A stretch of DNA of 64,000 nucleotides from Pseudomonadota bacterium (GTDB lineage Bacteria; Pseudomonadota; Gammaproteobacteria; Burkholderiales; Methylophilaceae), in assembly GCA_020053735.1 (NCBI GenBank), contig JAGVMP010000007.1:124001-188000 (forward strand). Direction: 5' to 3'. Position 1 is the first letter of the stretch; each line of letters opens with the position of its first letter. A program made the position numbers and the translations under genes. Below are positions 1-64,000 of the stretch, piece after piece. Under the pieces are notes generated by a model. It saw only the letters and a list, made by a program, of their open reading frames with translations, was not told the DNA's origin and did no database searches.

Positions 1-280
1 TTAGGACGAGATTGATTTTATCTGGCTTCAACTCATCTTGATAAACAGTGATATAGCTTGCTAAGCCATTTGAAATAAATAATAGGGAATTTAATTCTCG
101 GTCAACTTTAGCCCACAAAAGATTAGCGTAGATGGAAGACTTTAACATCTCCTCCGCTTTATATTTTTGATTTTGTGAATCGATTAAAAAATGAAAAAAA
201 ATAAAGACTAAAACGGCTGTTATGAGTGCTGCACCGTGCCATTTAAAGTTTAACTTTATGCGATTACTGATTGTCCACAT
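1..280 (-). CDS. Partial membrane sensor protein, N-terminal fragment (CHASE-like)
   Basis: The start codon is the ATG read leftward from 280, and the frame stays open to the window edge, giving 93 residues of the N-terminus. Residues about 17-35 form one hydrophobic membrane segment, followed by a stretch containing RELNSLLFISNGLASYI. That resembles the beginning of periplasmic CHASE sensor domains found in diguanylate cyclases and histidine kinases. The output domain lies outside the window, so the type of signalling protein cannot be given. It is transcribed away from the YbaK gene. Confidence 0.6.
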   Translation of the reverse strand, partial: MWTISNRIKLNFKWHGAALITAVLVFIFFHFLIDSQNQKYKAEEMLKSSIYANLLWAKVDRELNSLLFISNGLASYITVYQDELKPDKINLVL

Positions 281-434
281 ACTGTTTGAATTATAGTCTT
301 ATGTACTCTTAAAGAGATATTATTCTCGAATTAAGGCATAAGATTTAAGTTCAAAAGCCATAACATGCTAAAACGAAGACTGAAATCAAAAGATAACCAT
401 AAAATAGATGAATTAACTTAACTGAGAGTGACTA

Positions 435-938
435 ATGATGAATATATCCATTACTTCTCCTGTGACTGCACTGTTACAACATCAAAGCATTGATTTTGAT
501 GTGATAGAAATCCCATTAACAGAGGATAAAAAACCAGTCAGAAATTTGCAAGAGTTGCTATTAAAGCAGGGAATAGATCCGCAATCAGTGGTGAGAAGTG
601 TGTTGTTTAAAACAGGCTCAGACAAGTTTGTATTATTAGCAGTAGCGGGCGGTGGTCGTGCTGATTGGGGCGTGCTACGTAACCATTTAAATGAACGTAA
701 ATGCCGCATGGCAGAATTTGATGAAGTTTCAGAAGCCACAGGATACGTGGTGGGGGCTGTGCCACCTATTGCACTGCCAAAGGAGATTAAAGTCTTGGTG
801 GATAGTAGTGTAAAAGACTATGAAACTGTAGTGATTGGTAGTGGCGTTTTAGGATTTGCTTTATCGCTTAAAGGGAGTGATTTACTTAAACTTTTTGGTG
901 ATGCCGATCAAGGAGTGTTTGTAAGCAGAGGCCAATAA
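435..938 (+). CDS. YbaK/EbsC-family aminoacyl-tRNA deacylase
   Basis: The 167-residue protein fits the single-domain YbaK/ProX/EbsC fold, whose members hydrolyse mischarged tRNAs such as Cys-tRNA(Pro) or Ala-tRNA(Pro) in the cytoplasm. The family pattern is visible in VVRSVLFKTGSDKFVLLAVA (about residues 52-71) and the glycine-rich GYVVGAVPPIALP (about 103-115). The start is a double ATG (435 or 438) with GAGAG a few bases upstream. It is a stand-alone gene between two signalling genes. The substrate cannot be read from the sequence. Confidence 0.85.
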   Translation: MMNISITSPVTALLQHQSIDFDVIEIPLTEDKKPVRNLQELLLKQGIDPQSVVRSVLFKTGSDKFVLLAVAGGGRADWGVLRNHLNERKCRMAEFDEVSEATGYVVGAVPPIALPKEIKVLVDSSVKDYETVVIGSGVLGFALSLKGSDLLKLFGDADQGVFVSRGQ

Positions 939-1160
939 ATGGGCATTTACAACTTTAAGGGTTGCTTTGGAACTTGCTACAAGCTTCGAACCCGTCGCCA
1001 AGTAGCCGAGAATGCGTTGAAGTGTGCGAAAAGTACGGCTGTTTGCAATGATTTTATTATGTTCTAATATGCAAAGCATTAACTAAGCCGATTATGTTAA
1101 GCAAATGAGGTTTATATTAAAACAATAATAAAATTTGATAGTTCAACGCATTCAAAGCTG
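939..1160. other. Intergenic stretch with a possible upstream start region for the next gene
   Basis: No coding region or RNA is recognised. The frame of the following gene is open back to a TAA at 1098-1100. GAGG at 1107-1110 is the only clear Shine-Dalgarno-like sequence near that gene, so translation of the large c-di-GMP protein may begin in this stretch at a non-ATG codon. Confidence 0.4.
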
Positions 1161-4100
1161 ATGCTTTGGTGTGCCTTCTTAATACCTTTACTTGTTGGGT
1201 TTTTATTAACCACATTGCTATGGCGTTATTCTCAGAAGCAACAATCCGAGCACTTAAATAAAGAATTCAGATTTGCGACTGAACAAGTAGTCAACAATAT
1301 CTATAGTAGGATTGATAACTACGAGATTGTCATGCGTGGCGTGAGAGGCTACTTTACTGGATCTGAGAATGTCACTGTTTCTGAGTTCAGACAGTATATC
1401 CAAGACCTTTACATTGATAAGAAAAAATCGGGTATACAGGGGGTAGGTGTTGTCGAGTTAATCCCGTACTCACATAGAGACCAGCTCATTAAGCGTTTGC
1501 GCCAATCGCAACTTAAGGATTATAGAATCTGGCCAGAAGGTGATAGAGATTATTACGCACCAATCGTCAGATTGGAGCCAATGACAGGCGCTAATCTGAA
1601 AGCAATGGGGTTCGATGTGTTAACAGTCCCTGCGGCGAGGTTAGCCATGGAGAAATCTCGTGATTTAAACATCATCACCATCACCCCCCCTATTACTTTA
1701 GTGCAGGACGGCGATAAAGCTAGCTCAACTGCTTTTGTCATGTATCTACCCATCTATGCCAAGAATCAGCCACACGACAGTATTATGGAGCGTCGTGCAG
1801 CAATACATTCCTGGGTTGATGTGCCATTTCGCATAAAAGATTTAATGAGTGGGCTAAGTGGCGAATTTCCTGATGACATCATATTGGAAATTTATGATGG
1901 CACATCGATTTCAGATCAATACCGTATGTATCTATCGGATAACGGATTGATTCAAGTCAACCTTAGTAAAGATGCTATCTCTGTAAGCAGTCGAATCGAT
2001 ATTGGAGGCCGTTCTTGGACTTTATTGACCAAGACAACCCCCCATTTTGTAGTGCGTGTAACCAATCCCAACCAATCTGGAATAATTATTTTTACTGGCA
2101 GTCTTTTGTCACTGCTACTGGCAGGGGTAACCCTTTTGTTGGTGAGCGGTCGGCAAATGGCGCAAACGCGTTATAAACGGCTTTTTGCTCAGGCGGGAGA
2201 GGGCGTGCTGATCTTAAGCCGTGAGCATCGTGTTTTGGATAGTAATCATGCTGCAATGCGAATGTTTGGCTACACAAGCGAAGAGTTTAGCAATTTATCT
2301 CTGTGGCATCTTCTGGAAAAGCCAAATCATAACCATTTAAATGGCGTTTTAAATGATTTAAGCACTAGCTCTACATCTTTGAAGGAGTATGTACATGTTG
2401 CCAAAAATGGCTTGAAATTTACCGCTGAGCTCAGTTTTTCTAAGCTGGATGCAGATAGCTATTTTGTGATGATTCGGGATCTCACTGAGCGTAAACAAGC
2501 CGAACAGCGTATACAGCGCTTAAATCAACTCTACCTCGCTTTAAGCGAGACAAGTCAAGCTATTGTGAGGATGGACAATGAGAATGACTTGCTACTTTTG
2601 GTATGTAAGTGCGCGGTAGAATTTGGTGGGATGAGATTAGCTTGGGTAGGCCAGGTAGATGAGTCTCTTCAAAACATACATGCAGCGGCAATTTACACAA
2701 GCGACTCTGATTGCTTGGAAATTTTAGACGATTCAAGCGATAGAAATTATCTGGATAATGATGGGCCGCCCAATCAGGCAATGGCTGAGAATCGACCCAT
2801 TATCATCAATAACCTGCTTGACCAGGTAGTGGAAACCCATTGGCATCAGCAAGCTAAAAAATTCGGCTGGGGTTCGGTGGCTAGTTTTCCGGTTCTGCGT
2901 AATAAAAAGCCATTTGCGGTATTAACGGTCTACCATGATTTGACAGATGTTTTCGATAATGAAGTCACTGACCTGCTAATCAAGATGTCCACTGACATTG
3001 GCTTTGCGATGGATAATTTCGATCGTGAAAATCAGCGTTTGCAATCGCAACAACTGCTTGCTGAAAGTGAGAAGATGCTTTCAACAGTATTCAATAATGT
3101 TGGTGCTTATATTTTTCTTAAGGATACGAATGGACATTATTTGTTTGTAAACGAGCAGATATTGCAATCATGGAATGCGACTGCGGAAGAGGTGATTGGT
3201 TTTGGCGACGAAAACTTTTTTGACGCTGATTCCGTTAATCATATTCGTGAAAGCGACCGAAAGGTGCTTGTTGAAGGCGAAGTTTTTGAGCAAGAAGAAA
3301 CAATTAAGTTTGAAAAAACTGGAGAAGCTAAGACTTTTTGGAGCGTAAAAATACCATTACGAAGGGAAGATGGCAGTATTTATGGTTTATGTGGAATCTC
3401 CACTGATATTACGCAGCAGAGAAGTTCCGAGGCCGATTTAAGAATTGCGGCCATCTCTTTTGAGTCACAGGTGGGTATGGTTATAACTGATGCCAGCAAA
3501 ATTACGCTTAAAGTAAATGCGGCTTATAGCAGAATCTCACAATATGCTGCAGAAGAAGTTATTGGTCAGGCACCCCTGTTAATCAGCACAGATCGTCACG
3601 ATGCGGATTTTGATAAGCAGATGTGGAATGATGTTTCGGATACTGGCGGATGGGAAGGCGAGGTTTGGAATCAGCGCAAAAATGGTGAGACATATCCTCA
3701 GTATCTAATTATTAATGCGGTGAAAGACGAAAATCAGAATATCACCAATTATGTCGCTTCAATCACCGATGTAAGCGAAAGTAAGGCCGCTGCAATGAAG
3801 ATTGAGCACTTGGCATTCTTCGATCTTTTAACGCAACTGCCTAATCGTCAGCTGTTGTTAGATCGTCTGAATCGTGCATTAACAGTTAGCCAGCGCTCAG
3901 AATTAGTGGGGGCTTTGTTATATCTTGATCTTGATCACTTTAAAACCATTAATGATTCTCGCGGCCACAATATTGGCGATTTACTACTCAAACAGGTAGC
4001 CGAGCGGCTGAGTGGTTGCGTAAGAGCAGATGATACGGTTGCACGGCTAGGTGGCGATGAATATGTCATCATGCTGGAAGGCCTAAGTAAAGAGCCTTTA

Positions 4101-5126
4101 GAAGCAGCAGCGCAAACCGAACTGGTAGCGCAGAAAATTCAGATTGCCATGAATAAGCTTTTTCAACTGGAAACATATCAAGCTAACGTGACAGCAAGCA
4201 TGGGCTTGGTGCTTTTCTGTGGCCTGAAGCAATCTGCGGATGAGCTATTAGGGCAAGCAGATATTGCGATGTACCATGCTAAAAAAATCGGCCGCAATGC
4301 TTTCCGCTTTTTCGATCCCAATATGCAAACCGCCATCAATTCGCGCGTGTCACTTGAGGAAGAGTTGCGTAAGGCACTGGCAATGCAACAATTCCAACTT
4401 CATTATCAAATTCAGGTAGATCATTTAGGTAATGCTGTAGGCGCAGAGGCATTAATTCGCTGGCAACATCCTGAGCAGGGCTTGATATCACCCTTTCACT
4501 TTATTCCAATTGCAGAAGAAACGGGGCTCATATTACCCATCGGACAATGGGTGTTAAATCAAGCTTGCAAGCAACTAAAATTGTGGGAGCAGGATGAAGC
4601 AACCAAACATTTAGCACTCTCAATAAATGTCAGTGCCAAACAATTCCATCAGGATGATTTTGTTGAGCAAGTTAAATTGGCTGTCGAATTACATCAAATT
4701 AAGCCCTCATCTTTGAGAATAGAACTTACAGAAAGCATGTTGGTAGATAATATCGAAGCCATTATCAGCTCGATGAATACATTAAAAAGCGTAGGTGTGC
4801 GTTTCGAGCTGGATGATTTTGGAACAGGCTACTCTTCACTGCAGTACCTTAAGCGGCTTCCATTGCATCAGCTTAAAATCGATCAATCATTTGTGCGCGA
4901 TATCAAAAATGATAAAAGTGATAAAGCCATTGTCAGTACAATTGTAAAAATGGCGCAGGGTTTAGGTTTAGAAGTAATAGCAGAAGGAGTTGAAACCAAA
5001 GAGCAACTTCAACAACTGCGCAAAATAGGCTGCTTGTTCTATCAGGGGTATCTGTTCAGCAAACCCCTGCCCATTGATGCGTTTGAGAGTTTGCTTAAAA
5101 ATCAGCCAACATTTAAACAGGTTTAA
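1161..5126 (+). CDS. CHASE-PAS-GAF-PAS-PAS-GGDEF-EAL cyclic-di-GMP signalling protein
   Basis: This 1321-residue inner-membrane protein is predicted to make and/or degrade cyclic di-GMP. In order it has a membrane helix (about 3-21), a periplasmic CHASE sensor (about 35-240), a second helix (about 307-329), PAS (about 335-445), GAF (about 455-620), two PAS domains (about 635-755 and 762-875), GGDEF (about 885-1053) and EAL (about 1065-1315). The cyclase site is GGDEY (964-968), a functional GGDEF variant, with an RxxD inhibitory site (RADD, 955-958) five residues before it. The EAL domain keeps EAL (1096-1098), NVS, ELTES, DDFGTGYSS, LKIDQSF and AEGVET, so both activities look intact. ATG 1161 lacks a ribosome-binding site, and the frame is open upstream to 1101. 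A start at ATT 1116 behind GAGG 1107-1110 would add 15 residues. A terminator follows. Confidence 0.93.
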   Translation: MLWCAFLIPLLVGFLLTTLLWRYSQKQQSEHLNKEFRFATEQVVNNIYSRIDNYEIVMRGVRGYFTGSENVTVSEFRQYIQDLYIDKKKSGIQGVGVVELIPYSHRDQLIKRLRQSQLKDYRIWPEGDRDYYAPIVRLEPMTGANLKAMGFDVLTVPAARLAMEKSRDLNIITITPPITLVQDGDKASSTAFVMYLPIYAKNQPHDSIMERRAAIHSWVDVPFRIKDLMSGLSGEFPDDIILEIYDGTSISDQYRMYLSDNGLIQVNLSKDAISVSSRIDIGGRSWTLLTKTTPHFVVRVTNPNQSGIIIFTGSLLSLLLAGVTLLLVSGRQMAQTRYKRLFAQAGEGVLILSREHRVLDSNHAAMRMFGYTSEEFSNLSLWHLLEKPNHNHLNGVLNDLSTSSTSLKEYVHVAKNGLKFTAELSFSKLDADSYFVMIRDLTERKQAEQRIQRLNQLYLALSETSQAIVRMDNENDLLLLVCKCAVEFGGMRLAWVGQVDESLQNIHAAAIYTSDSDCLEILDDSSDRNYLDNDGPPNQAMAENRPIIINNLLDQVVETHWHQQAKKFGWGSVASFPVLRNKKPFAVLTVYHDLTDVFDNEVTDLLIKMSTDIGFAMDNFDRENQRLQSQQLLAESEKMLSTVFNNVGAYIFLKDTNGHYLFVNEQILQSWNATAEEVIGFGDENFFDADSVNHIRESDRKVLVEGEVFEQEETIKFEKTGEAKTFWSVKIPLRREDGSIYGLCGISTDITQQRSSEADLRIAAISFESQVGMVITDASKITLKVNAAYSRISQYAAEEVIGQAPLLISTDRHDADFDKQMWNDVSDTGGWEGEVWNQRKNGETYPQYLIINAVKDENQNITNYVASITDVSESKAAAMKIEHLAFFDLLTQLPNRQLLLDRLNRALTVSQRSELVGALLYLDLDHFKTINDSRGHNIGDLLLKQVAERLSGCVRADDTVARLGGDEYVIMLEGLSKEPLEAAAQTELVAQKIQIAMNKLFQLETYQANVTASMGLVLFCGLKQSADELLGQADIAMYHAKKIGRNAFRFFDPNMQTAINSRVSLEEELRKALAMQQFQLHYQIQVDHLGNAVGAEALIRWQHPEQGLISPFHFIPIAEETGLILPIGQWVLNQACKQLKLWEQDEATKHLALSINVSAKQFHQDDFVEQVKLAVELHQIKPSSLRIELTESMLVDNIEAIISSMNTLKSVGVRFELDDFGTGYSSLQYLKRLPLHQLKIDQSFVRDIKNDKSDKAIVSTIVKMAQGLGLEVIAEGVETKEQLQQLRKIGCLFYQGYLFSKPLPIDAFESLLKNQPTFKQV

Positions 5127-5133
5127 ATAATGA

Positions 5134-5165
5134 CAAAGGGCTAGCCTAAGCTAACCCTTTGTTTT
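5134..5165 (+). terminator. Rho-independent terminator
   Basis: A 12-bp stem with one mismatch (CAAAGGGCTAGC and GCTAACCCTTTG around a CTAA loop) is followed by GTTTT, eight bases after the stop of the c-di-GMP gene. It closely resembles the terminator of tRNA-Arg at 6292-6327. Confidence 0.8.
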
Positions 5166-5168
5166 ATA

Positions 5169-5206
5169 TGGTGCGCCCGAAGAGGTTCGAACTCCTGCCC
5201 CTTGGT
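5169..5206 (-). repeat. Displaced 3' end of tRNA-Arg (attachment-site remnant)
   Basis: These 38 bases match the CCA end, acceptor strand, T-arm and variable region of the intact tRNA-Arg at 6345-6383, apart from one substitution (AGAGG for AGAGA) and one missing base (TGCCCC for TGACCCC). Similarity stops at the anticodon arm. No 5' half follows, so it is not a working tRNA. It is best explained as the displaced end produced when an element integrated into the 3' end of tRNA-Arg. Confidence 0.75.
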
Positions 5207-5585
5207 GCGCAGAATGGGTTTAGTATATTTATCAATTTAATTAATACGTTACGAATCTAGACAATCTGATTTGCAGTCTTATAAATCCTGAGTTAAATCC
5301 AATAAAGTCCAGCAAAGGTACATATTATCTACGTTGACCAAGCACTCGACCCGAGTTTTAAAAAGTGTTAACAAACACCTCAATAGATTTAAGAAAAGAA
5401 TGCATTATTAAATCAGCTTGTAAGTGAGATAGCACACCTTTATAACGATTAACGAATGTGCATTTATGTGCTTATGTACGTTATCTCACCGACCAATCTG
5501 AGCTTAAAGTCTACAGTGAATCAACTTATGGAATGCAAAGTTGAAGATTGCAGACCGCATTCGTATGTTGTCTTAAGGAGAAATT
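5207..5585. other. AT-rich left part of the decayed integrative element
   Basis: No gene is recognisable in these 379 bases. They lie immediately inside the tRNA-Arg repeat and lead into the strong ribosome-binding site AAGGAG (5575-5580) of the next gene. The composition is AT-rich, as expected for the end of an acquired element. Confidence 0.5.
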
Positions 5586-6098
5586 ATGAGTTATGTAACT
5601 GGTTTAGTTAAAGATAAAGAAAGCGCTGAAGAAGCTTATAGATTGGCATCACAAACTAGCTATAACGATAACGAAATAAACGTCGTTATGTCTGAAGACA
5701 CTAAAGAAAAGTATTGCGGTAAAGTTACAACGCTGGAAACAGAAGTGGGCAGTAAGGTCGCTGAAGGTGCTGCGATGGGGGGCGCAGTAGGTAGCGCTGT
5801 TGGCGCAACTTTAGCAGCAATTGCGGATATTGGTAGCAACCTTGTATTTCCAGGGTTAGGAATTATCGTAGCAGGCCCATTGGCAGCGGCTATTGCGGGA
5901 GCAGGAGCAGGGGGCGTAACGGCAGGACTTGTAGGTGCGCTGGTAGGTTTGGGCATACCTGAAGACAGACTTAAAAAATATGAACAAGAAGCTAAAGCTG
6001 GTGGGGTTGTGAGTCCTCGCATGCATTCCAACTATCTTCAAAGCGAACATGATTTATCTGCAAAGCGGGTGAAGTCCAACTACGTGAATCAGAAGTAA
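5586..6098 (+). CDS. Glycine-zipper membrane protein, stress-protein-like
   Basis: The 170-residue protein has an N-terminal soluble part (about 1-55). A long Gly/Ala-rich hydrophobic region (about 58-122) follows, with repeated GxxxG spacing as in glycine-zipper proteins, then GIPEDRLKKYEQEAKAGGVV. This arrangement is that of YflT/GsiB-like general stress proteins with a low-complexity membrane centre. Usual relatives continue with a different tail, so the last ~30 residues may come from the recombination junction with the adjacent integrase remnant. AAGGAG ends 5 nt before the ATG. It sits alone inside the tRNA-Arg element. A role in membrane stress is a guess from the family. Confidence 0.7.
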   Translation: MSYVTGLVKDKESAEEAYRLASQTSYNDNEINVVMSEDTKEKYCGKVTTLETEVGSKVAEGAAMGGAVGSAVGATLAAIADIGSNLVFPGLGIIVAGPLAAAIAGAGAGGVTAGLVGALVGLGIPEDRLKKYEQEAKAGGVVSPRMHSNYLQSEHDLSAKRVKSNYVNQK

Positions 6099-6328
6099 GA
6101 GAAGAAACGATTGCAGACATACTTTGGCATAACCGTCCAAGCATGACTGCACATTACTCTGTAGCTCAAGTAGCAGAGCTATACGAGGCTCTCAATAGAA
6201 TATCTAATGAGAGCAATCGGGTGAATCGTAGTCTGGTGATGATTGCGAGAGAAGCAATGGAAGTTAAAGTCCCCAAAAGTCCCCAGACAATAAAAAGGGC
6301 TAGAAGCAATTTGCATCTAACCCTTTGA
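6083..6328 (+). pseudogene. 3' remnant of a tyrosine recombinase (integrase)
   Basis: In one frame the sequence reads REETIADILWHNRPSMTAHY (through about 6157), then SVAQVAELYEAL and a charged tail ending at 6328. This is the C-terminal end of phage/island integrases, including the WHNR box and the tyrosine of HYSVAQ that acts as nucleophile in the family. The frame is closed at 6050, and no catalytic Arg-box region lies upstream, so only the last ~80 residues survive. The start of the remnant overlaps the end of the stress-protein gene in another frame. It reads towards the tRNA-Arg 3' end, the usual position of an integrase gene next to its attachment site. Confidence 0.8.
6292..6327 (-). 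terminator. Terminator of tRNA-Arg
   Basis: On the minus strand an 11-bp stem with one mismatch (AAAGGGTTAGA and TCTAGCCCTTT) is followed by TTATT. It lies about 20 nt beyond the tRNA 3' end and resembles the terminator at 5134-5165, so the duplicated unit includes terminator plus tRNA end. Confidence 0.7.
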
Positions 6329-6344
6329 TATTGCGTGCTATATG

Positions 6345-6421
6345 TGGTGCGCCCGAAGAGATTCGAACTCCTGACCCCTTGGTTCGTAGCCAAGTACTCT
6401 ATCCAGCTGAGCTACGGGCGC
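6345..6421 (-). tRNA. tRNA-Arg (anticodon ACG)
   Basis: The minus strand folds into a 77-nt cloverleaf with encoded CCA. The acceptor stem is GCGCCCG/CGGGCGC, the D-arm contains AGCTCAGCTGGATAGAG, the anticodon stem is CTTGG/CCAAG with loop CTACGAA, and the T-loop is TTCGAAT. The anticodon is ACG, read as ICG after deamination, decoding CGU/CGC/CGA. Its 3' end is the insertion point of the element to its left. Confidence 0.97.
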
Positions 6422-6686
6422 ATGCGTGCATTATACGCGATACTACATATTTCTAAAAGCCAAAACTTGCCTGAGTTGAGGGATAAATCATCTTTTGACC
6501 CAGTGCTGCAAGGCCATTCACTCACTTGCTAAAACTTAAATCTACAAATAGATATACAATGGTTTTAGTGGGATTGTGTAAAGCCACAACGATTAAAGCG
6601 GTCGAATTATAACAAACAATTGAAATATCGTTTAGGCTAATACACAAAACATTTCTGAATTTGGGTGATGCCAAACATAAAAAATT

Positions 6687-7556
6687 ATGATTAAACAAAC
6701 CAAGCCTCAGTTGTTAGAAGAAACCATGGTTCGGCAGCTTATACCGCTGCGTAAAAATGATGCCCATAAAGGCATGTTTGGCAGCGTGGCGATTATAGGG
6801 GGCGACACTGGCATGGTAGGGGCTGTATTACTGGCTGCGCGTGCAGCTTTATATTGCGGTGCAGGGCGTGTATATGCCGCAATGTTGTGTAATAACGCAC
6901 CAAGCGTGGATATTTATCAGCCAGAAATCATGTTGCGTTTGCCGCTGGCCATTAGTCAACTATCTCAGCTTGATTGCATTGTGATTGGCCCTGGACTTGG
7001 TCAATCCATTGCAGCAGTTAATCTTTTGGAGTATTGGCTGTCGCAAAATATGGCGATGTTATTGGATGCAGATGCCCTTAATTTAATTGCCAGTCACTTA
7101 CATTTGGCTTCTTTAGTGATTAGCCGCAATGCGGAAACGGTGATTACGCCGCATGCAGGTGAAGCCGCTAGGTTACTAAATACAAACACTGAGCATGTTC
7201 AACAAAACCGTATTGAAAGTGCGTTAGAACTTGCTAGATTTCTGCAAGTCACTTGTGTGTTAAAAGGTGCTGGAACCATTTGTGCGCAGCATGATGGCAG
7301 TTGCTTTATGAATACGACAGGCAATGTTGGGCTTGCCAGTGGCGGCACAGGGGACGTTTTAAGCGGTATTATTGGTAGCCTAGTTGCACAGGGGTTAACC
7401 GCAATGGATGCCGCGAAGCTTGGGGTATACGTGCATGGCGTAGCGGCAGATTCACTTGTTAAAAAAAGCGTAGGGCCAATAGGAATGACAGCTTCTGAAG
7501 TTGCCTTAGAAGCGCGTAATGTGCTGAATGCGCTAAACGCAGTAACTAATCATTAG
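6687..7556 (+). CDS. nnrD: ADP/ATP-dependent NAD(P)H-hydrate dehydratase
   Basis: The 289-residue protein corresponds to the C-terminal (carbohydrate-kinase-like) domain of the YjeF family, which dehydrates the S form of NAD(P)H-hydrate back to NAD(P)H. Diagnostic segments are HKGMFGSVAIIGGDTGMVGA (about 27-46), the acidic LLDADALNL (about 126-134), VITPHAGEAARL (about 151-162) and the nucleotide-binding GLASGGTGDVLSGI (about 215-228). The epimerase (YjeF N) domain is absent, so this is the stand-alone dehydratase form. It is monocistronic and ends in a terminator shared with the convergent nuclease gene. Confidence 0.93.
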   Translation: MIKQTKPQLLEETMVRQLIPLRKNDAHKGMFGSVAIIGGDTGMVGAVLLAARAALYCGAGRVYAAMLCNNAPSVDIYQPEIMLRLPLAISQLSQLDCIVIGPGLGQSIAAVNLLEYWLSQNMAMLLDADALNLIASHLHLASLVISRNAETVITPHAGEAARLLNTNTEHVQQNRIESALELARFLQVTCVLKGAGTICAQHDGSCFMNTTGNVGLASGGTGDVLSGIIGSLVAQGLTAMDAAKLGVYVHGVAADSLVKKSVGPIGMTASEVALEARNVLNALNAVTNH

Positions 7557-7576
7557 TATTAAGCTGTAATTTAGAT

Positions 7577-7629
7577 AAAAACACTGCCCTGCAAGCCAAT
7601 ATCCATGCGGCTCCCAGGGTAGTGTTTTT
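7577..7629. terminator. Bidirectional terminator with a shared sequence element
   Basis: A 15-bp stem (AAAAACACTGCCCTG paired with CAGGGTAGTGTTTTT, one G-T pair) has A- and T-runs at its two ends, so it can end nnrD and the convergent nuclease gene. The loop contains CCATGCGGC. ACTGCCCTG-N11-CCATGCGGC recurs at 41718-41746. Confidence 0.75.
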
Positions 7630-7662
7630 GTAGATTTGTATAGTACATTTTGCTTAAAAAAT

Positions 7663-9039
7663 TTAGTCTAAACTCACCGTTTCAAGATAATCTGGCACCA
7701 TCGTTTTCCAGCGTAATTCCTCTTCAATATGCAGTCGCATTGCATCTGCTGCAACGGGCTCGCCATGCGTGATGAATGTTGTTTTAGGTGGTTTTTCAAA
7801 GCCCCTCAGCCAATCTATAATTTCCAAGAAATCTGCATGTGCAGACAAGTTTGATACAAATTCAACATCAGCATTCACAGGCACGTATTGGCCATGAATT
7901 TTAATACTTTCCGCACCGTCTAGCATGGCAGAACCACGCGTGCCTGCCGCCTGAAATCCAACAAATAAAATTGTATTGCTGGGGTTAGGGGCAAATGCTT
8001 TTAAATGATGCACAACACGCCCGCCAGAAGCCATGCCGCTTGCAGACAGGATAATCATTGGGCCTTTGCTTTCATTGGGTTGCCTAGATTCTTCAATGCT
8101 ATTCACCATGCGTGCTGTATGACATAGCGCATGACTCTGTTCTGGCGACAAACGATGCTCGTTTCGATAGTGATTAAATTTGGCTGTGGCATCCACTGCC
8201 ATTGGGCTATTCAGATAAACAGGCGTGCTATTAGCAATGGCGCCAGATGCTTTAAGCAAATGAATGTAATAAAGCAGTTCCTGTGCGCGCCCCACCGCAA
8301 ACACAGGGATAAGGATAATGCCTTTCCGATTGACTGTTCGGTTGATAATCTTGGCTAGTTTTATTTTCGGGTCAGTATGGTCATGCATACGATTGCCATA
8401 AGTAGACTCAACTACCAGATAGTCGGCTTGCTTAATGCGTACGGGAGGCTTCATTAAAATGTCATTGGGTCGTCCAATATCTCCAGAAAACAGAATGGAA
8501 GTCTTACTATTGTGAATACGCACAAAGGCTGAGCCGAGAATATGCCCGCTAGGATAAAGCGTGGCTGTGAGATCTTCACCTAAATCCACCGCTTGCTCAT
8601 AAGCTACAGGGGTAAGCAGCGTGAGTGCATTTTGCGCATCTTCTTGCGTATATAGCGGCAAGGCAGGGTGGTGCTTGGAAAAGCCGCGTTTATTGGCGTA
8701 TTTTGCTTCTTCTTCTTGTAAGTGCGCAGAGTCTAACAACAGCACCTCGCATAAATCACGGGTAGCTTCAGTGCAATACACTCTGCCAGAAAAACCATTT
8801 TTAACAAAAAGTGGCAGGTAGCCAGAGTGATCAATATGGGCATGCGTGAGCACCACCGCATCTACCTCATTGGGATTGATAGGCAATGCAGCCCAATTTC
8901 TAAGTCGCAACTGTTTCAGGCCTTGAAATAGTCCGCAATCAATCAATATACGCTTTTCACCACCTGCTTTTGTTTTGCTATTGAGTAGATATTTAGAGCC
9001 TGTAACAGTACCTGTTGCACCAAGAAATGTGATGTTCAT
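7663..9039 (-). CDS. Metallo-beta-lactamase/beta-CASP-family ribonuclease
   Basis: This 458-residue cytoplasmic protein is a predicted zinc-dependent RNA nuclease. It has the metallo-beta-lactamase signature HAHIDH at residues 66-71, DCGLFQG (34-40), the beta-CASP insert and the C-terminal motifs SASGMASGGRV, HGQYVPVNADVEFVSNLSAHAD and ITHGEP typical of bacterial beta-CASP exonucleases (YsvA/TTHA0252 type). Its ATG overlaps the stop of the upstream unknown gene by 4 bp (9036-9039), indicating translational coupling. The operon may be served by the leftward reading of the palindrome at 9738-9753. Whether it degrades mRNA or matures RNA cannot be told. Confidence 0.85.
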   Translation of the reverse strand: MNITFLGATGTVTGSKYLLNSKTKAGGEKRILIDCGLFQGLKQLRLRNWAALPINPNEVDAVVLTHAHIDHSGYLPLFVKNGFSGRVYCTEATRDLCEVLLLDSAHLQEEEAKYANKRGFSKHHPALPLYTQEDAQNALTLLTPVAYEQAVDLGEDLTATLYPSGHILGSAFVRIHNSKTSILFSGDIGRPNDILMKPPVRIKQADYLVVESTYGNRMHDHTDPKIKLAKIINRTVNRKGIILIPVFAVGRAQELLYYIHLLKASGAIANSTPVYLNSPMAVDATAKFNHYRNEHRLSPEQSHALCHTARMVNSIEESRQPNESKGPMIILSASGMASGGRVVHHLKAFAPNPSNTILFVGFQAAGTRGSAMLDGAESIKIHGQYVPVNADVEFVSNLSAHADFLEIIDWLRGFEKPPKTTFITHGEPVAADAMRLHIEEELRWKTMVPDYLETVSLD

Positions 9040-9641
9040 TTTGGGTCTTCTTTGCTGGCTTCTTGATTTAGGGTAACGCGGTATTCCTCAAGTTTCGCTT
9101 CGTAATTTTCCGCCGCGCCAAAATCTAAAAAATGGGCATAGCGTGCGTGCGTGCTTACAATCTTTCGTGCATGTTTGATTGGACAAAAGTACTGTTCGGT
9201 CCGTGCCACTATTTCACTAATGTATGCAATCATGCCACTACCATAGGCGCAATAAGTACAATGAAACTTCTCGATAAAATTGAGATAATTGAGGTGTTGT
9301 CGATCAAAAACAATGTAATCGGCACGGTTTACTTTTTTAATGCCGTAAATTGGAAAACAGGTGAGCTGGTAAAAAGTGATGAATAAATCGGTCAACAGTA
9401 AGGGAGTAATCATCGAGTAAATAATCGGTCCAGTAATCAGGTTTTGCGGCCTATTGGTGATTAGCCAACGAAAGAAATTCTTTTTAAGTTTTAAGTGGGT
9501 CTGTTTAATCGACTGCTCAAACTCGACGCGTTTACCTTTAATCTGAAAAAATATACTGGATTGCTGTTCGCCAAGTACAGAACGTAGCTCATCTTCTAGT
9601 GCGGTAATCTGAGTTAATAGTTGTTGAATGCGGATATCCAT
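9036..9641 (-). CDS. Conserved membrane protein of unknown function, coupled to the beta-CASP nuclease
   Basis: I do not recognise a named family. The 201-residue protein has an N-terminal amphipathic/coiled-coil part (about 1-50). Hydrophobic segments at about 68-100 follow, probably two membrane spans or a hairpin. The cytoplasmic C-terminal part is rich in aromatic residues and contains the conserved-looking FHCTYCAYGSG (about 124-134). The two cysteines CxxC and nearby EQYFCPIKHA suggest a metal or redox site, which is inference. The stop overlaps the start of the nuclease gene, so the two are probably made together. Confidence 0.65.
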   Translation of the reverse strand: MDIRIQQLLTQITALEDELRSVLGEQQSSIFFQIKGKRVEFEQSIKQTHLKLKKNFFRWLITNRPQNLITGPIIYSMITPLLLTDLFITFYQLTCFPIYGIKKVNRADYIVFDRQHLNYLNFIEKFHCTYCAYGSGMIAYISEIVARTEQYFCPIKHARKIVSTHARYAHFLDFGAAENYEAKLEEYRVTLNQEASKEDPK

Positions 9642-9708
9642 TTGGTCTCCAGTATTCTAGTTAGGCGTATCTAAATATGCACCATCAGCCACCAATGACT
9701 ATAAGCAC

Positions 9709-9782
9709 AGTCTATCAGTCAGGCACCGACATACAAGTACGTGCTTGCACGCATTCTATCATCATCGAAATTTCTATATATT
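9709..9782. promoter_or_regulatory. Regulatory palindrome A with possible divergent promoters
   Basis: TACGTGCTTGCACGCA at 9738-9753 is a 7-2-7 inverted repeat; the left half matches the shared consensus fully and the right half 6 of 7. Rightward, TATATT (9777-9782) follows after 23 nt, in front of the cytochrome gene. Leftward, TAGACT (9714 to 9709 on the minus strand) also follows after 23 nt, in front of the membrane-protein/nuclease operon. No -35 hexamer is visible on either side, as expected for activator-dependent promoters. The regulator assignment is inference. Confidence 0.55.
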
Positions 9783-9865
9783 AATGCAGACAAAACAACG
9801 TAAAAGTTGCCAGTTGTGAACGGACGGTTTTGTAAGGCAAGGTGTTGAACTATGTGGAGTAGGTG

Positions 9866-10201
9866 ATGCGCGTAGTAAAAAAATTGATTTTTACCGTATG
9901 GTTATTCGTTGGTGCAAATTCTTTTGCACAGGCAGAAATCATACCTAACGAGGCGCGAGGAGGCTTACTCTATTCAACACATTGCAGTGCTTGTCACAAT
10001 TCTACAATTCATTGGCGCGAACAGAAACTGGCAACCGATTGGAAAAGTCTCAAGGCCCAAGTAAAACTCTGGCAGGGCTATACCAAGCTACGCTGGAGCG
10101 AGCAAGATATTATGGATGTGACTGCATATTTGAATATGCATTATTACAACTTTATTAGTAACGAACAAAAGGCTTTAACGCAGACTAAAAGTTCTAATTA
10201 G
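9866..10201 (+). CDS. Small periplasmic c-type cytochrome
   Basis: The product has a signal peptide (cleavage probably after FAQA), one heme-attachment motif CSACH about 20 residues into the mature protein, and a possible methionine ligand in YLNMHYYNF. It is a mono-heme cytochrome c of about 110 residues, an electron carrier or sensor in the periplasm. GTG 9863 directly precedes ATG 9866. The GGAG at 9856-9859 fits ATG 9866 better. It is the first gene to the right of palindrome A and may be co-transcribed with the DksA-like gene. Confidence 0.85.
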   Translation: MRVVKKLIFTVWLFVGANSFAQAEIIPNEARGGLLYSTHCSACHNSTIHWREQKLATDWKSLKAQVKLWQGYTKLRWSEQDIMDVTAYLNMHYYNFISNEQKALTQTKSSN

Positions 10202-10293
10202 CCAGATTTTAAAAGTTCAATTTAAAAGAGTATATCCAGCAGCCCATGCTTGAAAAATTTTAACCATCAAAAATTAGGAGCGAGGAACTACCC

Positions 10294-10685
10294 ATGACCA
10301 ATATAAGCAAGAATCAAATGGATGAATTGAAAAAAGTGATGGAAGCGGAACTTGCTCAGTTAATCAGTAAAACGCAAGATGAGATGGATCCTGAATCGAA
10401 GCCGAGTTATATCGATGTTGGTGGTGATGGTAACGCGGGGGATGAGGCCGTTGCTGACACATTGTGGATACTGATAATGCGGTTATTGGGCTGCACTTAC
10501 AGAAAGCCGTTGATTTGAATGCAGCTTTGGATCGCATCCAGTCAGGTGTTTATGGCGTATGCATCGATTGTGGGGAAGGTATTAGTTATGAGCGAATGTC
10601 TGCTTATCCAACGGCTAAACGCTGTGTTAGCTGCCAACATTTGCGAGAAAAGATGTTGGCCAGTGGACCCAAATCTAACTTGTAA
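10294..10685 (+). pseudogene. DksA/TraR-type zinc-finger regulator, frameshifted
   Basis: Two overlapping frames together make one DksA/TraR-family protein. The first (10294-10464) gives the N-terminal helix and DVGGDGNAGDEAVADTL. The second, read from about 10464, continues with VDTDNAVIGLHLQKAVDLNA and the C4 zinc finger CIDCGE...CVSC. Family proteins have GDEAVADxxxDxDNAVI uninterrupted. The break lies at ACATTGTGGAT (10459-10469), where one extra G would restore the frame. No slippery heptamer is seen, so this is a one-base deletion or a sequence error rather than programmed frameshifting. A working copy would bind RNA polymerase and modulate transcription under stress. Confidence 0.75.
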
Positions 10686-10693
10686 AGGTTAGG

Positions 10694-11149
10694 CTAACAT
10701 CGTCTTGTGGCTTCATTTTTCTGCTCACGCGTCACCAATTTACTAAGTGTAGCTAGTTCTTTACTCAGTAATAGTAACAAATCATCTAATGCAATAATGC
10801 CGGCCAGCCCGCCATCATCGTCCACAACTGGCAGGCGTCTAATGCCTTTGTCAGCCATTAACTGCATAGCTTCAAACATGCCCGCGCTTTCTTTTATAAC
10901 GATGAGCTTGCTGATGATGATATCGCCTACAGTAATCACCTCGCAGTCAAGCTCAGTAGCTACCAGCTCTACCACAATGTCACGGTCAGTCACAATGCCG
11001 ATAGGGATGGTTTTATTCTTGCGACTCTCAATCACAACCACATCACCTACATGATACTGACGCATGAGCATGGCAGCATGTAACACGGTGGCGTCGCGCT
11101 GTACCGTAATGACTTCGCGATTACAAATTGTGCCAATGGACATGGTCAA
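10694..11149 (-). CDS. CBS-domain pair protein
   Basis: The 151-residue protein consists of two CBS motifs (about 5-62 and 75-132) and a short charged tail. The motif signatures GIVTDRDIVVEL and GIRRLPVVDDDGGLAGIIALD are clear. Stand-alone CBS pairs bind adenine nucleotides and act as energy or stress sensors. Its ATG overlaps the stop of the cyclopropane-fatty-acid synthase gene by 4 bp, so it is the last gene of the leftward nitroreductase-to-CBS run. The partner and ligand are not visible. Confidence 0.88.
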   Translation of the reverse strand: MTMSIGTICNREVITVQRDATVLHAAMLMRQYHVGDVVVIESRKNKTIPIGIVTDRDIVVELVATELDCEVITVGDIIISKLIVIKESAGMFEAMQLMADKGIRRLPVVDDDGGLAGIIALDDLLLLLSKELATLSKLVTREQKNEATRRC

Positions 11150-12486
11150 TCTCCTCGTGGATGGATATTTTTAGCGGTATAAAGGTCGCGTCGTGTCAAT
11201 GGCAGGGTTGACCTTCCGTCATGCTTGCGTTCAGCCAAAATCTGGTAAATGCCCGTTGTGCCTTGCTCAAACTGTATGGCGCTGCCCGTCATATATAAGC
11301 GCCAAATGCGATAGGTACGCTCTCCCACTAAATGCGTCGCTTCTTCTTTCTTTGCATCGAGGCGGCTTACCCACTGCCGCAATGTCAAAGCGTAATGCGG
11401 CCGCAAGCCTTCAACATCAAAAATCTCAAAATTTGTATCTTCCATGCGTTGCTGAATTTTACTTACCGTATCTAATTCACCATCAGGGAAAATATGCCGG
11501 TTGATGAATTTTGTTGCAACGCTTTGGCGCCATCCCGATTTGGTGGTAGTAATACCATGGTTAAGAAAAAGCCCGCCGGGTTTAAGAACATGATTTACGA
11601 TGGAAAAGTAGTTTGGCAGATTTTTAAGGCCAACATGTTCAAACATGCCGATGCTAGATACTTTGTCATAAGTGGCCTCAAGCGGCAGGTCACGGTAATT
11701 GCGCATTTCAATAGAAACTTGATTTTGCAGTCCCTGTCTTTTTACTTCTGCATTTGCATATTCAAACTGATTCTGACTCAGTGTTATACCAAGCGCGCGC
11801 ACCCCATAATGTTTGGCTGCCCAGCAAACCAATGCTCCCCAGCCACATCCGATATCCAGCAATAGTTCGCCAGGTTGTAAGCGTAATTTTCGGCAAATGT
11901 GATCAAGCTTGTTGCGCTGTGCAGCATCTAAATCCTGTTCAGGCGTTTCAAAATAAGCGCATGAATACACCATGTGTTCATCCAGCCAAAGCTTGTAGAA
12001 CGCGTTAGAAACGTCATAGTGAAAAGCAATTGACTCAACACTATTTTGACGAGTCGTGCCGCTAAGTTTTCTGGTAATAGATTGATTCTTAGTGTGCTGT
12101 CGTTGCATTGATTTACTTTTTAATGCCAGTGCACGCAAGCCTAGCAAGAGCTTTTCTTGAAAAGGTAACTTCAAACTTTCTAGATAGTAGCGCAACTTCA
12201 TCGCCGTATTAAAGTCCCCAGCCACTTCTATCTCACCGTCAAAATAGGCTTCGGCTAGGCGAATAGGGTCCCTAAAAAACACCAATTGACGCAGTACATT
12301 TGGCGAGTGAATGTAAAGCGTGAATGCTGAAACACCTTTACCAATTTGCAACACACTGTTATCCCACAGCTTGACCGTAAAAGCGCCTAGATATTTTTTA
12401 AACAAACGCTTTAGGATATGGTGTGCAAGTTTGATACTTTTTTCATGAGGATTGTGCCTGCCTTGATTCAATACCTGTGCTGACAT
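11146..12486 (-). CDS. cfa: Cyclopropane-fatty-acyl-phospholipid synthase
   Basis: This SAM-dependent enzyme adds a methylene bridge to unsaturated membrane acyl chains, a change typical of stationary phase and stress. Family marks are AFHYDVSNAFYKLWLDE, the SAM loop LLDIGCGWGALVCW, SSIGMFEHVG and the C-terminal WRLYMTGSAIQFEQG. Although the frame is open to 12501, a strong GGAGG lies six bases before the ATG at 12486, so I place the start there (446 residues). It overlaps the 3' end of acetate kinase by about 44 bp, which implies coupled translation in the same operon. Confidence 0.92.
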   Translation of the reverse strand: MSAQVLNQGRHNPHEKSIKLAHHILKRLFKKYLGAFTVKLWDNSVLQIGKGVSAFTLYIHSPNVLRQLVFFRDPIRLAEAYFDGEIEVAGDFNTAMKLRYYLESLKLPFQEKLLLGLRALALKSKSMQRQHTKNQSITRKLSGTTRQNSVESIAFHYDVSNAFYKLWLDEHMVYSCAYFETPEQDLDAAQRNKLDHICRKLRLQPGELLLDIGCGWGALVCWAAKHYGVRALGITLSQNQFEYANAEVKRQGLQNQVSIEMRNYRDLPLEATYDKVSSIGMFEHVGLKNLPNYFSIVNHVLKPGGLFLNHGITTTKSGWRQSVATKFINRHIFPDGELDTVSKIQQRMEDTNFEIFDVEGLRPHYALTLRQWVSRLDAKKEEATHLVGERTYRIWRLYMTGSAIQFEQGTTGIYQILAERKHDGRSTLPLTRRDLYTAKNIHPRGD

Positions 12487-13561
12487 GATTGACCTCCGCA
12501 TACAAATTTTTGGCTAAACGTGCAATTTCAACTTCCTCATCGGCAGGGACTATCAATATGGGCTTAGAGGAAGCGTTGTTTAATATGGCTAAATTGGCTC
12601 GGTTTGACTCTGTGTTTAGAGCAAAGCCAAGAAATCCAAGTTGTTCACAAATTAGAGCGCGCACTTGTTTGGAGTGTTCGCCGATGCCGCCTGTAAAGAC
12701 TAGGGCGTCGATGCCGCCAGCTTTAGCAGCATAGCTACCAATGGTGGCACGTACTTGGCGAGCAAAATAGGCCACTGCAAAACTGGCATTTTTACTATTG
12801 CTAGCTGTTAATGCAGACATCTCGCTACTTTCCCCATCTGAAAGTGCCAATAAGCCAGACTTTTCGTAAATCAAGCTACTAAATTCAGCGTCATCATAAC
12901 GTTTGGCAAGTTCTAACATCACTCCAGGGTCTATGTCTCCACAGCGTGTTCCCATTGCGATGCCACCTGCAGCGCTATAGCCCATGCTGGTATCTACAGA
13001 GTATAAGTTTACTAGTAAGCAAAGACTTGCACCATGACCAAGGTGCGCGACGACAATCCGTCCTTTTGCGATTGCACCAAGCAATTTTGGTAATTGTTTG
13101 GCAACATGCGCGTAATTGATACCATGGAAACCATAGCGACGTAATTTGAGTGCTTGCGGAATCGCTAGCCGGTAGGCTATTTCTGGCAGGGTGGCGTGAA
13201 AGGCGGTATCAAAACAAGCAATCTGCGGACAATTGAATTGCTTGGCGCACAAATCCACGCCTAACAAGTTGGTAGGCATGTGCAGTGGCGCAAGATAAGT
13301 AATACTTTGTAAACGTGCCTGCTCATTGGCATCAATCAAACGTGCGGCATCTGCTATTTCCCCACCATGCACAAAGCGATGCGCAATTAGGCTTGGCTGC
13401 TTATTCTCTAAATCGGCTAGCAAAGCATTAAACGCATTGGTATGGCTGTGAGTATAATCGCTACCGCTGTAGGCGTAACGAAAGTTTTTCCGCTCGCCAT
13501 TGGTCATAAATAGGCTGACCTTGAGGCTAGAAGATCCGCTATTAATGGCTAGTATATTCAT
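12443..13561 (-). CDS. ackA: Acetate kinase
   Basis: Acetate kinase makes acetate and ATP from acetyl phosphate. The start [14 protein letters not shown] at 13561 is the canonical N-terminus; the frame extends six codons further to 13579. Other signatures are RFVHGG, the catalytic region [47 protein letters not shown] and FTGGIGEHS. At about 372 residues it is slightly short for the family. The start overlaps the phosphoketolase stop by 20 bp. The pair forms the ATP-yielding end of the phosphoketolase bypass. Confidence 0.95.
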
Positions 13562-15935
13562 CAGGCCATACCCAATCATCTTCTTCTGGCAAATCTACGC
13601 CGTATTCGCAAGCATATTGGCAACATTCCATTTGTCTGTTACGTAATTTCTCTTGTACATGCGCACCAATGCTTTGTAGACTCGGTATGCGGTTAATCGC
13701 ATCAATTGCCAAACTAAAGCGGTCAATTTCATTTTGAATGGCCAGTTCTAGCGGCGTGTTAATGCTGCCCTTTTCTTTATAACCGCGTACGTGCAAATTG
13801 TTGTGATTGGTCCGTCGGTAGGTGAGGCGGTGAATCAAATATGGATAGCCGTGAAAGTTAAAAATAATGGGTTTGTCAGTGGTAAATAAGCTATCAAAAT
13901 CACGGTCAGAAAGGCCATGTGGATGCTCGCTTTGCGGGCTAAGTTTATATAAATCCACTACATTGACGAAACGTATTTTGAGTTGCGGGAAGTGTTCGCG
14001 TAGCAACACTACAGCAGCCAAGGCTTCTTTGGTAGGAATATCCCCAGCACTTGCCATGACTAAGTCTGGCTCTTGCCCTGCGTCGTTACTTGCCCATTGC
14101 CATATGCCAATGCCCTTGGTGCAATGCTTAATAGCTGCATCCATACTGAGATATTGTAGGTGTTTCTGCTTATCGCAGACGATGACATTAATATAATCGG
14201 TGCTGTTCAGACAGTGATTCGCTACAGACAGCAGGCAATTCGCATCGGGCGGCAAGTAGATACGGGTGACTTCTGGGCTTTTATTGACTACGATATCGAG
14301 GAAGCCAGGGTCTTGGTGGGTAAACCCATTGTGATCTTGCCGCCAAACGGTAGAAGTAATCAGTAAATTAAGCGACGACACTGGCGCGCGCCAAGGCACT
14401 GCTTTAGACATTGCAAGCCATTTGGCATGTTGATTGAACATAGAATCAATCACATGCACAAATGACTCATAAGTCGAAAAAAATCCATGACGACCAGTGA
14501 GTAAGTAGCCTTCTAGCCATCCTTCAATCGTGTGTTCAGATAGCATTTCCATTACGCGCCCGTCTGGCGATAGTTCGCCGCCATCCGCATCTTCTGGCAA
14601 ATAATCCGCCATCCAAGTTTTTTTGCTTGCTTCGTAGATATTATCGAGTTTGTTTGAGCTATTTTCATCCGGCCCAAATACGCGGAAATTGTGCATATTG
14701 TGCTGCATGATGTCGCGCAGAAACTTGCCTAGTGGCCTTGTATTTTCAGCCGCCAACATGCCTGACTTATCTAAAACCAGCGCGTAATCGTTAAAATCTG
14801 GCATACGTAGGGCCTTGCGTAACAGACCGCCGTTGGCGTGCGGGTTGGCGCTCATGCGGCGATTTCCTTGTGGTGCAAGCGCCTTTAAATCTGGGTGTAG
14901 CCGTCCTTGGCTATCAAACAGCTCCTCTGGTTGATAGCTGCGTAACCAGTCTTCCAGTTGTTTTAGATGTGCAGGATTTTCTTTTACCTTTGCCAGCGGC
15001 ACTTGGTGAGAGCGCCAAAACCCTTCCACTTTATGGCCGTCTACTTCTTTAGGGCCTGTCCAGCCTTTAGGTGAACGGAGCACAATCATTGGCCAGCGAG
15101 GTCGTAGGGCCTTGCCACTGGAACGCGCCGTTTTTTGTATATGCTGAATCTCATTGACACATTGTTCCAGCGTGGTCGCCATGGCACTGTGCATGGCTAT
15201 TGGGTCGCTTCCCTCAACAAAGTAGGGAGTCCAACCATAGCCAATAAACAGGTTTTCCAGTTCTTCATGTGAAATACGAGACAAAATAGTTGGGTTATTG
15301 ATTTTGTAGCCATTGAGATGCAAGATGGGCAGCACCGCACCATCACGAATAGGGTTTAGAAATTTGTTGGAATGCCAAGAAGTTGCCAAAGGCCCAGTTT
15401 CAGATTCGCCATCGCCTACCATCACCGTCACTAATAAATCAGGATTGTCGTAAGCCGCACCGAAAGCATGTGAAATGCTGTAACCCAACTCGCCGCCTTC
15501 ATGTATCGAACCTGGCATTTCAGGGGTGCAGTGGCTGCCAATGCCGCCAGGGAAAGAAAACTCTTTTAAAAACTGACGTAAACCTTCTTCATCTTCCCCT
15601 TTATTTGGGTACACTTCACTGTAAGTACCTTCCAAATAAATTGGTGCGAGTACACCAGGCGCGCCGTGGCCAGGGCCAGCGAGGAAAATAGCATTGAGGT
15701 CGTACTTATTAATCAGCCGATTAATATGCACATAGGCAAAACTTAATCCTGGGCTAGAACCCCAATGTCCTAGTAGCCGTTGTTTGATATGTTCAGATTT
15801 GAGTGGGTGTTTCAGTAGAGGGTTGTCGCGCAGATAAATCATACAGGCGGCTAAATAATTGCAAGCACGCCAATAGGCATCTATAGATTGCAGTTCTTGC
15901 TGCGAAAGTTGTGTGTTTTTTTGTGGAGCATTCAT
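13542..15935 (-). CDS. xfp: Xylulose-5-phosphate/fructose-6-phosphate phosphoketolase
   Basis: This 797-residue thiamine-diphosphate enzyme cleaves xylulose 5-phosphate or fructose 6-phosphate with phosphate to acetyl phosphate plus glyceraldehyde 3-phosphate or erythrose 4-phosphate. Full length for the family. Signatures include [24 protein letters not shown], the ThDP loop [20 protein letters not shown], and HQDPGFLD and [11 protein letters not shown] in the second half. In a methylotroph that makes fructose 6-phosphate from formaldehyde, it would divert sugar phosphate straight to acetyl phosphate. It is followed with overlap by acetate kinase. Whether it prefers C5 or C6 substrate is not readable. 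Confidence 0.95.
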
Positions 15936-15966
15936 GTAAAGTTTTTGCCTTTATGGTTTTGCTTAC

Positions 15967-16443
15967 TTAAGATTTCTTTTTCGCTTTAGGCTTAGTTTTA
16001 GCCTTGGTTCTGACTAATAAAACAGGAACAGGGCTTGTTCTCGCGATGGTTTCAGCGTCGCTGCCCATCACTAAACGTTCAATACCTCGCAAGCCATGTG
16101 TGCCCATTATTATCAAATCCGCATGACATTTATTAACGTGATTTAGAATAGATTTGTATATTTGACCTCTGGTTGAAGCAACTAATTTAACGCTAGCTGA
16201 AACTCCAGCCAATTTAGCACTTTCTCTTGCCTGCGTTAGAATTTTCTTCCCATGCTCACGCAATCTATCAGTGATATCGATATAATTTAAATCCCCCGTT
16301 ACATCCACTATTGGAAAGTAATTGTCGACCACATGCAGAAAATGTAAATTAGCTTTCTGGTTTTTTGCAAGCTCAATAGCATGCGTTACCCCGCAATCTG
16401 AGGTTGAACTTCCATCGACAGGGCATAGGATTTGCTTATACAT
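15967..16443 (-). CDS. Universal stress protein (UspA family)
   Basis: The product is a single Usp domain with the N-terminal strand MYKQILCPVDGS and the nucleotide-binding pattern GTHGLRGIERLVMGSDAE. A Lys-rich tail ends the protein. The frame is open to 16473, but AAGGAG lies about seven bases before the ATG at 16443, which fixes the start (158 residues). Usp proteins with this motif bind ATP and support survival on energy or oxygen limitation. It lies between nitroreductase and phosphoketolase in the leftward run. Confidence 0.9.
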   Translation of the reverse strand: MYKQILCPVDGSSTSDCGVTHAIELAKNQKANLHFLHVVDNYFPIVDVTGDLNYIDITDRLREHGKKILTQARESAKLAGVSASVKLVASTRGQIYKSILNHVNKCHADLIIMGTHGLRGIERLVMGSDAETIARTSPVPVLLVRTKAKTKPKAKKKS

Positions 16444-16494
16444 CAATGACTCCTTTCCAAAAACCAATACCAATACAAAACATAGACGTTGGCT

Positions 16495-17100
16495 TTAACC
16501 GTTATGAACAGCTTGAAAATTCGCTAAAATTACGGGGCTTTTACGTAATACATGGATAATCTCATCATCTGGATAACCCACCACAATGGGAGCAACTACA
16601 GAAAATTTTTCTGGAATATTCAGCTTAATTTTTGTTTCTGCTGTGTTTAAAGCAGGTAAAGCACAGCCAATTACGCAGGTGCCTAATCCCATGGCGCAAG
16701 CTGCAAGCATGAGGTTTTCTGCAGCTAACCAGCAATCAGCAGCACAGGATGGTGCGGCCGTTTTGCCACAAAGCAGGATGAGGGTGCTTGCATCATAAAA
16801 AACATTAAAACTAGGGGAAGTAAAAACATCATATGAATGACCAGCACGCTCCAAGCCCCTTTCTTGTACCTCCGCAACAAACAGTGGTTTGGCTTGATCA
16901 GATAAGCTACGTAATAACTGGGGGTCTTGAATAATCACGAATGCCCAAGGCTCTTGATGTATGGCAGTCGGGGCTCGCACTGCTGCTTCCAATAGAATGC
17001 TAATGGTGGTTCTATCAACCTTGCGTGCCTTATAGCGGCGAACAGAGCGCCTAGCAAGTATCGTTTCAAAAATGGTCATTTCAACTTTAGGTAATGGCAT
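16495..17100 (-). CDS. Nitroreductase-family flavoprotein
   Basis: The 201-residue protein has the FMN-binding start ARRSVRRYKARKV, APTAIHQEPWAFVII and the C-terminal half MLAACAMGLGTCVIGCALPALN, as in NfsB/FRP-type NAD(P)H oxidoreductases. The natural electron acceptor is unknown. GAGG lies about 10 nt before ATG 17100; an internal ATG (codon 8) is an alternative start. It is the first gene of the leftward run, about 36 nt downstream of the transcription start predicted from palindrome B. Confidence 0.88.
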   Translation of the reverse strand: MPLPKVEMTIFETILARRSVRRYKARKVDRTTISILLEAAVRAPTAIHQEPWAFVIIQDPQLLRSLSDQAKPLFVAEVQERGLERAGHSYDVFTSPSFNVFYDASTLILLCGKTAAPSCAADCWLAAENLMLAACAMGLGTCVIGCALPALNTAETKIKLNIPEKFSVVAPIVVGYPDDEIIHVLRKSPVILANFQAVHNG

Positions 17101-17142
17101 AGTCTATTTACCTCATTCGCATATTATTCTTACCTGAATAGC

Positions 17143-17187
17143 ACAGTAGCAAGAATTTTCTAACTAGGTAATCCGCGCTAGCACGTA
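17143..17187 (-). promoter_or_regulatory. Regulatory palindrome B and -10 box of the nitroreductase-phosphoketolase run
   Basis: Read leftward, TACGTGCTAGCGCGGA (17187 to 17172) has one perfect and one partial half-site of the 7-2-7 motif. TACTGT (17148 to 17143) follows after 23 nt and fits a -10 box, giving a site centre near -43. The -35 position (TTACCT) is poor, as for an activated promoter. Confidence 0.55.
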
Positions 17188-17396
17188 TATTTTAAATGGC
17201 ACTAGCACGATGTTTACTTGTTAACGAGATACCAACATTGGCATCAAGGTAAACAAGGCGAGGCTAATAGCGTAAGAATATCTAGGATGACGCCTCTATT
17301 TGCGAGAGACTTTGCAATTTAATGTGTTGTTGTAGACGAATTATATTAATCACCATTAAGTGGTCGTGGTCAGGTAATCCGCGCTTGCACGTATAT
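17166..17396. repeat. Pair of 25-bp direct repeats carrying palindromes B and C
   Basis: The 25 bp at 17166-17190 and at 17372-17396, both beginning AGGTAATCCGCGCT, differ in a single base. They contain the regulatory palindromes B and C in the same orientation, although the two predicted promoters point in opposite directions. Identity beyond the 16-bp operator suggests a recent local duplication. The ~180 bases between them hold no recognisable gene. Confidence 0.7.
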
Positions 17397-17423
17397 AAAA
17401 TGATAATAGAGGAGGCCTACAAT
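17378..17423 (+). promoter_or_regulatory. Regulatory palindrome C and -10 box of the small lipoprotein gene
   Basis: TCCGCGCTTGCACGTA at 17378-17393 has a perfect right half-site and a 5-of-7 left half. TACAAT (17418-17423) follows after 24 nt, a good -10 hexamer about 64 nt before the lipoprotein ATG. Confidence 0.55.
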
Positions 17424-17486
17424 CGTACTGTGAACTTGACGAGTACTAACAGGACGAGTTCTACATGACGGTTCTGGGGAGCTAAA

Positions 17487-17600
17487 ATGAAATACAGCAC
17501 ACTTGGCATTCTTTTATTCGTTGGTGTTTTATTGGCCAGTTGCTCTCAACAACAAGACCCAACTAAACCCGCGCCGATAGAAACGAATATTGCCTATTAA
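17487..17600 (+). CDS. Very small lipoprotein (37 residues)
   Basis: This short gene encodes MKYSTLGILLFVGVLLASCS and 17 further residues ending at TAA 17598-17600. The LASC lipobox directs lipidation at Cys19, leaving a mature peptide of only 19 residues rich in Gln and Pro. GGGGAG (17476-17481) ends five bases before the ATG, and a palindrome C promoter precedes it. It runs towards the response-regulator gene and resembles entericidin-like small lipoproteins in size only. Its function is unknown. Confidence 0.7.
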   Translation: MKYSTLGILLFVGVLLASCSQQQDPTKPAPIETNIAY

Positions 17601-17609
17601 ATGTAGATC

Positions 17610-18218
17610 TTATTCGCTTTCATGCACAATACGCGCCAGATCAAGCAAGTTAACTGCACCAGTTTTTTGCATAATTTTAGACTTGTGAATTTCTACCGTG
17701 CGGTGGCTAATGCCTAATTGACGTGCAATATGCTTGTTGGGGTGACCCTGAACGGCTAGCAACATCACATCGCGCTCGCGGTCAGTAAGGTGAGCAAGGT
17801 GTGATAAGGCCTCTTGGTGATTAGCGTTTTCTGATAACAATCTTTCGGACTTTTGAATTGCAGCTTTAATTGAAGTAATTAGCTTTTCGCGGGTCACAGG
17901 CTTAGTGAGAAAATCCACTGCACCTGCTTTCATCGCTTGAACGCTCAAGGGAATGTCACCATGACCAGTCAGAAAAATAACGGGCAGCAAAATATTACGC
18001 GCTAACAGCAGTTGATGTAATTCCATGCCATCCATCCCGGACATGCGTATATCTACGATGGCGCAGCCGCGAGCTTCTGGTTGATATGCGTTAAGAAAGG
18101 TTTCTGCACTATCAAAAGCGCACACGCCAATGTTTTCCTGCTCAATCATTAGCGACAAGGAATCTCTGACAGCTAAATCATCGTCTATTATAAAAACAGT
18201 GGGTTTAGGCATGCTCAT
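17610..18218 (-). CDS. FixJ/NarL-family response regulator
   Basis: The 202-residue protein has a receiver domain (about 1-120) with acidic residues DDD (12-14), phospho-acceptor Asp56 in VDIRMSG, Thr in LTGHGD and Lys in LTKPV. A LuxR-type helix-turn-helix (about 143-197) contains LTDRERDVMLLAVQGHPNKH and SHRTVEIHKSKIMQK. FixJ-type regulators bind as dimers and activate promoters. Its ATG overlaps the kinase stop by 4 bp, so the pair is translated together. It lies beside palindromes C and D and is the obvious candidate to bind the 7-2-7 sites. Confidence 0.93.
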   Translation of the reverse strand: MSMPKPTVFIIDDDLAVRDSLSLMIEQENIGVCAFDSAETFLNAYQPEARGCAIVDIRMSGMDGMELHQLLLARNILLPVIFLTGHGDIPLSVQAMKAGAVDFLTKPVTREKLITSIKAAIQKSERLLSENANHQEALSHLAHLTDRERDVMLLAVQGHPNKHIARQLGISHRTVEIHKSKIMQKTGAVNLLDLARIVHESE

Positions 18219-19711
18219 GCTGCGAAAGGCAAAGTAAAGTGAAACTGTGCGCCAGTTTTATTATTCGGATCCAGCCAAAGTTGTCCTCCATTGGCTTCAA
18301 TCAGGGCGCGGCTAATGGCAAGCCCCATACCAATGCCAGTAGGTTTGGTGGTGAAGAAAGGCTCAAATATCCGTTTTACTAATTCTTGGCTTACTCCAGG
18401 CCCGCAATCTTGTATTGTGACGTGCCCCATGCTCATATCCTTATGTGTTTTTACTGTGACGGTTATCGTAGAATTGGCTACCCTTTCTGCACGCATTGCT
18501 TCCACAGCATTTCTTAACAAATTAACCAGCACTTTTTGTACCTGAATTCGATTGGCCTGAACGGCAGGTATATGCTGTTCTAGTTTTAGTATAGGTTGAA
18601 ATGCACTATAGCCATCACCTTTGGTAATATTCAATGCTTCTTGCACCGTGTGATTCAAATCAAACCGCTCGGTAACCAACTCACCTTCTTGTAGAAAAGC
18701 GATGAGCTCATGCAAGCTAGTGCCTGCACGCTGCGCTTGCACTACACAGCCTTCTAAAGCACGCTTTAATAAATCTGGATTATTGTTAGCGTTACTTAAT
18801 GCATGTAACGCCACTTCACTATAAGCGGAAATAGCGGTCAGTGGCTGATTGAGGTCATGTGCGATAGCTGAAGCCGTGTGTGAGGCGATTTGCTGTTTGT
18901 AAAATAACTCTGTCTCAGCACGTTGCTCTTGCAAGTTTTTTTCTACTATTTTGTGTTCGGTAATATCTCGCGCCACACCAACAAATCTTACCGCCTCCCC
19001 GTTTCTGAAGTGCATTTTTCCTACCGAAGATATCCAGCGCTCAATACCATCATTGGGGTTAGTGATGCGATATTCCATGTTGTATTTACCATGGCCAGAT
19101 GGGTCTAAGCAGCGATTAAATTCAATTTGCCTAGCCGCGCGGTCTTCTGGATTGATTGCAGCGATAAACTCATCATAACTCATTGGTTTATCAGGTTTTC
19201 CACCCCACAGTTCTAGCATTCTTTCATCACAATGAAACACCAGTTTTTTTGGATCTAAATCAAACACACCTAGGCTTGCAGCCTGCTTGGCTAGCTGCAA
19301 CCTTTCTTCGCTGACACGTAAAGCTTGCTCTGCTTCGCGCCGCTTATCTGCAGCATAAAAAGTGATTAAGGTGTAAAGCTGATTTTGCACTTTAATTGGG
19401 CTAAGACCAATATCTACAGCTAGTTCTTTGCCGCTACTACTTAGTGCGAAAAGGTCTCGACCATTGCCCATTGAACGCTTCTCTGGGGTTTTGAAAAAGG
19501 CATCACGATATTGTTGATGGTGCCCACGAAATCTATCTGGCATGAGCGATTCGACAGTAAGGCCACAGATGGTTGCTTCGCTATATCCCAGTAGCTGTAG
19601 CGCGGCAACATTAGCCTCAACTACTTGGCCAGCGTCATCCACCAGCAACATAGCGTCTGCCGCCGCATCGAATAGCGCTTTAAAGCTTAAGGCGTTTAGT
19701 GGGCTGGTCAA
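18215..19711 (-). CDS. PAS-PAS sensor histidine kinase, FixL-like
   Basis: The 498-residue kinase has no membrane segment and is therefore cytoplasmic. Domains are PAS1 (about 10-122), PAS2 (about 133-255), a dimerisation/phospho-acceptor helix with His285 in AIAHDLNQPLTAIS, and an ATPase domain with NLLRNAVEAM, DCGPGV, FEPFFTTKPTG and GMGLAISRALIEANGG. PAS1 contains FRGHHQQY and GNGR. His65 and Arg85 are 20 residues apart, the same spacing as the heme-ligand His and the oxygen-sensing Arg of FixL. This pattern also occurs in PAS domains without heme, so oxygen sensing is only a hypothesis. The partner is the overlapping regulator gene. Confidence 0.9.
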   Translation of the reverse strand: MTSPLNALSFKALFDAAADAMLLVDDAGQVVEANVAALQLLGYSEATICGLTVESLMPDRFRGHHQQYRDAFFKTPEKRSMGNGRDLFALSSSGKELAVDIGLSPIKVQNQLYTLITFYAADKRREAEQALRVSEERLQLAKQAASLGVFDLDPKKLVFHCDERMLELWGGKPDKPMSYDEFIAAINPEDRAARQIEFNRCLDPSGHGKYNMEYRITNPNDGIERWISSVGKMHFRNGEAVRFVGVARDITEHKIVEKNLQEQRAETELFYKQQIASHTASAIAHDLNQPLTAISAYSEVALHALSNANNNPDLLKRALEGCVVQAQRAGTSLHELIAFLQEGELVTERFDLNHTVQEALNITKGDGYSAFQPILKLEQHIPAVQANRIQVQKVLVNLLRNAVEAMRAERVANSTITVTVKTHKDMSMGHVTIQDCGPGVSQELVKRIFEPFFTTKPTGIGMGLAISRALIEANGGQLWLDPNNKTGAQFHFTLPFAA

Positions 19712-19820
19712 ATGATTTCTATCTAGTAAATTAGGCTAGCAGCTTGCAGTCTAGATAAAAAGCGCTTATCTGTCCAATGGTCTACTCATAATAAAGTCTC
19801 GTTGTATAAGGGCTTGCCCT

Positions 19821-19865
19821 TACGTGTTTGCACGAATGTATTCATCTCAGACTATCTAGTACATT
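19821..19865 (+). promoter_or_regulatory. Regulatory palindrome D and -10 box of the YqjD-like operon
   Basis: TACGTGTTTGCACGAA at 19821-19836 matches the 7-2-7 motif at 6 of 7 in each half. TACATT (19860-19865) follows after exactly 23 nt. The predicted start near 19872 leaves a 5' leader of about 76 nt before the first gene. A separate TTGACG at 19873-19878 could be a -35 box of a second, constitutive promoter. Confidence 0.55.
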
Positions 19866-19947
19866 ACTTACATTGACGGTGTTTAGTAAAGATACATAAG
19901 TTAGTAGCTTGACCGCCTTATAAACAAATTTCAATAGGAGAATGATG

Positions 19948-20262
19948 ATGGAAAAACTAATTGATGAAGCAAGCAAAGAGCAATTGGTTAACGATTTTAA
20001 AGTGGTCGTGGCAGACGCTGAGGCTTTATTGAAAGCAACCGCTGGACATGGCAGCGAAAAAATAGCCGAAGTGCGTGCTAAAGCAGAAAAATCGCTTACT
20101 GCAGCGAGAGCTAGAATGGCCGAGGCGCAATCGTTGGTGTTGGCTAAAGGCAAAGAGGCCGCGAAGGTGACTGATACTTATGTGCACGAGCACCCATGGA
20201 AGTCAATTGGAACTGCTGCGGCAGTAGGCGTGGTGGTTGGCATGCTTATAGGACGTCGCTAG
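19948..20262 (+). CDS. DUF883 (YqjD/ElaB-like) membrane-anchored protein
   Basis: About 104 residues: a long charged helix rich in Ala, Lys and Glu, then one membrane span near the end (GTAAAVGVVVGMLIGRR). This is the layout of E. coli YqjD and ElaB, inner-membrane proteins that bind ribosomes in stationary phase. Three ATGs occur in a row (19942, 19945, 19948). AGGAG at 19936-19940 is best spaced for the last. It opens the rightward stress run behind palindrome D. Confidence 0.85.
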   Translation: MEKLIDEASKEQLVNDFKVVVADAEALLKATAGHGSEKIAEVRAKAEKSLTAARARMAEAQSLVLAKGKEAAKVTDTYVHEHPWKSIGTAAAVGVVVGMLIGRR

Positions 20263-20295
20263 CCAACAAATCATTGTTGAATTTTTGAGATAACA

Positions 20296-20673
20296 ATGAC
20301 TGTTGAAAATAAGGGCTTGCTTGAGTCGCTAAGTGTGTTTGCGACCACTCTAGTGGGTGTTGCGCACACGCGGCTTGAGTTGCTATCTACAGACCTAGAG
20401 GAAGATAGGACGCATTTATTCTTGCTAGTGGTGCAGTACTTAATAGCGGCATTTTTCCTTGTAGTAGGCTTTGTGATTGCCATCATATTAATTGTTTTTG
20501 TTTTGTGGGAAAACCATCGCTTGTTCGCACTCTCTTTAACGGCGGGATTTTTTTTGGTTCTAGGTTTTGGTATAGCTGGTTATGCCATGTACAAATCCAA
20601 AATGAAACCTAGGTTGTTTTCAGCAAGCCTGTCGGAGCTGGCTAAAGATCAGCAAGCGCTTGATTCAAGATGA
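20296..20673 (+). CDS. YqjE-like (DUF1469) membrane protein
   Basis: The 125-residue protein has an N-terminal amphipathic part (about 1-40) and two membrane helices (about 42-68 and 75-97). It fits the YqjE/phage-holin-superfamily III group normally found next to yqjD. The biochemical role is unknown. It is the second gene of the yqjD-yqjE-yqjK-like set. Confidence 0.82.
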   Translation: MTVENKGLLESLSVFATTLVGVAHTRLELLSTDLEEDRTHLFLLVVQYLIAAFFLVVGFVIAIILIVFVLWENHRLFALSLTAGFFLVLGFGIAGYAMYKSKMKPRLFSASLSELAKDQQALDSR

Positions 20674-20697
20674 GGTTTTTTTTGACGAGATTGGCTC

Positions 20698-20988
20698 ATG
20701 AATAGAAAACTTCGCATACTGGCACAGCGGCGTGAACGTTTGGTGTTAGAGGCAGCTCAGCAACGGGTGCAATTGACGCAAGCCATAGAGGCTTGGCGCG
20801 GTCCCTTGGCCTTGGCTGATCAAGGGCTTGCCGCAATAAGTTTTATCAAGAGTCACCCTTTTTATGTAGCTGGAATCAGTGCAGTGTTTGTCAGGTTATT
20901 TAGGAAGAGTTTTATCGGAAAATGGTTTTCGCGAGGAAAGGTAACTTTGCACCTGGCGCGAAAGTTGCAAAGTATTTTTTTAGCTTGA
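20698..20988 (+). CDS. YqjK-like protein
   Basis: The 96-residue basic protein starts with a charged helix (RILAQRRERLVLEAAQQRVQ) and has one short hydrophobic stretch (FYVAGISAVFVRLF). Size, charge and position directly after the YqjE-like gene match YqjK. Family similarity is weak, and function is unknown. Confidence 0.65.
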   Translation: MNRKLRILAQRRERLVLEAAQQRVQLTQAIEAWRGPLALADQGLAAISFIKSHPFYVAGISAVFVRLFRKSFIGKWFSRGKVTLHLARKLQSIFLA

Positions 20989-21007
20989 ATGAAATAAGGA
21001 GCTATTA

Positions 21008-21196
21008 ATGAAAGTAAATGTGGGTGGCGTTGATCGTATATTGAGAATAATTGTAGGTCTTGTGTTGATAGGTTTGGCAATGACTGGAACTATTGGTATC
21101 TGGGGTTGGATTGGGTTGATTTTGCTTGCTACAGGGCTATTTAGCTTCTGCCCCGCTTACGGTTTAATGGGCATTAAAACCTGTAAAAATGATTAA
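21008..21196 (+). CDS. DUF2892 (YgaP-type) small membrane protein
   Basis: The 62-residue protein begins MKVNVGGVDRILRIIVGLVL and has two adjacent membrane helices ending in FSFCPAYGLMGIKTCK, the hallmark of the DUF2892 family seen as the membrane domain of YgaP. Here it occurs alone, without a rhodanese domain. AAGGAG lies a few bases before the ATG. The pair of cysteines near the end may be functional in the family; the role is unknown. Confidence 0.85.
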   Translation: MKVNVGGVDRILRIIVGLVLIGLAMTGTIGIWGWIGLILLATGLFSFCPAYGLMGIKTCKND

Positions 21197-21348
21197 GAAA
21201 AGTTGGTGTATTGATGCTGACTTAATATGCGTAAAGAGAGCTAGTGATAATTGCTAGAGACGATACAAAAAATAAACGCTAATAATTGAGCCCACCCCTA
21301 TTGTGCATTTTCACTTTTTGGCAAGTAGTAAAAAAAGAATTATAAAAA

Positions 21349-22290
21349 ATGAAATTTAAAGATTACTACGAAATTTTAGGTGTTGCTCGCACCGCGAGCA
21401 GTGACGAGATTAAAAAGGCCTATCGAAAACTTGCGCATCAATACCATCCCGATGTTTCAAAAGACCCCGCAGGCGAAGCCAAATTCAAAGAAGTAGGTGA
21501 GGCTTACACCACCTTAAAAGATAAAGAAAAACGTGCGGCTTATGATGCTTTAGGCCGCCATTCAGCCGGTGAAGAATTCAGGCCACCACCAAATTGGGCT
21601 GGCAGCCAAGCAGGCTATGACGGACAAGCCTTTTCATTTGATGATATTGATTTGGCAGATTTGTTCGCAAGTTTTTCTAAGGGGCGTCGTCGCCCTCAGC
21701 AGCCGGGTCAACAGCCCCCTATGCCGGGGCAGGATTACGAGATGGCAACGCAAATTTCACTTGAAGATGCGTATCATGGCACCACGGTAGAGTTAAGCTT
21801 TAAGGTGCCAGAGTATGACGCCCAAGGCCAATTGAAGCATGTGCCGCATGCCTTTAAAGCACGCATCCCTAAAGGCATGACCAACGGCCAAAAAATGCTG
21901 CTACGCGGCAAGGGTGGTAAAGGCTTTCATGGAGGTAAGGATGGCAATCTTTATTTGAAGATCAGTTTCATTCCGCACCGACTATTTCGTGCACAAGGTC
22001 ACGATTTATATCTTGACTTACCTCTTGCAGCTTCGGAGGCTGCATTAGGCGCAACAGTCAAAGTTCCAACCATAGATGGTGCGGTAAACCTGAAAGTGCC
22101 TGCAGGCGCCAAAACTGGACAAAAACTGCGCCTGGCAAATCGCGGCTTACCTAAGCATAATCAAGAGCATGGGGATCTTTTTGCAGTGATACAAATTGTA
22201 GTGCCAACAAGCTTAAGCGACAGAGAGCGAGAGTTATTTAAAGCGCTAGCAGATGCTTCAACGTTTAATCCGCGCGCAAATTTTGAATAG
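21349..22290 (+). CDS. cbpA: Curved-DNA-binding protein/DnaJ-class co-chaperone
   Basis: The 313-residue protein has a J domain (1-70) with the HPD triad at 33-35, which stimulates DnaK ATPase. A linker (about 75-130) contains GQQPPMPGQ. Two C-terminal substrate-binding domains follow (about 130-300). It lacks the DnaJ zinc finger, as CbpA does. A CbpM-like modulator gene two positions downstream supports the assignment. It is preceded by about 150 bp without a visible gene, so it may have its own promoter besides read-through from the YqjD-like genes. Confidence 0.93.
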
Positions 22291-22300
22291 GAGATTAATC

Positions 22301-23128
22301 ATGAGTTACAAAAGCTTGATGGTACATTTACATATAGGGCATTCTAATACCGCTGTGCTACATGTCGCGCGCAGTATTGCAGAACACTTTAACGCGGAAG
22401 TGATTGGAATTATGGTGGGCCAGCAAACGCAGATGATTTATGGCAGAGGCTATGCGGCGCTAGATTTTTTTGATCGTGAAGATGAGCAACTCGAAAAAAG
22501 AGTATCCGAGGCGGAGAATTTATTTAGAGATGCTTTTAAAGGATTTTCTAGAAAGATTGAATGGCGCTCGACCATTACCAGAGAGCCCATGGCTAATTAC
22601 ATTGCAGCAGAGGCGCGTTGCGCAGATATGATTATTACAGGCATTTCTCCCACTGACTTTTATGAAGGCCCAACTGGTGTGACAGCAGGCGAGATTGTGA
22701 TGCAATCGGGTCGCCCTGTGTTGGCCGTTCCTGTCGTCACAGAAAAGTTTATATTGGATCATATATTAATTGGGTGGAAAGACTCGCGTGAGGCAAGGCG
22801 AACAGTCGCAGATGTTCTGCCACTACTAAGGCTGGCTAAGCAAGTTACCATTGTAGAGATAGCAGCAGAGACGGATTTGGCGAAAGCGGATAAGCGGCTT
22901 CATGATGTTGTGAATTGGCTCAGACGGCATGACATTGCCGCAGACTATTCAGTAGCTACTTCGGTAGAAGCTGATTCGACTCAGTTTATCTCTATAGCAA
23001 AGCAACAAAATGCAAGTTTAGTGGTTGTAGGCGCTTATGGGCATAGCCGCTTACACGAATGGGCGCTAGGTGGGGTGACTAATGAATTGCTACAAAGAGC
23101 AGAATTTTGCTGCCATCTTTCTCACTAA
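22301..23128 (+). CDS. Tandem universal stress protein
   Basis: The product of about 275 residues carries two Usp-like domains (about 1-145 and 150-275), a form common in proteobacteria. The second shows VVVGAYGHSRLHEWALGGVT, the nucleotide-binding pattern. The frame opens earlier (22253), but AGGAG at 22289-22293 sits seven bases before ATG 22301, which fixes the start. The last residues (AEFCCHLSH) differ from the usual PVPVLMSH-type end. It lies between cbpA and the cbpM-like gene, an insertion in that usual pair. Confidence 0.88.
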   Translation: MSYKSLMVHLHIGHSNTAVLHVARSIAEHFNAEVIGIMVGQQTQMIYGRGYAALDFFDREDEQLEKRVSEAENLFRDAFKGFSRKIEWRSTITREPMANYIAAEARCADMIITGISPTDFYEGPTGVTAGEIVMQSGRPVLAVPVVTEKFILDHILIGWKDSREARRTVADVLPLLRLAKQVTIVEIAAETDLAKADKRLHDVVNWLRRHDIAADYSVATSVEADSTQFISIAKQQNASLVVVGAYGHSRLHEWALGGVTNELLQRAEFCCHLSH

Positions 23129-23143
23129 TACGGGACATCTGTG

Positions 23144-23458
23144 ATGAACGTTGAATATCCAGAATCAATATTACCAGATTCGATATTACTAGATGAGCAA
23201 CATGAGATTTCATTGAATGAACTGGCTGAGTTATCTGGGCTATCGTTAGAGGAGCTGTATACGCTAGTAGATAGTGGTGTGCTTTTGCCGAATAATCCAG
23301 AGGATGCCATTTGGCATTTCAATAGTCACTATGTCATATCAGTACGAACCCTTTTCAGGCTGAAACAAGACTTTGAATTGGAATCAAGTTCGCTTGCATT
23401 AATGTTGACTTTTTTGGAGCGTATCCGAATACTTGAGCATCAGTTAAATAGGCATTAG
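23144..23458 (+). CDS. cbpM: CbpM-like chaperone modulator
   Basis: About 104 residues with a MerR-like helix-turn-helix core (EISLNELAELSGLSLEELYT, then LVDSGVLLP) and a C-terminal helical part ending RIRILEHQLNRH. CbpM binds the J domain of CbpA and inhibits its co-chaperone and DNA-binding activity. GTG 23141 immediately precedes ATG 23144; either may start. Position close to cbpA supports the call. Confidence 0.85.
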   Translation: MNVEYPESILPDSILLDEQHEISLNELAELSGLSLEELYTLVDSGVLLPNNPEDAIWHFNSHYVISVRTLFRLKQDFELESSSLALMLTFLERIRILEHQLNRH

Positions 23459-23463
23459 CCATT

Positions 23464-26034
23464 TTGAATAAAACGTTAGTGAATATTGATTTAATGGGCT
23501 TAACTGACGCTCAAGTTTTAACCTTGCTTGGAGAGGAAGGTTACAACGATCTGCCTTCGGCTAAGCCTAGAAATGTATTTTCTATTGCATTTTCAGTTTG
23601 CCGCGAACCTATGTTTATCCTGTTGGTGGCTTGTGGCGTTATTTATTTGCTTCTAGGCAATAAGCAAGAAGCGTTAATGCTGCTGGGTTTTGTGTTTGTG
23701 GTCATGGGAATCACGTTTTTTCAGGAACGTAAAACCGAGCGTGCGCTGGAAGTTTTGCGCAATCTTTCAAGCCCGCGTGCTTGCGTCATTAGAAACGGCG
23801 TTCAGAAACGCATCCCTGGCAGAGAAGTGGTACGTGGCGATATCGTGATGCTGGTAGAAGGCGATCGCGTTCCAGCTGACGCCATTCTGTTACAAAGTAC
23901 TAGCATGACGGTTGACGAAGCGTTACTAACAGGAGAGTCTGTCGCAGTACGCAAGCTGGTGAGTGATACCGCACAGATGCAGATAGCCGCGCCAGGTGGT
24001 GATGATTTACCTTATATTTATTCTGGCACGTTAGTTGTTCAAGGTAAGGGTGTTGCACAGGTGTTGTCTATTGGCGTGAATACCGCTATCGGGCGCATTG
24101 GTAAAGCTTTGTCATCAATTCAGCCAGAAACAACACATATAAAACTGGAAATTACGAAAGTAGTTAAGCTTGCATCAATAGCAGGTTTTGCATTAGCAGC
24201 ATTTGTGGCAGTTTGGCATGGCTTTATACGCCATGATTGGCTGAATGGTTTCCTGTCAGGCATTACCCTAGCGATGGCGATTTTGCCAGAGGAGTTGCCC
24301 GTGGTGCTGACTATTTTTCTTGGCCTAGGCGCTTGGCGTATGGCGCAAAAAAATGTGTTGACTCGGCATGTTCCCGCTATTGAAATGCTAGGGGCTGCTA
24401 CTGTGTTGTGTGTAGATAAAACAGGTACATTGACTCAAAATAAAATGGAGTTGGTACAGTTTTGTGCAAGCGATTCAATGTTTGAAGTTGAGCATAAGCA
24501 AGAAACTGATTTGCCAGAAACATTTCACGAGACACTTGAGTTTGCAGTATTAGCAAGCCATCGAGATCCATTCGACCCGATGGAAATCGCAATTCGAGAA
24601 TGTGGGCTGAAGCTGCTTGCTGATACTGAACATTTGCATGGTGACTGGCAGTTAGTGGATGACTACCCGCTTACTAAAGAGTTGCTCGCGATGTCGCGTG
24701 TGTGGAAATCACATCACAATGCCCATTACATCATTGCTGCCAAGGGTGCGCCAGAGGCTATTATTGATTTATGTCATCTCGATGCTAAAACGAAACAAAA
24801 AATAATCCAGCAGGTGAATACACTGGCAGAGAAAGGCCTGCGTGTATTAGCGGTGGCTAAGGCAAAGTTTATAGAAAAAACTCTGCCAGAAATTCAGCAT
24901 GATTTTGAATTTGAGTTTCTGGGGCTTACCGCCTTGGCTGACCCTATTCGGCCTAGTGTTAGTGCAGCTATTAAAGAGGCGTATAACGCGGGTATTCGTG
25001 TGGTGATGATCACTGGCGATTACCCCGCTACTGCGATGAATATTGCACGCCAAATTGGGCTTCAATCACCTGATGAGGTTATTACGGGAGCAGAGCTTAG
25101 TGGATTTACTGATTTAGAGCTTCAAGCCCGTATCAAGACGGTGAATATATTCTGTCGCGTTGCACCAGAGCAAAAACTAAAACTTGTAAATGCATTTAAG
25201 GCAGATGGTGAAATTGTTGCGATGACTGGCGATGGCGTCAATGATGCTCCAGCTTTGAAGGCCGCGCACATTGGTATCGCCATGGGTGGACGTGGCACTG
25301 ATGTTGCCCGTGAATCAGCCTCATTGGTGTTACTTGACGATGATTTTAGTTCTATTGTTGGCGCTGTTAAGCTTGGGCGCCGCATTTTTGATAATTTGCG
25401 TAAAGCTATCGCCTTTATTATTGCCGTACATGTTCCGATTGTCGGCTTGACGCTTATTCCTGTGATGCTTGGATGGCCAGCAGTGTTAATGCCAGTGCAT
25501 ATACTATTTTTGCAGCTGATTATAGATCCTGTTTGCTCTATCGTTTTTGAAGCAGAACCAGAAGAAGCGGACGTGATGCAAAGACCACCACGGTTAAGCA
25601 GCGCACGCTTATTTGATTTTAATCTGCTAAAACATGGCCTTTTGCAAGGCGCGCTGCTGCTAGTCGTGGTGCTGGCAATGTTTGGATTTACACTTTATCG
25701 TGGAATGGGCGCTGATGAAGCGCGAGCTCTAACCTTTACAACATTGGTGCTGGCTAATATCGGCTTAATACTGACCAATCGTTCTTGGTCAAAATCTGCG
25801 CTAGCCACATTAAAATCCCCTAATCCAGCCTTATGGTGGATTATATCTGGCGCGCTGGTGATACTTAGCTTGGTAATTTTTATGCCAGAACCAAGTAGAT
25901 TATTTTCTTTTAGCCAACTGCATTTGGATGATGTTGCGCTTAGTGGCTTAGTGGCCTTTGCCATATTTGGGTTGTTGGAGATTTTTAAAAGTTTTAGAAC
26001 ATCAATTTCTAAAATAAAAAAGCGGACCGCTTAG
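23464..26034 (+). CDS. P-type cation-transporting ATPase
   Basis: The 856-residue integral membrane pump has the actuator motif LTGES (155-159), transmembrane ion-site sequence PEELP (275-279), phosphorylation site DKTGT (318-322) and hinge GDGVND (589-594), with C-terminal membrane helices as in P2-type (Ca2+-like) ATPases. There is no N-terminal heavy-metal-binding domain or CPC motif, so a copper or zinc pump is unlikely; the cation is not determinable. The start is TTG 23464, six bases after the cbpM-like stop, with no clear Shine-Dalgarno. It ends the rightward stress run. Confidence 0.9.
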   Translation: MNKTLVNIDLMGLTDAQVLTLLGEEGYNDLPSAKPRNVFSIAFSVCREPMFILLVACGVIYLLLGNKQEALMLLGFVFVVMGITFFQERKTERALEVLRNLSSPRACVIRNGVQKRIPGREVVRGDIVMLVEGDRVPADAILLQSTSMTVDEALLTGESVAVRKLVSDTAQMQIAAPGGDDLPYIYSGTLVVQGKGVAQVLSIGVNTAIGRIGKALSSIQPETTHIKLEITKVVKLASIAGFALAAFVAVWHGFIRHDWLNGFLSGITLAMAILPEELPVVLTIFLGLGAWRMAQKNVLTRHVPAIEMLGAATVLCVDKTGTLTQNKMELVQFCASDSMFEVEHKQETDLPETFHETLEFAVLASHRDPFDPMEIAIRECGLKLLADTEHLHGDWQLVDDYPLTKELLAMSRVWKSHHNAHYIIAAKGAPEAIIDLCHLDAKTKQKIIQQVNTLAEKGLRVLAVAKAKFIEKTLPEIQHDFEFEFLGLTALADPIRPSVSAAIKEAYNAGIRVVMITGDYPATAMNIARQIGLQSPDEVITGAELSGFTDLELQARIKTVNIFCRVAPEQKLKLVNAFKADGEIVAMTGDGVNDAPALKAAHIGIAMGGRGTDVARESASLVLLDDDFSSIVGAVKLGRRIFDNLRKAIAFIIAVHVPIVGLTLIPVMLGWPAVLMPVHILFLQLIIDPVCSIVFEAEPEEADVMQRPPRLSSARLFDFNLLKHGLLQGALLLVVVLAMFGFTLYRGMGADEARALTFTTLVLANIGLILTNRSWSKSALATLKSPNPALWWIISGALVILSLVIFMPEPSRLFSFSQLHLDDVALSGLVAFAIFGLLEIFKSFRTSISKIKKRTA

Positions 26035-26090
26035 ATTTTAAACTTGGTTATGGGTTTGCAATTTATAGTATCAATAGTTGTGTGCTGACG

Positions 26091-26114
26091 AAAAAAATCC
26101 CCTAAAAAGGGGAT
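26091..26114 (-). terminator. Terminator of tRNA-Ser
   Basis: On the minus strand ATCCCC-TTTTTA-GGGGAT is followed by seven T, three bases beyond the tRNA 3' end. Confidence 0.85.
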
Positions 26115-26116
26115 GA

Positions 26117-26210
26117 TGGCGGAGAGCGAGGGATTCGAACCCTCGATACAGATTTAAGCCCGTATGCTTCCTTAGCAGGGAAGTGCCTTCGACCACTCGG
26201 CCAGCTCTCC
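26117..26210 (-). tRNA. tRNA-Ser (anticodon GCT)
   Basis: The minus strand gives a 94-nt class II tRNA with encoded CCA: acceptor stem GGAGAGC/GCTCTCC, D-arm GGCCGAGTGGTCGAAGGC, anticodon loop CTGCTAA (anticodon GCT, codons AGU/AGC), a long variable arm typical of serine tRNAs and T-loop TTCGAAT. Confidence 0.97.
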
Positions 26211-26337
26211 GTTTTTAGCAACACTTGCCAGCTTAGCTGGCTTAGTGGCGCTTATCAGTTTTCCTGATTCAAACTACGCTTTACTGCAAGGGCGCGATAT
26301 TACTTGAAACGCCCCTAAAAATCAATGAAAACTCGGC

Positions 26338-27573
26338 CTAAGCTTCTTCCAATTCAAATGCTTTGTGCAGCACTCTAACTGCAAGTTCCATATATTTTTC
26401 TTCTACCACTACCGCAATTTTGATTTCACTGGTCGATATCATCTGTATGTTAATACCTTCTTCTGCCAGCGTGCGAAACATTTGGCTAGCGATGCCCACA
26501 TGCGAACGCATGCCCACACCGACCACTGCCACTTTGGCGATTTTGTCGTCACCAATAACTTCGCGCGCTTTAATAAACCCTTGCACTTTGTCTTTAAGTA
26601 TTGCCAAAGCCTTATTCATCTCGTTTTTGTGCACGGTAAAAGTGAAGTCAGTCTCACCATTTGCACTCGTGTTTTGAATAATCATGTCAACGTCAATATT
26701 GGCATCGGCAATCGGGCCTAGGATTTGGTAAGCAATGCCTGGCGTATCGGGTACGCCTAGCACAGTGATTTTTGCTTCATCGCGGTTAAATGCAATGCCA
26801 GAGATAATAGGTTCTTCCATGTCATTTTCCTTGCTATCTTCTTCAAATGTAATTAGTGTGCCGTCGCCTTCGTCCTCAAAGCTGGAAAGCACGCGTAATT
26901 TAACTTTATATTTTCCTGCAAACTCTACCGAGCGTATCTGTAATACCTTGCTGCCTTGGCTGGCAAGTTCCAGCATCTCTTCAAAAGTAATTTTATCTAG
27001 CCTGCGAGCTTCTGGCACTACACGTGGGTCTGTTGTATATACACCGTCAACATCGGTATATATCTGGCATTCTTCTGCCTTTAATGCCGCTGCTAGTGCC
27101 ACGCCAGTTGTGTCTGAACCGCCACGGCCAAGCGTAGTTGTGTTGCCAAACTCATCAGCACCTTGAAAGCCTGCCACCACCACCACGTAACCATCGTTTA
27201 AGTCTTGTTTAATATTGTATTCATCAATATCTAGAATGCGCGCCTTGGTGAAGGCGCTATTGGTGAGAATTTTAACTTGCGCGCCTGTATAGCTCTTGGC
27301 CTTAATTCCTAGCTCCATTAATGCAAGCGAGGTCATCGCGCAGGTGACTTGCTCACCAGTTGCAAGCATCACATCCAGCTCGCGCGGGTCTGGGTCTGCC
27401 ATGATTTCTTTAGCCAGTGCAATCAGTTTATTAGTTTCGCCAGACATGGCAGAAACGACCACCACCACTTGATGTCCCATAGCTTTGTAACGCGCCACTC
27501 GTTTTGCGACGTTACGAATCCTTTCAGGATTCGCTACTGAAGTGCCGCCATATTTTTGTACGATTAATGCCAT
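26338..27573 (-). CDS. lysC: Aspartate kinase
   Basis: Aspartate kinase catalyses the first step of the lysine, threonine, methionine and diaminopimelate pathway. The 411-residue protein starts ALIVQKYGGTSVA, has GRGGSDTTGVALAAAL in the kinase domain, and two C-terminal ACT domains (about 265-405) that mediate feedback by lysine and/or threonine. Length fits the mono-functional alpha/beta type found in Betaproteobacteria. It follows alaS on the same strand, separated by a palindromic repeat. Confidence 0.96.
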   Translation of the reverse strand: MALIVQKYGGTSVANPERIRNVAKRVARYKAMGHQVVVVVSAMSGETNKLIALAKEIMADPDPRELDVMLATGEQVTCAMTSLALMELGIKAKSYTGAQVKILTNSAFTKARILDIDEYNIKQDLNDGYVVVVAGFQGADEFGNTTTLGRGGSDTTGVALAAALKAEECQIYTDVDGVYTTDPRVVPEARRLDKITFEEMLELASQGSKVLQIRSVEFAGKYKVKLRVLSSFEDEGDGTLITFEEDSKENDMEEPIISGIAFNRDEAKITVLGVPDTPGIAYQILGPIADANIDVDMIIQNTSANGETDFTFTVHKNEMNKALAILKDKVQGFIKAREVIGDDKIAKVAVVGVGMRSHVGIASQMFRTLAEEGINIQMISTSEIKIAVVVEEKYMELAVRVLHKAFELEEA

Positions 27574-27593
27574 TCAAAATTCCCTAGTATTTA

Positions 27594-27683
27594 TCCCCTC
27601 TCCCCATGCGGGAGAGGGCTAGGGAGAGGGGGTCGTTAAAAATCACCCTCTCCCCAACCCTCCCCCATCAAGAGGGAGGGAGT
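27594..27683. repeat. GGGAGAGGG-type palindromic intergenic repeat
   Basis: The stretch between alaS and lysC consists of C-rich and G-rich arms: CCCTCTCCCC, GGGAGAGGGCTAGGGAGAGG, then CACCCTCTCCCCAACCCTCC and GAGGGAGGGAG. The arms can form strong hairpins on both strands, with a possible terminator or mRNA-stabilising effect. Similar repeats are scattered in many bacterial genomes. Confidence 0.75.
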
Positions 27684-27684
27684 G

Positions 27685-30372
27685 TTAAACTTTGCTCTTT
27701 ACCCAGTCTTTTACACTAGCAAGCGCTTTTGGTAATTGGCTGGCATCGGTGCCACCTGCCATTGCCATATCTGGCTTACCGCCACCTTTGCCGCCCACTT
27801 GGTTGGCAACATGGTTGACTAAATCTCCCGCTTTTAGTTTTGCGATTAAGTCTTGCGTCACGCCAGCGGCTAAACTTACTTTGCCATCATTCACACTGGC
27901 AAGCACTATCGCAGCGGTTTTAAGCTTATCTTTTAGCTTATCCATTGTCTCGCGTAAGGCGTTAGCATCTGCGCCTTCCAGTGTTGCAGCAAGCACTTTT
28001 ACACCATTAATTTCAATGGCTTGGCTGGTCAAATCATCACCTTGGCTAGAGGCAAGTTTTGATTTTAAACGCGCCAATTCTTTTTCTAGTGATTTTGCGT
28101 GGTCGCTTAATTGCGCAACTTTATTTGCAAGTTCATTAGTAGGTGCTTTCAGGTCATTCGATAACTGTGAAATTAATGCCTGCTGAGCGTTTATTAGTTT
28201 CAACGCACCATTCCCAGTCGTGGCTTCTACACGGCGCACGCCAGCCGCTACACCACTTTCAGCGTAAATTTTAAATAGGCCAATGTCACCAGTTCTACTT
28301 ACATGCGTTCCGCCGCATAGCTCGCGGCTACTGCCAATATCCAGCACACGCACTTCATCGCCATATTTCTCGCCAAACAACATCATAGCGCCCGTTTTTT
28401 GCGCAGATTCAATATCCATCACTCGTGCCTGCGTCGCTGCGTTGGTTAGAATTTCCGCATTGACAATCGCCTCTACTTTGGCAATTTCAGCATCGGTCAT
28501 GGGTGCATTATGCACAAAGTCAAAACGGGTTTTGTCGCTATCTACCAAGCTACCTTTTTGTTGCACATGCTCGCCCAAAGTTTCGCGCAAGGCTTTGTGC
28601 ATCAAGTGCGTGGCAGAGTGGTTGCGCATCGTATCAGCGCGAGCAGCCATCTCCACGTTGGCTTTTACGGTATCGCCCACATTCAGCGTGCCTGTTTTAA
28701 GTACGCCGTGGTGACCAAATACTGTGGCTTGAATTTTCTGCGTATCTTCTACTGCAAAAATACCATTATCACCTTTAAGGATGCCGCTATCGCCAACTTG
28801 GCCGCCAGATTCTGCGTAAAACGGCGTATTGTCTAAAATAACGATGCCTTGATCACCTTCATTTAAGGTGTTAACTGGTGAGCTATCTTTATAGAGTGCG
28901 AGTATTTTTGCACTGGTTTCTAAAGTTTCGTAACCTTTAAAGTCAGTGCTTGCGCCGCTATATTCAACATTGGTCGCGCATTTAAATTTGCCTGCTGCAC
29001 GCGCTTGGTCTTTTTGGCGCGTCATGCAAGCTTCATACATTCCCATATCAACGCCGATGCCATGCTCTCGGCAAATGTCGGCTGTTAAATCAATTGGAAA
29101 TCCGAACGTATCGTGGAGCAGAAAAGCAGTATCGCCAGGTAGACGGTACACTTCACTTGCAGTTCCAGCTACTAAGCCATCCGTAGTAGATCCAGGGCCA
29201 TAACGGTACATCCGCATTGTAGAGAAGAGAACTTCCATTCCTTTATCAAGAGTTGTAAAGAAGCGGTCTTCTTCCAGTTTTAGCATGTCCATGATGCGGG
29301 TTTTGTTTGCAACAAGCTCTGGATACGCTTCACCCATAATAGCGACTAAATCAGGCACGATTTTGTAGAAGAATGCAGCACGGCTACCTAGTTTATAGCC
29401 ATGGCGAATGGCACGGCGGATGATGCGGCGCAGCACGTAGCCACGACCCTCATTTCCTGGAATCACACCATCTGCAATTAAGAATGAGCAGGCGCGGATA
29501 TGATCAGCCAGTACTTTTAAGCTTGGGCTGGTTGAATCTGATGTTTTAGTTTCGCGTGCAGCTGCGGCGATGAGTGCTGTAAAAATATCGATTTCGTAAT
29601 TAGCATGCACGTGTTGCAATACGGCAGAGATCCGCTCCAAGCCCATGCCAGTATCTACGCTGGGCTTGGGCAGTTTGTGCAGCACGCCCGCTTCATCGCG
29701 GTTAAACTGCATAAATACGTTGTTCCAGATTTCGATAAAACGGTCACCATCTTCATCTGGAGTACCTGGTGGGCCGCCAAAGTGGTGGTCGCCATGGTCA
29801 TAAAAAATCTCCGTACACGGGCCGCAAGGGCCAGTATCACCCATCATCCAAAAGTTGTCTGATGCGTAACGCGCGCCTTTGTTATCGCCAATACGGATAA
29901 TGCGCTCGGCAGGCACGCCTATTTTTTTATGCCAAATAGCGTACGCTTCGTCATCTTCTGCATACACCGTGACGGTGAGTTTGTCTTTTGGTAACTTGAA
30001 TACATCAGTCAGCAGCTCCCACGCGTAGCTAATCGCATCTTCTTTAAAGTAATCACCAAAGCTAAAGTTGCCCAGCATTTCAAAAAAAGTGTGATGGCGT
30101 GCGGTGTAGCCCACGTTTTCAAGGTCGTTATGTTTGCCGCCAGCACGCACACATTTTTGACTGGATGCGGCACGCGTATAGGGGCGTTTATCAAAGCCTA
30201 AAAACACGTCTTTAAATTGGTTCATGCCCGCGTTGGTGAATAGCAGGGTAGGGTCGCCATGTGGCACCAGCGAGCTAGACGCAACCACAGCATGGCCTTT
30301 GGAGGCGAAGAAGTCTAGAAACGCTTGCCGTATCTCGTTGCTACTGGGGTTTGCACTTAACTTAATTGTCAT
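27685..30372 (-). CDS. alaS: Alanine--tRNA ligase
   Basis: The 895-residue enzyme charges tRNA-Ala. The N-terminal catalytic domain starts [20 protein letters not shown], and the class II motifs lie in about 1-250. The editing domain contains [11 protein letters not shown] and the zinc-binding CGGTHV. The C-terminal DHHA1 domain ends with [15 protein letters not shown]. Full length. It overlaps the end of recX by 11 bp, completing the recA-recX-alaS order. Confidence 0.97.
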
Positions 30373-30865
30373 TTTCTAATTTGCTATTCAGTACTTTTTT
30401 TATAATATCAAAACCGAAACCACGGCTTTGCAAAAATCTTGCTTGTCTTGCCCATTCATCGCGGCTTGCTGGGATGGCTTTGAATTTTTTACGCCAGATT
30501 TCCTTGGCATTATCCAGCTCATTCTCTTTTACCTGCTCTAGGGCAGTTTCAATTAAATCCTGTGAAACGCCCTTTTCGCGCAACTCATTGGCGATTTTTG
30601 CACTACCAAATTTGTGCGAACGCGCATGTACAATTTGTTCGGTAAAACGGGCATCAGAAAGCCAGCCGCGTGTTTTAAAGTCTTCTAAAATTTCGGTGAC
30701 CTGCTCATTTGCAGCGCTTTCGTCAAAACTCTCATCTTCTTCAAGACCGTTTTTTAAAGCATGGCTTTTAAGCTTTTGGCTTAGCTCAGCATAAGAATAC
30801 TCGCGTTTTCCGAGGTACTCTAACGCGCGTTGCCTGAGAGACTTTTGAACACTAAATCCGTTCAT
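30362..30865 (-). CDS. recX: RecX regulatory protein
   Basis: The product of about 167 residues has the three-helix repeats of RecX, for example [20 protein letters not shown] and [14 protein letters not shown]. It binds and limits RecA filaments. The frame is open to 30898, but the stretch above 30865 is part of a repeat element (30858-30885), so I place the start at ATG 30865 ([10 protein letters not shown]). No clear ribosome-binding site is left, which suggests that repeat insertion replaced the original leader. It follows recA after about 90 bp. Confidence 0.88.
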
Positions 30866-30949
30866 GGTGAGTTTGTCGAACCATGCATATGATCTCAATC
30901 TAAAACCTATTCACTCTGTATTGTCCTTCGACAGGCTCAGGACGAACGG
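30858..30949. repeat. Pair of TTCGACARGCTCA-type repeats between recA and recX
   Basis: Two related repeat units lie head to head: one at 30858-30885 (on the minus strand CATGGTTCGACAAACTCACC...) and one at 30923-30949 (GTCCTTCGACAGGCTCAGGA...GAACGG). They belong to a widespread intergenic repeat type in proteobacteria and can pair as an imperfect inverted repeat. The first unit covers the presumed recX start codon. Confidence 0.7.
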
Positions 30950-30957
30950 TAAGTTTT

Positions 30958-31986
30958 TTAATCTTCCTCAGTACGAGGCGCTGTCATACCATCCGCCAGT
31001 TGCTTGGCATTGGCGCGAATTTTAGCTTCAATCTCTTTTGCAATTTCTGGGTGCTCACGCAAATATTCTTTGGCATTTTCTTTACCTTGGCCGATTTTCT
31101 CGCCATTATAGGCGTACCAAGCACCAGCTTTTTCTACAAATTTTAGGTTAGAACCTAGTTCGATAATTTCGCCCAGGCGCGAAATGCCTTCGCCGTACAC
31201 AATTTCAAATTCAGCTTGTCTAAACGGTGGCGCGACTTTGTTTTTGATGACTTTAACGCGTGTTTCACTGCCGATGACTTCATCGCCTTTTTTAATCGCG
31301 CCAGTGCGGCGAATGTCTAAACGAACAGAAGCATAGAACTTAAGTGCGTTACCACCAGTGGTAGTTTCTGGGCTGCCAAACATCACGCCGATTTTCATGC
31401 GGATTTGGTTAATAAAAATCACCATAGTGTTGGTGCGCTTGATGTTACCTGTGAGCTTACGCAAGGCTTGCGACATTAATCGCGCTTGCAAACCCATGTG
31501 TGAATCACCCATTTCGCCTTCAATTTCGGCACGTGGGGTGAGTGCTGCCACAGAGTCGACAACAACAATATCAACAGAACCGCTACGCACCAGCATATCG
31601 ACAATTTCTAGCGCTTGCTCACCTGTGTCAGGTTGGCTAATCAACAGTTCAGGCACGTTGACGCCTAATTTGGCAGCATACTGTGGGTCTAGTGCGTGCT
31701 CGGCATCAATAAACGCCGCTACGCCGCCCACTTTTTGCATTTCGGCGATGACTGATAATGTCAGCGTCGTTTTGCCTGATGACTCAGGCCCATAAATTTC
31801 AATCACGCGGCCACGTGGCAAACCGCCAATGCCCAGCGCGATATCTAAGCCCAGCGAACCGGTAGAAACCGCTTGAATGTCTTCGCCAATCGCAGCATCA
31901 CCCATTTTCATAATCGAGCCTTTGCCAAATTGCTTTTCAATTTGTGCAAGGGCGGCGGCTAGCGCTTTGCTTTTATTGTCATCCAT
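30958..31986 (-). CDS. recA: Recombinase RecA
   Basis: The 342-residue ATP-dependent strand-exchange protein has Walker A GPESSGKT (66-73) and the conserved [20 protein letters not shown] (loop 2 region). It drives homologous recombination and SOS induction. In the ~180 bp upstream I see no CTG-N10-CAG LexA box, so classical SOS control cannot be supported from this sequence. Confidence 0.98.
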
Positions 31987-32176
31987 GGGTTTTTTACCTT
32001 TAGTTTGCGGTGCTTAATGGGCTATTAAATCAACTTGCAATTATTCCATAAATTGCTGTTTAAGGTAAGCGTTGCAAGACTTAATGCGCGTGTATTTGTT
32101 TTTACCTTTTAAAGTAAACTTTTTGTGGTTGGATGCGTTTTAAGCATAGGGAGAGCATCTTTTTATGGAGAAGAAT

Positions 32177-32542
32177 ATGAAAATTTTACGTTCGTTATTA
32201 ACCGTGTTAGCCATTGGTGCAGTCACGATATCCACAGCCAATGCACGCGATTCTTTTAGTGTAGGTATTAATGTGGGTGGTTACGGCAATGATTATCATG
32301 AGCCTGTTAGATATTATTCAGCGCCACCAGTGGTATACGCGCCTACCGCTTATTATTATGAGCCTGTGCGCAGCTACTATCATGCGCCAGTAGTGTCATA
32401 CCGTTATTACGGTGGTGGTCATCATTACAATGGCCATCAGGCGCGCCATTATAATCGAGGACATGGTGGGGGTAATGGGCATCGCGGCCAAAATGATGGT
32501 CATCGCGGTGGTCATGACGGCGGAAACCGTCGCGGCCACTAG
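32177..32542 (+). CDS. Secreted Tyr/His/Gly-rich protein
   Basis: From ATG 32177, preceded by GGAG at 32167-32170, the product is 121 residues. It has a signal peptide (MKILRSLLTVLAIGAVTIST, cleaved near ANA) and a low-complexity mature part rich in Tyr, Pro and Val (YYSAPPVVYAPTAYYYEPV), then a His/Gly/Arg/Asn-rich tail. Such tails may bind metals or nucleic acids; no family function is known. It is inserted convergently between pncC and recA, which are usually neighbours. Confidence 0.7.
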   Translation: MKILRSLLTVLAIGAVTISTANARDSFSVGINVGGYGNDYHEPVRYYSAPPVVYAPTAYYYEPVRSYYHAPVVSYRYYGGGHHYNGHQARHYNRGHGGGNGHRGQNDGHRGGHDGGNRRGH

Positions 32543-32547
32543 TATGT

Positions 32548-33081
32548 CTACTTTAATCTTTCAATAAGCTGCTGCATTAAAAAAGCAGTGGCTTGTTGAC
32601 GGATTTGTTGGCGATTACCTGCGAAGTGTTGCGTTGCAGAGCTTGCAGTTTGATTTGAAATCGCCCAAGCAAAACACACAGTGCCAACTGGCTTCTCAGC
32701 ACTTCCCCCATCTGGCCCAGCAATGCCAGTAATGCTGCCAGTCACTTGAGCCTGACTGTGTTTTAAAGCACCTGTATTTAGACAACCTAATGCCATTTCA
32801 ACTGCAGTTTGCTCGCTTACCGCGCCAAATTTCTCTAATGTTTCGGGCGACACGCTCAGCAGGTCAATTTTTGCTTGGTTGCTGTAGGTCACAAAGCCAC
32901 AATCGAACCACGCTGAACTGCCTGCAATTCTGGTAACGGCTTCAGCCACCATGCCGCCGGTGCAGGATTCAGCCAGCGCTAATTTCAGGTTATGCGCTTT
33001 TAATGCCGCACCTAATTCTGAAGCCAGAGCAGTGAGCGTTGCCTCTAAATCAGTTAACAATATGTTTTGTCCCGCCATCAC
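32548..33081 (-). CDS. pncC: Nicotinamide-nucleotide amidohydrolase (CinA C-terminal domain)
   Basis: The 177-residue protein is the stand-alone CinA C-terminal domain, which deamidates nicotinamide mononucleotide to nicotinate mononucleotide in NAD salvage. Signatures are LALAESCTGGMVAEAVTRI, GSSAWFDCGFVTYSNQAKI and VTGSITGIAGPDGGS. It overlaps the pgpA 3' end by 32 bp and completes the thiL-pgpA-pncC operon. Confidence 0.92.
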   Translation of the reverse strand: MMAGQNILLTDLEATLTALASELGAALKAHNLKLALAESCTGGMVAEAVTRIAGSSAWFDCGFVTYSNQAKIDLLSVSPETLEKFGAVSEQTAVEMALGCLNTGALKHSQAQVTGSITGIAGPDGGSAEKPVGTVCFAWAISNQTASSATQHFAGNRQQIRQQATAFLMQQLIERLK

Positions 33082-33568
33082 TTAGCCAATACAAATAACC
33101 ATATGCAATCAACCACATACACAAGCCAGCATAAATTGCTGCCAATAAATCATCAAACATTACGCCAAAGCCGCCCTTAAGTTTTGCATCAAATTGACGA
33201 ATTGGGAAAGGCTTCCATATATCAAATAATCGAAATAGTAAAAATGCCGCTAGCCACGAAATAAAATGTGGTGGCGTGATAGTAAGCACTAACATAATCG
33301 CTACAATTTCGTCCCACACAATGGCGCCATGGTCTGCCACGCCTAAGTCTTTGCCTGTCTTATGGCAAAAATAGATACCAATTAAAAATAGCGCAGTAAT
33401 GATGAGTAATTGTATGTGAAATGCGTAACTAGAAATGAGCCAAAATAGCGGCAAACCAACCAGCGTGCCGAATGTGCCTGGTGCTTTAGGCGCCAAACCG
33501 CTACCAAAGCCTAACGCAAAAAAGTGCGCGGGGTGAGAAAGTAAAAATTTAACATCGAGGTTAGGCAA
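33050..33568 (-). CDS. pgpA: Phosphatidylglycerophosphatase A
   Basis: The 172-residue inner-membrane phosphatase forms phosphatidylglycerol from its phosphate. Family marks are GFGSGLAPKAPGTFGTLVGL near the N-terminus, VWDEIVAIML and RLFDIWKPFPIRQFDAKLKG. Hydrophobic helices fill the remainder. It overlaps thiL by 8 bp and pncC by 32 bp. Confidence 0.93.
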   Translation of the reverse strand: MPNLDVKFLLSHPAHFFALGFGSGLAPKAPGTFGTLVGLPLFWLISSYAFHIQLLIITALFLIGIYFCHKTGKDLGVADHGAIVWDEIVAIMLVLTITPPHFISWLAAFLLFRLFDIWKPFPIRQFDAKLKGGFGVMFDDLLAAIYAGLCMWLIAYGYLYWLSDGGTKHIVN

Positions 33569-34556
33569 AGTGATCGAACCCCTGTTTTAAAATACTTAAC
33601 GGCTTATTTTGATACATGACTTCTAGACTGCCTGACTCTAAACCAATAGACATGCGACTGACAGGGCTGCGAGTGTTTGCAATGCGGGTTAAAAGTATAT
33701 TTTGCTGTTTACTTAACAATTTAATTTCATCTCGTTTACTAGGGGGTGCGGTAAAACATAGCTCGTAATCATCGCCGCCTGCGAGTAGATAGTCTTGAAA
33801 CTGCGAATTTTGTAAATTATTTTTTAAGTAATCAATGCAGGGGATTTTATCTAAATCAATAGTCGCGCCGCAATTAGAAGCCTTTAAAATATGGCCTAAA
33901 TCAGCCAGAAAGCCATCTGAAATATCAATGCAACTCGTTGCAATGCTACGCAAACTTAGTCCTAAATTCGCTCGCGGCATCGGCCTGCAGAGCGCATGGA
34001 TACTGGCTTGCAGAGCATCGTTTTCGATCCCAATTTTGTCTTGCAAAGTGTTGTTTTGTAAGCATGCCAAACCTAGCGCCGCACTGCCCAGCGTACCGCT
34101 TACCCAAATATCGTCACCCACTTGCGCACCACTGCGCCTAATGGCTTTGCCAATGGGTACTTCACCCATAATCGTGACGCTGATGTTCAGTGGCCCCCGC
34201 GTAGTATCGCCACCAATTAAATCAATGTTAAACACATCTGCGCAGGCAAAAAAACCGCGTGAATATTCGGCCAGCCAGTTTTCGTTGACTTCTGGCAAAG
34301 CAATTGCCAAGGTTGCCCACTTGGCTTGTGCGCCCATCGCTGCCATGTCTGAGACGTTGACAGCAAGCGATTTCCAACCAATATCATAGGGCACAGCATC
34401 GTGAAAAAAGTGCGTATCTGCCACCGACATGTCGGTGGAAACTACGAGTTGCATGCCATCTGCAACTTTCACCAAAGCGGCGTCATCCCCCACACCTAAA
34501 TCGGTGTGGCGCATCAGACGGGTGAAATATTTTTGGATTAGATTAAATTCGCTCAT
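33561..34556 (-). CDS. thiL: Thiamine-monophosphate kinase
   Basis: The 331-residue ATP-dependent kinase makes thiamine diphosphate, the cofactor also used by the phosphoketolase in this window. Motifs include GVGDDAALV near the start, STDMSVADTHF, GDTTRGPLNISVTIMG and CIDISDGFLADLGHI. Full length. It sits between the VanZ-like gene (2 bp upstream) and pgpA. Confidence 0.94.
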   Translation of the reverse strand: MSEFNLIQKYFTRLMRHTDLGVGDDAALVKVADGMQLVVSTDMSVADTHFFHDAVPYDIGWKSLAVNVSDMAAMGAQAKWATLAIALPEVNENWLAEYSRGFFACADVFNIDLIGGDTTRGPLNISVTIMGEVPIGKAIRRSGAQVGDDIWVSGTLGSAALGLACLQNNTLQDKIGIENDALQASIHALCRPMPRANLGLSLRSIATSCIDISDGFLADLGHILKASNCGATIDLDKIPCIDYLKNNLQNSQFQDYLLAGGDDYELCFTAPPSKRDEIKLLSKQQNILLTRIANTRSPVSRMSIGLESGSLEVMYQNKPLSILKQGFDHFA

Positions 34557-34558
34557 GC

Positions 34559-34906
34559 TTACAACGCAGCTGATTTTTTATGTAGATTTAAAGTATAAAA
34601 TGCAAAGGCGATTCCAAACAAATCAGCCAGCCAGTCGCCAATACTGCCAGTTCTTGTTTGTGTCAGCAGCGATTGTGCTTGTTCCATCAAGCCGCCATAA
34701 ATCGCCAAACCTAAGCAAATGTAAAGTATATGTTTTGGGTGGGCTTTTACACCAAGGTATGTGAGTAGCGCAAAAATTATGGCATGCACCAGTTTGTCTT
34801 TTGGCCATGTTTGCGGTGTTGGCTTCACTTCTTGCAATAAGAAAAAAGTGATTGTAGCAACAAGGCCCCAAAACAACACAGTAAAAATTATTCTTCTATT
34901 TAACAT
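34559..34906 (-). CDS. VanZ-family small membrane protein
   Basis: The 115-residue protein with about three to four membrane helices carries the VanZ-like features DKLVHAIIFALLTYLGVKA and GLMEQAQSLLTQTRTGSIGDWLADLFGI. Family members are widespread, and their role outside glycopeptide resistance is unknown. It is joined to thiL by a 2-bp gap. Confidence 0.85.
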   Translation of the reverse strand: MLNRRIIFTVLFWGLVATITFFLLQEVKPTPQTWPKDKLVHAIIFALLTYLGVKAHPKHILYICLGLAIYGGLMEQAQSLLTQTRTGSIGDWLADLFGIAFAFYTLNLHKKSAAL

Positions 34907-34921
34907 ATAGGTAGTTTCTAC

Positions 34922-35533
34922 TTATTTTTTTGGCCGAAATGCTTTGCAAATGGTTTCATTGGTTTCAAGGTAGGGCATTGGATTTTCATTTGACCCTAGT
35001 AAATCCAAGCAATAAGGCACAGCGGCAAAAATACCATGTACTTTTATGTTGGCATTTTCGTCCTTCAGACCTTCTAGTGTTTGCGCAATGGCTTTCGGTT
35101 GACCTGGCAGGTTAATGATTAAGCATTGTTTACGGATGACCGCGACTTGTCTTGATAAAATTGCGGTTGGGACGAAGTTGAGGCTAATTTGGCGCATTTG
35201 CTCGCCAAACCCTGGCATCTCCTTGTCGGCAATATTCAGCGTAGCTTCTGGTGTTACATCGCGCCGCGCAGGCCCAGTGCCGCCAGTGGTGAGGATTAAG
35301 TGGCAGCCCTGATAGTCCACTAGGTCTATTAAAGTCTCTTCAATGTCGCTTTGTTCATCGGCAATTAAGCGTGCTTCAATGGTAAAAGGTGAAACAATTG
35401 TGCGACCAAGCCACTCTTTCAAGCTGGGGATGCCCTTATCTTCATAGATTCCAGCAGATGCGCGGTCGCTAATGGAAACGAGGCCGATTTTGCAAGCCGT
35501 GTTTGTAGGTCTTTGGTTAATTTGAGAAGTCAT
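34922..35533 (-). CDS. mog: Molybdopterin adenylyltransferase
   Basis: The 203-residue MogA-type enzyme adenylates molybdopterin before molybdenum insertion. Diagnostic are GLVSISDRASAGIYEDKGIP, LILTTGGTGPARRDVTPEAT and INLPGQPKAIAQTL. It is the first gene of the mog-vanZ-thiL-pgpA-pncC run and is divergent from the PDZ-protein gene. Confidence 0.93.
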   Translation of the reverse strand: MTSQINQRPTNTACKIGLVSISDRASAGIYEDKGIPSLKEWLGRTIVSPFTIEARLIADEQSDIEETLIDLVDYQGCHLILTTGGTGPARRDVTPEATLNIADKEMPGFGEQMRQISLNFVPTAILSRQVAVIRKQCLIINLPGQPKAIAQTLEGLKDENANIKVHGIFAAVPYCLDLLGSNENPMPYLETNETICKAFRPKK

Positions 35534-35610
35534 GTGAATTGTTTAGTAACTTTTCTGTCTAGTTTATCTGTATAGCGTTGTATTATGACAAAAATAATGG
35601 AGATTTAAAC

Positions 35611-36348
35611 ATGCAAAAAATATTACTGGGCTTAATGTTGGCGGTTTCATGCAATTTGCAGGCATTTGCAGCAGATAACCCCTATGAGAAAAATTATAAA
35701 GCGCAAAATACAGGTGGTTTGGCTTCACTACAGGCCAACCCAGATACTAAAATGTATGTCAGTAATCATAAAGACAAAGACAATATTAGTATGCTAGAAA
35801 ATGGCTACGACATGATGGGCACCACTGGGTTTGAGGCGGGCGAGGTGCCTGCTGAGCTGGCACTGCAACATGGCCAGGTAATTAAAGCAGACGCCGTGTT
35901 GGTGTATACCAAATATGCTGCGGCGATGACTGCAGTATCTAAAATTGACACTTACAAAGAAGCCGCAAAGACAAATGGTGGAGAGATTGACGAAAAAGAT
36001 GTGATAGAAGATGACGTAAAATACAAATATTTCGCCAGCTATTGGGCCAAGTTGCCACCCCCATTGTTGGGGGTGCATGTCATTAAATTGGCACGCTCTG
36101 CAGATGAAGAAAATCAGCAAAAACAGGTGCTTAAAGGGTTAAACGTGTTGGCAGTCGTTAAAGGATCGCCTGCCGAAGCGGCTGGCATTGAGCGAGGTGA
36201 TATGTTGCTAAAGCTCAATGGCTCCGAGTTGAATAAGGCTGAAGAGTTGGCAAAAGTGGTGCGCCAATATCAAGGAAAAACAGTAAAAATTATGTATGAG
36301 CGTGATGGTCAACCAGCTACGGTAGATGCTACCATCAATCAACGTTAA
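35611..36348 (+). CDS. Secreted PDZ-domain protein
   Basis: From ATG 35611 (GGAG eight bases upstream) the product is 245 residues with a signal peptide ending at AFAA. A middle region of about 130 residues contains two Tyr-rich stretches. A C-terminal PDZ domain (about 160-243) includes VLAVVKGSPAEAAGIERGDM. No trypsin-like protease domain is present, so this is not a DegP-type protease. It probably binds periplasmic peptides or partner proteins; its function is unknown. A TTCG-loop hairpin follows. Confidence 0.8.
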   Translation: MQKILLGLMLAVSCNLQAFAADNPYEKNYKAQNTGGLASLQANPDTKMYVSNHKDKDNISMLENGYDMMGTTGFEAGEVPAELALQHGQVIKADAVLVYTKYAAAMTAVSKIDTYKEAAKTNGGEIDEKDVIEDDVKYKYFASYWAKLPPPLLGVHVIKLARSADEENQQKQVLKGLNVLAVVKGSPAEAAGIERGDMLLKLNGSELNKAEELAKVVRQYQGKTVKIMYERDGQPATVDATINQR

Positions 36349-36372
36349 TTCGTCTTTGCACTAATTGTCCTA

Positions 36373-36390
36373 CAGCGCATTCGTGCGCTG
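36373..36390 (+). terminator. Hairpin with TTCG loop, probable terminator
   Basis: CAGCGCA-TTCG-TGCGCTG forms a perfect 7-bp stem 25 nt after the PDZ gene stop. Only a short T-run (CGTGTTT) follows, so termination may be partial. Confidence 0.5.
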
Positions 36391-36457
36391 CGTGTTTAAA
36401 TTGGCTTAAGTTGTTTTTAAGCTAATTTTTTCTGTCTATTTTTTGGTCACACACCTT

Positions 36458-38461
36458 ATGATTCAATCGATTTTGCAAGCACATTTAGAAAAAGCTCGCC
36501 TTGAGGGTAGCGAAGATAATGTTGTTTTATTGGCTGAGATAGTAGATGCGATACGCCCAGATAATCTAAACAGGCTAGAGGATGCGACGCACGCTTTGCA
36601 AGCATTTTGTTTTAGCTTAAACGATAACAAAGCATATGTAGAATATGTACGCACTAGTATTTTGACGCTAATTAAATCACACCGCCCCGTTTCTATCTTT
36701 ACAGATTCTGGCATACAACCCAGCAGTGGATTTTTCTCTGAGATTAGACGCCGTATCAGCCATAAAATTCTACCTGAGGTGGTTGACTCCCGTTATTTAA
36801 AAGATGTTTTCGGGCAAATTTTTACAAAAACAAATGATGAAAAATGGGTGTCAGCATTACCAGATGAAATCTGGTTGCAGTTGATAGACACACTGCATTT
36901 TGAAGAGTCAGACACAATTACAGTAGATGCAATTTATCACGAGTTGCTTGAGGCAGCACAAATATTATCGTACCGCTTATCTGCTGGAGGTTTAGAACCA
37001 GAGCTTATTCAAAATCATAAAAATTTAGAGAAGCATGACTCACCATTTATTGCGCAAAACTTGGAAATTAGTGCCGTGGTAGATGCTGACAACACTGGTT
37101 CTGCCGACGTGAGTCATGTGTTGATTATTTTAGAACAATGTCGCGAGGTGATTGCTAAAATTCGTAAAAATAGCGCGCAGACAGGGACTAGTATCAGACT
37201 AACTTTCTTGCTACAACGCATGACGCAGCAGTTAAATCGATTAGAAACATTATTTTCAATCATCATCGGTATTAAAAGCAAAACCTGTATTAAGCAGCCA
37301 GTATTAGAACTACTGAAAAAGCTAGTACATGCTGAATGCCATAAAAACGATATCAGGCAGCATGTTCGCGAAAATGTTGAATTAATAGCGCTTAGGGTGA
37401 CGGAAAACGCCAGCAGAACTGGCGAACATTATATTGCCGAAAATCGCAGCGAATATTTCAAGCTCATGCGTTCTGCCATGGGTGCAGGCGTTATTGTGGG
37501 CGTGATGGCGATGATTAAAATCATGCTGGCCAAATTGCACCTGCCACCATTAACCGAGGCGATTTTGTTTAGCTTAAATTATGGTATTGGTTTTGTGATT
37601 ATTCATATGTTGCATTTTACTGTGGCGACCAAGCAGCCTGCCATGACAGCCGCCACTATTGCTGCAACCATTGATCAAAGTGATGGAAAGGACAAAAATT
37701 TAGACCGGTTGGTCACACTGATTGCACAGACTATGCGTAGCCAAGTGGTGGCAATTGTAGGTAACGTCATGCTGGCATTGCCTGTTGCCATATGTATTGG
37801 CTGGCTAATTCATGTCAGCACGGGTGAGCATTTTATTAGCCCGGAAAAGGCACATCGTTTACTGGCTGAACTGGATCCATTTCATAGTGCGGCGTTGATG
37901 TATGCGGCGGTAGCTGGTGTTTGTTTGTTTTTAGCGGGGTTAATTGCGGGCTATCACGATAACTTGGCGATTTATAACAAAATTCCGCAACGTATTATGG
38001 CCCTCTCCTGGTTAGAAAAGCTGCTAGGGCCAGCACGTCTAAAGCGCTTAGGTTTGTATATTGAGAATAATTTTGGCGCCATTGCAGGCAATTTTTATTT
38101 TGGCTGCTTACTTGGCGGTATGGCAGCGGTGGGCGTACTGCTGGGCTTGCCAATTGATATTCGGCATATTACGTTTTCATCTGCGTTTGTTGGTTTCACG
38201 TTTGAGAGCTTAGACTTTGCCATTACCTGGCGTACTGTTTGGCTGGCTACTGCCAGTATCATATTGATAGGTATAGTCAACTTGCTGGTAAGCTTTAGTC
38301 TAGCTTTGTATGTTGCCATGAAATCGCGCAAGGTAACTTTTGCGCAATGGCGTACGCTCATTAAGCAGGTATTAATTCGCTTGAATCAGCGCCCAGCAGA
38401 GTTTTTATTCCCACCTAAAAAAGAATCTAGGCTAAAAGTTGAACAATTGACCAATCCCTAA
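36458..38461 (+). CDS. Gcr-type site-specific recombinase-like membrane protein
   Basis: The product of about 667 residues matches the family named for a gonococcal site-specific recombinase (SpecificRecomb). It has a soluble, charged N-terminal half (about 1-340) and at least five membrane helices in the C-terminal half, for example AGVIVGVMAMIKIMLAKL and GNFYFGCLLGGMAAVGVLLG. It shows neither tyrosine- nor serine-recombinase catalytic motifs. A membrane-linked role is more plausible than DNA recombination. The frame begins at TTG 36443, but ATG 36458 is preferred. Confidence 0.75.
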   Translation: MIQSILQAHLEKARLEGSEDNVVLLAEIVDAIRPDNLNRLEDATHALQAFCFSLNDNKAYVEYVRTSILTLIKSHRPVSIFTDSGIQPSSGFFSEIRRRISHKILPEVVDSRYLKDVFGQIFTKTNDEKWVSALPDEIWLQLIDTLHFEESDTITVDAIYHELLEAAQILSYRLSAGGLEPELIQNHKNLEKHDSPFIAQNLEISAVVDADNTGSADVSHVLIILEQCREVIAKIRKNSAQTGTSIRLTFLLQRMTQQLNRLETLFSIIIGIKSKTCIKQPVLELLKKLVHAECHKNDIRQHVRENVELIALRVTENASRTGEHYIAENRSEYFKLMRSAMGAGVIVGVMAMIKIMLAKLHLPPLTEAILFSLNYGIGFVIIHMLHFTVATKQPAMTAATIAATIDQSDGKDKNLDRLVTLIAQTMRSQVVAIVGNVMLALPVAICIGWLIHVSTGEHFISPEKAHRLLAELDPFHSAALMYAAVAGVCLFLAGLIAGYHDNLAIYNKIPQRIMALSWLEKLLGPARLKRLGLYIENNFGAIAGNFYFGCLLGGMAAVGVLLGLPIDIRHITFSSAFVGFTFESLDFAITWRTVWLATASIILIGIVNLLVSFSLALYVAMKSRKVTFAQWRTLIKQVLIRLNQRPAEFLFPPKKESRLKVEQLTNP

Positions 38462-38509
38462 TATGTTAGGTAATCACTAACTGAGTGGCACTTAACTAGT
38501 TACCTAGCG

Positions 38510-39763
38510 CTAAATTAAAAACAGGATTGCGGCAACGATGGTTGGCGGTAATGACCCAGCTAACAACTGCCCTGCTCCAATTGAAGCATCGTTGAACCCT
38601 TGTTTTAAAAGGGTGACACCAGCAGGGTTGGGTGCGTTGGCTATTACAGTCAAGCCACCACCTGTCACTGCACCAGCCATCAGCATGTATTTAGATTCAT
38701 CTGACATGCCGCTGATTAATGACCCCAAATAGGTAAGGGCTGCATTATCGGTAATTGCAGTGAGTGCAGTTGCCCCAAAAAACAATTGTAGCGGTGCTAA
38801 ACCAGACACGATGGGCTGCAACCACCATTGTTGCATGCCACCCAACACCACAAGCCCTGCTAAAAAAAAGCCAACTAACAAACCTTCTCTTAGCAATAAA
38901 GGGGATTGATAACGCTCATAGGCTTGGGTAAAGCCTAAAAATAGTAAGAATAAGCCAAAAAATATCACTGGATGATGCGCAAAAATAACCACACCAACTA
39001 GAAATGTGATGTGAATCAAACTAATGATCACTGGAATACGATGTTCTTTACGTGATTCACTTGCAGGCTGCATGTTAACTAAATGTTTTCGCAGTAAATA
39101 ACTGACGACAGAGGCATTAATAATGACGGCAATGGCAGCTCGCCAGCCAAAAGTGCTTGCCATAAATGCAGAGTCCCATTGCCAAGCATTTGCAACCATT
39201 AGTACAGGTGGCGCAGCATACGAGGTTAAGGTGCCACCAATAGAAATATTCACAAACAGTACGCCAAGGGCGCCGTATTTGAGCCATTCAGGCATGTCTT
39301 TTGTGAATACTTGTGGAGCAAGCATAAGTGCGGCAAGTGTCATTGCGGCAGGCTCCGTAATGAATGAGCCTAATAGAGGCACAATGGCTAGACTTAACCA
39401 CACTTGGGCAAGCAATGAACGAGTAGGCATGACCTTGCTAATGGTTTTTATTGAGCCTCGTACCACACCCAACAAGGGGCGTGATGCTGCAACCACCATA
39501 ATGACAAATACAAACAAGGGCTCTGTGTAATGGCGCGATTCAACATATTGTATCGCGCTATCGCCACCCGCTATCAGTGCTAATAAGCCAATTAAGATAA
39601 ACGCCCAAAAACCAAACACCACTTCTACTTCCCCCAGTAAATGAAATAATCCTGCATGGCTTGGGTGGCGGTGTGCCAGCACTTCAAACGATTTTGCAAA
39701 AAAAGTATGCAAGAGTGCCAGCGCAAAAATAACGGCAGCTAGTATGTTGATGTTTGCTGCCAT
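38510..39763 (-). CDS. Putative Na+/H+ antiporter family membrane protein
   Basis: The 417-residue protein is composed of about ten to twelve hydrophobic helices and fits the putative Na+/H+ antiporter (PF07399-like) family. Polar helix-breaking segments SFITEPAAMTLAALMLAPQ and ALTAITDNAALTYLGSLIS resemble ion-transporter reentrant regions. Transport specificity is unproven for the family. Its start touches the stop of darP (1-bp overlap). Confidence 0.8.
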   Translation of the reverse strand: MAANINILAAVIFALALLHTFFAKSFEVLAHRHPSHAGLFHLLGEVEVVFGFWAFILIGLLALIAGGDSAIQYVESRHYTEPLFVFVIMVVAASRPLLGVVRGSIKTISKVMPTRSLLAQVWLSLAIVPLLGSFITEPAAMTLAALMLAPQVFTKDMPEWLKYGALGVLFVNISIGGTLTSYAAPPVLMVANAWQWDSAFMASTFGWRAAIAVIINASVVSYLLRKHLVNMQPASESRKEHRIPVIISLIHITFLVGVVIFAHHPVIFFGLFLLFLGFTQAYERYQSPLLLREGLLVGFFLAGLVVLGGMQQWWLQPIVSGLAPLQLFFGATALTAITDNAALTYLGSLISGMSDESKYMLMAGAVTGGGLTVIANAPNPAGVTLLKQGFNDASIGAGQLLAGSLPPTIVAAILFLI

Positions 39764-40272
39764 TAGGCTGAGTGCTCACTTTCGATTATTTCGCGAATGA
39801 GCTTAAATAACTCACGGCTACTTTTGGGTGGCTTATTGGCTGCAGCCTCTTTTTGCGCATTGCGAATCAGCGTGCGCAATTGTTGGCTATCGGTATGTGG
39901 ATACGCCACCAAAAACTCAGAAACTGCATCAGCATTCTCAATCATCCGATCACGCCAACGCTCCATGCTATGAAAGCGTGCGTTTTCTTGGGTGTTTTTG
40001 CCTTCCCATGCTTGCAGTTGCTCAACGATAGGTGCGGCATCAATATCGCGCATCAGCCTACCTAAATATTGCATTTGGCGGCGGATAGCACCATTGGCCG
40101 TTAAGCGCTTGGCTTCAAGCACCGCGTCGAATAAAGTTTCTGGCAGAGCTAATTTAATTAACTTGTCTTTGGGTAAATCTACCAAACTTTTGCCTATGCT
40201 TTGCGCAGCATCTGCCTCTGCTTTTAGCTTGGTTTTACTTATTGGTTCAATTGTTTCGTTGTTTTCAGTCAC
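39763..40272 (-). CDS. darP: Ribosome maturation protein DarP (YjgA)
   Basis: The 169-residue charged helical protein has the family sequence LPKDKLIKLALPETLFDAV, RLTANGAIRRQMQYLGRLMR and RMIENADAVSEFLV. DarP/YjgA associates with late 50S precursors. It is divergent from pmbA, the same arrangement as in E. coli, which supports the call. Confidence 0.92.
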   Translation of the reverse strand: MTENNETIEPISKTKLKAEADAAQSIGKSLVDLPKDKLIKLALPETLFDAVLEAKRLTANGAIRRQMQYLGRLMRDIDAAPIVEQLQAWEGKNTQENARFHSMERWRDRMIENADAVSEFLVAYPHTDSQQLRTLIRNAQKEAAANKPPKSSRELFKLIREIIESEHSA

Positions 40273-40392
40273 GGTGTTTGCTTGTTTGTAAGGTGCTTTG
40301 TTGATGGCTACGGTATGATAGCAGTTTTACTAATTGTGCTTTTGTAAAATAGTTTGCTTTTATGAAATAGTTTGCTTAAACGAAAAGAATTT

Positions 40393-41715
40393 ATGGAATT
40401 GGATGCTTTAAAACAAATTTCGCAAGATGTGCTCAAGCTGGCTAAAGCGGCAGGTGCGTCGTCGGCCGAAACTGAGGTGAGTTTTGGCACAGGCCAGAAT
40501 GTATCAGTGCGCTTGGGTGAGACTGAAAATATTGAATATAACCGCGATAAGGGCGTTTCAGTGACCGTGTATTTTGGCCAACAAAAAGGCCATGCCAGCA
40601 GCTCCGATTTAAGCCCTTTAGCACTGAAAGATACAGTAGAGGCTGCCAGTAATATTGCAAAACATACTGCTAAAGATGAGTTTTGCGGCTTAGCCGATGC
40701 CAACTTAATGGCAACGGATATACCAGATTTAGATTTGTATCATCCGTGGAATATTACTGTGGAGGACGCAGCAGAGTTGGCCAAAGTCTGTGAAGCGGCG
40801 GCCTTAAGTGTAGATAAGAAACGCATCACCAACTCAGAGGGCGCAGGTGTTTCAAGCAGTGAGAGTGTGTTTGCTTACGCTAATAGCCACGGCTTTGTGG
40901 GCGGCAATAGAAGTTCGCGCCATAGTATTAGCTGCTCTGTGATTGCAGAACATGCAGGTGCCATGCAACGCGACTATTGGTATAGTAGCGCGCGCGACAT
41001 GCGCGACATGGAATCTGCCGAATATGTTGGCAACTTAGCGGGACAGCGCACGGTAAAACGATTGGGCGCAAAGCCGATTAAAACTGGGCAATACCCTGTG
41101 TTGTTTGAAGCGCCACTTGCAAGCGGCTTGATTTCATCACTGATTGGCGCGATTTCAGGCAGCAACTTATATCGTAAATCTTCATTTCTACTCGATAGTC
41201 TGCACAAACAAATTGCCTCACCCTTGTTAAATATTGAAGAGCTACCGCATCTTAAAAAAGGCGTCGCCAGTAGCAGTTTTGATAGTGAGGGCGTAGCAAC
41301 TAAAGCACGCCAACTGATAGAAAACGGCGTATTAAACGGCTATGTGTTAGGCAGTTATTCTGCCCGAAAATTGGGAATGCAAACGACAGGCAATGCTGGT
41401 GGTAGCCATAATTTAATTGTGGCAAGTACGGGTGAAAACTTGGAACAATTACTGCAAAAAATGGGCACAGGGTTATTGGTGACCGAGGTGCTAGGTCATG
41501 GTTTAAATATGGTAACGGGCGACTATTCGCGCGGTGCTGCTGGTTATTGGGTGGAAGAGGGTGTGATTGCGCACCCAGTCGAGGAGATTACCATTGCAGG
41601 CAATATGCAAGATATGCTGCAACATATTGTGGCAATTGGCACTGATATTATTAAGCACAGCAGCAAGCAAACAGGATCGATTTTAGTTGAGAATATGATG
41701 GTTGCAGCAGGCTAA
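40393..41715 (+). CDS. pmbA: Metalloprotease PmbA/TldE
   Basis: The product of about 440 residues from ATG 40393 belongs to the TldD/TldE (PmbA) family, a heterodimeric peptidase that processes small peptides such as microcin or modified peptide precursors. Typical segments are GASSAETEVSFGTGQNVSVR, ITNSEGAGVSSSES, GNAGGSHNLIVA and VTEVLGHGLNMVTGDYSRGA. TldE lacks the zinc HExxxH of TldD, as seen here. tldD is not in the window. Confidence 0.93.
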   Translation: MELDALKQISQDVLKLAKAAGASSAETEVSFGTGQNVSVRLGETENIEYNRDKGVSVTVYFGQQKGHASSSDLSPLALKDTVEAASNIAKHTAKDEFCGLADANLMATDIPDLDLYHPWNITVEDAAELAKVCEAAALSVDKKRITNSEGAGVSSSESVFAYANSHGFVGGNRSSRHSISCSVIAEHAGAMQRDYWYSSARDMRDMESAEYVGNLAGQRTVKRLGAKPIKTGQYPVLFEAPLASGLISSLIGAISGSNLYRKSSFLLDSLHKQIASPLLNIEELPHLKKGVASSSFDSEGVATKARQLIENGVLNGYVLGSYSARKLGMQTTGNAGGSHNLIVASTGENLEQLLQKMGTGLLVTEVLGHGLNMVTGDYSRGAAGYWVEEGVIAHPVEEITIAGNMQDMLQHIVAIGTDIIKHSSKQTGSILVENMMVAAG

Positions 41716-41717
41716 AT

Positions 41718-41746
41718 ACTGCCCTGAGGCCTAGTCTCCATGCGGC
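41718..41746. repeat. Second copy of ACTGCCCTG-N11-CCATGCGGC element
   Basis: Two bases after the pmbA stop, ACTGCCCTG and CCATGCGGC occur with exactly the same 11-nt spacing as in the nnrD terminator loop (7583-7611). The spacer sequences differ mostly. Confidence 0.5.
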
Positions 41747-41785
41747 CTACAAGCCTGTTGTTTTAAAGTATGAAAATAGCCAAAT

Positions 41786-41810
41786 AAAAAGCCCCTGGCG
41801 GGGCTTTTTT
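41786..41810. terminator. Bidirectional terminator between pmbA and mlaA
   Basis: AAAAAGCCCC-TGGC-GGGGCTTTTTT: a strong GC stem flanked by A- and T-runs, able to stop transcription from both convergent genes. Confidence 0.92.
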
Positions 41811-41838
41811 ATTAACAGTCCTAGTTGTATAGTTCTGA

Positions 41839-42612
41839 TTATTTAGTTTCTGGTAAGTCATCTACTTTTTCTTCATCTGCAGGTTCAAATCCATCATCTG
41901 CACGCACCGCAGCTAACTCACCATCAGCAATCAAGCTCTCACGACGTTGTAAGTAAGCATCGCGCATAAATGCATATGGGTCTAGTGAGGCATCATCTAC
42001 AATGTCTTTGGCGTCTAATAGTTCAGTGCGCCTATCTACTAGCTGCGCTGCACGTAATTGATTGTGTAAGCGAACTTCGCCGATATTGTGCGTATAAGTA
42101 ATCGGGTCTGTGGTTATGGTATCAAATACTAAGCCGCCGGTGTCGCGTAGTGTACTTGCACCCAAAAATGGCAACACTAAGTATGGGCCGTTGCCTACAC
42201 CCCAATAACCTAGGGTTTGACCAAAATCTTCTTTGCGCTGAGGAATACCATCCATGCCCGCAACATCAATAAAGCCTGCTAAACCAAACGTGGTATTAAT
42301 TACAAAGCGGCCAGCATCTGTAAATGCATTGGCAAATTTAAGTTGCAATAAGTCGTTTAAAACTGTGGTAATACTGCCTAAGTTGGTAAAGAAGTTATTA
42401 AAACCTTTGCGTATTGGTGTCGGAGTTATTGCCTTGTAAGCGCTGGCTACAGGCTTCATTGCATATTTATCAGTGACGTCATTAAATTTATAAATGCCGC
42501 GGTTCACACCTTCTAGCGGGTCTTTATTAGTAGTGGCGCAGCCAGACACAAATACTACCAACGCACAACTTAGTAGGATGCTTTTAAATTTTGATTGCTT
42601 GTTTGATTGCAT
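41839..42612 (-). CDS. mlaA: MlaA/VacJ-family outer-membrane lipoprotein
   Basis: About 257 residues from ATG 42612, with a lipoprotein signal peptide and lipobox VSGC. The conserved core is DPLEGVNRGIYKFNDVTDKY, GFNNFFTNLGSITTVLNDLL, GRFVINTTFGLAGFIDVA and EDFGQTLGYWGVGNGPYLVL. MlaA removes phospholipids from the outer leaflet of the outer membrane. An open frame extends 29 codons upstream, but this would disrupt the signal peptide. The other mla genes are not nearby. Confidence 0.93.
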   Translation of the reverse strand: MQSNKQSKFKSILLSCALVVFVSGCATTNKDPLEGVNRGIYKFNDVTDKYAMKPVASAYKAITPTPIRKGFNNFFTNLGSITTVLNDLLQLKFANAFTDAGRFVINTTFGLAGFIDVAGMDGIPQRKEDFGQTLGYWGVGNGPYLVLPFLGASTLRDTGGLVFDTITTDPITYTHNIGEVRLHNQLRAAQLVDRRTELLDAKDIVDDASLDPYAFMRDAYLQRRESLIADGELAAVRADDGFEPADEEKVDDLPETK

Positions 42613-42800
42613 AGTTAATCGCTTTATTAGATTTAATTTTATTATATGTTTTATAGCTAACAAAATTGCACACAGTGCATTATCGCCGACTCGCACCAAT
42701 GTTGTCTAGTGTTAACCCTAGTCACTTCATCTCATTGCTGGTATGTTGTTTATGCACAACATTTGTAGCAAATAAGATAAAGCAACAACTATGCCTCATA

Positions 42801-44288
42801 TTATTCTTCGCATAATTGTGCTTTGTTTAAAGTGCAAGTTTTATACAAATCTAGCGCCAATGCTCGCTGCGCAGCGTGTTCGACAATCGGCGCAGGGTAA
42901 TTTTCGCCTACGATTACGCCGATGGATTGTTGACGAAGTGGCGGAATTAACCACGGGGCATGTATTTCTTTGTCACTGCAATTGACCAATTCCGGCACAT
43001 ATTTTCGAATAAACTTACCAGCACCGTCAAACTTTTCGCTTTGTGTAATGGGATTAAAAATGCGAAACCACGGTTGTGCATCGCAGCCAGTACTGGCAGC
43101 CCACTGCCAGCCGCCGTTATTGGCACTTAAGTCAAAATCAATTAAGTGCTCGGCAAAGTAACGCTCACCCCAGTGCCAGTCAATAAGTAAATCCTTCACC
43201 AAAAAACTGGCTGCTACCATACGTAGCCTATTGTGCATAAAACCTGTTTGGTTAATTTGGCGCATGGCGGCATCAATCAGTGGGTAGCCAGTTTTTCCCT
43301 CACACCAAGCTTTAAACAACGTAAGGTTGTTCGGAAAAGCCAGATGTTCAAACTCTACTTTAAATGCTTTACCTGTTGCCACCTGTGGGTTGTGATACAA
43401 AATTTGAAAGTAAAAATCGCGCCAAATTAACTCATTTAGCCATGTCTGACAGCCTATGCTCTGCGAGCCAGTATTAGCGCGGTCTCTAGCTTGCCTAGCT
43501 AAATGCCTGACGGAGACTGTGCCAAAACGTAAATGTACAGATAAATAGGAGACACCTTTGATGCTTGGGAAATCGCGTGCATCTTTATATTGATGCATGC
43601 GCTCAGCAAAGTCTTCAAACAATTGTTTACCGCCACTCATGCCAGTGGGCAATCGCATGCTACTTAAATTAGTACGCGCAAACCCCATCGTTTCTAGGCT
43701 AATTAGCTCAGTTGGTGGCATTTGCGCTAAATGTTGAATATAGCTATCAACTGGGTAGGGTTTTAGATAAAACCCTTCTAAATCTTGGTCTAGCTTTTTA
43801 AGGTGCGCATTTTTGTACGGTGAAAAAACGGAATAGGGCTTGTTGCTTAGGCTTAACACCTCGTCTTTTTCAAAGATGACTTGATCTTTAAAATCATGAA
43901 ATGCGATGTTGTTTTTGGCGAGTTGCTGTGCGACTTTTTCGTCTCTTTGCACTGCACTTGGCTCATAATCACGGTTGGTAAAAACCCCATGAATATTGAG
44001 TTCTATGGCAAGCACAGGAACAATATCAACGGCTTTTCCATGCTTGACGATGAGGTCGCCCCCATGGGTTTGCAGCGCGGTTTTTAGCTCCCGCACACTC
44101 TCCCAAACAAACTCGACTCGGCGGTCTTGCTTATTTTCAAGCGCATCTAATATTTCGGTATCGAACACAAACACGCAATAAACCTCTTTTGAGGTTTTAA
44201 GCGCATGGTAAAGGGCAGCGTGATCGAAATCGCGTAAATCGCGACGAAACCAAACTAAAGATTTTGTGTAAGCTTCTAAATGTGTCAT
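42801..44288 (-). CDS. phrB: Deoxyribodipyrimidine photolyase
   Basis: The product of about 495 residues repairs cyclobutane pyrimidine dimers with light. The N-terminal antenna domain begins KSLVWFRRDLRDFDHAALYH. The C-terminal FAD domain has GYPLIDAAMRQINQTGFMHN, RMVAASFLVKDLLIDW and NNGGWQWAASTGCDAQPWFR. Class I CPD photolyase features are complete. ATG 44288 is preferred over the upstream ATG 44297. Confidence 0.95.
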   Translation of the reverse strand: MTHLEAYTKSLVWFRRDLRDFDHAALYHALKTSKEVYCVFVFDTEILDALENKQDRRVEFVWESVRELKTALQTHGGDLIVKHGKAVDIVPVLAIELNIHGVFTNRDYEPSAVQRDEKVAQQLAKNNIAFHDFKDQVIFEKDEVLSLSNKPYSVFSPYKNAHLKKLDQDLEGFYLKPYPVDSYIQHLAQMPPTELISLETMGFARTNLSSMRLPTGMSGGKQLFEDFAERMHQYKDARDFPSIKGVSYLSVHLRFGTVSVRHLARQARDRANTGSQSIGCQTWLNELIWRDFYFQILYHNPQVATGKAFKVEFEHLAFPNNLTLFKAWCEGKTGYPLIDAAMRQINQTGFMHNRLRMVAASFLVKDLLIDWHWGERYFAEHLIDFDLSANNGGWQWAASTGCDAQPWFRIFNPITQSEKFDGAGKFIRKYVPELVNCSDKEIHAPWLIPPLRQQSIGVIVGENYPAPIVEHAAQRALALDLYKTCTLNKAQLCEE

Positions 44289-44364
44289 GTAAAACAAGAC
44301 AGATGATTGGCTGTCTAGTTTAACAAAACCTCATCATTTAATTGATACAAACCACAAATTTAAA

Positions 44365-44646
44365 TCAACCTCTAGCACCGTATATGTATTTTTCTTCGGC
44401 GGCTGGCTTAATAAGCACTACTTTTGATGTATTTCCTGCAGCCGCAGTCGCTGCAACTAGGCCAAGCGTCGTTTGCACTTCAAGTGATAAAATGATTAAC
44501 TCCTCATCACCAAACTCGGCTACTTTTTGAAATATTTCTGTGCTGTATCCGCTGTCATTGATTAGCTTGGCGGGGTTGACCGAGCCGATGACCTTTCTTG
44601 CAGAAACTGAGAATTTTGATAGTAAAACTAACGTTTTGTTATCCAC
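44365..44646 (-). CDS. Small protein of unknown function
   Basis: I do not recognise this 93-residue protein. It starts at GTG 44646 with AAGGA seven bases upstream, so it is likely expressed. It has no signal peptide or clear membrane helix. The middle (EEL...LSLEVQTTLGLVAATAAAG) is mildly hydrophobic and alanine-rich, with a basic N-terminus (VLLSKFSVSARKVIGSV). It is a single gene between phrB and rlmH. Confidence 0.6.
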   Translation of the reverse strand: MDNKTLVLLSKFSVSARKVIGSVNPAKLINDSGYSTEIFQKVAEFGDEELIILSLEVQTTLGLVAATAAAGNTSKVVLIKPAAEEKYIYGARG

Positions 44647-44810
44647 AATAAAATCCTTTACCTAAATGTAGTGCCTCAAAAAGATATCAATTAGGCTAAC
44701 TTATCACCTTTTTGGAGCGTTTTTGGCTTGAATTTAAGCTTTTAGACGCTTTAGTTGTATATAAAGCATCTTATATGCCAAAGTTTAAATGTTAAGGTTT
44801 AGATAAATAT

Positions 44811-45278
44811 TTATTCGCGGTGGTATGGATGGTTTTGATTGATAGAATGTGCGCGATATAGCTGTTCGCACAGCAACACACGTACAAAAGCGTGTGGCAG
44901 AGTGAGTTTAGATAAGCCCCATAAGAAGTCTGCACGCTGCTTGACACTGCTATGCAAGCCATCTGCGCCGCCGATGATAAAGCTAGTATCACGTGCTAAA
45001 GTCTGCCAACCTTTAAGTTTTTCAGCAAGATGGGTGGTGGTAAGTTCTAGGCCGCGCTCATCACAGGCGATTAAAAAATCTTTACCTGCTGCGTCTAAAA
45101 TGCGTTTGGCTTCAATGGCTTGAATATTTTTTGCGTTGTTACCAGCAGCGCGCTTTTCTGGTTTGATTTCGACAATCTCAATGCTAAGCTCGCGTGGCAT
45201 GCGCTTCATGTACTCACTACAAGCCGTTTCTACCCAAGCAGGCATTTTGTGGCCAACTGAGATAATGCGTAGCTTCAT
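44811..45278 (-). CDS. rlmH: 23S rRNA (pseudouridine1915-N3)-methyltransferase
   Basis: The 155-residue SPOUT-class enzyme methylates pseudouridine 1915 in helix 69 of 23S rRNA. Visible are the start MKLRIISVGHKMPAWVETAC, LIACDERGLELTT, FIIGGADGLHSSVKQRAD and LTLPHAFVRVLLCEQLYRAH, complete to the family end. It follows rsfS after 24 bp. Confidence 0.96.
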   Translation of the reverse strand: MKLRIISVGHKMPAWVETACSEYMKRMPRELSIEIVEIKPEKRAAGNNAKNIQAIEAKRILDAAGKDFLIACDERGLELTTTHLAEKLKGWQTLARDTSFIIGGADGLHSSVKQRADFLWGLSKLTLPHAFVRVLLCEQLYRAHSINQNHPYHRE

Positions 45279-45302
45279 GGCGGCAAACTAAGATATTTGC
45301 AA

Positions 45303-45737
45303 TTATGTCGCTTTAATATGGCTGCGGCGTGCTTCGCCCTCGGTCCACAACTGCTCTAAGTTGTAGTAGGCACGGGTCGCTGGCACCATAATGTGCACTA
45401 CAATGTCGTCTAAATCTACTAGCACCCATTCGCCGTCTTTTTCACCTTCAGTACCACGAATATCATAGCCTTTTTCTTTGATTTTTTCGCGCACGTTATC
45501 GGCAATCGCTTTGGCTTGACGGCTCGATGTTGCGCTAGCCACTATCATATAGTTGGTTAAGCTAGTGAGTTTACGTACGTCCATCACCGTAATATCAAAG
45601 CCTTTAATGTCTTCAATCGCGTCGATGACGGCTTGTTTCATGGTTTCTAAATATTCTGCTTCTACTTTTGCAGGATTTATTTTTGCTGGGTTTTGTTGTA
45701 CTTTGGCTAAATCTTTGGTGTCTAAGTCTTTGGTCAT
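45303..45737 (-). CDS. rsfS: Ribosomal silencing factor RsfS
   Basis: The 144-residue Iojap-family protein binds uL14 and blocks subunit joining in starvation. Core motifs are DITVMDVRKLTSLTNYMIVA, SSRQAKAIADNVREK, EGEKDGEWVLVDLDDIVVHI and YYNLEQLW. A ~30-residue N-terminal extension precedes the core. It starts directly at the panD stop and is followed by rlmH; nadD, a frequent partner upstream, is replaced by panD here. Confidence 0.95.
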   Translation of the reverse strand: MTKDLDTKDLAKVQQNPAKINPAKVEAEYLETMKQAVIDAIEDIKGFDITVMDVRKLTSLTNYMIVASATSSRQAKAIADNVREKIKEKGYDIRGTEGEKDGEWVLVDLDDIVVHIMVPATRAYYNLEQLWTEGEARRSHIKAT

Positions 45738-46118
45738 TTATGCGGCCTGTGCTGGAATGCTGTTGCGTTGAGATTGTATGCGATTGTGGTTATCTACATA
45801 CACAAGTTTTGGGTGTAAGGTTTGCAGTTCTAGCTCGCTATAGCTGGCATAGCTGGCAATAATCATAATGTCATTGGGTTGCGCCTTATGCGCCGCTGCA
45901 CCATTAACTGAAATAATACCAGAGTGACGCTCGGCGCGAATCGCATAGGTGCTAAATCGTTCGCCGTTGCTGACGTTGTAAATGTGAATTTGCTCGTACT
46001 CACGAATATCGGCAGCATCCAATAGCAATTCGTCAATGGCGCAACTGCCTTCATAGTGTAGCTCGCTATGCGTCACGTGCACGCGATGTAGTTTAGATTT
46101 CAGTAAGGTTCTTTGCAT
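45738..46118 (-). CDS. panD: Aspartate 1-decarboxylase
   Basis: The 126-residue pro-enzyme makes beta-alanine for pantothenate. The self-cleavage site Gly24-Ser25 in YEGSCAID generates the pyruvoyl cofactor. Other family marks are [14 protein letters not shown] and [19 protein letters not shown]. It is joined to rsfS without a gap and follows panC after about 40 bp. Confidence 0.96.
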
Positions 46119-46159
46119 GCATTGCCCTAAAAATGAAGTGGGCGCTAATTATAATATAA

Positions 46160-47053
46160 TCAATCGCTTATGCGAAATTGTATATTATCAATTAAGCGCG
46201 TTTTGCCGCCTGTTTTGTTGATTATTTTGGCCGCACCCAGCACGACCAAGTCCTTATCTTGTGCTGTAGCTGTTTGCAACGTAGCAGACGATCGAATCGA
46301 AATATAGTCAACCTCCCAGCCTTGTTGGGCAAGGCTGGTGCTGGCCGCATGTTCAAGCTGTTGGAAATTAAAATCACCATTTTTAATATTATTTACAATG
46401 CTCTGCAAGGCACTATTTAATTGGCTTGCTGAGGCTTGCTGCGTATCATTTAAATAACCGTTGCGCGAACTTAACGCCAAACCATTGGCTTCGCGCACTG
46501 TTTCACCAGCAATAATATCGATGGATAAATTAAATTGCCGAACCATTTCTTTAATAATAAATAGTTGCTGAAAATCTTTTTTACCAAATACGGCAACATC
46601 AGGTTGCACCATATTAAACAGCTTCATCACTACCGTTGCTACCCCAGCAAAATGCTTTAAGCGGGTAGCGCCACACAGCACGTTGGCAATGGGGGGTGGG
46701 TCTATCATCATGCTTTGATTCAGGTTGTTGCCGTCAAAGTCGGGGTAAACTTCTGTCACACTAGGCACAAATACAATATCGCAACCTACAGTTGTTAATT
46801 TTTCGTAATCTGCCTCTAATGTGCGTGGGTAAGCGCTTAAATCCTCAGTGGGACTAAATTGCAGCGGGTTTACAAAAATGCTCACCACTACAATATTTGA
46901 ATGTTGTTTTGCTAAATCGACTAAGTGAATATGGCCAGCATGCAAGTTGCCCATGGTTGGGACGAAACCTATCTTTTGGCCAAACTTTTGACCAATTTTG
47001 GCTTGGTTTGTCAGGACCTGTCTAAGCTCGGTCACCGTATGAATAATTTGCAT
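46160..47053 (-). CDS. panC: Pantothenate synthetase
   Basis: The 297-residue ligase joins pantoate and beta-alanine. Signatures are FVPTMGNLHAGHIHLVDLA (nucleotide HIGH-like motif), FVNPLQFSPTEDLSAYPRTL, FGKKDFQQLFIIKEMV and GLALSSRNGYL. An extra ~15-residue segment after YPDFDG is slightly longer than in common homologues. It is separated from panB by a small opposite-strand lipoprotein gene. Confidence 0.95.
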   Translation of the reverse strand: MQIIHTVTELRQVLTNQAKIGQKFGQKIGFVPTMGNLHAGHIHLVDLAKQHSNIVVVSIFVNPLQFSPTEDLSAYPRTLEADYEKLTTVGCDIVFVPSVTEVYPDFDGNNLNQSMMIDPPPIANVLCGATRLKHFAGVATVVMKLFNMVQPDVAVFGKKDFQQLFIIKEMVRQFNLSIDIIAGETVREANGLALSSRNGYLNDTQQASASQLNSALQSIVNNIKNGDFNFQQLEHAASTSLAQQGWEVDYISIRSSATLQTATAQDKDLVVLGAAKIINKTGGKTRLIDNIQFRISD

Positions 47054-47158
47054 GGATTAATTTTTTTGCATCGATTTTTATATATAGTGCTATTTTAACG
47101 CAGATAGTTATCTTAAATTTTATGTTTACTAATTTTGTTTTTAGTTGCTCAGGAGTTT

Positions 47159-47644
47159 ATGCCTCATCTATATTTGGTAATATTTAGCCTATTTTTGGTA
47201 ACTGCTTGCAATAAAACAAATGCGCCAGAGGCCAATATTCATGCGCCTTCTGGCTTACTTATTAAAACGGATGATGAGGTGTCATATATGCAAAATGGCA
47301 CCTTTTGTTTTGGCAAGCAGGTTAACAAAGATGTCACCGACGTCCAGTTGACCATTTTAGACGGCGCTGTCACAGGCAAAATGGATTGGATTCCTTACGA
47401 AAAAGATAGTGCACGCGGCACTTTGCAGGGTTATGAAAACGCGGCGCACGAGCTAGATTTAATATATGACTACATGATAGAAGGCAGTCAACAGACTGAA
47501 ACCAAGATCATGAAAATTAAAGACGGTAAATTATTGGTAAAAGTAGGCGAATTAATAGACCAAAAAAACGACGGAAACTTGGTTTATAAAGACGTGAGTC
47601 AGGCTAAATTCTCAGAGGTGCTGGAACCCATTAATTGTAAATAA
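47159..47644 (+). CDS. Putative lipoprotein of unknown function
   Basis: From ATG 47159, with AGGAG only three bases upstream, the product is 161 residues with a signal peptide and lipobox LVTACN (Cys18). The mature part is beta-rich and contains VSYMQNGTFCFGKQ and MDWIPYEKDSARGTLQGYE, resembling Gram-negative lipoproteins of unknown role. It is convergent with panB and sits between panB and panC. Confidence 0.72.
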   Translation: MPHLYLVIFSLFLVTACNKTNAPEANIHAPSGLLIKTDDEVSYMQNGTFCFGKQVNKDVTDVQLTILDGAVTGKMDWIPYEKDSARGTLQGYENAAHELDLIYDYMIEGSQQTETKIMKIKDGKLLVKVGELIDQKNDGNLVYKDVSQAKFSEVLEPINCK

Positions 47645-47665
47645 GCCCTATAAGCTGCAAATAAA

Positions 47666-48487
47666 CTAGTAACTATGCTGGGCGGCTGGAAAACTTTTAT
47701 CTTTGACGGCCTTCACATAAGCAGCTACGGCGCTTTGGACACTATTTGTATCTTGTAAAAAATTACGTACAAAACGTGGGTTTTTAAACTCAGCTGGATG
47801 CTTGCTAGCAGCACCTGTGTAAATGCCCAATAAATCTTGCAAAACAAGTACTTGCCCAGTGCAATCTACGCCAGCGCCAATGCCGATGGTTGGGCAATGG
47901 ATGCTTTCTGTGATTTGCTTGGCCAGCGCTGCAGGCACCATTTCTAGCAGCACAAAGCTTGCTCCAGCTTCGCTCATGTCTATAGCATCTTGCAGGATTT
48001 GTGCTGCACTTTCGTCTGTTTTACCTTGAATTTTGTATCCGCCGAGCTGGTTCACCGATTGTGGTGTAAAACCCAAATGTGCACAGACTGGGATGCCGTG
48101 CTCAACCAAGTATCGTGCGGTTTCCACACGCTTGCCACCGCCTTCAAACTTGACAATTTGCGCACCACTTTTTACTAACCACAGTGCGTTTTTATAAGCA
48201 GCTTCATTATCTTGCTCATAACTGCCAATCGGCATATCTGCCATAATCGGCGTATTTGGCGCGCCATTTTTCACCATTTTGGTATGGTAAGTCATGTGGT
48301 GCATACTCACATTCAGCGTGTTTTCTGCGCCTTGCAATACCATGCCGAGTGAGTCGCCCACCAGCAATATATCCACGCCAGCGTGCTCCATCAGCTTAGC
48401 AAAGGTTGCGTCATAGCAAGTGAGCATGGCGATTTTTTCGCCAGATTTGCTTAAGGTATAGATTTTTTCTAACAAAGGATTGATCAC
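47666..48487 (-). CDS. panB: 3-methyl-2-oxobutanoate hydroxymethyltransferase
   Basis: The 273-residue enzyme makes ketopantoate using methylene-tetrahydrofolate. Motifs include MLTCYDATFAKLMEHAGVDI, LLVGDSLGMVLQG, MADMPIGSYEQ, KFEGGGKRVE and PTIGIGAGVDCTGQVLVLQD. Complete. It is the last gene of the pcnB-folK-kinase-panB run. Confidence 0.96.
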   Translation of the reverse strand: MINPLLEKIYTLSKSGEKIAMLTCYDATFAKLMEHAGVDILLVGDSLGMVLQGAENTLNVSMHHMTYHTKMVKNGAPNTPIMADMPIGSYEQDNEAAYKNALWLVKSGAQIVKFEGGGKRVETARYLVEHGIPVCAHLGFTPQSVNQLGGYKIQGKTDESAAQILQDAIDMSEAGASFVLLEMVPAALAKQITESIHCPTIGIGAGVDCTGQVLVLQDLLGIYTGAASKHPAEFKNPRFVRNFLQDTNSVQSAVAAYVKAVKDKSFPAAQHSY

Positions 48488-48507
48488 AAGAGGTTAATCG
48501 TCCGCAA

Positions 48508-49155
48508 TCAATCGAAGTTCGGATTAAAGTATTCACGGCTGCTCTTAATTTTGCTGATGCGTTCAATCAGCAACTCTAGCGCGCTTGCGTCTTTAATAAT
48601 ATTGAGTTTTTCGTTATTCACTATCAGCACTGGTGAAGCGTCATATGTGTGAAAAAATTCGCTGTAGGCATCGGCCAAGCGTTCCACGTATTCATGCGGA
48701 ATTTCTTGCTCGTAACTAATCTTGCGCTCTTCAATACGTTCCACTAAAGCATCCACAGGCGTTTGCAGGTATACAATCAAATCTGGTCGTGGTGATTTTA
48801 ATTGCAAATGAGAATAAATTTGATGATACAGCGCATATTCTTCATCGTCTAAATTTAGCCGCGCAAAAAGCGGATCTTTATCTAAAAAGAAGTCTGCCAC
48901 AGTGGGTTGCGTAAACATATCGCGTTGCGTCATATCGGCAATTTGGCGCGAACGCTGAAATAAGAAGAATAGCTGCGTAGGCAGCGCATAACGTTGTGCA
49001 TCTTGGTAAAAGCGCGGTAGAAATGGGTTGACCTCAGCTTTTTCACTGAGCAATTGCACGTCAAATTTATCAGAAAGCTGCTGCGCCAGCGTGGTTTTAC
49101 CACTGCCGATAGGACCTTCAATCACGATATAGGGATATTTTTCGAAAATACTCAT
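48508..49155 (-). CDS. Deoxynucleoside kinase (deoxyadenosine/deoxyguanosine type)
   Basis: The 215-residue P-loop kinase salvages deoxynucleosides. The P-loop GPIGSGKTT (residues about 14-22), DFFLDKDPLFARLNLDDEEY and YLQTPVDALVERIEERKISY are typical. The ATG overlaps the folK stop by 4 bp. Substrate preference cannot be read from the sequence. Confidence 0.9.
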   Translation of the reverse strand: MSIFEKYPYIVIEGPIGSGKTTLAQQLSDKFDVQLLSEKAEVNPFLPRFYQDAQRYALPTQLFFLFQRSRQIADMTQRDMFTQPTVADFFLDKDPLFARLNLDDEEYALYHQIYSHLQLKSPRPDLIVYLQTPVDALVERIEERKISYEQEIPHEYVERLADAYSEFFHTYDASPVLIVNNEKLNIIKDASALELLIERISKIKSSREYFNPNFD

Positions 49156-49685
49156 GAAAGTTTCTTTATGCCTTGGTTTTTACACGCCTCTGCTAATTTT
49201 ACAATACTACCGTGCTTGGGTAATGTAAAATTTAGTGTTAAATTTGGTGAAATTTCAGCCAAAGGTAGCAGTACAAAAGCCCGTTCAAACATCCGCGGGT
49301 GCGGCAGTGTGAGTTTTTCAGTGTGTATGCTGATGTCGTCATAAAGCAATAAATCTAAATCTAGCACACGTGGCGCATTGGCAAACGGGCGTTCGCGCCC
49401 AGCCTCGCGCTCAATATCTAGCAATGCATCTAGTAAGGCTTCTGGCACTAACTGGGTGTTGATTTCAGCTACCGCATTAATAAAGTCAGCTTGGTTGGCA
49501 TAACCCACAGGCGCACTTTGGTACAAGCTTGATTGGGCAACTAACTTGGTTTTGGCTATGTTGTCGATGCTCTGCAGGGCGCGTATTACTTGGCTTGCAG
49601 GGCAGTCTAAATCACCTGCTAAATTACTACCCAGCGCGATATAGGCGGTGTGGACAAGCTTGCTTTTTCCTGTCATTTTAATCAT
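49152..49685 (-). CDS. folK: 2-amino-4-hydroxy-6-hydroxymethyldihydropteridine diphosphokinase
   Basis: The 177-residue folate-pathway enzyme shows AYIALGSNLAGD near the N-terminus, LYQSAPVGYANQADFINAVA, RPFANAPRVLDLDLLLYDD and LTLPHPRMFERAFVLLPLAE. ATG 49685 or 49676 may be used; neither has a strong ribosome-binding site. It overlaps the deoxynucleoside kinase gene by 4 bp. Confidence 0.94.
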   Translation of the reverse strand: MIKMTGKSKLVHTAYIALGSNLAGDLDCPASQVIRALQSIDNIAKTKLVAQSSLYQSAPVGYANQADFINAVAEINTQLVPEALLDALLDIEREAGRERPFANAPRVLDLDLLLYDDISIHTEKLTLPHPRMFERAFVLLPLAEISPNLTLNFTLPKHGSIVKLAEACKNQGIKKLS

Positions 49686-49694
49686 ATTAACTTG

Positions 49695-49774
49695 CCGTCA
49701 TTGCGAGCATAGCGAAGCAATCCATGAAGATGTTAGATAAAAGTTGGATTGCTTCGCTATGCTCGCAATGACGG
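49695..49774. repeat. CCGTCATTGCGAGC-type inverted repeat
   Basis: A ~30-bp arm beginning CCGTCATTGCGAGCATAGCG (49695) is repeated in inverse at 49745-49774, ending CGCAATGACGG, with a ~20-bp loop. It forms a near-perfect hairpin between pcnB and folK. A related copy lies at 55871-55966. Confidence 0.85.
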
Positions 49775-49833
49775 TGAGGTGTTTCAATCATGTCTAATCA
49801 TTCGCAACAAACGCCCGCCTATCAAACTTACGG

Positions 49834-51225
49834 TTAGTCAATATGCTCACTCGCCACAGATTCCAACAGCGTTTTGTCGCTGTTGGCGGGTTTTTTGCGT
49901 TTACGGCGGCGTTTTTTCGGACTGGTGTCAGGCAACAGCATTTCTGTGCGACGCTCTGTACTGGCATCGGCAAACTCTGTCCACCAGTCGCCAATTTCCG
50001 GGTCGATTTCGCCAGACTCGCAACGCAGCAGCAAGAAATCATAGCCTGCGCGGTAGCGCGGGTGCGTCAGCAGTGCGTATGGTCGCCTGCCTGCGCGCTG
50101 CTCAAAACGCGGCTGCATGGCCCAAATTTCTTTCATGGTGGCGGTAAAGCGGTTATGGATCGCCATTTTCCCAGCCTGAATATCAATCACTTCATTCATC
50201 GCCATATGCAGCGCTGGAATGGGGTGATTGTCTTGTGCCTGATATTTTTTCCACGCTACCAGCATTTCATGCCACAAGAGTGTGGCAAACAAAAAACTGG
50301 GGTTGCTAGATTTACCAATGCGGATGCGGTCATCGGTGTTTTTAAGCGCCAGCATCACAAATTTTTCGCCCAGAGGTTGTTCTAAAACAACATCTAGCAG
50401 CGGCAACAAGCCATGGTGTAAGTGTTGCTCACGCAGCGCATTAATGCTTTCCACCGCGTGACCAGATAAAAACAACTTCAGCATTTCATCAAACAAGCGG
50501 CTGGGTGGCACATCCTGCAGCAAATCGGCTAGTTTTTGTATGGGCGCTTGCGTGGATTTCTCTATTTTTAAACCTAGCTTGGCTGACAGTCGCACTGCGC
50601 GTAGCATGCGCACGGGGTCTTCTTGGTAGCGGATGGTGGGGTCGCCAATCATGCGCAACAGGTTATTTTTTAGGTCGGCTACGCCATTATGAAAATCCAG
50701 TACCTGCTCGTTGGCGGGATTGTAATACAGGGCGTTAGCAGTAAAATCGCGCCGCACCGCGTCTTCTTCTAAACTGCCAAATATATTATCGCGAATAATA
50801 CGGCCGCTATCGTTAGTTAAGGCGTCACCTTCTGCCAAGTGGTGGCCTCGAAAAGTTGAAACCTCAATCGTTTCATTGCCCCATAATACATGTACTAGCC
50901 GAAATCTTCGCCCAATAATGCGGCTGCGGCGGAAAACTTTATACACTTCTTCTGGCGTGGCATTGGTGGCAATATCGAAATCTTTGGGCTTCACATTCAT
51001 CAGTAAATCGCGCACTGCGCCGCCGACGATAAACGCCTCAAAGCCGGCTTTCTGTAAGCCATCACAGGTTTTCAGCGCAGATTGGCTAATTAAACTTTTG
51101 TCTATTTTATGGTGTTTGGCAGAGATTACTTTTGCAGCACTGGTGTCACTTAGTTCAGCGTTGTTGATAGCCGCGTCAGCCTTGGCGCGTTTGTTAAACA
51201 CTTTTTGAAGGAATTTTTTTATCAT
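49834..51225 (-). CDS. pcnB: Poly(A) polymerase I
   Basis: The 463-residue class II nucleotidyltransferase adds poly(A) tails that promote RNA decay. The catalytic core FEAFIVGGAVRDLLMNVKPK and DFDIATNATPEEV, followed by GRRFRLVHV and RDFTANALYY, is clear. The tail is strongly basic (SPKKRRRKRKK), as in other PcnB proteins. tRNA CCA-transferase is the related alternative, but the operon with folK and the tail favour PcnB. It overlaps the adenosyltransferase gene by 4 bp. Confidence 0.93.
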   Translation of the reverse strand: MIKKFLQKVFNKRAKADAAINNAELSDTSAAKVISAKHHKIDKSLISQSALKTCDGLQKAGFEAFIVGGAVRDLLMNVKPKDFDIATNATPEEVYKVFRRSRIIGRRFRLVHVLWGNETIEVSTFRGHHLAEGDALTNDSGRIIRDNIFGSLEEDAVRRDFTANALYYNPANEQVLDFHNGVADLKNNLLRMIGDPTIRYQEDPVRMLRAVRLSAKLGLKIEKSTQAPIQKLADLLQDVPPSRLFDEMLKLFLSGHAVESINALREQHLHHGLLPLLDVVLEQPLGEKFVMLALKNTDDRIRIGKSSNPSFLFATLLWHEMLVAWKKYQAQDNHPIPALHMAMNEVIDIQAGKMAIHNRFTATMKEIWAMQPRFEQRAGRRPYALLTHPRYRAGYDFLLLRCESGEIDPEIGDWWTEFADASTERRTEMLLPDTSPKKRRRKRKKPANSDKTLLESVASEHID

Positions 51226-51773
51226 GCTTTATGGGTATTTTTCCACAACACATCCGGTACGCAAGCGTTTTTATTCAGGGTGCGACACAGCACAAATAAT
51301 AAATCAGAAAGTCGATTGATATATTGCAACGAAACTTCAGTGATACCTTCCTGCGAGTTTAATGTAGTCATCGTCCGCTCCGCGCGCCTGCACACAGTTC
51401 TGGCTAAATGGCAGTAAGCGGCAGCGCGACTACCGCCAGGCAAAATAAATTCTTTCAGTGGGCTCAACGTTTCGTTCCACGCATCTAGTAGAGTTTCTAG
51501 GGCAGTGACGCGCTCAGGCTTAATCATGGCATAACCTGGCATGCAAAGCTCACCACCCATGTCAAACAGGTCGTGTTGAATGGCCTCGAGAGCCGCATGG
51601 ATATTGGCTCCCAGAGCCTCAGTTTGCATAATGCCAATAATCGAATTTAATTCATCCACATCACCCATGGCCTGCACCCGCAAGCTATCTTTGGCTACGC
51701 GTGTGCCGTCACCCAAGCCAGTGCTGCCTTTGTCGCCAGTGCGGGTGTAAATTTTACTTAGTCTGTTTGCCAT
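51222..51773 (-). CDS. Cob(I)alamin adenosyltransferase, PduO type
   Basis: The 183-residue enzyme transfers adenosyl from ATP to cob(I)alamin. Features are KIYTRTGDKGSTGLGDGTRV (ATP site), GDVDELNSIIG and the C-terminal RRAERTM and LFVLCR. It is the first gene of the pcnB-panB run and is divergent from murI. No cobalamin synthesis gene is in the window. Confidence 0.93.
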   Translation of the reverse strand: MANRLSKIYTRTGDKGSTGLGDGTRVAKDSLRVQAMGDVDELNSIIGIMQTEALGANIHAALEAIQHDLFDMGGELCMPGYAMIKPERVTALETLLDAWNETLSPLKEFILPGGSRAAAYCHLARTVCRRAERTMTTLNSQEGITEVSLQYINRLSDLLFVLCRTLNKNACVPDVLWKNTHKA

Positions 51774-51835
51774 GCTTTATGTCAATTGGATTTAATCTAT
51801 AATTCAAGCATTATAAATCATTCGACCCTGTTTCG

Positions 51836-52633
51836 ATGCCTGCAAATACTAACAATCAGCCCATCGGCATTTTTGATTCTGGCGTAGGTGGCATTAGCGT
51901 GCTTAAGCACATTCACGCGTTGCTGCCGCATGAGGATTTGATTTACCTTGCTGATAGCAAATATGCGCCTTATGGCAACAAAACAGCACAAGAAATCACC
52001 CAGCGCTGTTTAATTTTATGTGACGATTTACTGCAAAAAAACGTTAAAGCCATCGTGGTGGCGTGCAATACGGCCACTGCCGCAGCGATTGACGAACTGC
52101 GTGAGACGTTTGATATTCCCATCATTGGTATGGAGCCAGCTGTTAAACCTGCTGCGGAAGCTAGTAAAAATGGTGTGATTGGCGTGCTGGCCACAGTGGG
52201 TACACTCAAAAGTGCGCAGTTTGCTGCGCTGCTAGAAAGTTACGGCCGCAACGTTAAAGTCGTCACGCAAGGCTGCGTCGGCTTGGTGGAATGTATTGAG
52301 CGCGGCGAGTTGGACGCACCTGAAACAAAAGCCTTAATAAGACTATACACCTCGCCGTTATTGGTTGATGGTGCCGATACCATAGTGTTGGGCTGTACGC
52401 ATTATCCGTTTATAAAAGAGGTGATTCAGGATGTTGTAGGTAGAGAAATTACACTCATTGATACTGGTGCAGCGGTGGCGAAACAACTAAAACGCCAGCT
52501 AGAAGAAAAGAGTTTGTTTTCAGTGGGCCAAGAAAAAACCGAAGTAAACTTTTGGACGAATAGTGAAGCAGGCAATGCCAGCCAGGTGATTAAAAATCTA
52601 TGGGGAAATCAGGTAGAAGTGCATCGGCTGTAG
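51836..52633 (+). CDS. murI: Glutamate racemase
   Basis: The 265-residue racemase supplies D-glutamate for peptidoglycan. Catalytic cysteines occur in VACNTATAAAI and LGCTHYPFI, and the N-terminus IGIFDSGVGGISVLKHI is diagnostic. Complete. It is divergently transcribed from the adenosyltransferase gene. Confidence 0.96.
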   Translation: MPANTNNQPIGIFDSGVGGISVLKHIHALLPHEDLIYLADSKYAPYGNKTAQEITQRCLILCDDLLQKNVKAIVVACNTATAAAIDELRETFDIPIIGMEPAVKPAAEASKNGVIGVLATVGTLKSAQFAALLESYGRNVKVVTQGCVGLVECIERGELDAPETKALIRLYTSPLLVDGADTIVLGCTHYPFIKEVIQDVVGREITLIDTGAAVAKQLKRQLEEKSLFSVGQEKTEVNFWTNSEAGNASQVIKNLWGNQVEVHRL

Positions 52634-52663
52634 CTTGAGGCTGCGAGATTTGTAGCTCAGCAG

Positions 52664-54298
52664 CTAGTATTGTTTAGTCGCTAACAATAAAACCCAGTCA
52701 CTGTCACCATCGCTGTTTTTGCCAGAGGGTGAGAACTTAAACTTACCCTTATTGATATAGGGCTTATCAGAAATAGCTTTTTTATCACCATTTGATGGGT
52801 CTATCCAGCTTGCATAAACCTCTGCTGAAAATCTTTGCATGTCGATGACGATTGGATTTTCGTCCAGCAAGTAATAAAGCGCGAGTGTCCCGTCGGGTGA
52901 AGCTGCAGCGGCTACAGCTGACTTTGTAGAAATCATTAAACTTAGTAAATTACTAAACCAACTTTTTGGTTGGCTAATGCCCTGTAAATTATACCAAGGT
53001 AAATTTTGTAAAAATCGCTTTGCAGCAGCCAGTTGGCTAGAACCTATAAGCTGCATGGCCTCATTCCAGGGCAAATTTCCCCAATTGTTTCCGCCGGGAG
53101 ATTTGCCAAAAGGTCTGTCAGCTTGATTCACTTGCCAAACGCCGTTAGCCCCATAAGTATGGCCAGCACAGCCGCTATTTAATAAGTGCGCCCAAAAAGC
53201 TTGCCTGACATCGCGCGTAGTGACTGTGGGTGAAATGCTAAGCGCCTCGTAACGCGCTTCTGCGCTAATTACTGGCATGATAGGCTTGGAGTTCCAGCCT
53301 TCACTGGCCTTTGCAGCGTGTAACTCGGTGAGGTTGCTATGCCCAGTTTGCTGCATTTCAAAATCTAATAAATTTGGGTCATCCACAGATTCCCGTGCGC
53401 TTTGATGAGGGTGCGTGGTGATTAAGCGTTGAAATCCATCTATTTGTTTAATGAAGCGAATGACTTTGGTCCATTCGCGTTTTAATAATAGTTTTTCATT
53501 TTGTTTGTCATCAGATAAATACCAAGGCATGGTTTGTTCACCAGAAGCAGCCCACACCACTGGCAATGCCCCCCATCGGGCGATGATATAACGCCAATGC
53601 TGCTTCATTTTTTCGATACCTAGCCAAGGCAGGTGGAATCCCCAACTGCCAAGTATGCACGGTACGATGCTTTGATCTACCAAGTGCATGATGCGTCTAT
53701 CCGCAGCATCAAAAAATTCTGGGTTGATACACGAGTAATCTTGCTGCCATGGAAATCCTGTTTCATTTGTGCCACGTTCGTCAAATGCTGGCATGTCGGG
53801 GTAGAGTCCTGCAACAATCTGCACCACATTAAAACCTTTGTTTTTGCGGTCATCTGTAATTTTTTTAAATTGTTCTGGCCATGCCAGCCTTTTGCAAAGC
53901 CCCATCCACCAAGTGTCGCCAAGCCAAAAGAAAGGCGTTCCATCTGCATGAGAAAAATGCCGATGATCATCTGCGACGCGCAACGCACCATGGCGAAAAA
54001 GGGGATTGTTCCCAGAGTAAGCTAAGATGTCTATCTCACCACTGACTTGATGCAAGCTTTCATTGCTTGTGTCACTGCATTCAGTTACATAGCGATGAAG
54101 GCCTAAAACTGCAGATGAATAGCGAAAACGCCAAGTGTTGTTACCAGCCCAAAATGCAGGGATTCGAACAGTGCGGCCAGCAGGATCGCTAAAAATCGCA
54201 TCGAGTTCAACTTCATTAAATGGATCAGCATAGTGCTTGGATGAGCTAAGCGTGATTTCTATAAACTCGTTCGCGTTTGTACTTTTGATGATAGGCAT
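52664..54298 (-). CDS. DUF5060/DUF4038-type glycoside hydrolase-like protein
   Basis: The 544-residue protein has an N-terminal beta domain (about 1-95) resembling DUF5060. A TIM-barrel-like DUF4038 domain follows (about 95-430) with FFWLGDTWWMGLCKRL, and then a C-terminal beta domain. Family members act on plant or glycan side chains (for example apiosidases). No signal peptide is visible, so it would act in the cytoplasm unless the true start differs. It lies beside the LRR-kinase gene on the same strand. Substrate unknown. Confidence 0.75.
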   Translation of the reverse strand: MPIIKSTNANEFIEITLSSSKHYADPFNEVELDAIFSDPAGRTVRIPAFWAGNNTWRFRYSSAVLGLHRYVTECSDTSNESLHQVSGEIDILAYSGNNPLFRHGALRVADDHRHFSHADGTPFFWLGDTWWMGLCKRLAWPEQFKKITDDRKNKGFNVVQIVAGLYPDMPAFDERGTNETGFPWQQDYSCINPEFFDAADRRIMHLVDQSIVPCILGSWGFHLPWLGIEKMKQHWRYIIARWGALPVVWAASGEQTMPWYLSDDKQNEKLLLKREWTKVIRFIKQIDGFQRLITTHPHQSARESVDDPNLLDFEMQQTGHSNLTELHAAKASEGWNSKPIMPVISAEARYEALSISPTVTTRDVRQAFWAHLLNSGCAGHTYGANGVWQVNQADRPFGKSPGGNNWGNLPWNEAMQLIGSSQLAAAKRFLQNLPWYNLQGISQPKSWFSNLLSLMISTKSAVAAAASPDGTLALYYLLDENPIVIDMQRFSAEVYASWIDPSNGDKKAISDKPYINKGKFKFSPSGKNSDGDSDWVLLLATKQY

Positions 54299-54365
54299 TG
54301 AGTTTAATGTGAATGCGTAGAAAAATTATTTGAACACAAACTACATGATTTAACAAAGTATTATG

Positions 54366-55637
54366 TCAATTGGCAGAGTCAGTATTACAGCGATTAAGCA
54401 ATTCCTGTGACAACACCTCTAAAGCGCAAGCCTCAATCTTTAATATTTTTTGCGTTAATACTGGATTATCTACAGGCAGAAAAGACGCACCACCCAAGTC
54501 ACTCAACACGACTTTTTGTGGCAAGGCTTTATTGGAGCGCCATAAAATATTATGTGCATATAAATCCCCATGCATTAAGCCCTGCTGATGTAAGTGCATG
54601 ACTGCATTTGTAACACCTTGCATAATATGCTGCACTTCTTCAAAGCTTAGTTTTAAGTCTTTCCCATACACATCGCGCGTACAACTATCGAAACTGGGCG
54701 GGTTTGCCAGCACTTTTAAATTAGCATCCAACAAAGGCATCACCAAGCCCAACATACCTTGTGGGTGATTGTTAATGACACCTTTTATGCCAACCAAATT
54801 AGCATGTTCTCCAGCCAATATATTGGCGTGCATTTCGCAGCGCGGTAGCCCGTCACTGGTGAGTTCGCTTTTAAACAGCTTCACTGCCACAGCCTCTGCT
54901 GTTTGGTTTCGCTGCCACATGGCACGGTAAGTTATACCTGAAGCACCTTGCCCTAGCACATGTTCTAATGTGAGCGTTTGCCAGTCGATATAATTGACTT
55001 GATGTTGGCGGATTAATTTTTGCTCAACTTTGTCACAAAATGGGTTGCCTGCGTAGGCGAGCCAAGTGAGGTTAGGTAAATCAAATAAAAAATTGGGCAG
55101 GGCATTAAATTGATTGGCCGATATTCTTAATAACTCCAAGGCGTGACAATTTGCCATGCTGTTTGGCAAAACGGTGAGTTGGTTACCAGCCAGCATCAAT
55201 TTTTGTAATTGACGACACTCGCCCAGTGCATTGGGTACCGCCTCTAGTGCGTTATCCGTCACAATCAACCAGCGCAAAGTTGCGGTCGGGATAGCGCATT
55301 CTGGAATATGCTTGATTTGATTCGCTTTAAAGCCAATCATGCTCAAATTTTGGCATTCACCCAGCACTTCTGGCAGATGCGTAAACTGGTTGGATGAGCA
55401 AAATAAAATGCGCAGTTTTTTTAGGCGGTTCAGGTCGGTTGGTAATGTAGTAAGCGCGTTGCCTGTCAGGTCTAGTATTTCTAGGCTATCGGCTAAATCG
55501 AGGATTTCTGGCGGAAAATGGGTTAAACCGCAAGATAACTTAAGTTGCTTAGCACCTTGCAGTTTGCCCGTTTTAAATTGGGCTAAAGTATGGTCTTTTG
55601 ATTGAACGGGTTGAATAAGTTGAATGGATTGAAGCAA
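54366..55637 (-). CDS. Leucine-rich repeat protein kinase
   Basis: The 423-residue protein fuses about seven leucine-rich repeats (about 28-200, each like LEILDLTGNALTTLPTDL) to a short protein-kinase domain (about 222-420). Kinase motifs are present: G-loop GQGASG (229-234), ATP-anchoring Lys253 in AVKLF, catalytic loop HGDLYAHN (356-363, with HGD in place of HRD) and DLGG (380-383, in place of DFG). The C-lobe after DLGG is brief, so the kinase is truncated relative to Ser/Thr kinases. No membrane segment is seen. The target is unknown. Confidence 0.85.
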   Translation of the reverse strand: MLQSIQLIQPVQSKDHTLAQFKTGKLQGAKQLKLSCGLTHFPPEILDLADSLEILDLTGNALTTLPTDLNRLKKLRILFCSSNQFTHLPEVLGECQNLSMIGFKANQIKHIPECAIPTATLRWLIVTDNALEAVPNALGECRQLQKLMLAGNQLTVLPNSMANCHALELLRISANQFNALPNFLFDLPNLTWLAYAGNPFCDKVEQKLIRQHQVNYIDWQTLTLEHVLGQGASGITYRAMWQRNQTAEAVAVKLFKSELTSDGLPRCEMHANILAGEHANLVGIKGVINNHPQGMLGLVMPLLDANLKVLANPPSFDSCTRDVYGKDLKLSFEEVQHIMQGVTNAVMHLHQQGLMHGDLYAHNILWRSNKALPQKVVLSDLGGASFLPVDNPVLTQKILKIEACALEVLSQELLNRCNTDSAN

Positions 55638-55665
55638 TCTAGATTAATGGTGCGAAATGACTTTA

Positions 55666-55854
55666 TTAGTGCTGCAAAATCACTTGGCCTGCTTTAAGTT
55701 TGTATTTCGTGCTGCAATAGGGGCACGCCACTTCGCCAGTTTTGGTAATATCTAAAAATACACGTGGATGCGAAGACCAAGCTGCCACTGCTGCAGTAGG
55801 GCAGTGCAGCGGCAGGTCTTTGGCGGTGATTTCTATTTCTTTGGCATCGGACAT
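55666..55854 (-). CDS. CHCC-type zinc-finger domain protein
   Basis: The 62-residue protein carries LHCP...HPRVFLDI...GEVACPYCSTKY, the C-x-H-x-C-x2-C arrangement of the zf-CHCC family related to the mitochondrial complex I subunit NDUFS6. In Betaproteobacteria this gene commonly follows ilvE, as here; the role is not established. Confidence 0.88.
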   Translation of the reverse strand: MSDAKEIEITAKDLPLHCPTAAVAAWSSHPRVFLDITKTGEVACPYCSTKYKLKAGQVILQH

Positions 55855-55870
55855 ATGTTTTATCTTAGAA

Positions 55871-55966
55871 CCGTCATTGCGAGTCTAAGGTTTTAACTTA
55901 GGCGAAGCAATCCAGAAAGGTTGATTGTACTGGATTGCCACGTCGCTTTGCTCCTCGCAATGACGG
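55871..55966. repeat. CCGTCATTGCGAG-type inverted repeat, second copy
   Basis: CCGTCATTGCGAG at 55871-55883 is matched inversely by CTCGCAATGACGG ending at 55966. Inner arms GCGAAGCAATCCA and TGGATTGC pair as well. It lies between ilvE and the zinc-finger gene and is more diverged than the copy at 49695-49774. Confidence 0.8.
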
Positions 55967-55986
55967 TTTTATGTGTTAAATTGCAT

Positions 55987-56934
55987 TTAAACCAGCGTCA
56001 GCCAATCTGCATGTTTAGCTGATTTACCTTTAACCACATCAAAATACAAGGCTTGTAATTTCTCGGTAATCGGGCCGCGTGTGCCGCTGCCAATATTACG
56101 GTTATCCAGCTCGCGAATTGGAGTGACTTCAGCCGCAGTGCCAGTAAAAAAAGCTTCGTCGGCAGTATAAACTTCGTCACGGGTGATGCGTTTTTCGATG
56201 ACTTCCAGGCCGATTTCTTTGGCCAATTGCACAATGGTATCGCGAGTAATGCCTTCTAACGCGCTGGTTAAATCGGGCGTATAGAGCTTGCCTTTACGGA
56301 TGATAAAAATATTTTCGCCGGAACCTTCGGCCACAAAGCCATCTACATCCAGCAGCAAGGCTTCATCGTAGCCATCTTGCGCCGCTTCTTGGTGCGCTAA
56401 AATACTATTCATGTAATTGCCATTGGCTTTGGCTTTGCACATGGTGATATTTACATGATGACGCGAAAATGAAGATGTCTTTACGCGTATGCCTTTGGTG
56501 AGCGCTTCGTCACCCATATAAGCGCCCCAGCTCCAAGCCGCGCAAATGACGTGGGTTGACAGCGTTTTAGCAGCAATGCCCATTGCCTCTGCACCATAAA
56601 ATGCCATCGGGCGAATGTAGGCAGATTCCAATTTGTTTTCACGCACTGCCGCTTTTTGTGCTTCCATGATTTCTTGCTTAGTAAACGGCATTTTCATTTG
56701 CAAAATGTGTGCGCTATTGAACAGGCGGTCAGTATGATCTTGCAAGCGGAAAATAGCTGCGCCTTTATCTGTTTTATAAGCGCGGACGCCTTCAAACACG
56801 CCCATGCCGTAATGCAAGGTGTGCGTTAATACGTGAGTGGTGGCGCTGCGCCAATCGACCAATTTGCCGTCATACCAAATAACGCCGTCGCGGTCCGCCA
56901 TTGAGCCATTGGTTTTAGTACCAGGTATTGCCAT
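55987..56934 (-). CDS. ilvE: Branched-chain amino acid aminotransferase
   Basis: The 315-residue PLP enzyme performs the last step of valine, leucine and isoleucine synthesis. Visible are VIWYDGKLVDWRSATTHVLT, HYGMGVFEGVRAYKTD, KANGNYMNSILAHQEA (with the PLP-lysine region), GYDEALLLDVDGFVAEGSGE and FFTGTAAEVTPI. Class IV fold, full length. Confidence 0.96.
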   Translation of the reverse strand: MAIPGTKTNGSMADRDGVIWYDGKLVDWRSATTHVLTHTLHYGMGVFEGVRAYKTDKGAAIFRLQDHTDRLFNSAHILQMKMPFTKQEIMEAQKAAVRENKLESAYIRPMAFYGAEAMGIAAKTLSTHVICAAWSWGAYMGDEALTKGIRVKTSSFSRHHVNITMCKAKANGNYMNSILAHQEAAQDGYDEALLLDVDGFVAEGSGENIFIIRKGKLYTPDLTSALEGITRDTIVQLAKEIGLEVIEKRITRDEVYTADEAFFTGTAAEVTPIRELDNRNIGSGTRGPITEKLQALYFDVVKGKSAKHADWLTLV

Positions 56935-57045
56935 GTTGCTATACTCTCAAAAACTAAAAACGTTATTGTAAACTAAGCGGTGAATTTAAGGCTTATGTTA
57001 GAATCAAAACATATCAATTAAAGTCATGAAATTAGGAATTTTTGT

Positions 57046-57615
57046 ATGAAAAAGTTATTCGTTTTTGCAATGTTGTTGGTGTTGACTGCATGCTCACCAA
57101 AACCTACCACCTTTGTCGCCACCGATATCACTGGCGCAGATTTTAATAAGCCACTTAACTTAACTGATCACCTAGGCAAAAAGCGCACCATGAGCGACTT
57201 TGCGGGCAAAGTGGTCGTGCTGTTTTTTGGTTATACGCATTGCCCAGATGTGTGCCCAACCACGATGGTGGAGCTGAAAAATACCATGAAACTGCTGGGT
57301 GATAAGTCGGATGAGGTACAAGTGTTGTTTATAACGGTAGATCCGCAACGCGATACGCAAGAAGTGCTTGCACAATTTGTACCGTCATTTGATAAGCGCT
57401 TTATTGGCTTGTGGGGTAGCTTGCAAGAGACAGCTGAAACGTTGGGTAACTTTAAAATTTATTTCGCTAAAGTGCCAGGTAAAACTGCAACTGATTACAC
57501 TATAGACCATAGTTCTGGCATGTATGTGTTTGATAAACAAGGAAAAATAAGACTTTACACTAGCTTTGGCCAAAAGCCAGCGGATATTGCCAGTGATATT
57601 GAAAAGCTGCTGTAG
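57046..57615 (+). CDS. SCO1/SenC-family copper chaperone lipoprotein
   Basis: The 189-residue thioredoxin-fold protein has a lipobox LTAC (Cys16). The copper-binding CPDVC (Cys66 and Cys70) and His155 in YTIDHSSGMYV form the three-ligand site of SCO proteins. They help insert copper into cytochrome c oxidase. It is a single gene ending at a strong terminator; no oxidase genes are in the window. Confidence 0.93.
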   Translation: MKKLFVFAMLLVLTACSPKPTTFVATDITGADFNKPLNLTDHLGKKRTMSDFAGKVVVLFFGYTHCPDVCPTTMVELKNTMKLLGDKSDEVQVLFITVDPQRDTQEVLAQFVPSFDKRFIGLWGSLQETAETLGNFKIYFAKVPGKTATDYTIDHSSGMYVFDKQGKIRLYTSFGQKPADIASDIEKLL

Positions 57616-57640
57616 TCTTAAGACAATGTGGCGCAAATAA

Positions 57641-57667
57641 AAAAAGGGAGCAAATGCTCCCTTTTTT
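57641..57667. terminator. Bidirectional terminator
   Basis: AAAAAGGGAGC-AAAT-GCTCCCTTTTTT, a strong hairpin with A- and T-runs on its sides, lies between the convergent SCO and DUF805 genes. Confidence 0.93.
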
Positions 57668-57683
57668 AATGAGTAGACTTTAT

Positions 57684-58019
57684 TTAGTTTGCTGGTGGAG
57701 CACCATATTTGTTATCCGCTGCATCGCCTGGTTGGGCACAAACATAAATTAAATAAATCCAGCCCAAAATTGGAATTAGACCAAGCAGTTGTAACCAGCC
57801 ACTTTTGTTGACATCGTGCAAGCGGCGAGCGCCGACTGCCAATGAAGGTATTAACGTGGCAAGCGAAAATGCCCAAGAAACGTAGCTGCCCACCACTTCT
57901 AAAACCAAGGCACCAACCGCGCAAAATAGTACGAACCACCAAAATTCTGGGCGTTTCGCGCGGCCCTCAAAATCTGCATATTTGGTAAAGCACAGTTTAA
58001 CTGCATCAACAAAAGACAT
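57684..58019 (-). CDS. DUF805 membrane protein
   Basis: From ATG 58019 (AAGGGG six to seven bases upstream) the product is 111 residues. It has the family N-terminus SFVDAVKLCFTKYADFEGRA, the RRLHDVNKSGW motif and about three membrane helices. DUF805 proteins are inner-membrane proteins of unknown function. The frame is open 17 codons further, but without family similarity. Confidence 0.87.
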   Translation of the reverse strand: MSFVDAVKLCFTKYADFEGRAKRPEFWWFVLFCAVGALVLEVVGSYVSWAFSLATLIPSLAVGARRLHDVNKSGWLQLLGLIPILGWIYLIYVCAQPGDAADNKYGAPPAN

Positions 58020-58093
58020 ATTTATCCCCTTATAAAATGAATTGTGGCAACAGCAAACGTAACTTAACACACATTTTTAAAAGTAGGTAAAAG

Positions 58094-58798
58094 CTACATG
58101 CGATGTAGCTGTGGGGATAGCAGTTTTAGCTCTTTCTCTGCTGCCTTGTAGTTGGGAAACAGCTGCTCCACCACCGCATAAAATTTAGCAGAGTGATTCA
58201 TTTGCTTTAAATGCGCTAGTTCGTGGCAGATGACATAATTAATAATCTGCGGCGGCGCTTGCAACAAGCGCCAGCTTAGCCGCACTTCACCGCGACTATT
58301 GCAACTGCCCCAGCGCGATTGTGCGTTGGACAAGGTAAGCGGCGGTGTGGGCACACCAAGCTTCGCAGCAAACACTTCCACGCGTCGTGCAAAGTCTAAA
58401 GCAGCTTGCTTTTTATACCACATTAACACCATGCGACTACAGGCCTTATGGATATTGACTTGTGGGGCATGTATTGCAAGCTTGTTACGTTCAAAGTGGG
58501 TAGTTTTTTTAACATCAGGCACCAATTTAAGCTGAATATCTTGCCCTAAATACAGTAAATGTTCGCCATCCACCCACTGTATTTTCTCTATTTGGTTGGC
58601 TTCACGCGCTTGCAGTTTGGTTAAAATCCAGTTGGATTTTTCTTGCAGAATTTGATTGAGCTGAAATTCAAAAATACGTTTTGGCGCATGCACCACTAAA
58701 CCGTTTTCTGTGATTTTTAGGCCCACTGTGCGGCGTGGACGACGTTCTAACAGATAAGAAATCGTTTCGCCGTTTGAAAAAGTTAAGCTTTGCTGCAT
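58094..58798 (-). CDS. YgjP-like (DUF45) metallopeptidase
   Basis: The protein has an N-terminal beta-rich part and the C-terminal zinc motif CHELAHLKQMNHSAKF (HExxH plus a distal His), preceded by SRWGSCNSRGEVRLSWRLLQ. It belongs to the M48-like DUF45/YgjP family of soluble peptidases with unknown substrate. ATG 58798 gives 234 residues. A GTG at 58819 overlapping the plsC stop is an alternative start that would couple the two genes. Confidence 0.88.
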   Translation of the reverse strand: MQQSLTFSNGETISYLLERRPRRTVGLKITENGLVVHAPKRIFEFQLNQILQEKSNWILTKLQAREANQIEKIQWVDGEHLLYLGQDIQLKLVPDVKKTTHFERNKLAIHAPQVNIHKACSRMVLMWYKKQAALDFARRVEVFAAKLGVPTPPLTLSNAQSRWGSCNSRGEVRLSWRLLQAPPQIINYVICHELAHLKQMNHSAKFYAVVEQLFPNYKAAEKELKLLSPQLHRM

Positions 58799-58818
58799 CA
58801 CAATGTTAACTGCTCTCA

Positions 58819-59523
58819 CTATAATTTAACCATTTCGGCCTCAATCCAATCTTCGACTTGTTGGTTGAGTGCGTCTGTTTTTAAATCTGCCGTTTCAATT
58901 GGCTTACCGATGCTCAGCGTAATTGTACCCGGCTTTTTTATAAATGCATTTTTGCGCCAAAACAGGCCTGCGTTGTGCGCAACGGGGACTACCGTACTTT
59001 GTGTATGTGTGGCTAACCAAGCGCCTCCAATATGATATTTGGCGCGTTGCCCAGGCGCGATACGTGTGCCTTCTGGAAAAATCACCACAAATAATCCTTT
59101 TTTTAGTCTATCTTTGCCGTGAGCGACCAGTTTTTTAAGCGCTTCACGACCTGCACTGCGATCAATCGGAATCGCTGAAAGCGCAATCCACGCCCAGCCT
59201 AAAAATGGAATATATAACAGCTCACGTTTCATCACCCATATTTGTGGTGGAAAAATCACTTGCAATGCAATCGTTTCCCATGCCGATTGGTGTTTGCACA
59301 AGATGATGGAAGGATGGTTGGGAATGTTCTCGCGACCGCGCACCTCAAAACCCAAGTTGCAGGTAACTTTCAACCAAAACAAGGCGCAATGCGCCCAGTA
59401 ACTGGCCATGCGGCAACGTGCAACGTTGCTGAGCGGGAACATTAAAATGACAAGCATGGCGAAAATTGGCGTGATGATGAGCATGCCAAGAAAAAACAAA
59501 AGGGAGCGTAGCCAAATAATCAT
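58819..59523 (-). CDS. plsC: 1-acyl-sn-glycerol-3-phosphate acyltransferase
   Basis: The product from ATG 59523 is about 234 residues with one N-terminal membrane helix. The catalytic block is LCKHQSAWET (HxxxxE in place of the usual HxxxxD), followed by FPEGTRIAPGQRAKY. It forms phosphatidic acid. The frame is open to 59556 but would begin at TTG inside gmhB, so ATG 59523 is preferred. It follows gmhB. Confidence 0.9.
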   Translation of the reverse strand: MIIWLRSLLFFLGMLIITPIFAMLVILMFPLSNVARCRMASYWAHCALFWLKVTCNLGFEVRGRENIPNHPSIILCKHQSAWETIALQVIFPPQIWVMKRELLYIPFLGWAWIALSAIPIDRSAGREALKKLVAHGKDRLKKGLFVVIFPEGTRIAPGQRAKYHIGGAWLATHTQSTVVPVAHNAGLFWRKNAFIKKPGTITLSIGKPIETADLKTDALNQQVEDWIEAEMVKL

Positions 59524-59539
59524 AACAGCAACATGAGAC

Positions 59540-60082
59540 TTACAAGTCTTCGCCAATAATGTGCTGCGTGGCCTCTACCAAATCAGCAAAAATGAGTGTG
59601 CCTTTTGGCAAGCTACCTTGTGCGAGCGTTTCTTCGCCTTTGCCAGACCGCACCAGTATTGGCTTACAGCCTGCATCATGGAAAGCTTGTAAATCGCGTA
59701 GTGAATCACCTACCGCATAAACCTCACCCAAATTCACTGAGAATCGGCGCGCAATATCTTCCACCATGCCAGTTTTTGGTTTGCGACAACTACAATTGTC
59801 ATCTGCGGTGTGCGGGCAATAAAACAGCGCATCGATGCGACCGCCCATTTGTGCCAACGCACGATGCATTTTGTCGTGAATGGCATTTAGTGTCGCCATA
59901 TCGTAAAGCCCGCGCCCAACGCCAGATTGATTGGTGGCTAAGGCCACGCGAAAGCCCGATTGGTTGAGTAGCGCAATCGCTTCTAGGCTGCCTGGCAGCG
60001 CAATCCACTCGTTCGGGTTCTTGATGAAATTGGCGGAGTCTTGATTGATAACACCGTCTCTATCTAAAATAACGAGCTTCAT
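59540..60082 (-). CDS. gmhB: D-glycero-beta-D-manno-heptose-1,7-bisphosphate 7-phosphatase
   Basis: The 180-residue HAD phosphatase acts in ADP-heptose synthesis for lipopolysaccharide core. Motif I is ILDRDGVINQDS, with VALATNQSGVGRGLYD, the zinc-loop cysteines in FYCPHTADDNCSCRKPKTGM and AVGDSLRDLQA. It is placed between glyS (4 bp gap) and plsC. Confidence 0.94.
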   Translation of the reverse strand: MKLVILDRDGVINQDSANFIKNPNEWIALPGSLEAIALLNQSGFRVALATNQSGVGRGLYDMATLNAIHDKMHRALAQMGGRIDALFYCPHTADDNCSCRKPKTGMVEDIARRFSVNLGEVYAVGDSLRDLQAFHDAGCKPILVRSGKGEETLAQGSLPKGTLIFADLVEATQHIIGEDL

Positions 60083-60086
60083 TGGC

Positions 60087-62222
60087 TTAGCTGGCTAGTT
60101 TAGATAAATCTGCAACGCGGTTCATAGTTTGGTGCAGTTGATTTAATAAAGCTAAGCGGTTATTTTTCAAATCCACATCGTCGGCATTTACCATTACGTT
60201 ATCAAAAAAGTCATCCACCGGCGCTTTTAAGGCTGCCAATGCTTGTAGTGAGGCGGTGTAATCACCACTTTCAAACAGCTTATCGGCCTCAGGCTTTACC
60301 TTACTCAACGCGCTATTTAAGGCGATTTCAGCAGGCTCGGTAAGTAAGCTAGATTTTACATCTGCGCCAACTGCGCCATCAGCTTTTTTCAGGATATTGC
60401 CAACGCGCTTGTTGGCAGCTGCAAGGGCGGGCGCTTCCAGAAGTGAAGCAAAAGAGCTTACAGCGGTTAGGCGTTTAAGAACTTCACTAAGGCGCTGTGG
60501 GCGTTGAGAAACAACGGCATCGATTTCTAGTGCACTGAACCCTTGTTCGCGGAGTGAACCAGCGAGTCGGTCATAGATGAATTCTGAAAGTGAAGCTATT
60601 GTTGATTTTTGTTGCTCTTGATCAAAGTTGAAAAATTGCATTGTACCTAACAAAAGACTATCTAGTTCCAATGGCAGATCACGTTCTATCAGAATGCGAA
60701 TCGCACCTAGGGCATGGCGCCTCAGGGCAAATGGATCTTTATCACCTGTAGGTTTCTCGCCAATACTAAATAAACCGACCAAAGTTTCTAATTTATCAGC
60801 AAGTGCTACAGAAATACCTACCTGATTACGAGGTAATTCATCCCCTGCAAAGCGTGGTTTGTAGTGGTCTTCAATCGCATAAGCCACATCATCATCCAAG
60901 CCTTCATGTTGTGCATAGTAGCGCCCCATAATGCCTTGTAACTCTGGGAATTCACCTACCATATCAGTAACTAAGTCTGCTTTGGCTAGCAGTGCAGCTT
61001 TACTGGCATTCTCTGCTAAATTAATACCACCGATTGCTCCACCAATTGAATGAGCAATAGATTGAACATGTTTTGCACGCTCGCCTTGGCTGCCCAGTTT
61101 ATTGTGGTAAACCACTTTATCTAAACCAGCAATACGGCTTTCCAGCGTTTTTTTACGATCTTGGTCGAAGAAGAATTTTGCATCAGCCAAGCGTGGGCGT
61201 ACCACGCGCTCGTTACCTTGAATCACGGCGCTTGGATCAGCGGGTGAAATGTTAGATACGATTAAAAATTTGTTGGTGAGGTTGTTGTTGGCATCCAATA
61301 ATGGAAAGTATTTTTGATTCGCCTTCATGGTTAAAATCAAACACTCTTGCGGCACTTCTAAAAACTCTTTTTCGAATTGGCCTAATAACACATTCGGGCG
61401 CTCAACCAGCGCGGTGACTTCATCCAACAATGCATCGTCATCAATCGGCTTTAAGCCTGTGTTGAGCCCTGTCGAAGCATTTTGTGCGGCTGAATTGAGC
61501 TGCTTTGCAATTTCGGCTTTACGCGCTGCAAAGCTGGCGATAACTGCGCCTTCTTCTAGTAATTGCTTTTCATAACTATCTGCATGGCTTAATGTGATGA
61601 CATCATTTTTGGCTTCAAAGCGGTGGCCTTGTGTGGTGTTGCCAGACTTCAAACCTAGTACAGAAATATCCAAGGTGCTGCTGCCATGCATGGCCACTAA
61701 GCCATGCGCAGGGCGCACAAAATTTACGCTAGTCCAGCCGTCCTGCAACTGGTAAGTCATCACTTTAGGGATAGGCAATTTAGCTAAGGCTTCATCCACT
61801 GCTTTTTGCAAGCCATCTGGCAACGTCACGCCAGCTTGTAGCACATCTAAAAACAGCGTGTTATTGTCATTTTTAAGCTGGCTGATAGCTGACTCATCTG
61901 TACCTAGGCTCTGTAATTTTTTAATCAAGGCTGGTGTTGCTTTGCCATTGGTATCCAAGCCCACACTAGCGGGCATGAGTTTTTGTGAGATTTGCTTATC
62001 GTCGGCTTTATCTTTTACATACATCACGTGTGCGGCCAAACGGCGCGGTGTGGCAAAAGCAGTCACAGTGGCGTTATCAAGTGTTAGACCTTGCGCTTTA
62101 AGTGACTCAAACAACACGCTAGAAAACGCTTCACCTAGTTTGTTAAGCGCTTTTGGGGGTAATTCTTCTACAAATAATTCAACTAATAAATTTTTGTTAT
62201 GCGGGTTTTTTTCCATGCTCAT
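60087..62222 (-). CDS. glyS: Glycine--tRNA ligase, beta subunit
   Basis: The 711-residue subunit binds tRNA-Gly and, with GlyQ, forms the bacterial alpha2-beta2 enzyme. The N-terminus NLLVELFVEELPPKALNKLG is diagnostic; the DALR-like C-terminal anticodon domain is present. ATG 62222 or 62216. The ribosome-binding region falls within 9-25 bp of a palindromic repeat (62231-62257), and the gene is separated from glyQ by a GIY-YIG cassette, whereas the two genes are normally adjacent. Confidence 0.96.
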   Translation of the reverse strand: MSMEKNPHNKNLLVELFVEELPPKALNKLGEAFSSVLFESLKAQGLTLDNATVTAFATPRRLAAHVMYVKDKADDKQISQKLMPASVGLDTNGKATPALIKKLQSLGTDESAISQLKNDNNTLFLDVLQAGVTLPDGLQKAVDEALAKLPIPKVMTYQLQDGWTSVNFVRPAHGLVAMHGSSTLDISVLGLKSGNTTQGHRFEAKNDVITLSHADSYEKQLLEEGAVIASFAARKAEIAKQLNSAAQNASTGLNTGLKPIDDDALLDEVTALVERPNVLLGQFEKEFLEVPQECLILTMKANQKYFPLLDANNNLTNKFLIVSNISPADPSAVIQGNERVVRPRLADAKFFFDQDRKKTLESRIAGLDKVVYHNKLGSQGERAKHVQSIAHSIGGAIGGINLAENASKAALLAKADLVTDMVGEFPELQGIMGRYYAQHEGLDDDVAYAIEDHYKPRFAGDELPRNQVGISVALADKLETLVGLFSIGEKPTGDKDPFALRRHALGAIRILIERDLPLELDSLLLGTMQFFNFDQEQQKSTIASLSEFIYDRLAGSLREQGFSALEIDAVVSQRPQRLSEVLKRLTAVSSFASLLEAPALAAANKRVGNILKKADGAVGADVKSSLLTEPAEIALNSALSKVKPEADKLFESGDYTASLQALAALKAPVDDFFDNVMVNADDVDLKNNRLALLNQLHQTMNRVADLSKLAS

Positions 62223-62230
62223 TCATTCTC

Positions 62231-62257
62231 GTCATTCCCGCGTAGGCGGGAATCCAG
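62231..62257. repeat. GTCATTCCCGCGTAGGCGGG repeat, copy 1
   Basis: The 27-bp unit begins GTCATTCCCGCGTAGGCGGG and ends AATCCAG, with an internal palindrome (ATTCCCGC / GCGGGAAT). It abuts the stop codon of the GIY-YIG gene (62258). Identical to copy 2 at 62565-62591, in direct orientation. Confidence 0.9.
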
Positions 62258-62542
62258 TCAAGTAAGTTGTTCGTATAGGTCTTGCCATTCAGGATTAAAT
62301 TGCTCAATCAGTCGCAATTTCCAAATTCTGTTCCATTTTTTAAGTGCCTTTTCTCTAGATATTGCAGATTCCATATTTTCATGCGGCTCATACCAAATTA
62401 ATTGGTGTACAACATATTTTTTAGTAAATCCATCAACCGCATTATTTTTATGTTGCCAAACTCTAGTCAATAAGTCAGATGTCACTCCAATATAAATTGT
62501 GCCGTTTCTGCCACTTGTCATCATATAAACACAGGGCTGCAT
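62258..62542 (-). CDS. GIY-YIG nuclease-family protein
   Basis: The 94-residue protein is a single GIY-YIG domain: VYMMTSGRNGTIYIGVTSDL, then RVWQHKN, VVHQLIWYEP, and AISREKALKKWNRIWKLRLI. It matches the small stand-alone UPF0213/YhbQ-like group. Catalytic Tyr, Arg and Glu are retained. It is embedded between two direct copies of a 27-bp palindromic repeat and inserted in the glyQ-glyS operon. This placement suggests a mobile or repeat-associated cassette. Confidence 0.88.
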   Translation of the reverse strand: MQPCVYMMTSGRNGTIYIGVTSDLLTRVWQHKNNAVDGFTKKYVVHQLIWYEPHENMESAISREKALKKWNRIWKLRLIEQFNPEWQDLYEQLT

Positions 62543-62564
62543 TGTCGTTTTTCTTAACTACCTC

Positions 62565-62591
62565 GTCATTCCCGCGTAGGCGGGAATCCAG
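62565..62591. repeat. GTCATTCCCGCGTAGGCGGG repeat, copy 2
   Basis: A perfect direct repeat of the 62231 copy, placed 23 bp upstream of the GIY-YIG start codon. It pairs in inverted orientation with the copy at 62651. Confidence 0.9.
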
Positions 62592-62650
62592 ACAACCCTT
62601 ATTCGTACTATTTGTATATTTAATTCACCCAATCTACAAATCAGCCTTGC

Positions 62651-62677
62651 CTAGATTCCCGCCTACGCGGGAATGAC
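62651..62677. repeat. GTCATTCCCGCGTAGGCGGG repeat, inverted copy 3
   Basis: On the minus strand it reads GTCATTCCCGCGTAGGCGGG and continues AATCTAG (AATCCAG in the other copies). With copy 2 it can form a long hairpin just beyond the glyQ stop (62699), possibly an end-of-transcript structure. Confidence 0.88.
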
Positions 62678-62698
62678 GGAAGCGGTTGGTTCTTCAAT

Positions 62699-63634
62699 TT
62701 AAGCAGCTTCTTTGGCAGACTTTTGCTTGTCTAAATTAGCCAGCACTTCTGCCACATGTTCTTTTGGCGCAAGCGGAAAGCCAAGTCTGGCGCGGCTATC
62801 CAAGTAACTGGCCGCTACGCTGCGCGCAATATTGCGGATCTTTCCAATGTAAGTAGCACGCTCGGTGACGCTGATTGCGCCACGTGCATCCAGCAAATTA
62901 AAGCTATGTGCAGCTTTTAATACTTGCTCATAAGCAGGCAGCGCCAGTTTTTCTTTTACTAAATGCTGCGCCTGTTTTTCATGCGCATTAAAGGCGGTGA
63001 GTAAAAATTCCACATCGGAATGCTCAAAATTATAAGTCGATTGCTCTACCTCATTTTGGTGGAACACATCGCCATATTTGACGTTTTCAGAGTATTGCAA
63101 ATCGTACACGCTATCAACGCCCTGCAAATACATGGCGAGACGCTCTAAGCCATAAGTGATTTCGCCAGTAATCGGTTTGCAATTAATGCCGCCGACTTGC
63201 TGAAAATAGGTGAATTGAGTGACTTCCATGCCATTTAACCACACCTCCCAGCCCAAGCCCCATGCGCCTAGCGTAGGGTTCTCCCAGTCGTCCTCTACAA
63301 AACGGATGTCATTTTTTTTAAGGTCGAAACCTAATGCTTCTAACGAGCCTAAATACAGCTCTAAAATGTTGGCAGGCGCAGGTTTTAACACCACTTGATA
63401 TTGATAATAATGTTGAAGGCGATTTGGGTTTTCACCATAGCGCCCATCTTTTGGGCGACGACTTGGCTGCACGTAAGCCGCTTTCCAAGGCTCTGGGCCA
63501 AGCGAGCGCAAAAATGTGGCAGTGTGCGAAGTGCCTGCACCGACTTCCATGTCGTAAGGTTGCAGCAAAGCGCAACCTTGTTTATCCCAGTAGGATTGCA
63601 GATTTAATATGATCTGTTGAAACGTCAAAGCCAT
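62699..63634 (-). CDS. glyQ: Glycine--tRNA ligase, alpha subunit
   Basis: The 311-residue catalytic subunit has [60 protein letters not shown] and [20 protein letters not shown]. Full length. It precedes the GIY-YIG cassette and glyS in the direction of transcription and follows lnt. Confidence 0.97.
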
Positions 63635-63770
63635 TGTTTTTAATCCAAAAAATACGTTGTCGGCTTCGGCTAGCCTACTAAATAGTACTGTCTTCGCCTC
63701 GCCTCCTAGTCTTTTTCGTTTAAAAACAAAGTCCAGAAAAGGCGTTTAGCTTACCTTTAAAACCTCGATT

Positions 63771-64000
63771 TTACTTGGTTTTGCGTCTAACCACAAAAGC
63801 ACTTGTATTGAATATTAAAGTGCCAAAACAAAATACAATAAATGGCAAGTTACCCCAGCGCACATATGGCGTGCTCCCCGAGTAACCCTGTGCAGTTACA
63901 TCCAGTGTGATTTGTACATCGTGCGGTGCATGCGCTAGCACATAACCGTGTGTATCAATACTTGCGGTAGCGCCAGTATTGGTGGCGCGTAGCATATAGC
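63771..64000 (-). CDS. lnt: Apolipoprotein N-acyltransferase, C-terminal fragment
   Basis: Only the last ~76 residues are in the window; the gene runs off the right edge. The fragment YMLRATNTGATASIDTHGYV, QGYSGSTPYVRWGNLP and the final membrane helix are typical of the Lnt C-terminus. Lnt adds the third acyl chain to lipoproteins in the inner membrane. The order lnt-glyQ fits Betaproteobacteria. Confidence 0.9.
   Translation of the reverse strand, partial: YMLRATNTGATASIDTHGYVLAHAPHDVQITLDVTAQGYSGSTPYVRWGNLPFIVFCFGTLIFNTSAFVVRRKTK

What the first reader, a model, noticed from the sequence alone, without database searches (positions are those of the whole stretch)
9709..19865. Shared 7-2-7 palindrome with fixed spacing to a -10 box: a candidate new FixJ/NarL-type regulon
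Seen directly: TACGTGCTTGCACGCA (9738), TACGTGCTAGCGCGGA read leftward (17187-17172), TCCGCGCTTGCACGTA (17378) and TACGTGTTTGCACGAA (19821). All four are intergenic and fit TACGTGC-N2-GCACGTA. Each is followed after 23, 23, 24 and 23 nt by TATATT, TACTGT, TACAAT and TACATT, so the site centre falls near -43 and no good -35 exists. Known: NarL/FixJ-family regulators bind 7-2-7 inverted repeats. Such a regulator is encoded at 17610-18218 among the sites. Inference: it activates the cytochrome, the nitroreductase-to-CBS run, the 37-residue lipoprotein and the YqjD-to-ATPase run.
Basis: partly seen in the sequence, partly recalled or inferred. Interest (0 to 1): 0.85.

Follow-up and report, generated by a model that had tools for sequence, protein, structure and literature searches.

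The report
Switch for a bacterial survival gene set
Four matching DNA landmarks near one two-component regulator look like real on-switches for a set of stress and low-energy survival genes, because the same landmarks, at the same distance from the promoter, sit beside close relatives of that regulator in other bacteria.

Summary
In detail: all four 7-2-7 palindromes are at the stated places, are intergenic, and have a -10-like hexamer 23 or 24 nt after the site. The own genome alone is weak evidence: nine places with up to 2 mismatches against seven for a control, but four are these sites and the other five lie inside ORFs. Related genomes decide. Of 46 loci whose regulator is at least 55% identical, 42 carry a promoter-like site; below 50%, 5 of 65 do. 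The -10 falls exactly 23 nt away in 29 of 40 sites, against 0-8 at other offsets. Best reading: a FixL/FixJ-type pair directly activating a DosR/lxa-like survival gene set from an operator centred near -43.5. Binding and expression are untested, and oxygen as the signal is a guess. Against: the exact motif is not enriched in more distant regulator-bearing genomes. New member of a known kind, with an unusual composite operator.

The parts
9738..9753 (+). site 1, TACGTGCTTGCACGCA
   Evidence: corresponding sites L069 1878 and L070 8914
9777..9782 (+). -10-like TATATT, 23 nt after site 1, toward the cytochrome-like gene
9709..9714 (-). leftward -10-like TAGACT, 23 nt from site 1, toward 9036-9641
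   Evidence: TAAACT at the same offset in L070; not in the list for L069
9036..9641 (-). 201-aa protein, possible leftward target together with 7663-9039 (MBL-fold by resemblance)
   Evidence: target status inferred
9863..10201 (+). small protein with CSACH, likely a c-type cytochrome
   Evidence: no Pfam match at 0.001; haem motif read by eye
10294..10685 (+). DksA/TraR-like gene in two overlapping frames
   Evidence: family name recalled, not tested
10694..17100 (-). nitroreductase to CBS run: nitroreductase, Usp, phosphoketolase-like, acetate kinase-like, CFA synthase-like, CBS
   Evidence: Pfam for nitroreductase, Usp and CBS only, other names by resemblance; operon inferred
17172..17187 (-). 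site 2, TACGTGCTAGCGCGGA read leftward
   Evidence: one of 16 nitroreductase promoters in the fetched loci
17143..17148 (-). -10-like TACTGT, 23 nt from site 2
17378..17393 (+). site 3, TCCGCGCTTGCACGTA
   Evidence: L069 9503 and L071 9511 have the same 24-nt spacing
17418..17423 (+). -10-like TACAAT, 24 nt from site 3
17487..17600 (+). 37-aa lipoprotein ORF, possible remnant of a cytochrome lipoprotein
17610..18218 (-). response regulator, REC + GerE/LuxR HTH (FixJ type)
18215..19711 (-). sensor kinase, PAS-PAS-HisKA-HATPase (FixL-like)
19748..19776 (-). candidate promoter of the kinase gene, TGGACA-17-TAGACT
   Evidence: such matches there are at chance level overall; a TAGACT/TAAGCT-like box seen by eye in relatives
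19807..19822 (+). second palindrome TAAGGGCTTGCCCTTA, 14 bp upstream of site 4, sharing 2 bp with it
19821..19836 (+). site 4, TACGTGTTTGCACGAA
19860..19865 (+). -10-like TACATT, 23 nt from site 4
19942..26034 (+). YqjD/DUF883, holin-like, YqjK-like, small membrane protein, DnaJ/CbpA-like, Usp, MerR_2, P-type ATPase-like run
   Evidence: Pfam for DUF883, the holin-like protein, Usp and MerR_2 only, other names by resemblance; operon inferred, 152-bp gap before 21349

Best explanation
A FixL/FixJ-type two-component pair (kinase 18215-19711, regulator 17610-18218) directly activates a survival regulon around its own genes. The phosphorylated regulator would bind as a dimer to TACGTG(C/T)-N2-GC(A/G)CGNA. 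The site is centred about 43.5 bp before the transcription start (if the -10 is placed at -12 to -7), next to the -35 position of sigma-70-like promoters that lack TTG there, and so would recruit RNA polymerase. At the promoter divergent from the kinase gene a second dimer would sit 14 bp upstream on TAAGGGC-N2-GCCCTTA. Shown here: the sites, the fixed spacing, the tandem pair, and their association with close relatives of this regulator. Inferred: binding, phosphorylation, activation. Guessed: low oxygen or energy limitation as the signal, from the FixL-like first PAS domain and the gene content.
For: Half-site permutation test in 28 fetched family stretches: 28 sites with up to 2 mismatches, mean 1.73 over 630 palindromes, rank 1. 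Loci with a site (up to 3 mismatches) plus a -10 at 22-24: 42 of 46 at regulator identity 55% or more, 7 of 17 at 50-55%, 5 of 65 below 50%. On the regulator tree 50 of 66 rows of one half have such a site against 4 of 62 of the other (drawn root). Same-family genomes: 59 exact TACGTGYNNGCRCGNA matches against 10 control in 25 genomes with the regulator, 15 against 36 in 75 without; 24 of 25 against 11 of 75 genomes have a match (Fisher p 3.6e-10, treating sites as independent). -10 at offset 23 in 29 of 40 sites, other offsets 0-8. Tandem site at shift 14 in 39 of 78, at most 4 at any other shift from 1 to 54. Downstream genes: a nitroreductase cluster of 16 promoters and a cluster of 14 small proteins, of which the one scanned is DUF2934. 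Regulator D56 is aspartate in 42 of 42. Kinase H65 is invariant in 21 of 21 and aligns with a histidine of FixL; that this is FixL's haem ligand is recalled.
Against: No binding, expression or 5'-end data. Own-genome total 9 against control 7. At order level the exact promoter-oriented motif is not enriched: 143 of 399 genomes match, and the 19 genomes other than the window's with a regulator at E up to 1e-55 total 12 matches against 15 control (my reading of the table). G084 has promoter-like sites but no regulator at E up to 1e-30. 16 of 66 rows in the regulator's half of the tree have no such site. The position of FixL's distal arginine (recalled) is arginine in only 10 of 21 kinases, the window's among them, so haem binding is unsure. 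The kinase gene seems to use its own promoter, not one 23 nt from the site. Many of the loci are close relatives, so counts are not independent events.
Confidence: 0.82

Rival explanations
1. The palindromes are operators of another regulator in the same genomes, and the FixJ-type gene is only a passenger in the same gene cluster.
For: The regulator lies inside the cluster, so co-location alone cannot assign it; G084 has promoter-like sites without a detected regulator.
Against: Presence of the site follows sequence identity of this regulator across several families, including loci where the window's other cluster genes were not found by tblastn; 7-2-7 symmetry fits the NarL/FixJ family (recalled).
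Confidence: 0.1
2. A CRP/FNR-type oxygen regulator drives the cluster, as predicted for the Burkholderia lxa locus.
For: lxa has a similar gene content and its predicted regulators are CRP family proteins (PMC4981469, passages). TTGATNNNNATCAA with up to 2 mismatches is over-represented in the window (83 against 47.9 expected).
Against: No match with 0 or 1 mismatch lies in the four promoter regions; the nearest, at 17346 and 19712, have 2 mismatches. The -10 spacing is fixed to the 7-2-7 sites.
Confidence: 0.05
3. The regulator represses these promoters by covering the -35 region.
For: The site abuts the -35 position, and a weak -35 above shuffled level is present.
Against: 0 of 78 promoters have TTG at -35, which suggests that they need help; the spacing is tightly fixed.
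Confidence: 0.08
4. Chance palindromes.
For: The window scan at up to 3 mismatches is not far from shuffles; the whole-genome count is near control; order-level counts are at control level.
Against: Loci in other genera and families carry the same kind of site, spacing and, in part, target genes.
Confidence: 0.01

Closest known systems
FixL/FixJ of rhizobia and Burkholderia
   Same: PAS kinase whose profile matches FixL constructs best and whose first PAS matches FixL; the regulator's two best full-length solved relatives are 1yio (StyR, name recalled) and FixJ 5xso. Burkholderia FixLJ responds to low oxygen (PMC5234846, abstract and passages).
   Different: The named FixJ target there is fixK; here the sites stand directly before stress and metabolic genes. 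Haem binding not shown; the distal-arginine position varies.
DosR/DevR and OsdR dormancy regulons
   Same: Two-component regulator, 16-nt palindrome, targets including universal stress proteins, nitroreductases and heat-shock proteins (PMC5069765, passages).
   Different: Consensus differs (OsdR AGGGCCGATCGGCCCT). Actinobacterial; no sequence comparison with DosR made here.
Burkholderia lxa (low-oxygen-activated) locus
   Same: Universal stress proteins, heat-shock protein, acetate kinase, cation ATPase, MBL-fold protein, cytochrome c (PMC4981469 and PMC6127331, passages).
   Different: Predicted lxa regulators are CRP family. The lxa two-component genes and promoters were not compared here; Sass 2013 is not held.
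NarL 7-2-7 sites
   Same: Heptamer arrangement (recalled).

Membership tests
NarL/FixJ (LuxR-type HTH) response regulators | REC domain plus GerE HTH | tested here: met
   PF00072 4.6e-27, PF00196 3e-18
NarL/FixJ (LuxR-type HTH) response regulators | conserved phospho-acceptor aspartate | tested here: met
   D56 in 42 of 42 core sequences
NarL/FixJ (LuxR-type HTH) response regulators | binds an inverted repeat | not testable with these tools
   only association shown
FixL oxygen sensors | PAS with the FixL-type histidine | tested here: met
   H65 in 21 of 21 kinases, aligned with a histidine of FixL entries; its role as haem ligand is recalled
FixL oxygen sensors | distal arginine of the haem pocket | tested here: inconclusive
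   arginine in the window's kinase but in only 10 of 21 kinases of A2; the role of the position is recalled
FixL oxygen sensors | haem binding and oxygen response | not testable with these tools
   none; I do not file the kinase as a FixL
lxa-type locus | survival gene set with universal stress proteins | tested here: inconclusive
   content overlaps by annotation; no sequence comparison with lxa made
lxa-type locus | induction by low oxygen | not testable with these tools
   none

The most novel reading that the evidence does not exclude
A previously undescribed direct regulon, mainly betaproteobacterial with outlying members in Methylococcaceae: one FixJ-type regulator commands a dormancy-like survival gene set through a composite operator of two different, overlapping 7-2-7 palindromes (TAAGGGC and TACGTGC half-sites, 14 bp apart), read by two adjacent dimers. 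A gene set like lxa would thus be wired to a FixJ-type regulator rather than to a CRP/FNR protein.
Probability: 0.5. Interest if true: 0.66.

Novelty: new member of a known kind. Interest (0 to 1): 0.55.

Why it matters
It gives an uncharacterised sensor-regulator pair, present in relatives of this window and in Nitrosomonas, a defined operator, a promoter geometry and a list of targets that one binding or expression test could confirm. It also lets the wiring of survival gene sets be compared across DosR, OsdR, lxa and this group.

Tried and rejected
Chance: rejected by the tests in close relatives, though the window and own-genome counts alone would not have done so. FNR box: no 0- or 1-mismatch match in the four promoters. 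Autoregulation of the kinase gene through a -10 at 23 nt: not seen; its promoter seems separate. Order-wide enrichment of the exact motif: not seen. Second palindrome as a window-wide element: only the copy at 19807 is exact, and at up to 3 mismatches the count equals chance (3 against 2.73). Candidate specificity residues H172 and K179 in the HTH differ from distant FixJ types; not pursued.

Literature: ten searches. The exact consensus string gave 0 papers; in the other listings, titles and abstract openings only, I saw no paper naming this motif or regulon, and several listings were capped. Passages were read in PMC4603805, PMC5234846, PMC9104464, PMC3759415, PMC9733578, PMC6127331, PMC5069765 and PMC4981469. 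Sass 2013 on lxa is not held, so novelty is open.

Limits of my counts: ORFs come from a naive caller; sites labelled inside an ORF there include L086 17649, L088 8172, L100 4959, L265 7171 and sites in L238, L241 and L244, not checked further. One search chose sites by having a -10 at 22-24, so its offsets are no evidence of spacing; one search is. One search examined 128 of 131 loci (3 dropped for short or broken matches), did not require sites to be intergenic, and includes the window, near-copies and two pairs of identical regulators. One search is a quick tree with many weak forks. One search fetched 20 chosen regions; many other hits far from the regulator were not fetched, so they are no random sample.
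Full report
Check of the observation. The four sites are exactly where stated. They are the only places in the window with up to 2 mismatches to TACGTGC-N2-GCACGTA, are intergenic by a naive ORF caller, and have -10-like hexamers after 23, 23, 24 and 23 nt. In the own genome 9 places match with up to 2 mismatches and the control 7; the 5 outside the window lie inside ORFs of 202 to 470 codons. So this genome shows a cluster of four, not a genome-wide excess.

Comparative test. The regulator was found at E up to 1e-30 in 26 of 100 same-family genomes; one of these (G053, 39% identity) I count as lacking the ortholog, leaving 25 with and 75 without. In 28 fetched family stretches around the regulator the motif ranks first of 630 permuted palindromes at up to 2 mismatches (28 against mean 1.73); at up to 3, twelve of 630 do as well or better. 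In 14 named loci with regulators of 52-80% identity it ranks second at up to 2 (9 against 0.93). In the 66 lower-ranked named loci there is no excess (2 against 5.03). Twenty order-level loci gave 8 sites against mean 1.21, rank 4 of 630, at up to 2 mismatches and 3 sites, rank 1, at up to 1; two of these twenty repeat regulators already seen (identical rows). Over 128 regulator sequences, presence of a site with a -10 falls with identity: 42 of 46 at 55% or more, 7 of 17 at 50-55%, 5 of 65 below. The label changes 13 times on the tree against about 41 in shuffles.

Genome-wide contrast. Exact TACGTGYNNGCRCGNA: 59 matches and 10 control matches in 25 genomes with the regulator; 15 and 36 in 75 without; 24 of 25 and 11 of 75 genomes have a match (Fisher 3.6e-10, treating sites as independent). 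Of the matches and near-matches I fetched 20 chosen regions: 14 from genomes with the regulator and 6 from genomes without. Thirteen of the 14 held 14 exact matches; the best -10 within offsets 21-25 was at 23 for 13 of these 14 (scores 2.3 to 5.7), although three matches were labelled inside an ORF. Downstream genes included an Hsp20, a Memo-like protein, a heavy-metal type P-ATPase, an NMD3-like protein and a nitroreductase. Of the six from genomes without it, four held matches inside ORFs with no good -10, and two (both G084) looked promoter-like. At order level the exact motif is at control level: 143 of 399 genomes match, and 19 regulator-bearing genomes besides the window's have 12 matches against 15 control.

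Promoter geometry. Of 40 sites with up to 2 mismatches, 29 have a -10 score above 3 at offset 23 in one orientation; any other offset has 0-8 (near-duplicates included). In the 15 intergenic sites of the order-level loci, offset 23 has 10, offset 34 has 7 and offset 24 has 5. In 78 dereplicated promoters (chosen for having a -10 at 22-24) none has TTG at -35 at the 17-nt spacer, though the best -35 score is above shuffles, and 18 have TG before the -10. If the -10 occupies -12 to -7, the site centre is near -43.5.

Tandem operator. In 39 of those 78 promoters a second 7-2-7 palindrome, mostly of the TAAGGG type, lies exactly 14 bp upstream and shares two bases; no other shift from 1 to 54 exceeds 4. 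Many of these are corresponding promoters in related genomes, so they are not 39 independent events. In the window it is TAAGGGCTTGCCCTTA at 19807-19822. L117 (a Methylobacter bin) has sites at 3046, 3060 and 3074, 14 bp apart. The pair is most regular at the promoter divergent from the kinase gene, in this family and in Nitrosomonas.

Targets. Downstream genes grouped into a nitroreductase cluster (16 promoters) and a small-protein cluster (14), then smaller groups; one small protein was scanned and is DUF2934. In the window the nitroreductase run also holds Usp and CBS genes and genes that I name by resemblance as phosphoketolase, acetate kinase and CFA synthase. The lipoprotein promoter is matched in L071, where it precedes a lipoprotein with a cytochrome c domain; the window and L069 have only 37-39 residues, so a shortened gene is likely.

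Sensor and regulator. The kinase profile matches FixL constructs best, and its first PAS matches FixL and DosP PAS domains. H65 is invariant in 21 of 21 kinases and R85 is arginine in 10 of 21. The regulator's two best solved relatives are 1yio and FixJ 5xso. Oxygen as signal is my inference from this and from the gene set, which resembles lxa and DosR/OsdR regulons (passages read).

Noticed in passing
10294-10685: The DksA/TraR-like gene is split over two overlapping frames here, while the relative L070 gives one 154-aa frame.
   Followed up: no
17487-17600: The 37-aa lipoprotein ORF sits where L071 encodes a cytochrome c lipoprotein; the haem part seems to be missing here and in L069.
   Followed up: partly
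19836-19942: Genes found between this site and YqjD in relatives (DUF2934-like, PAS-like, Hsp20-like) are absent here, which suggests a deletion.
   Followed up: partly
L117 3046-3089: Three palindromes in a row at 14-bp steps in a Methylobacter bin.
   Followed up: no
L248, L249 (G084): Promoter-like sites in a genome where no regulator was found at E up to 1e-30.
   Followed up: no
window, whole: FNR-like TTGATNNNNATCAA with up to 2 mismatches is more common than in shuffles (83 against 47.9).
   Followed up: no
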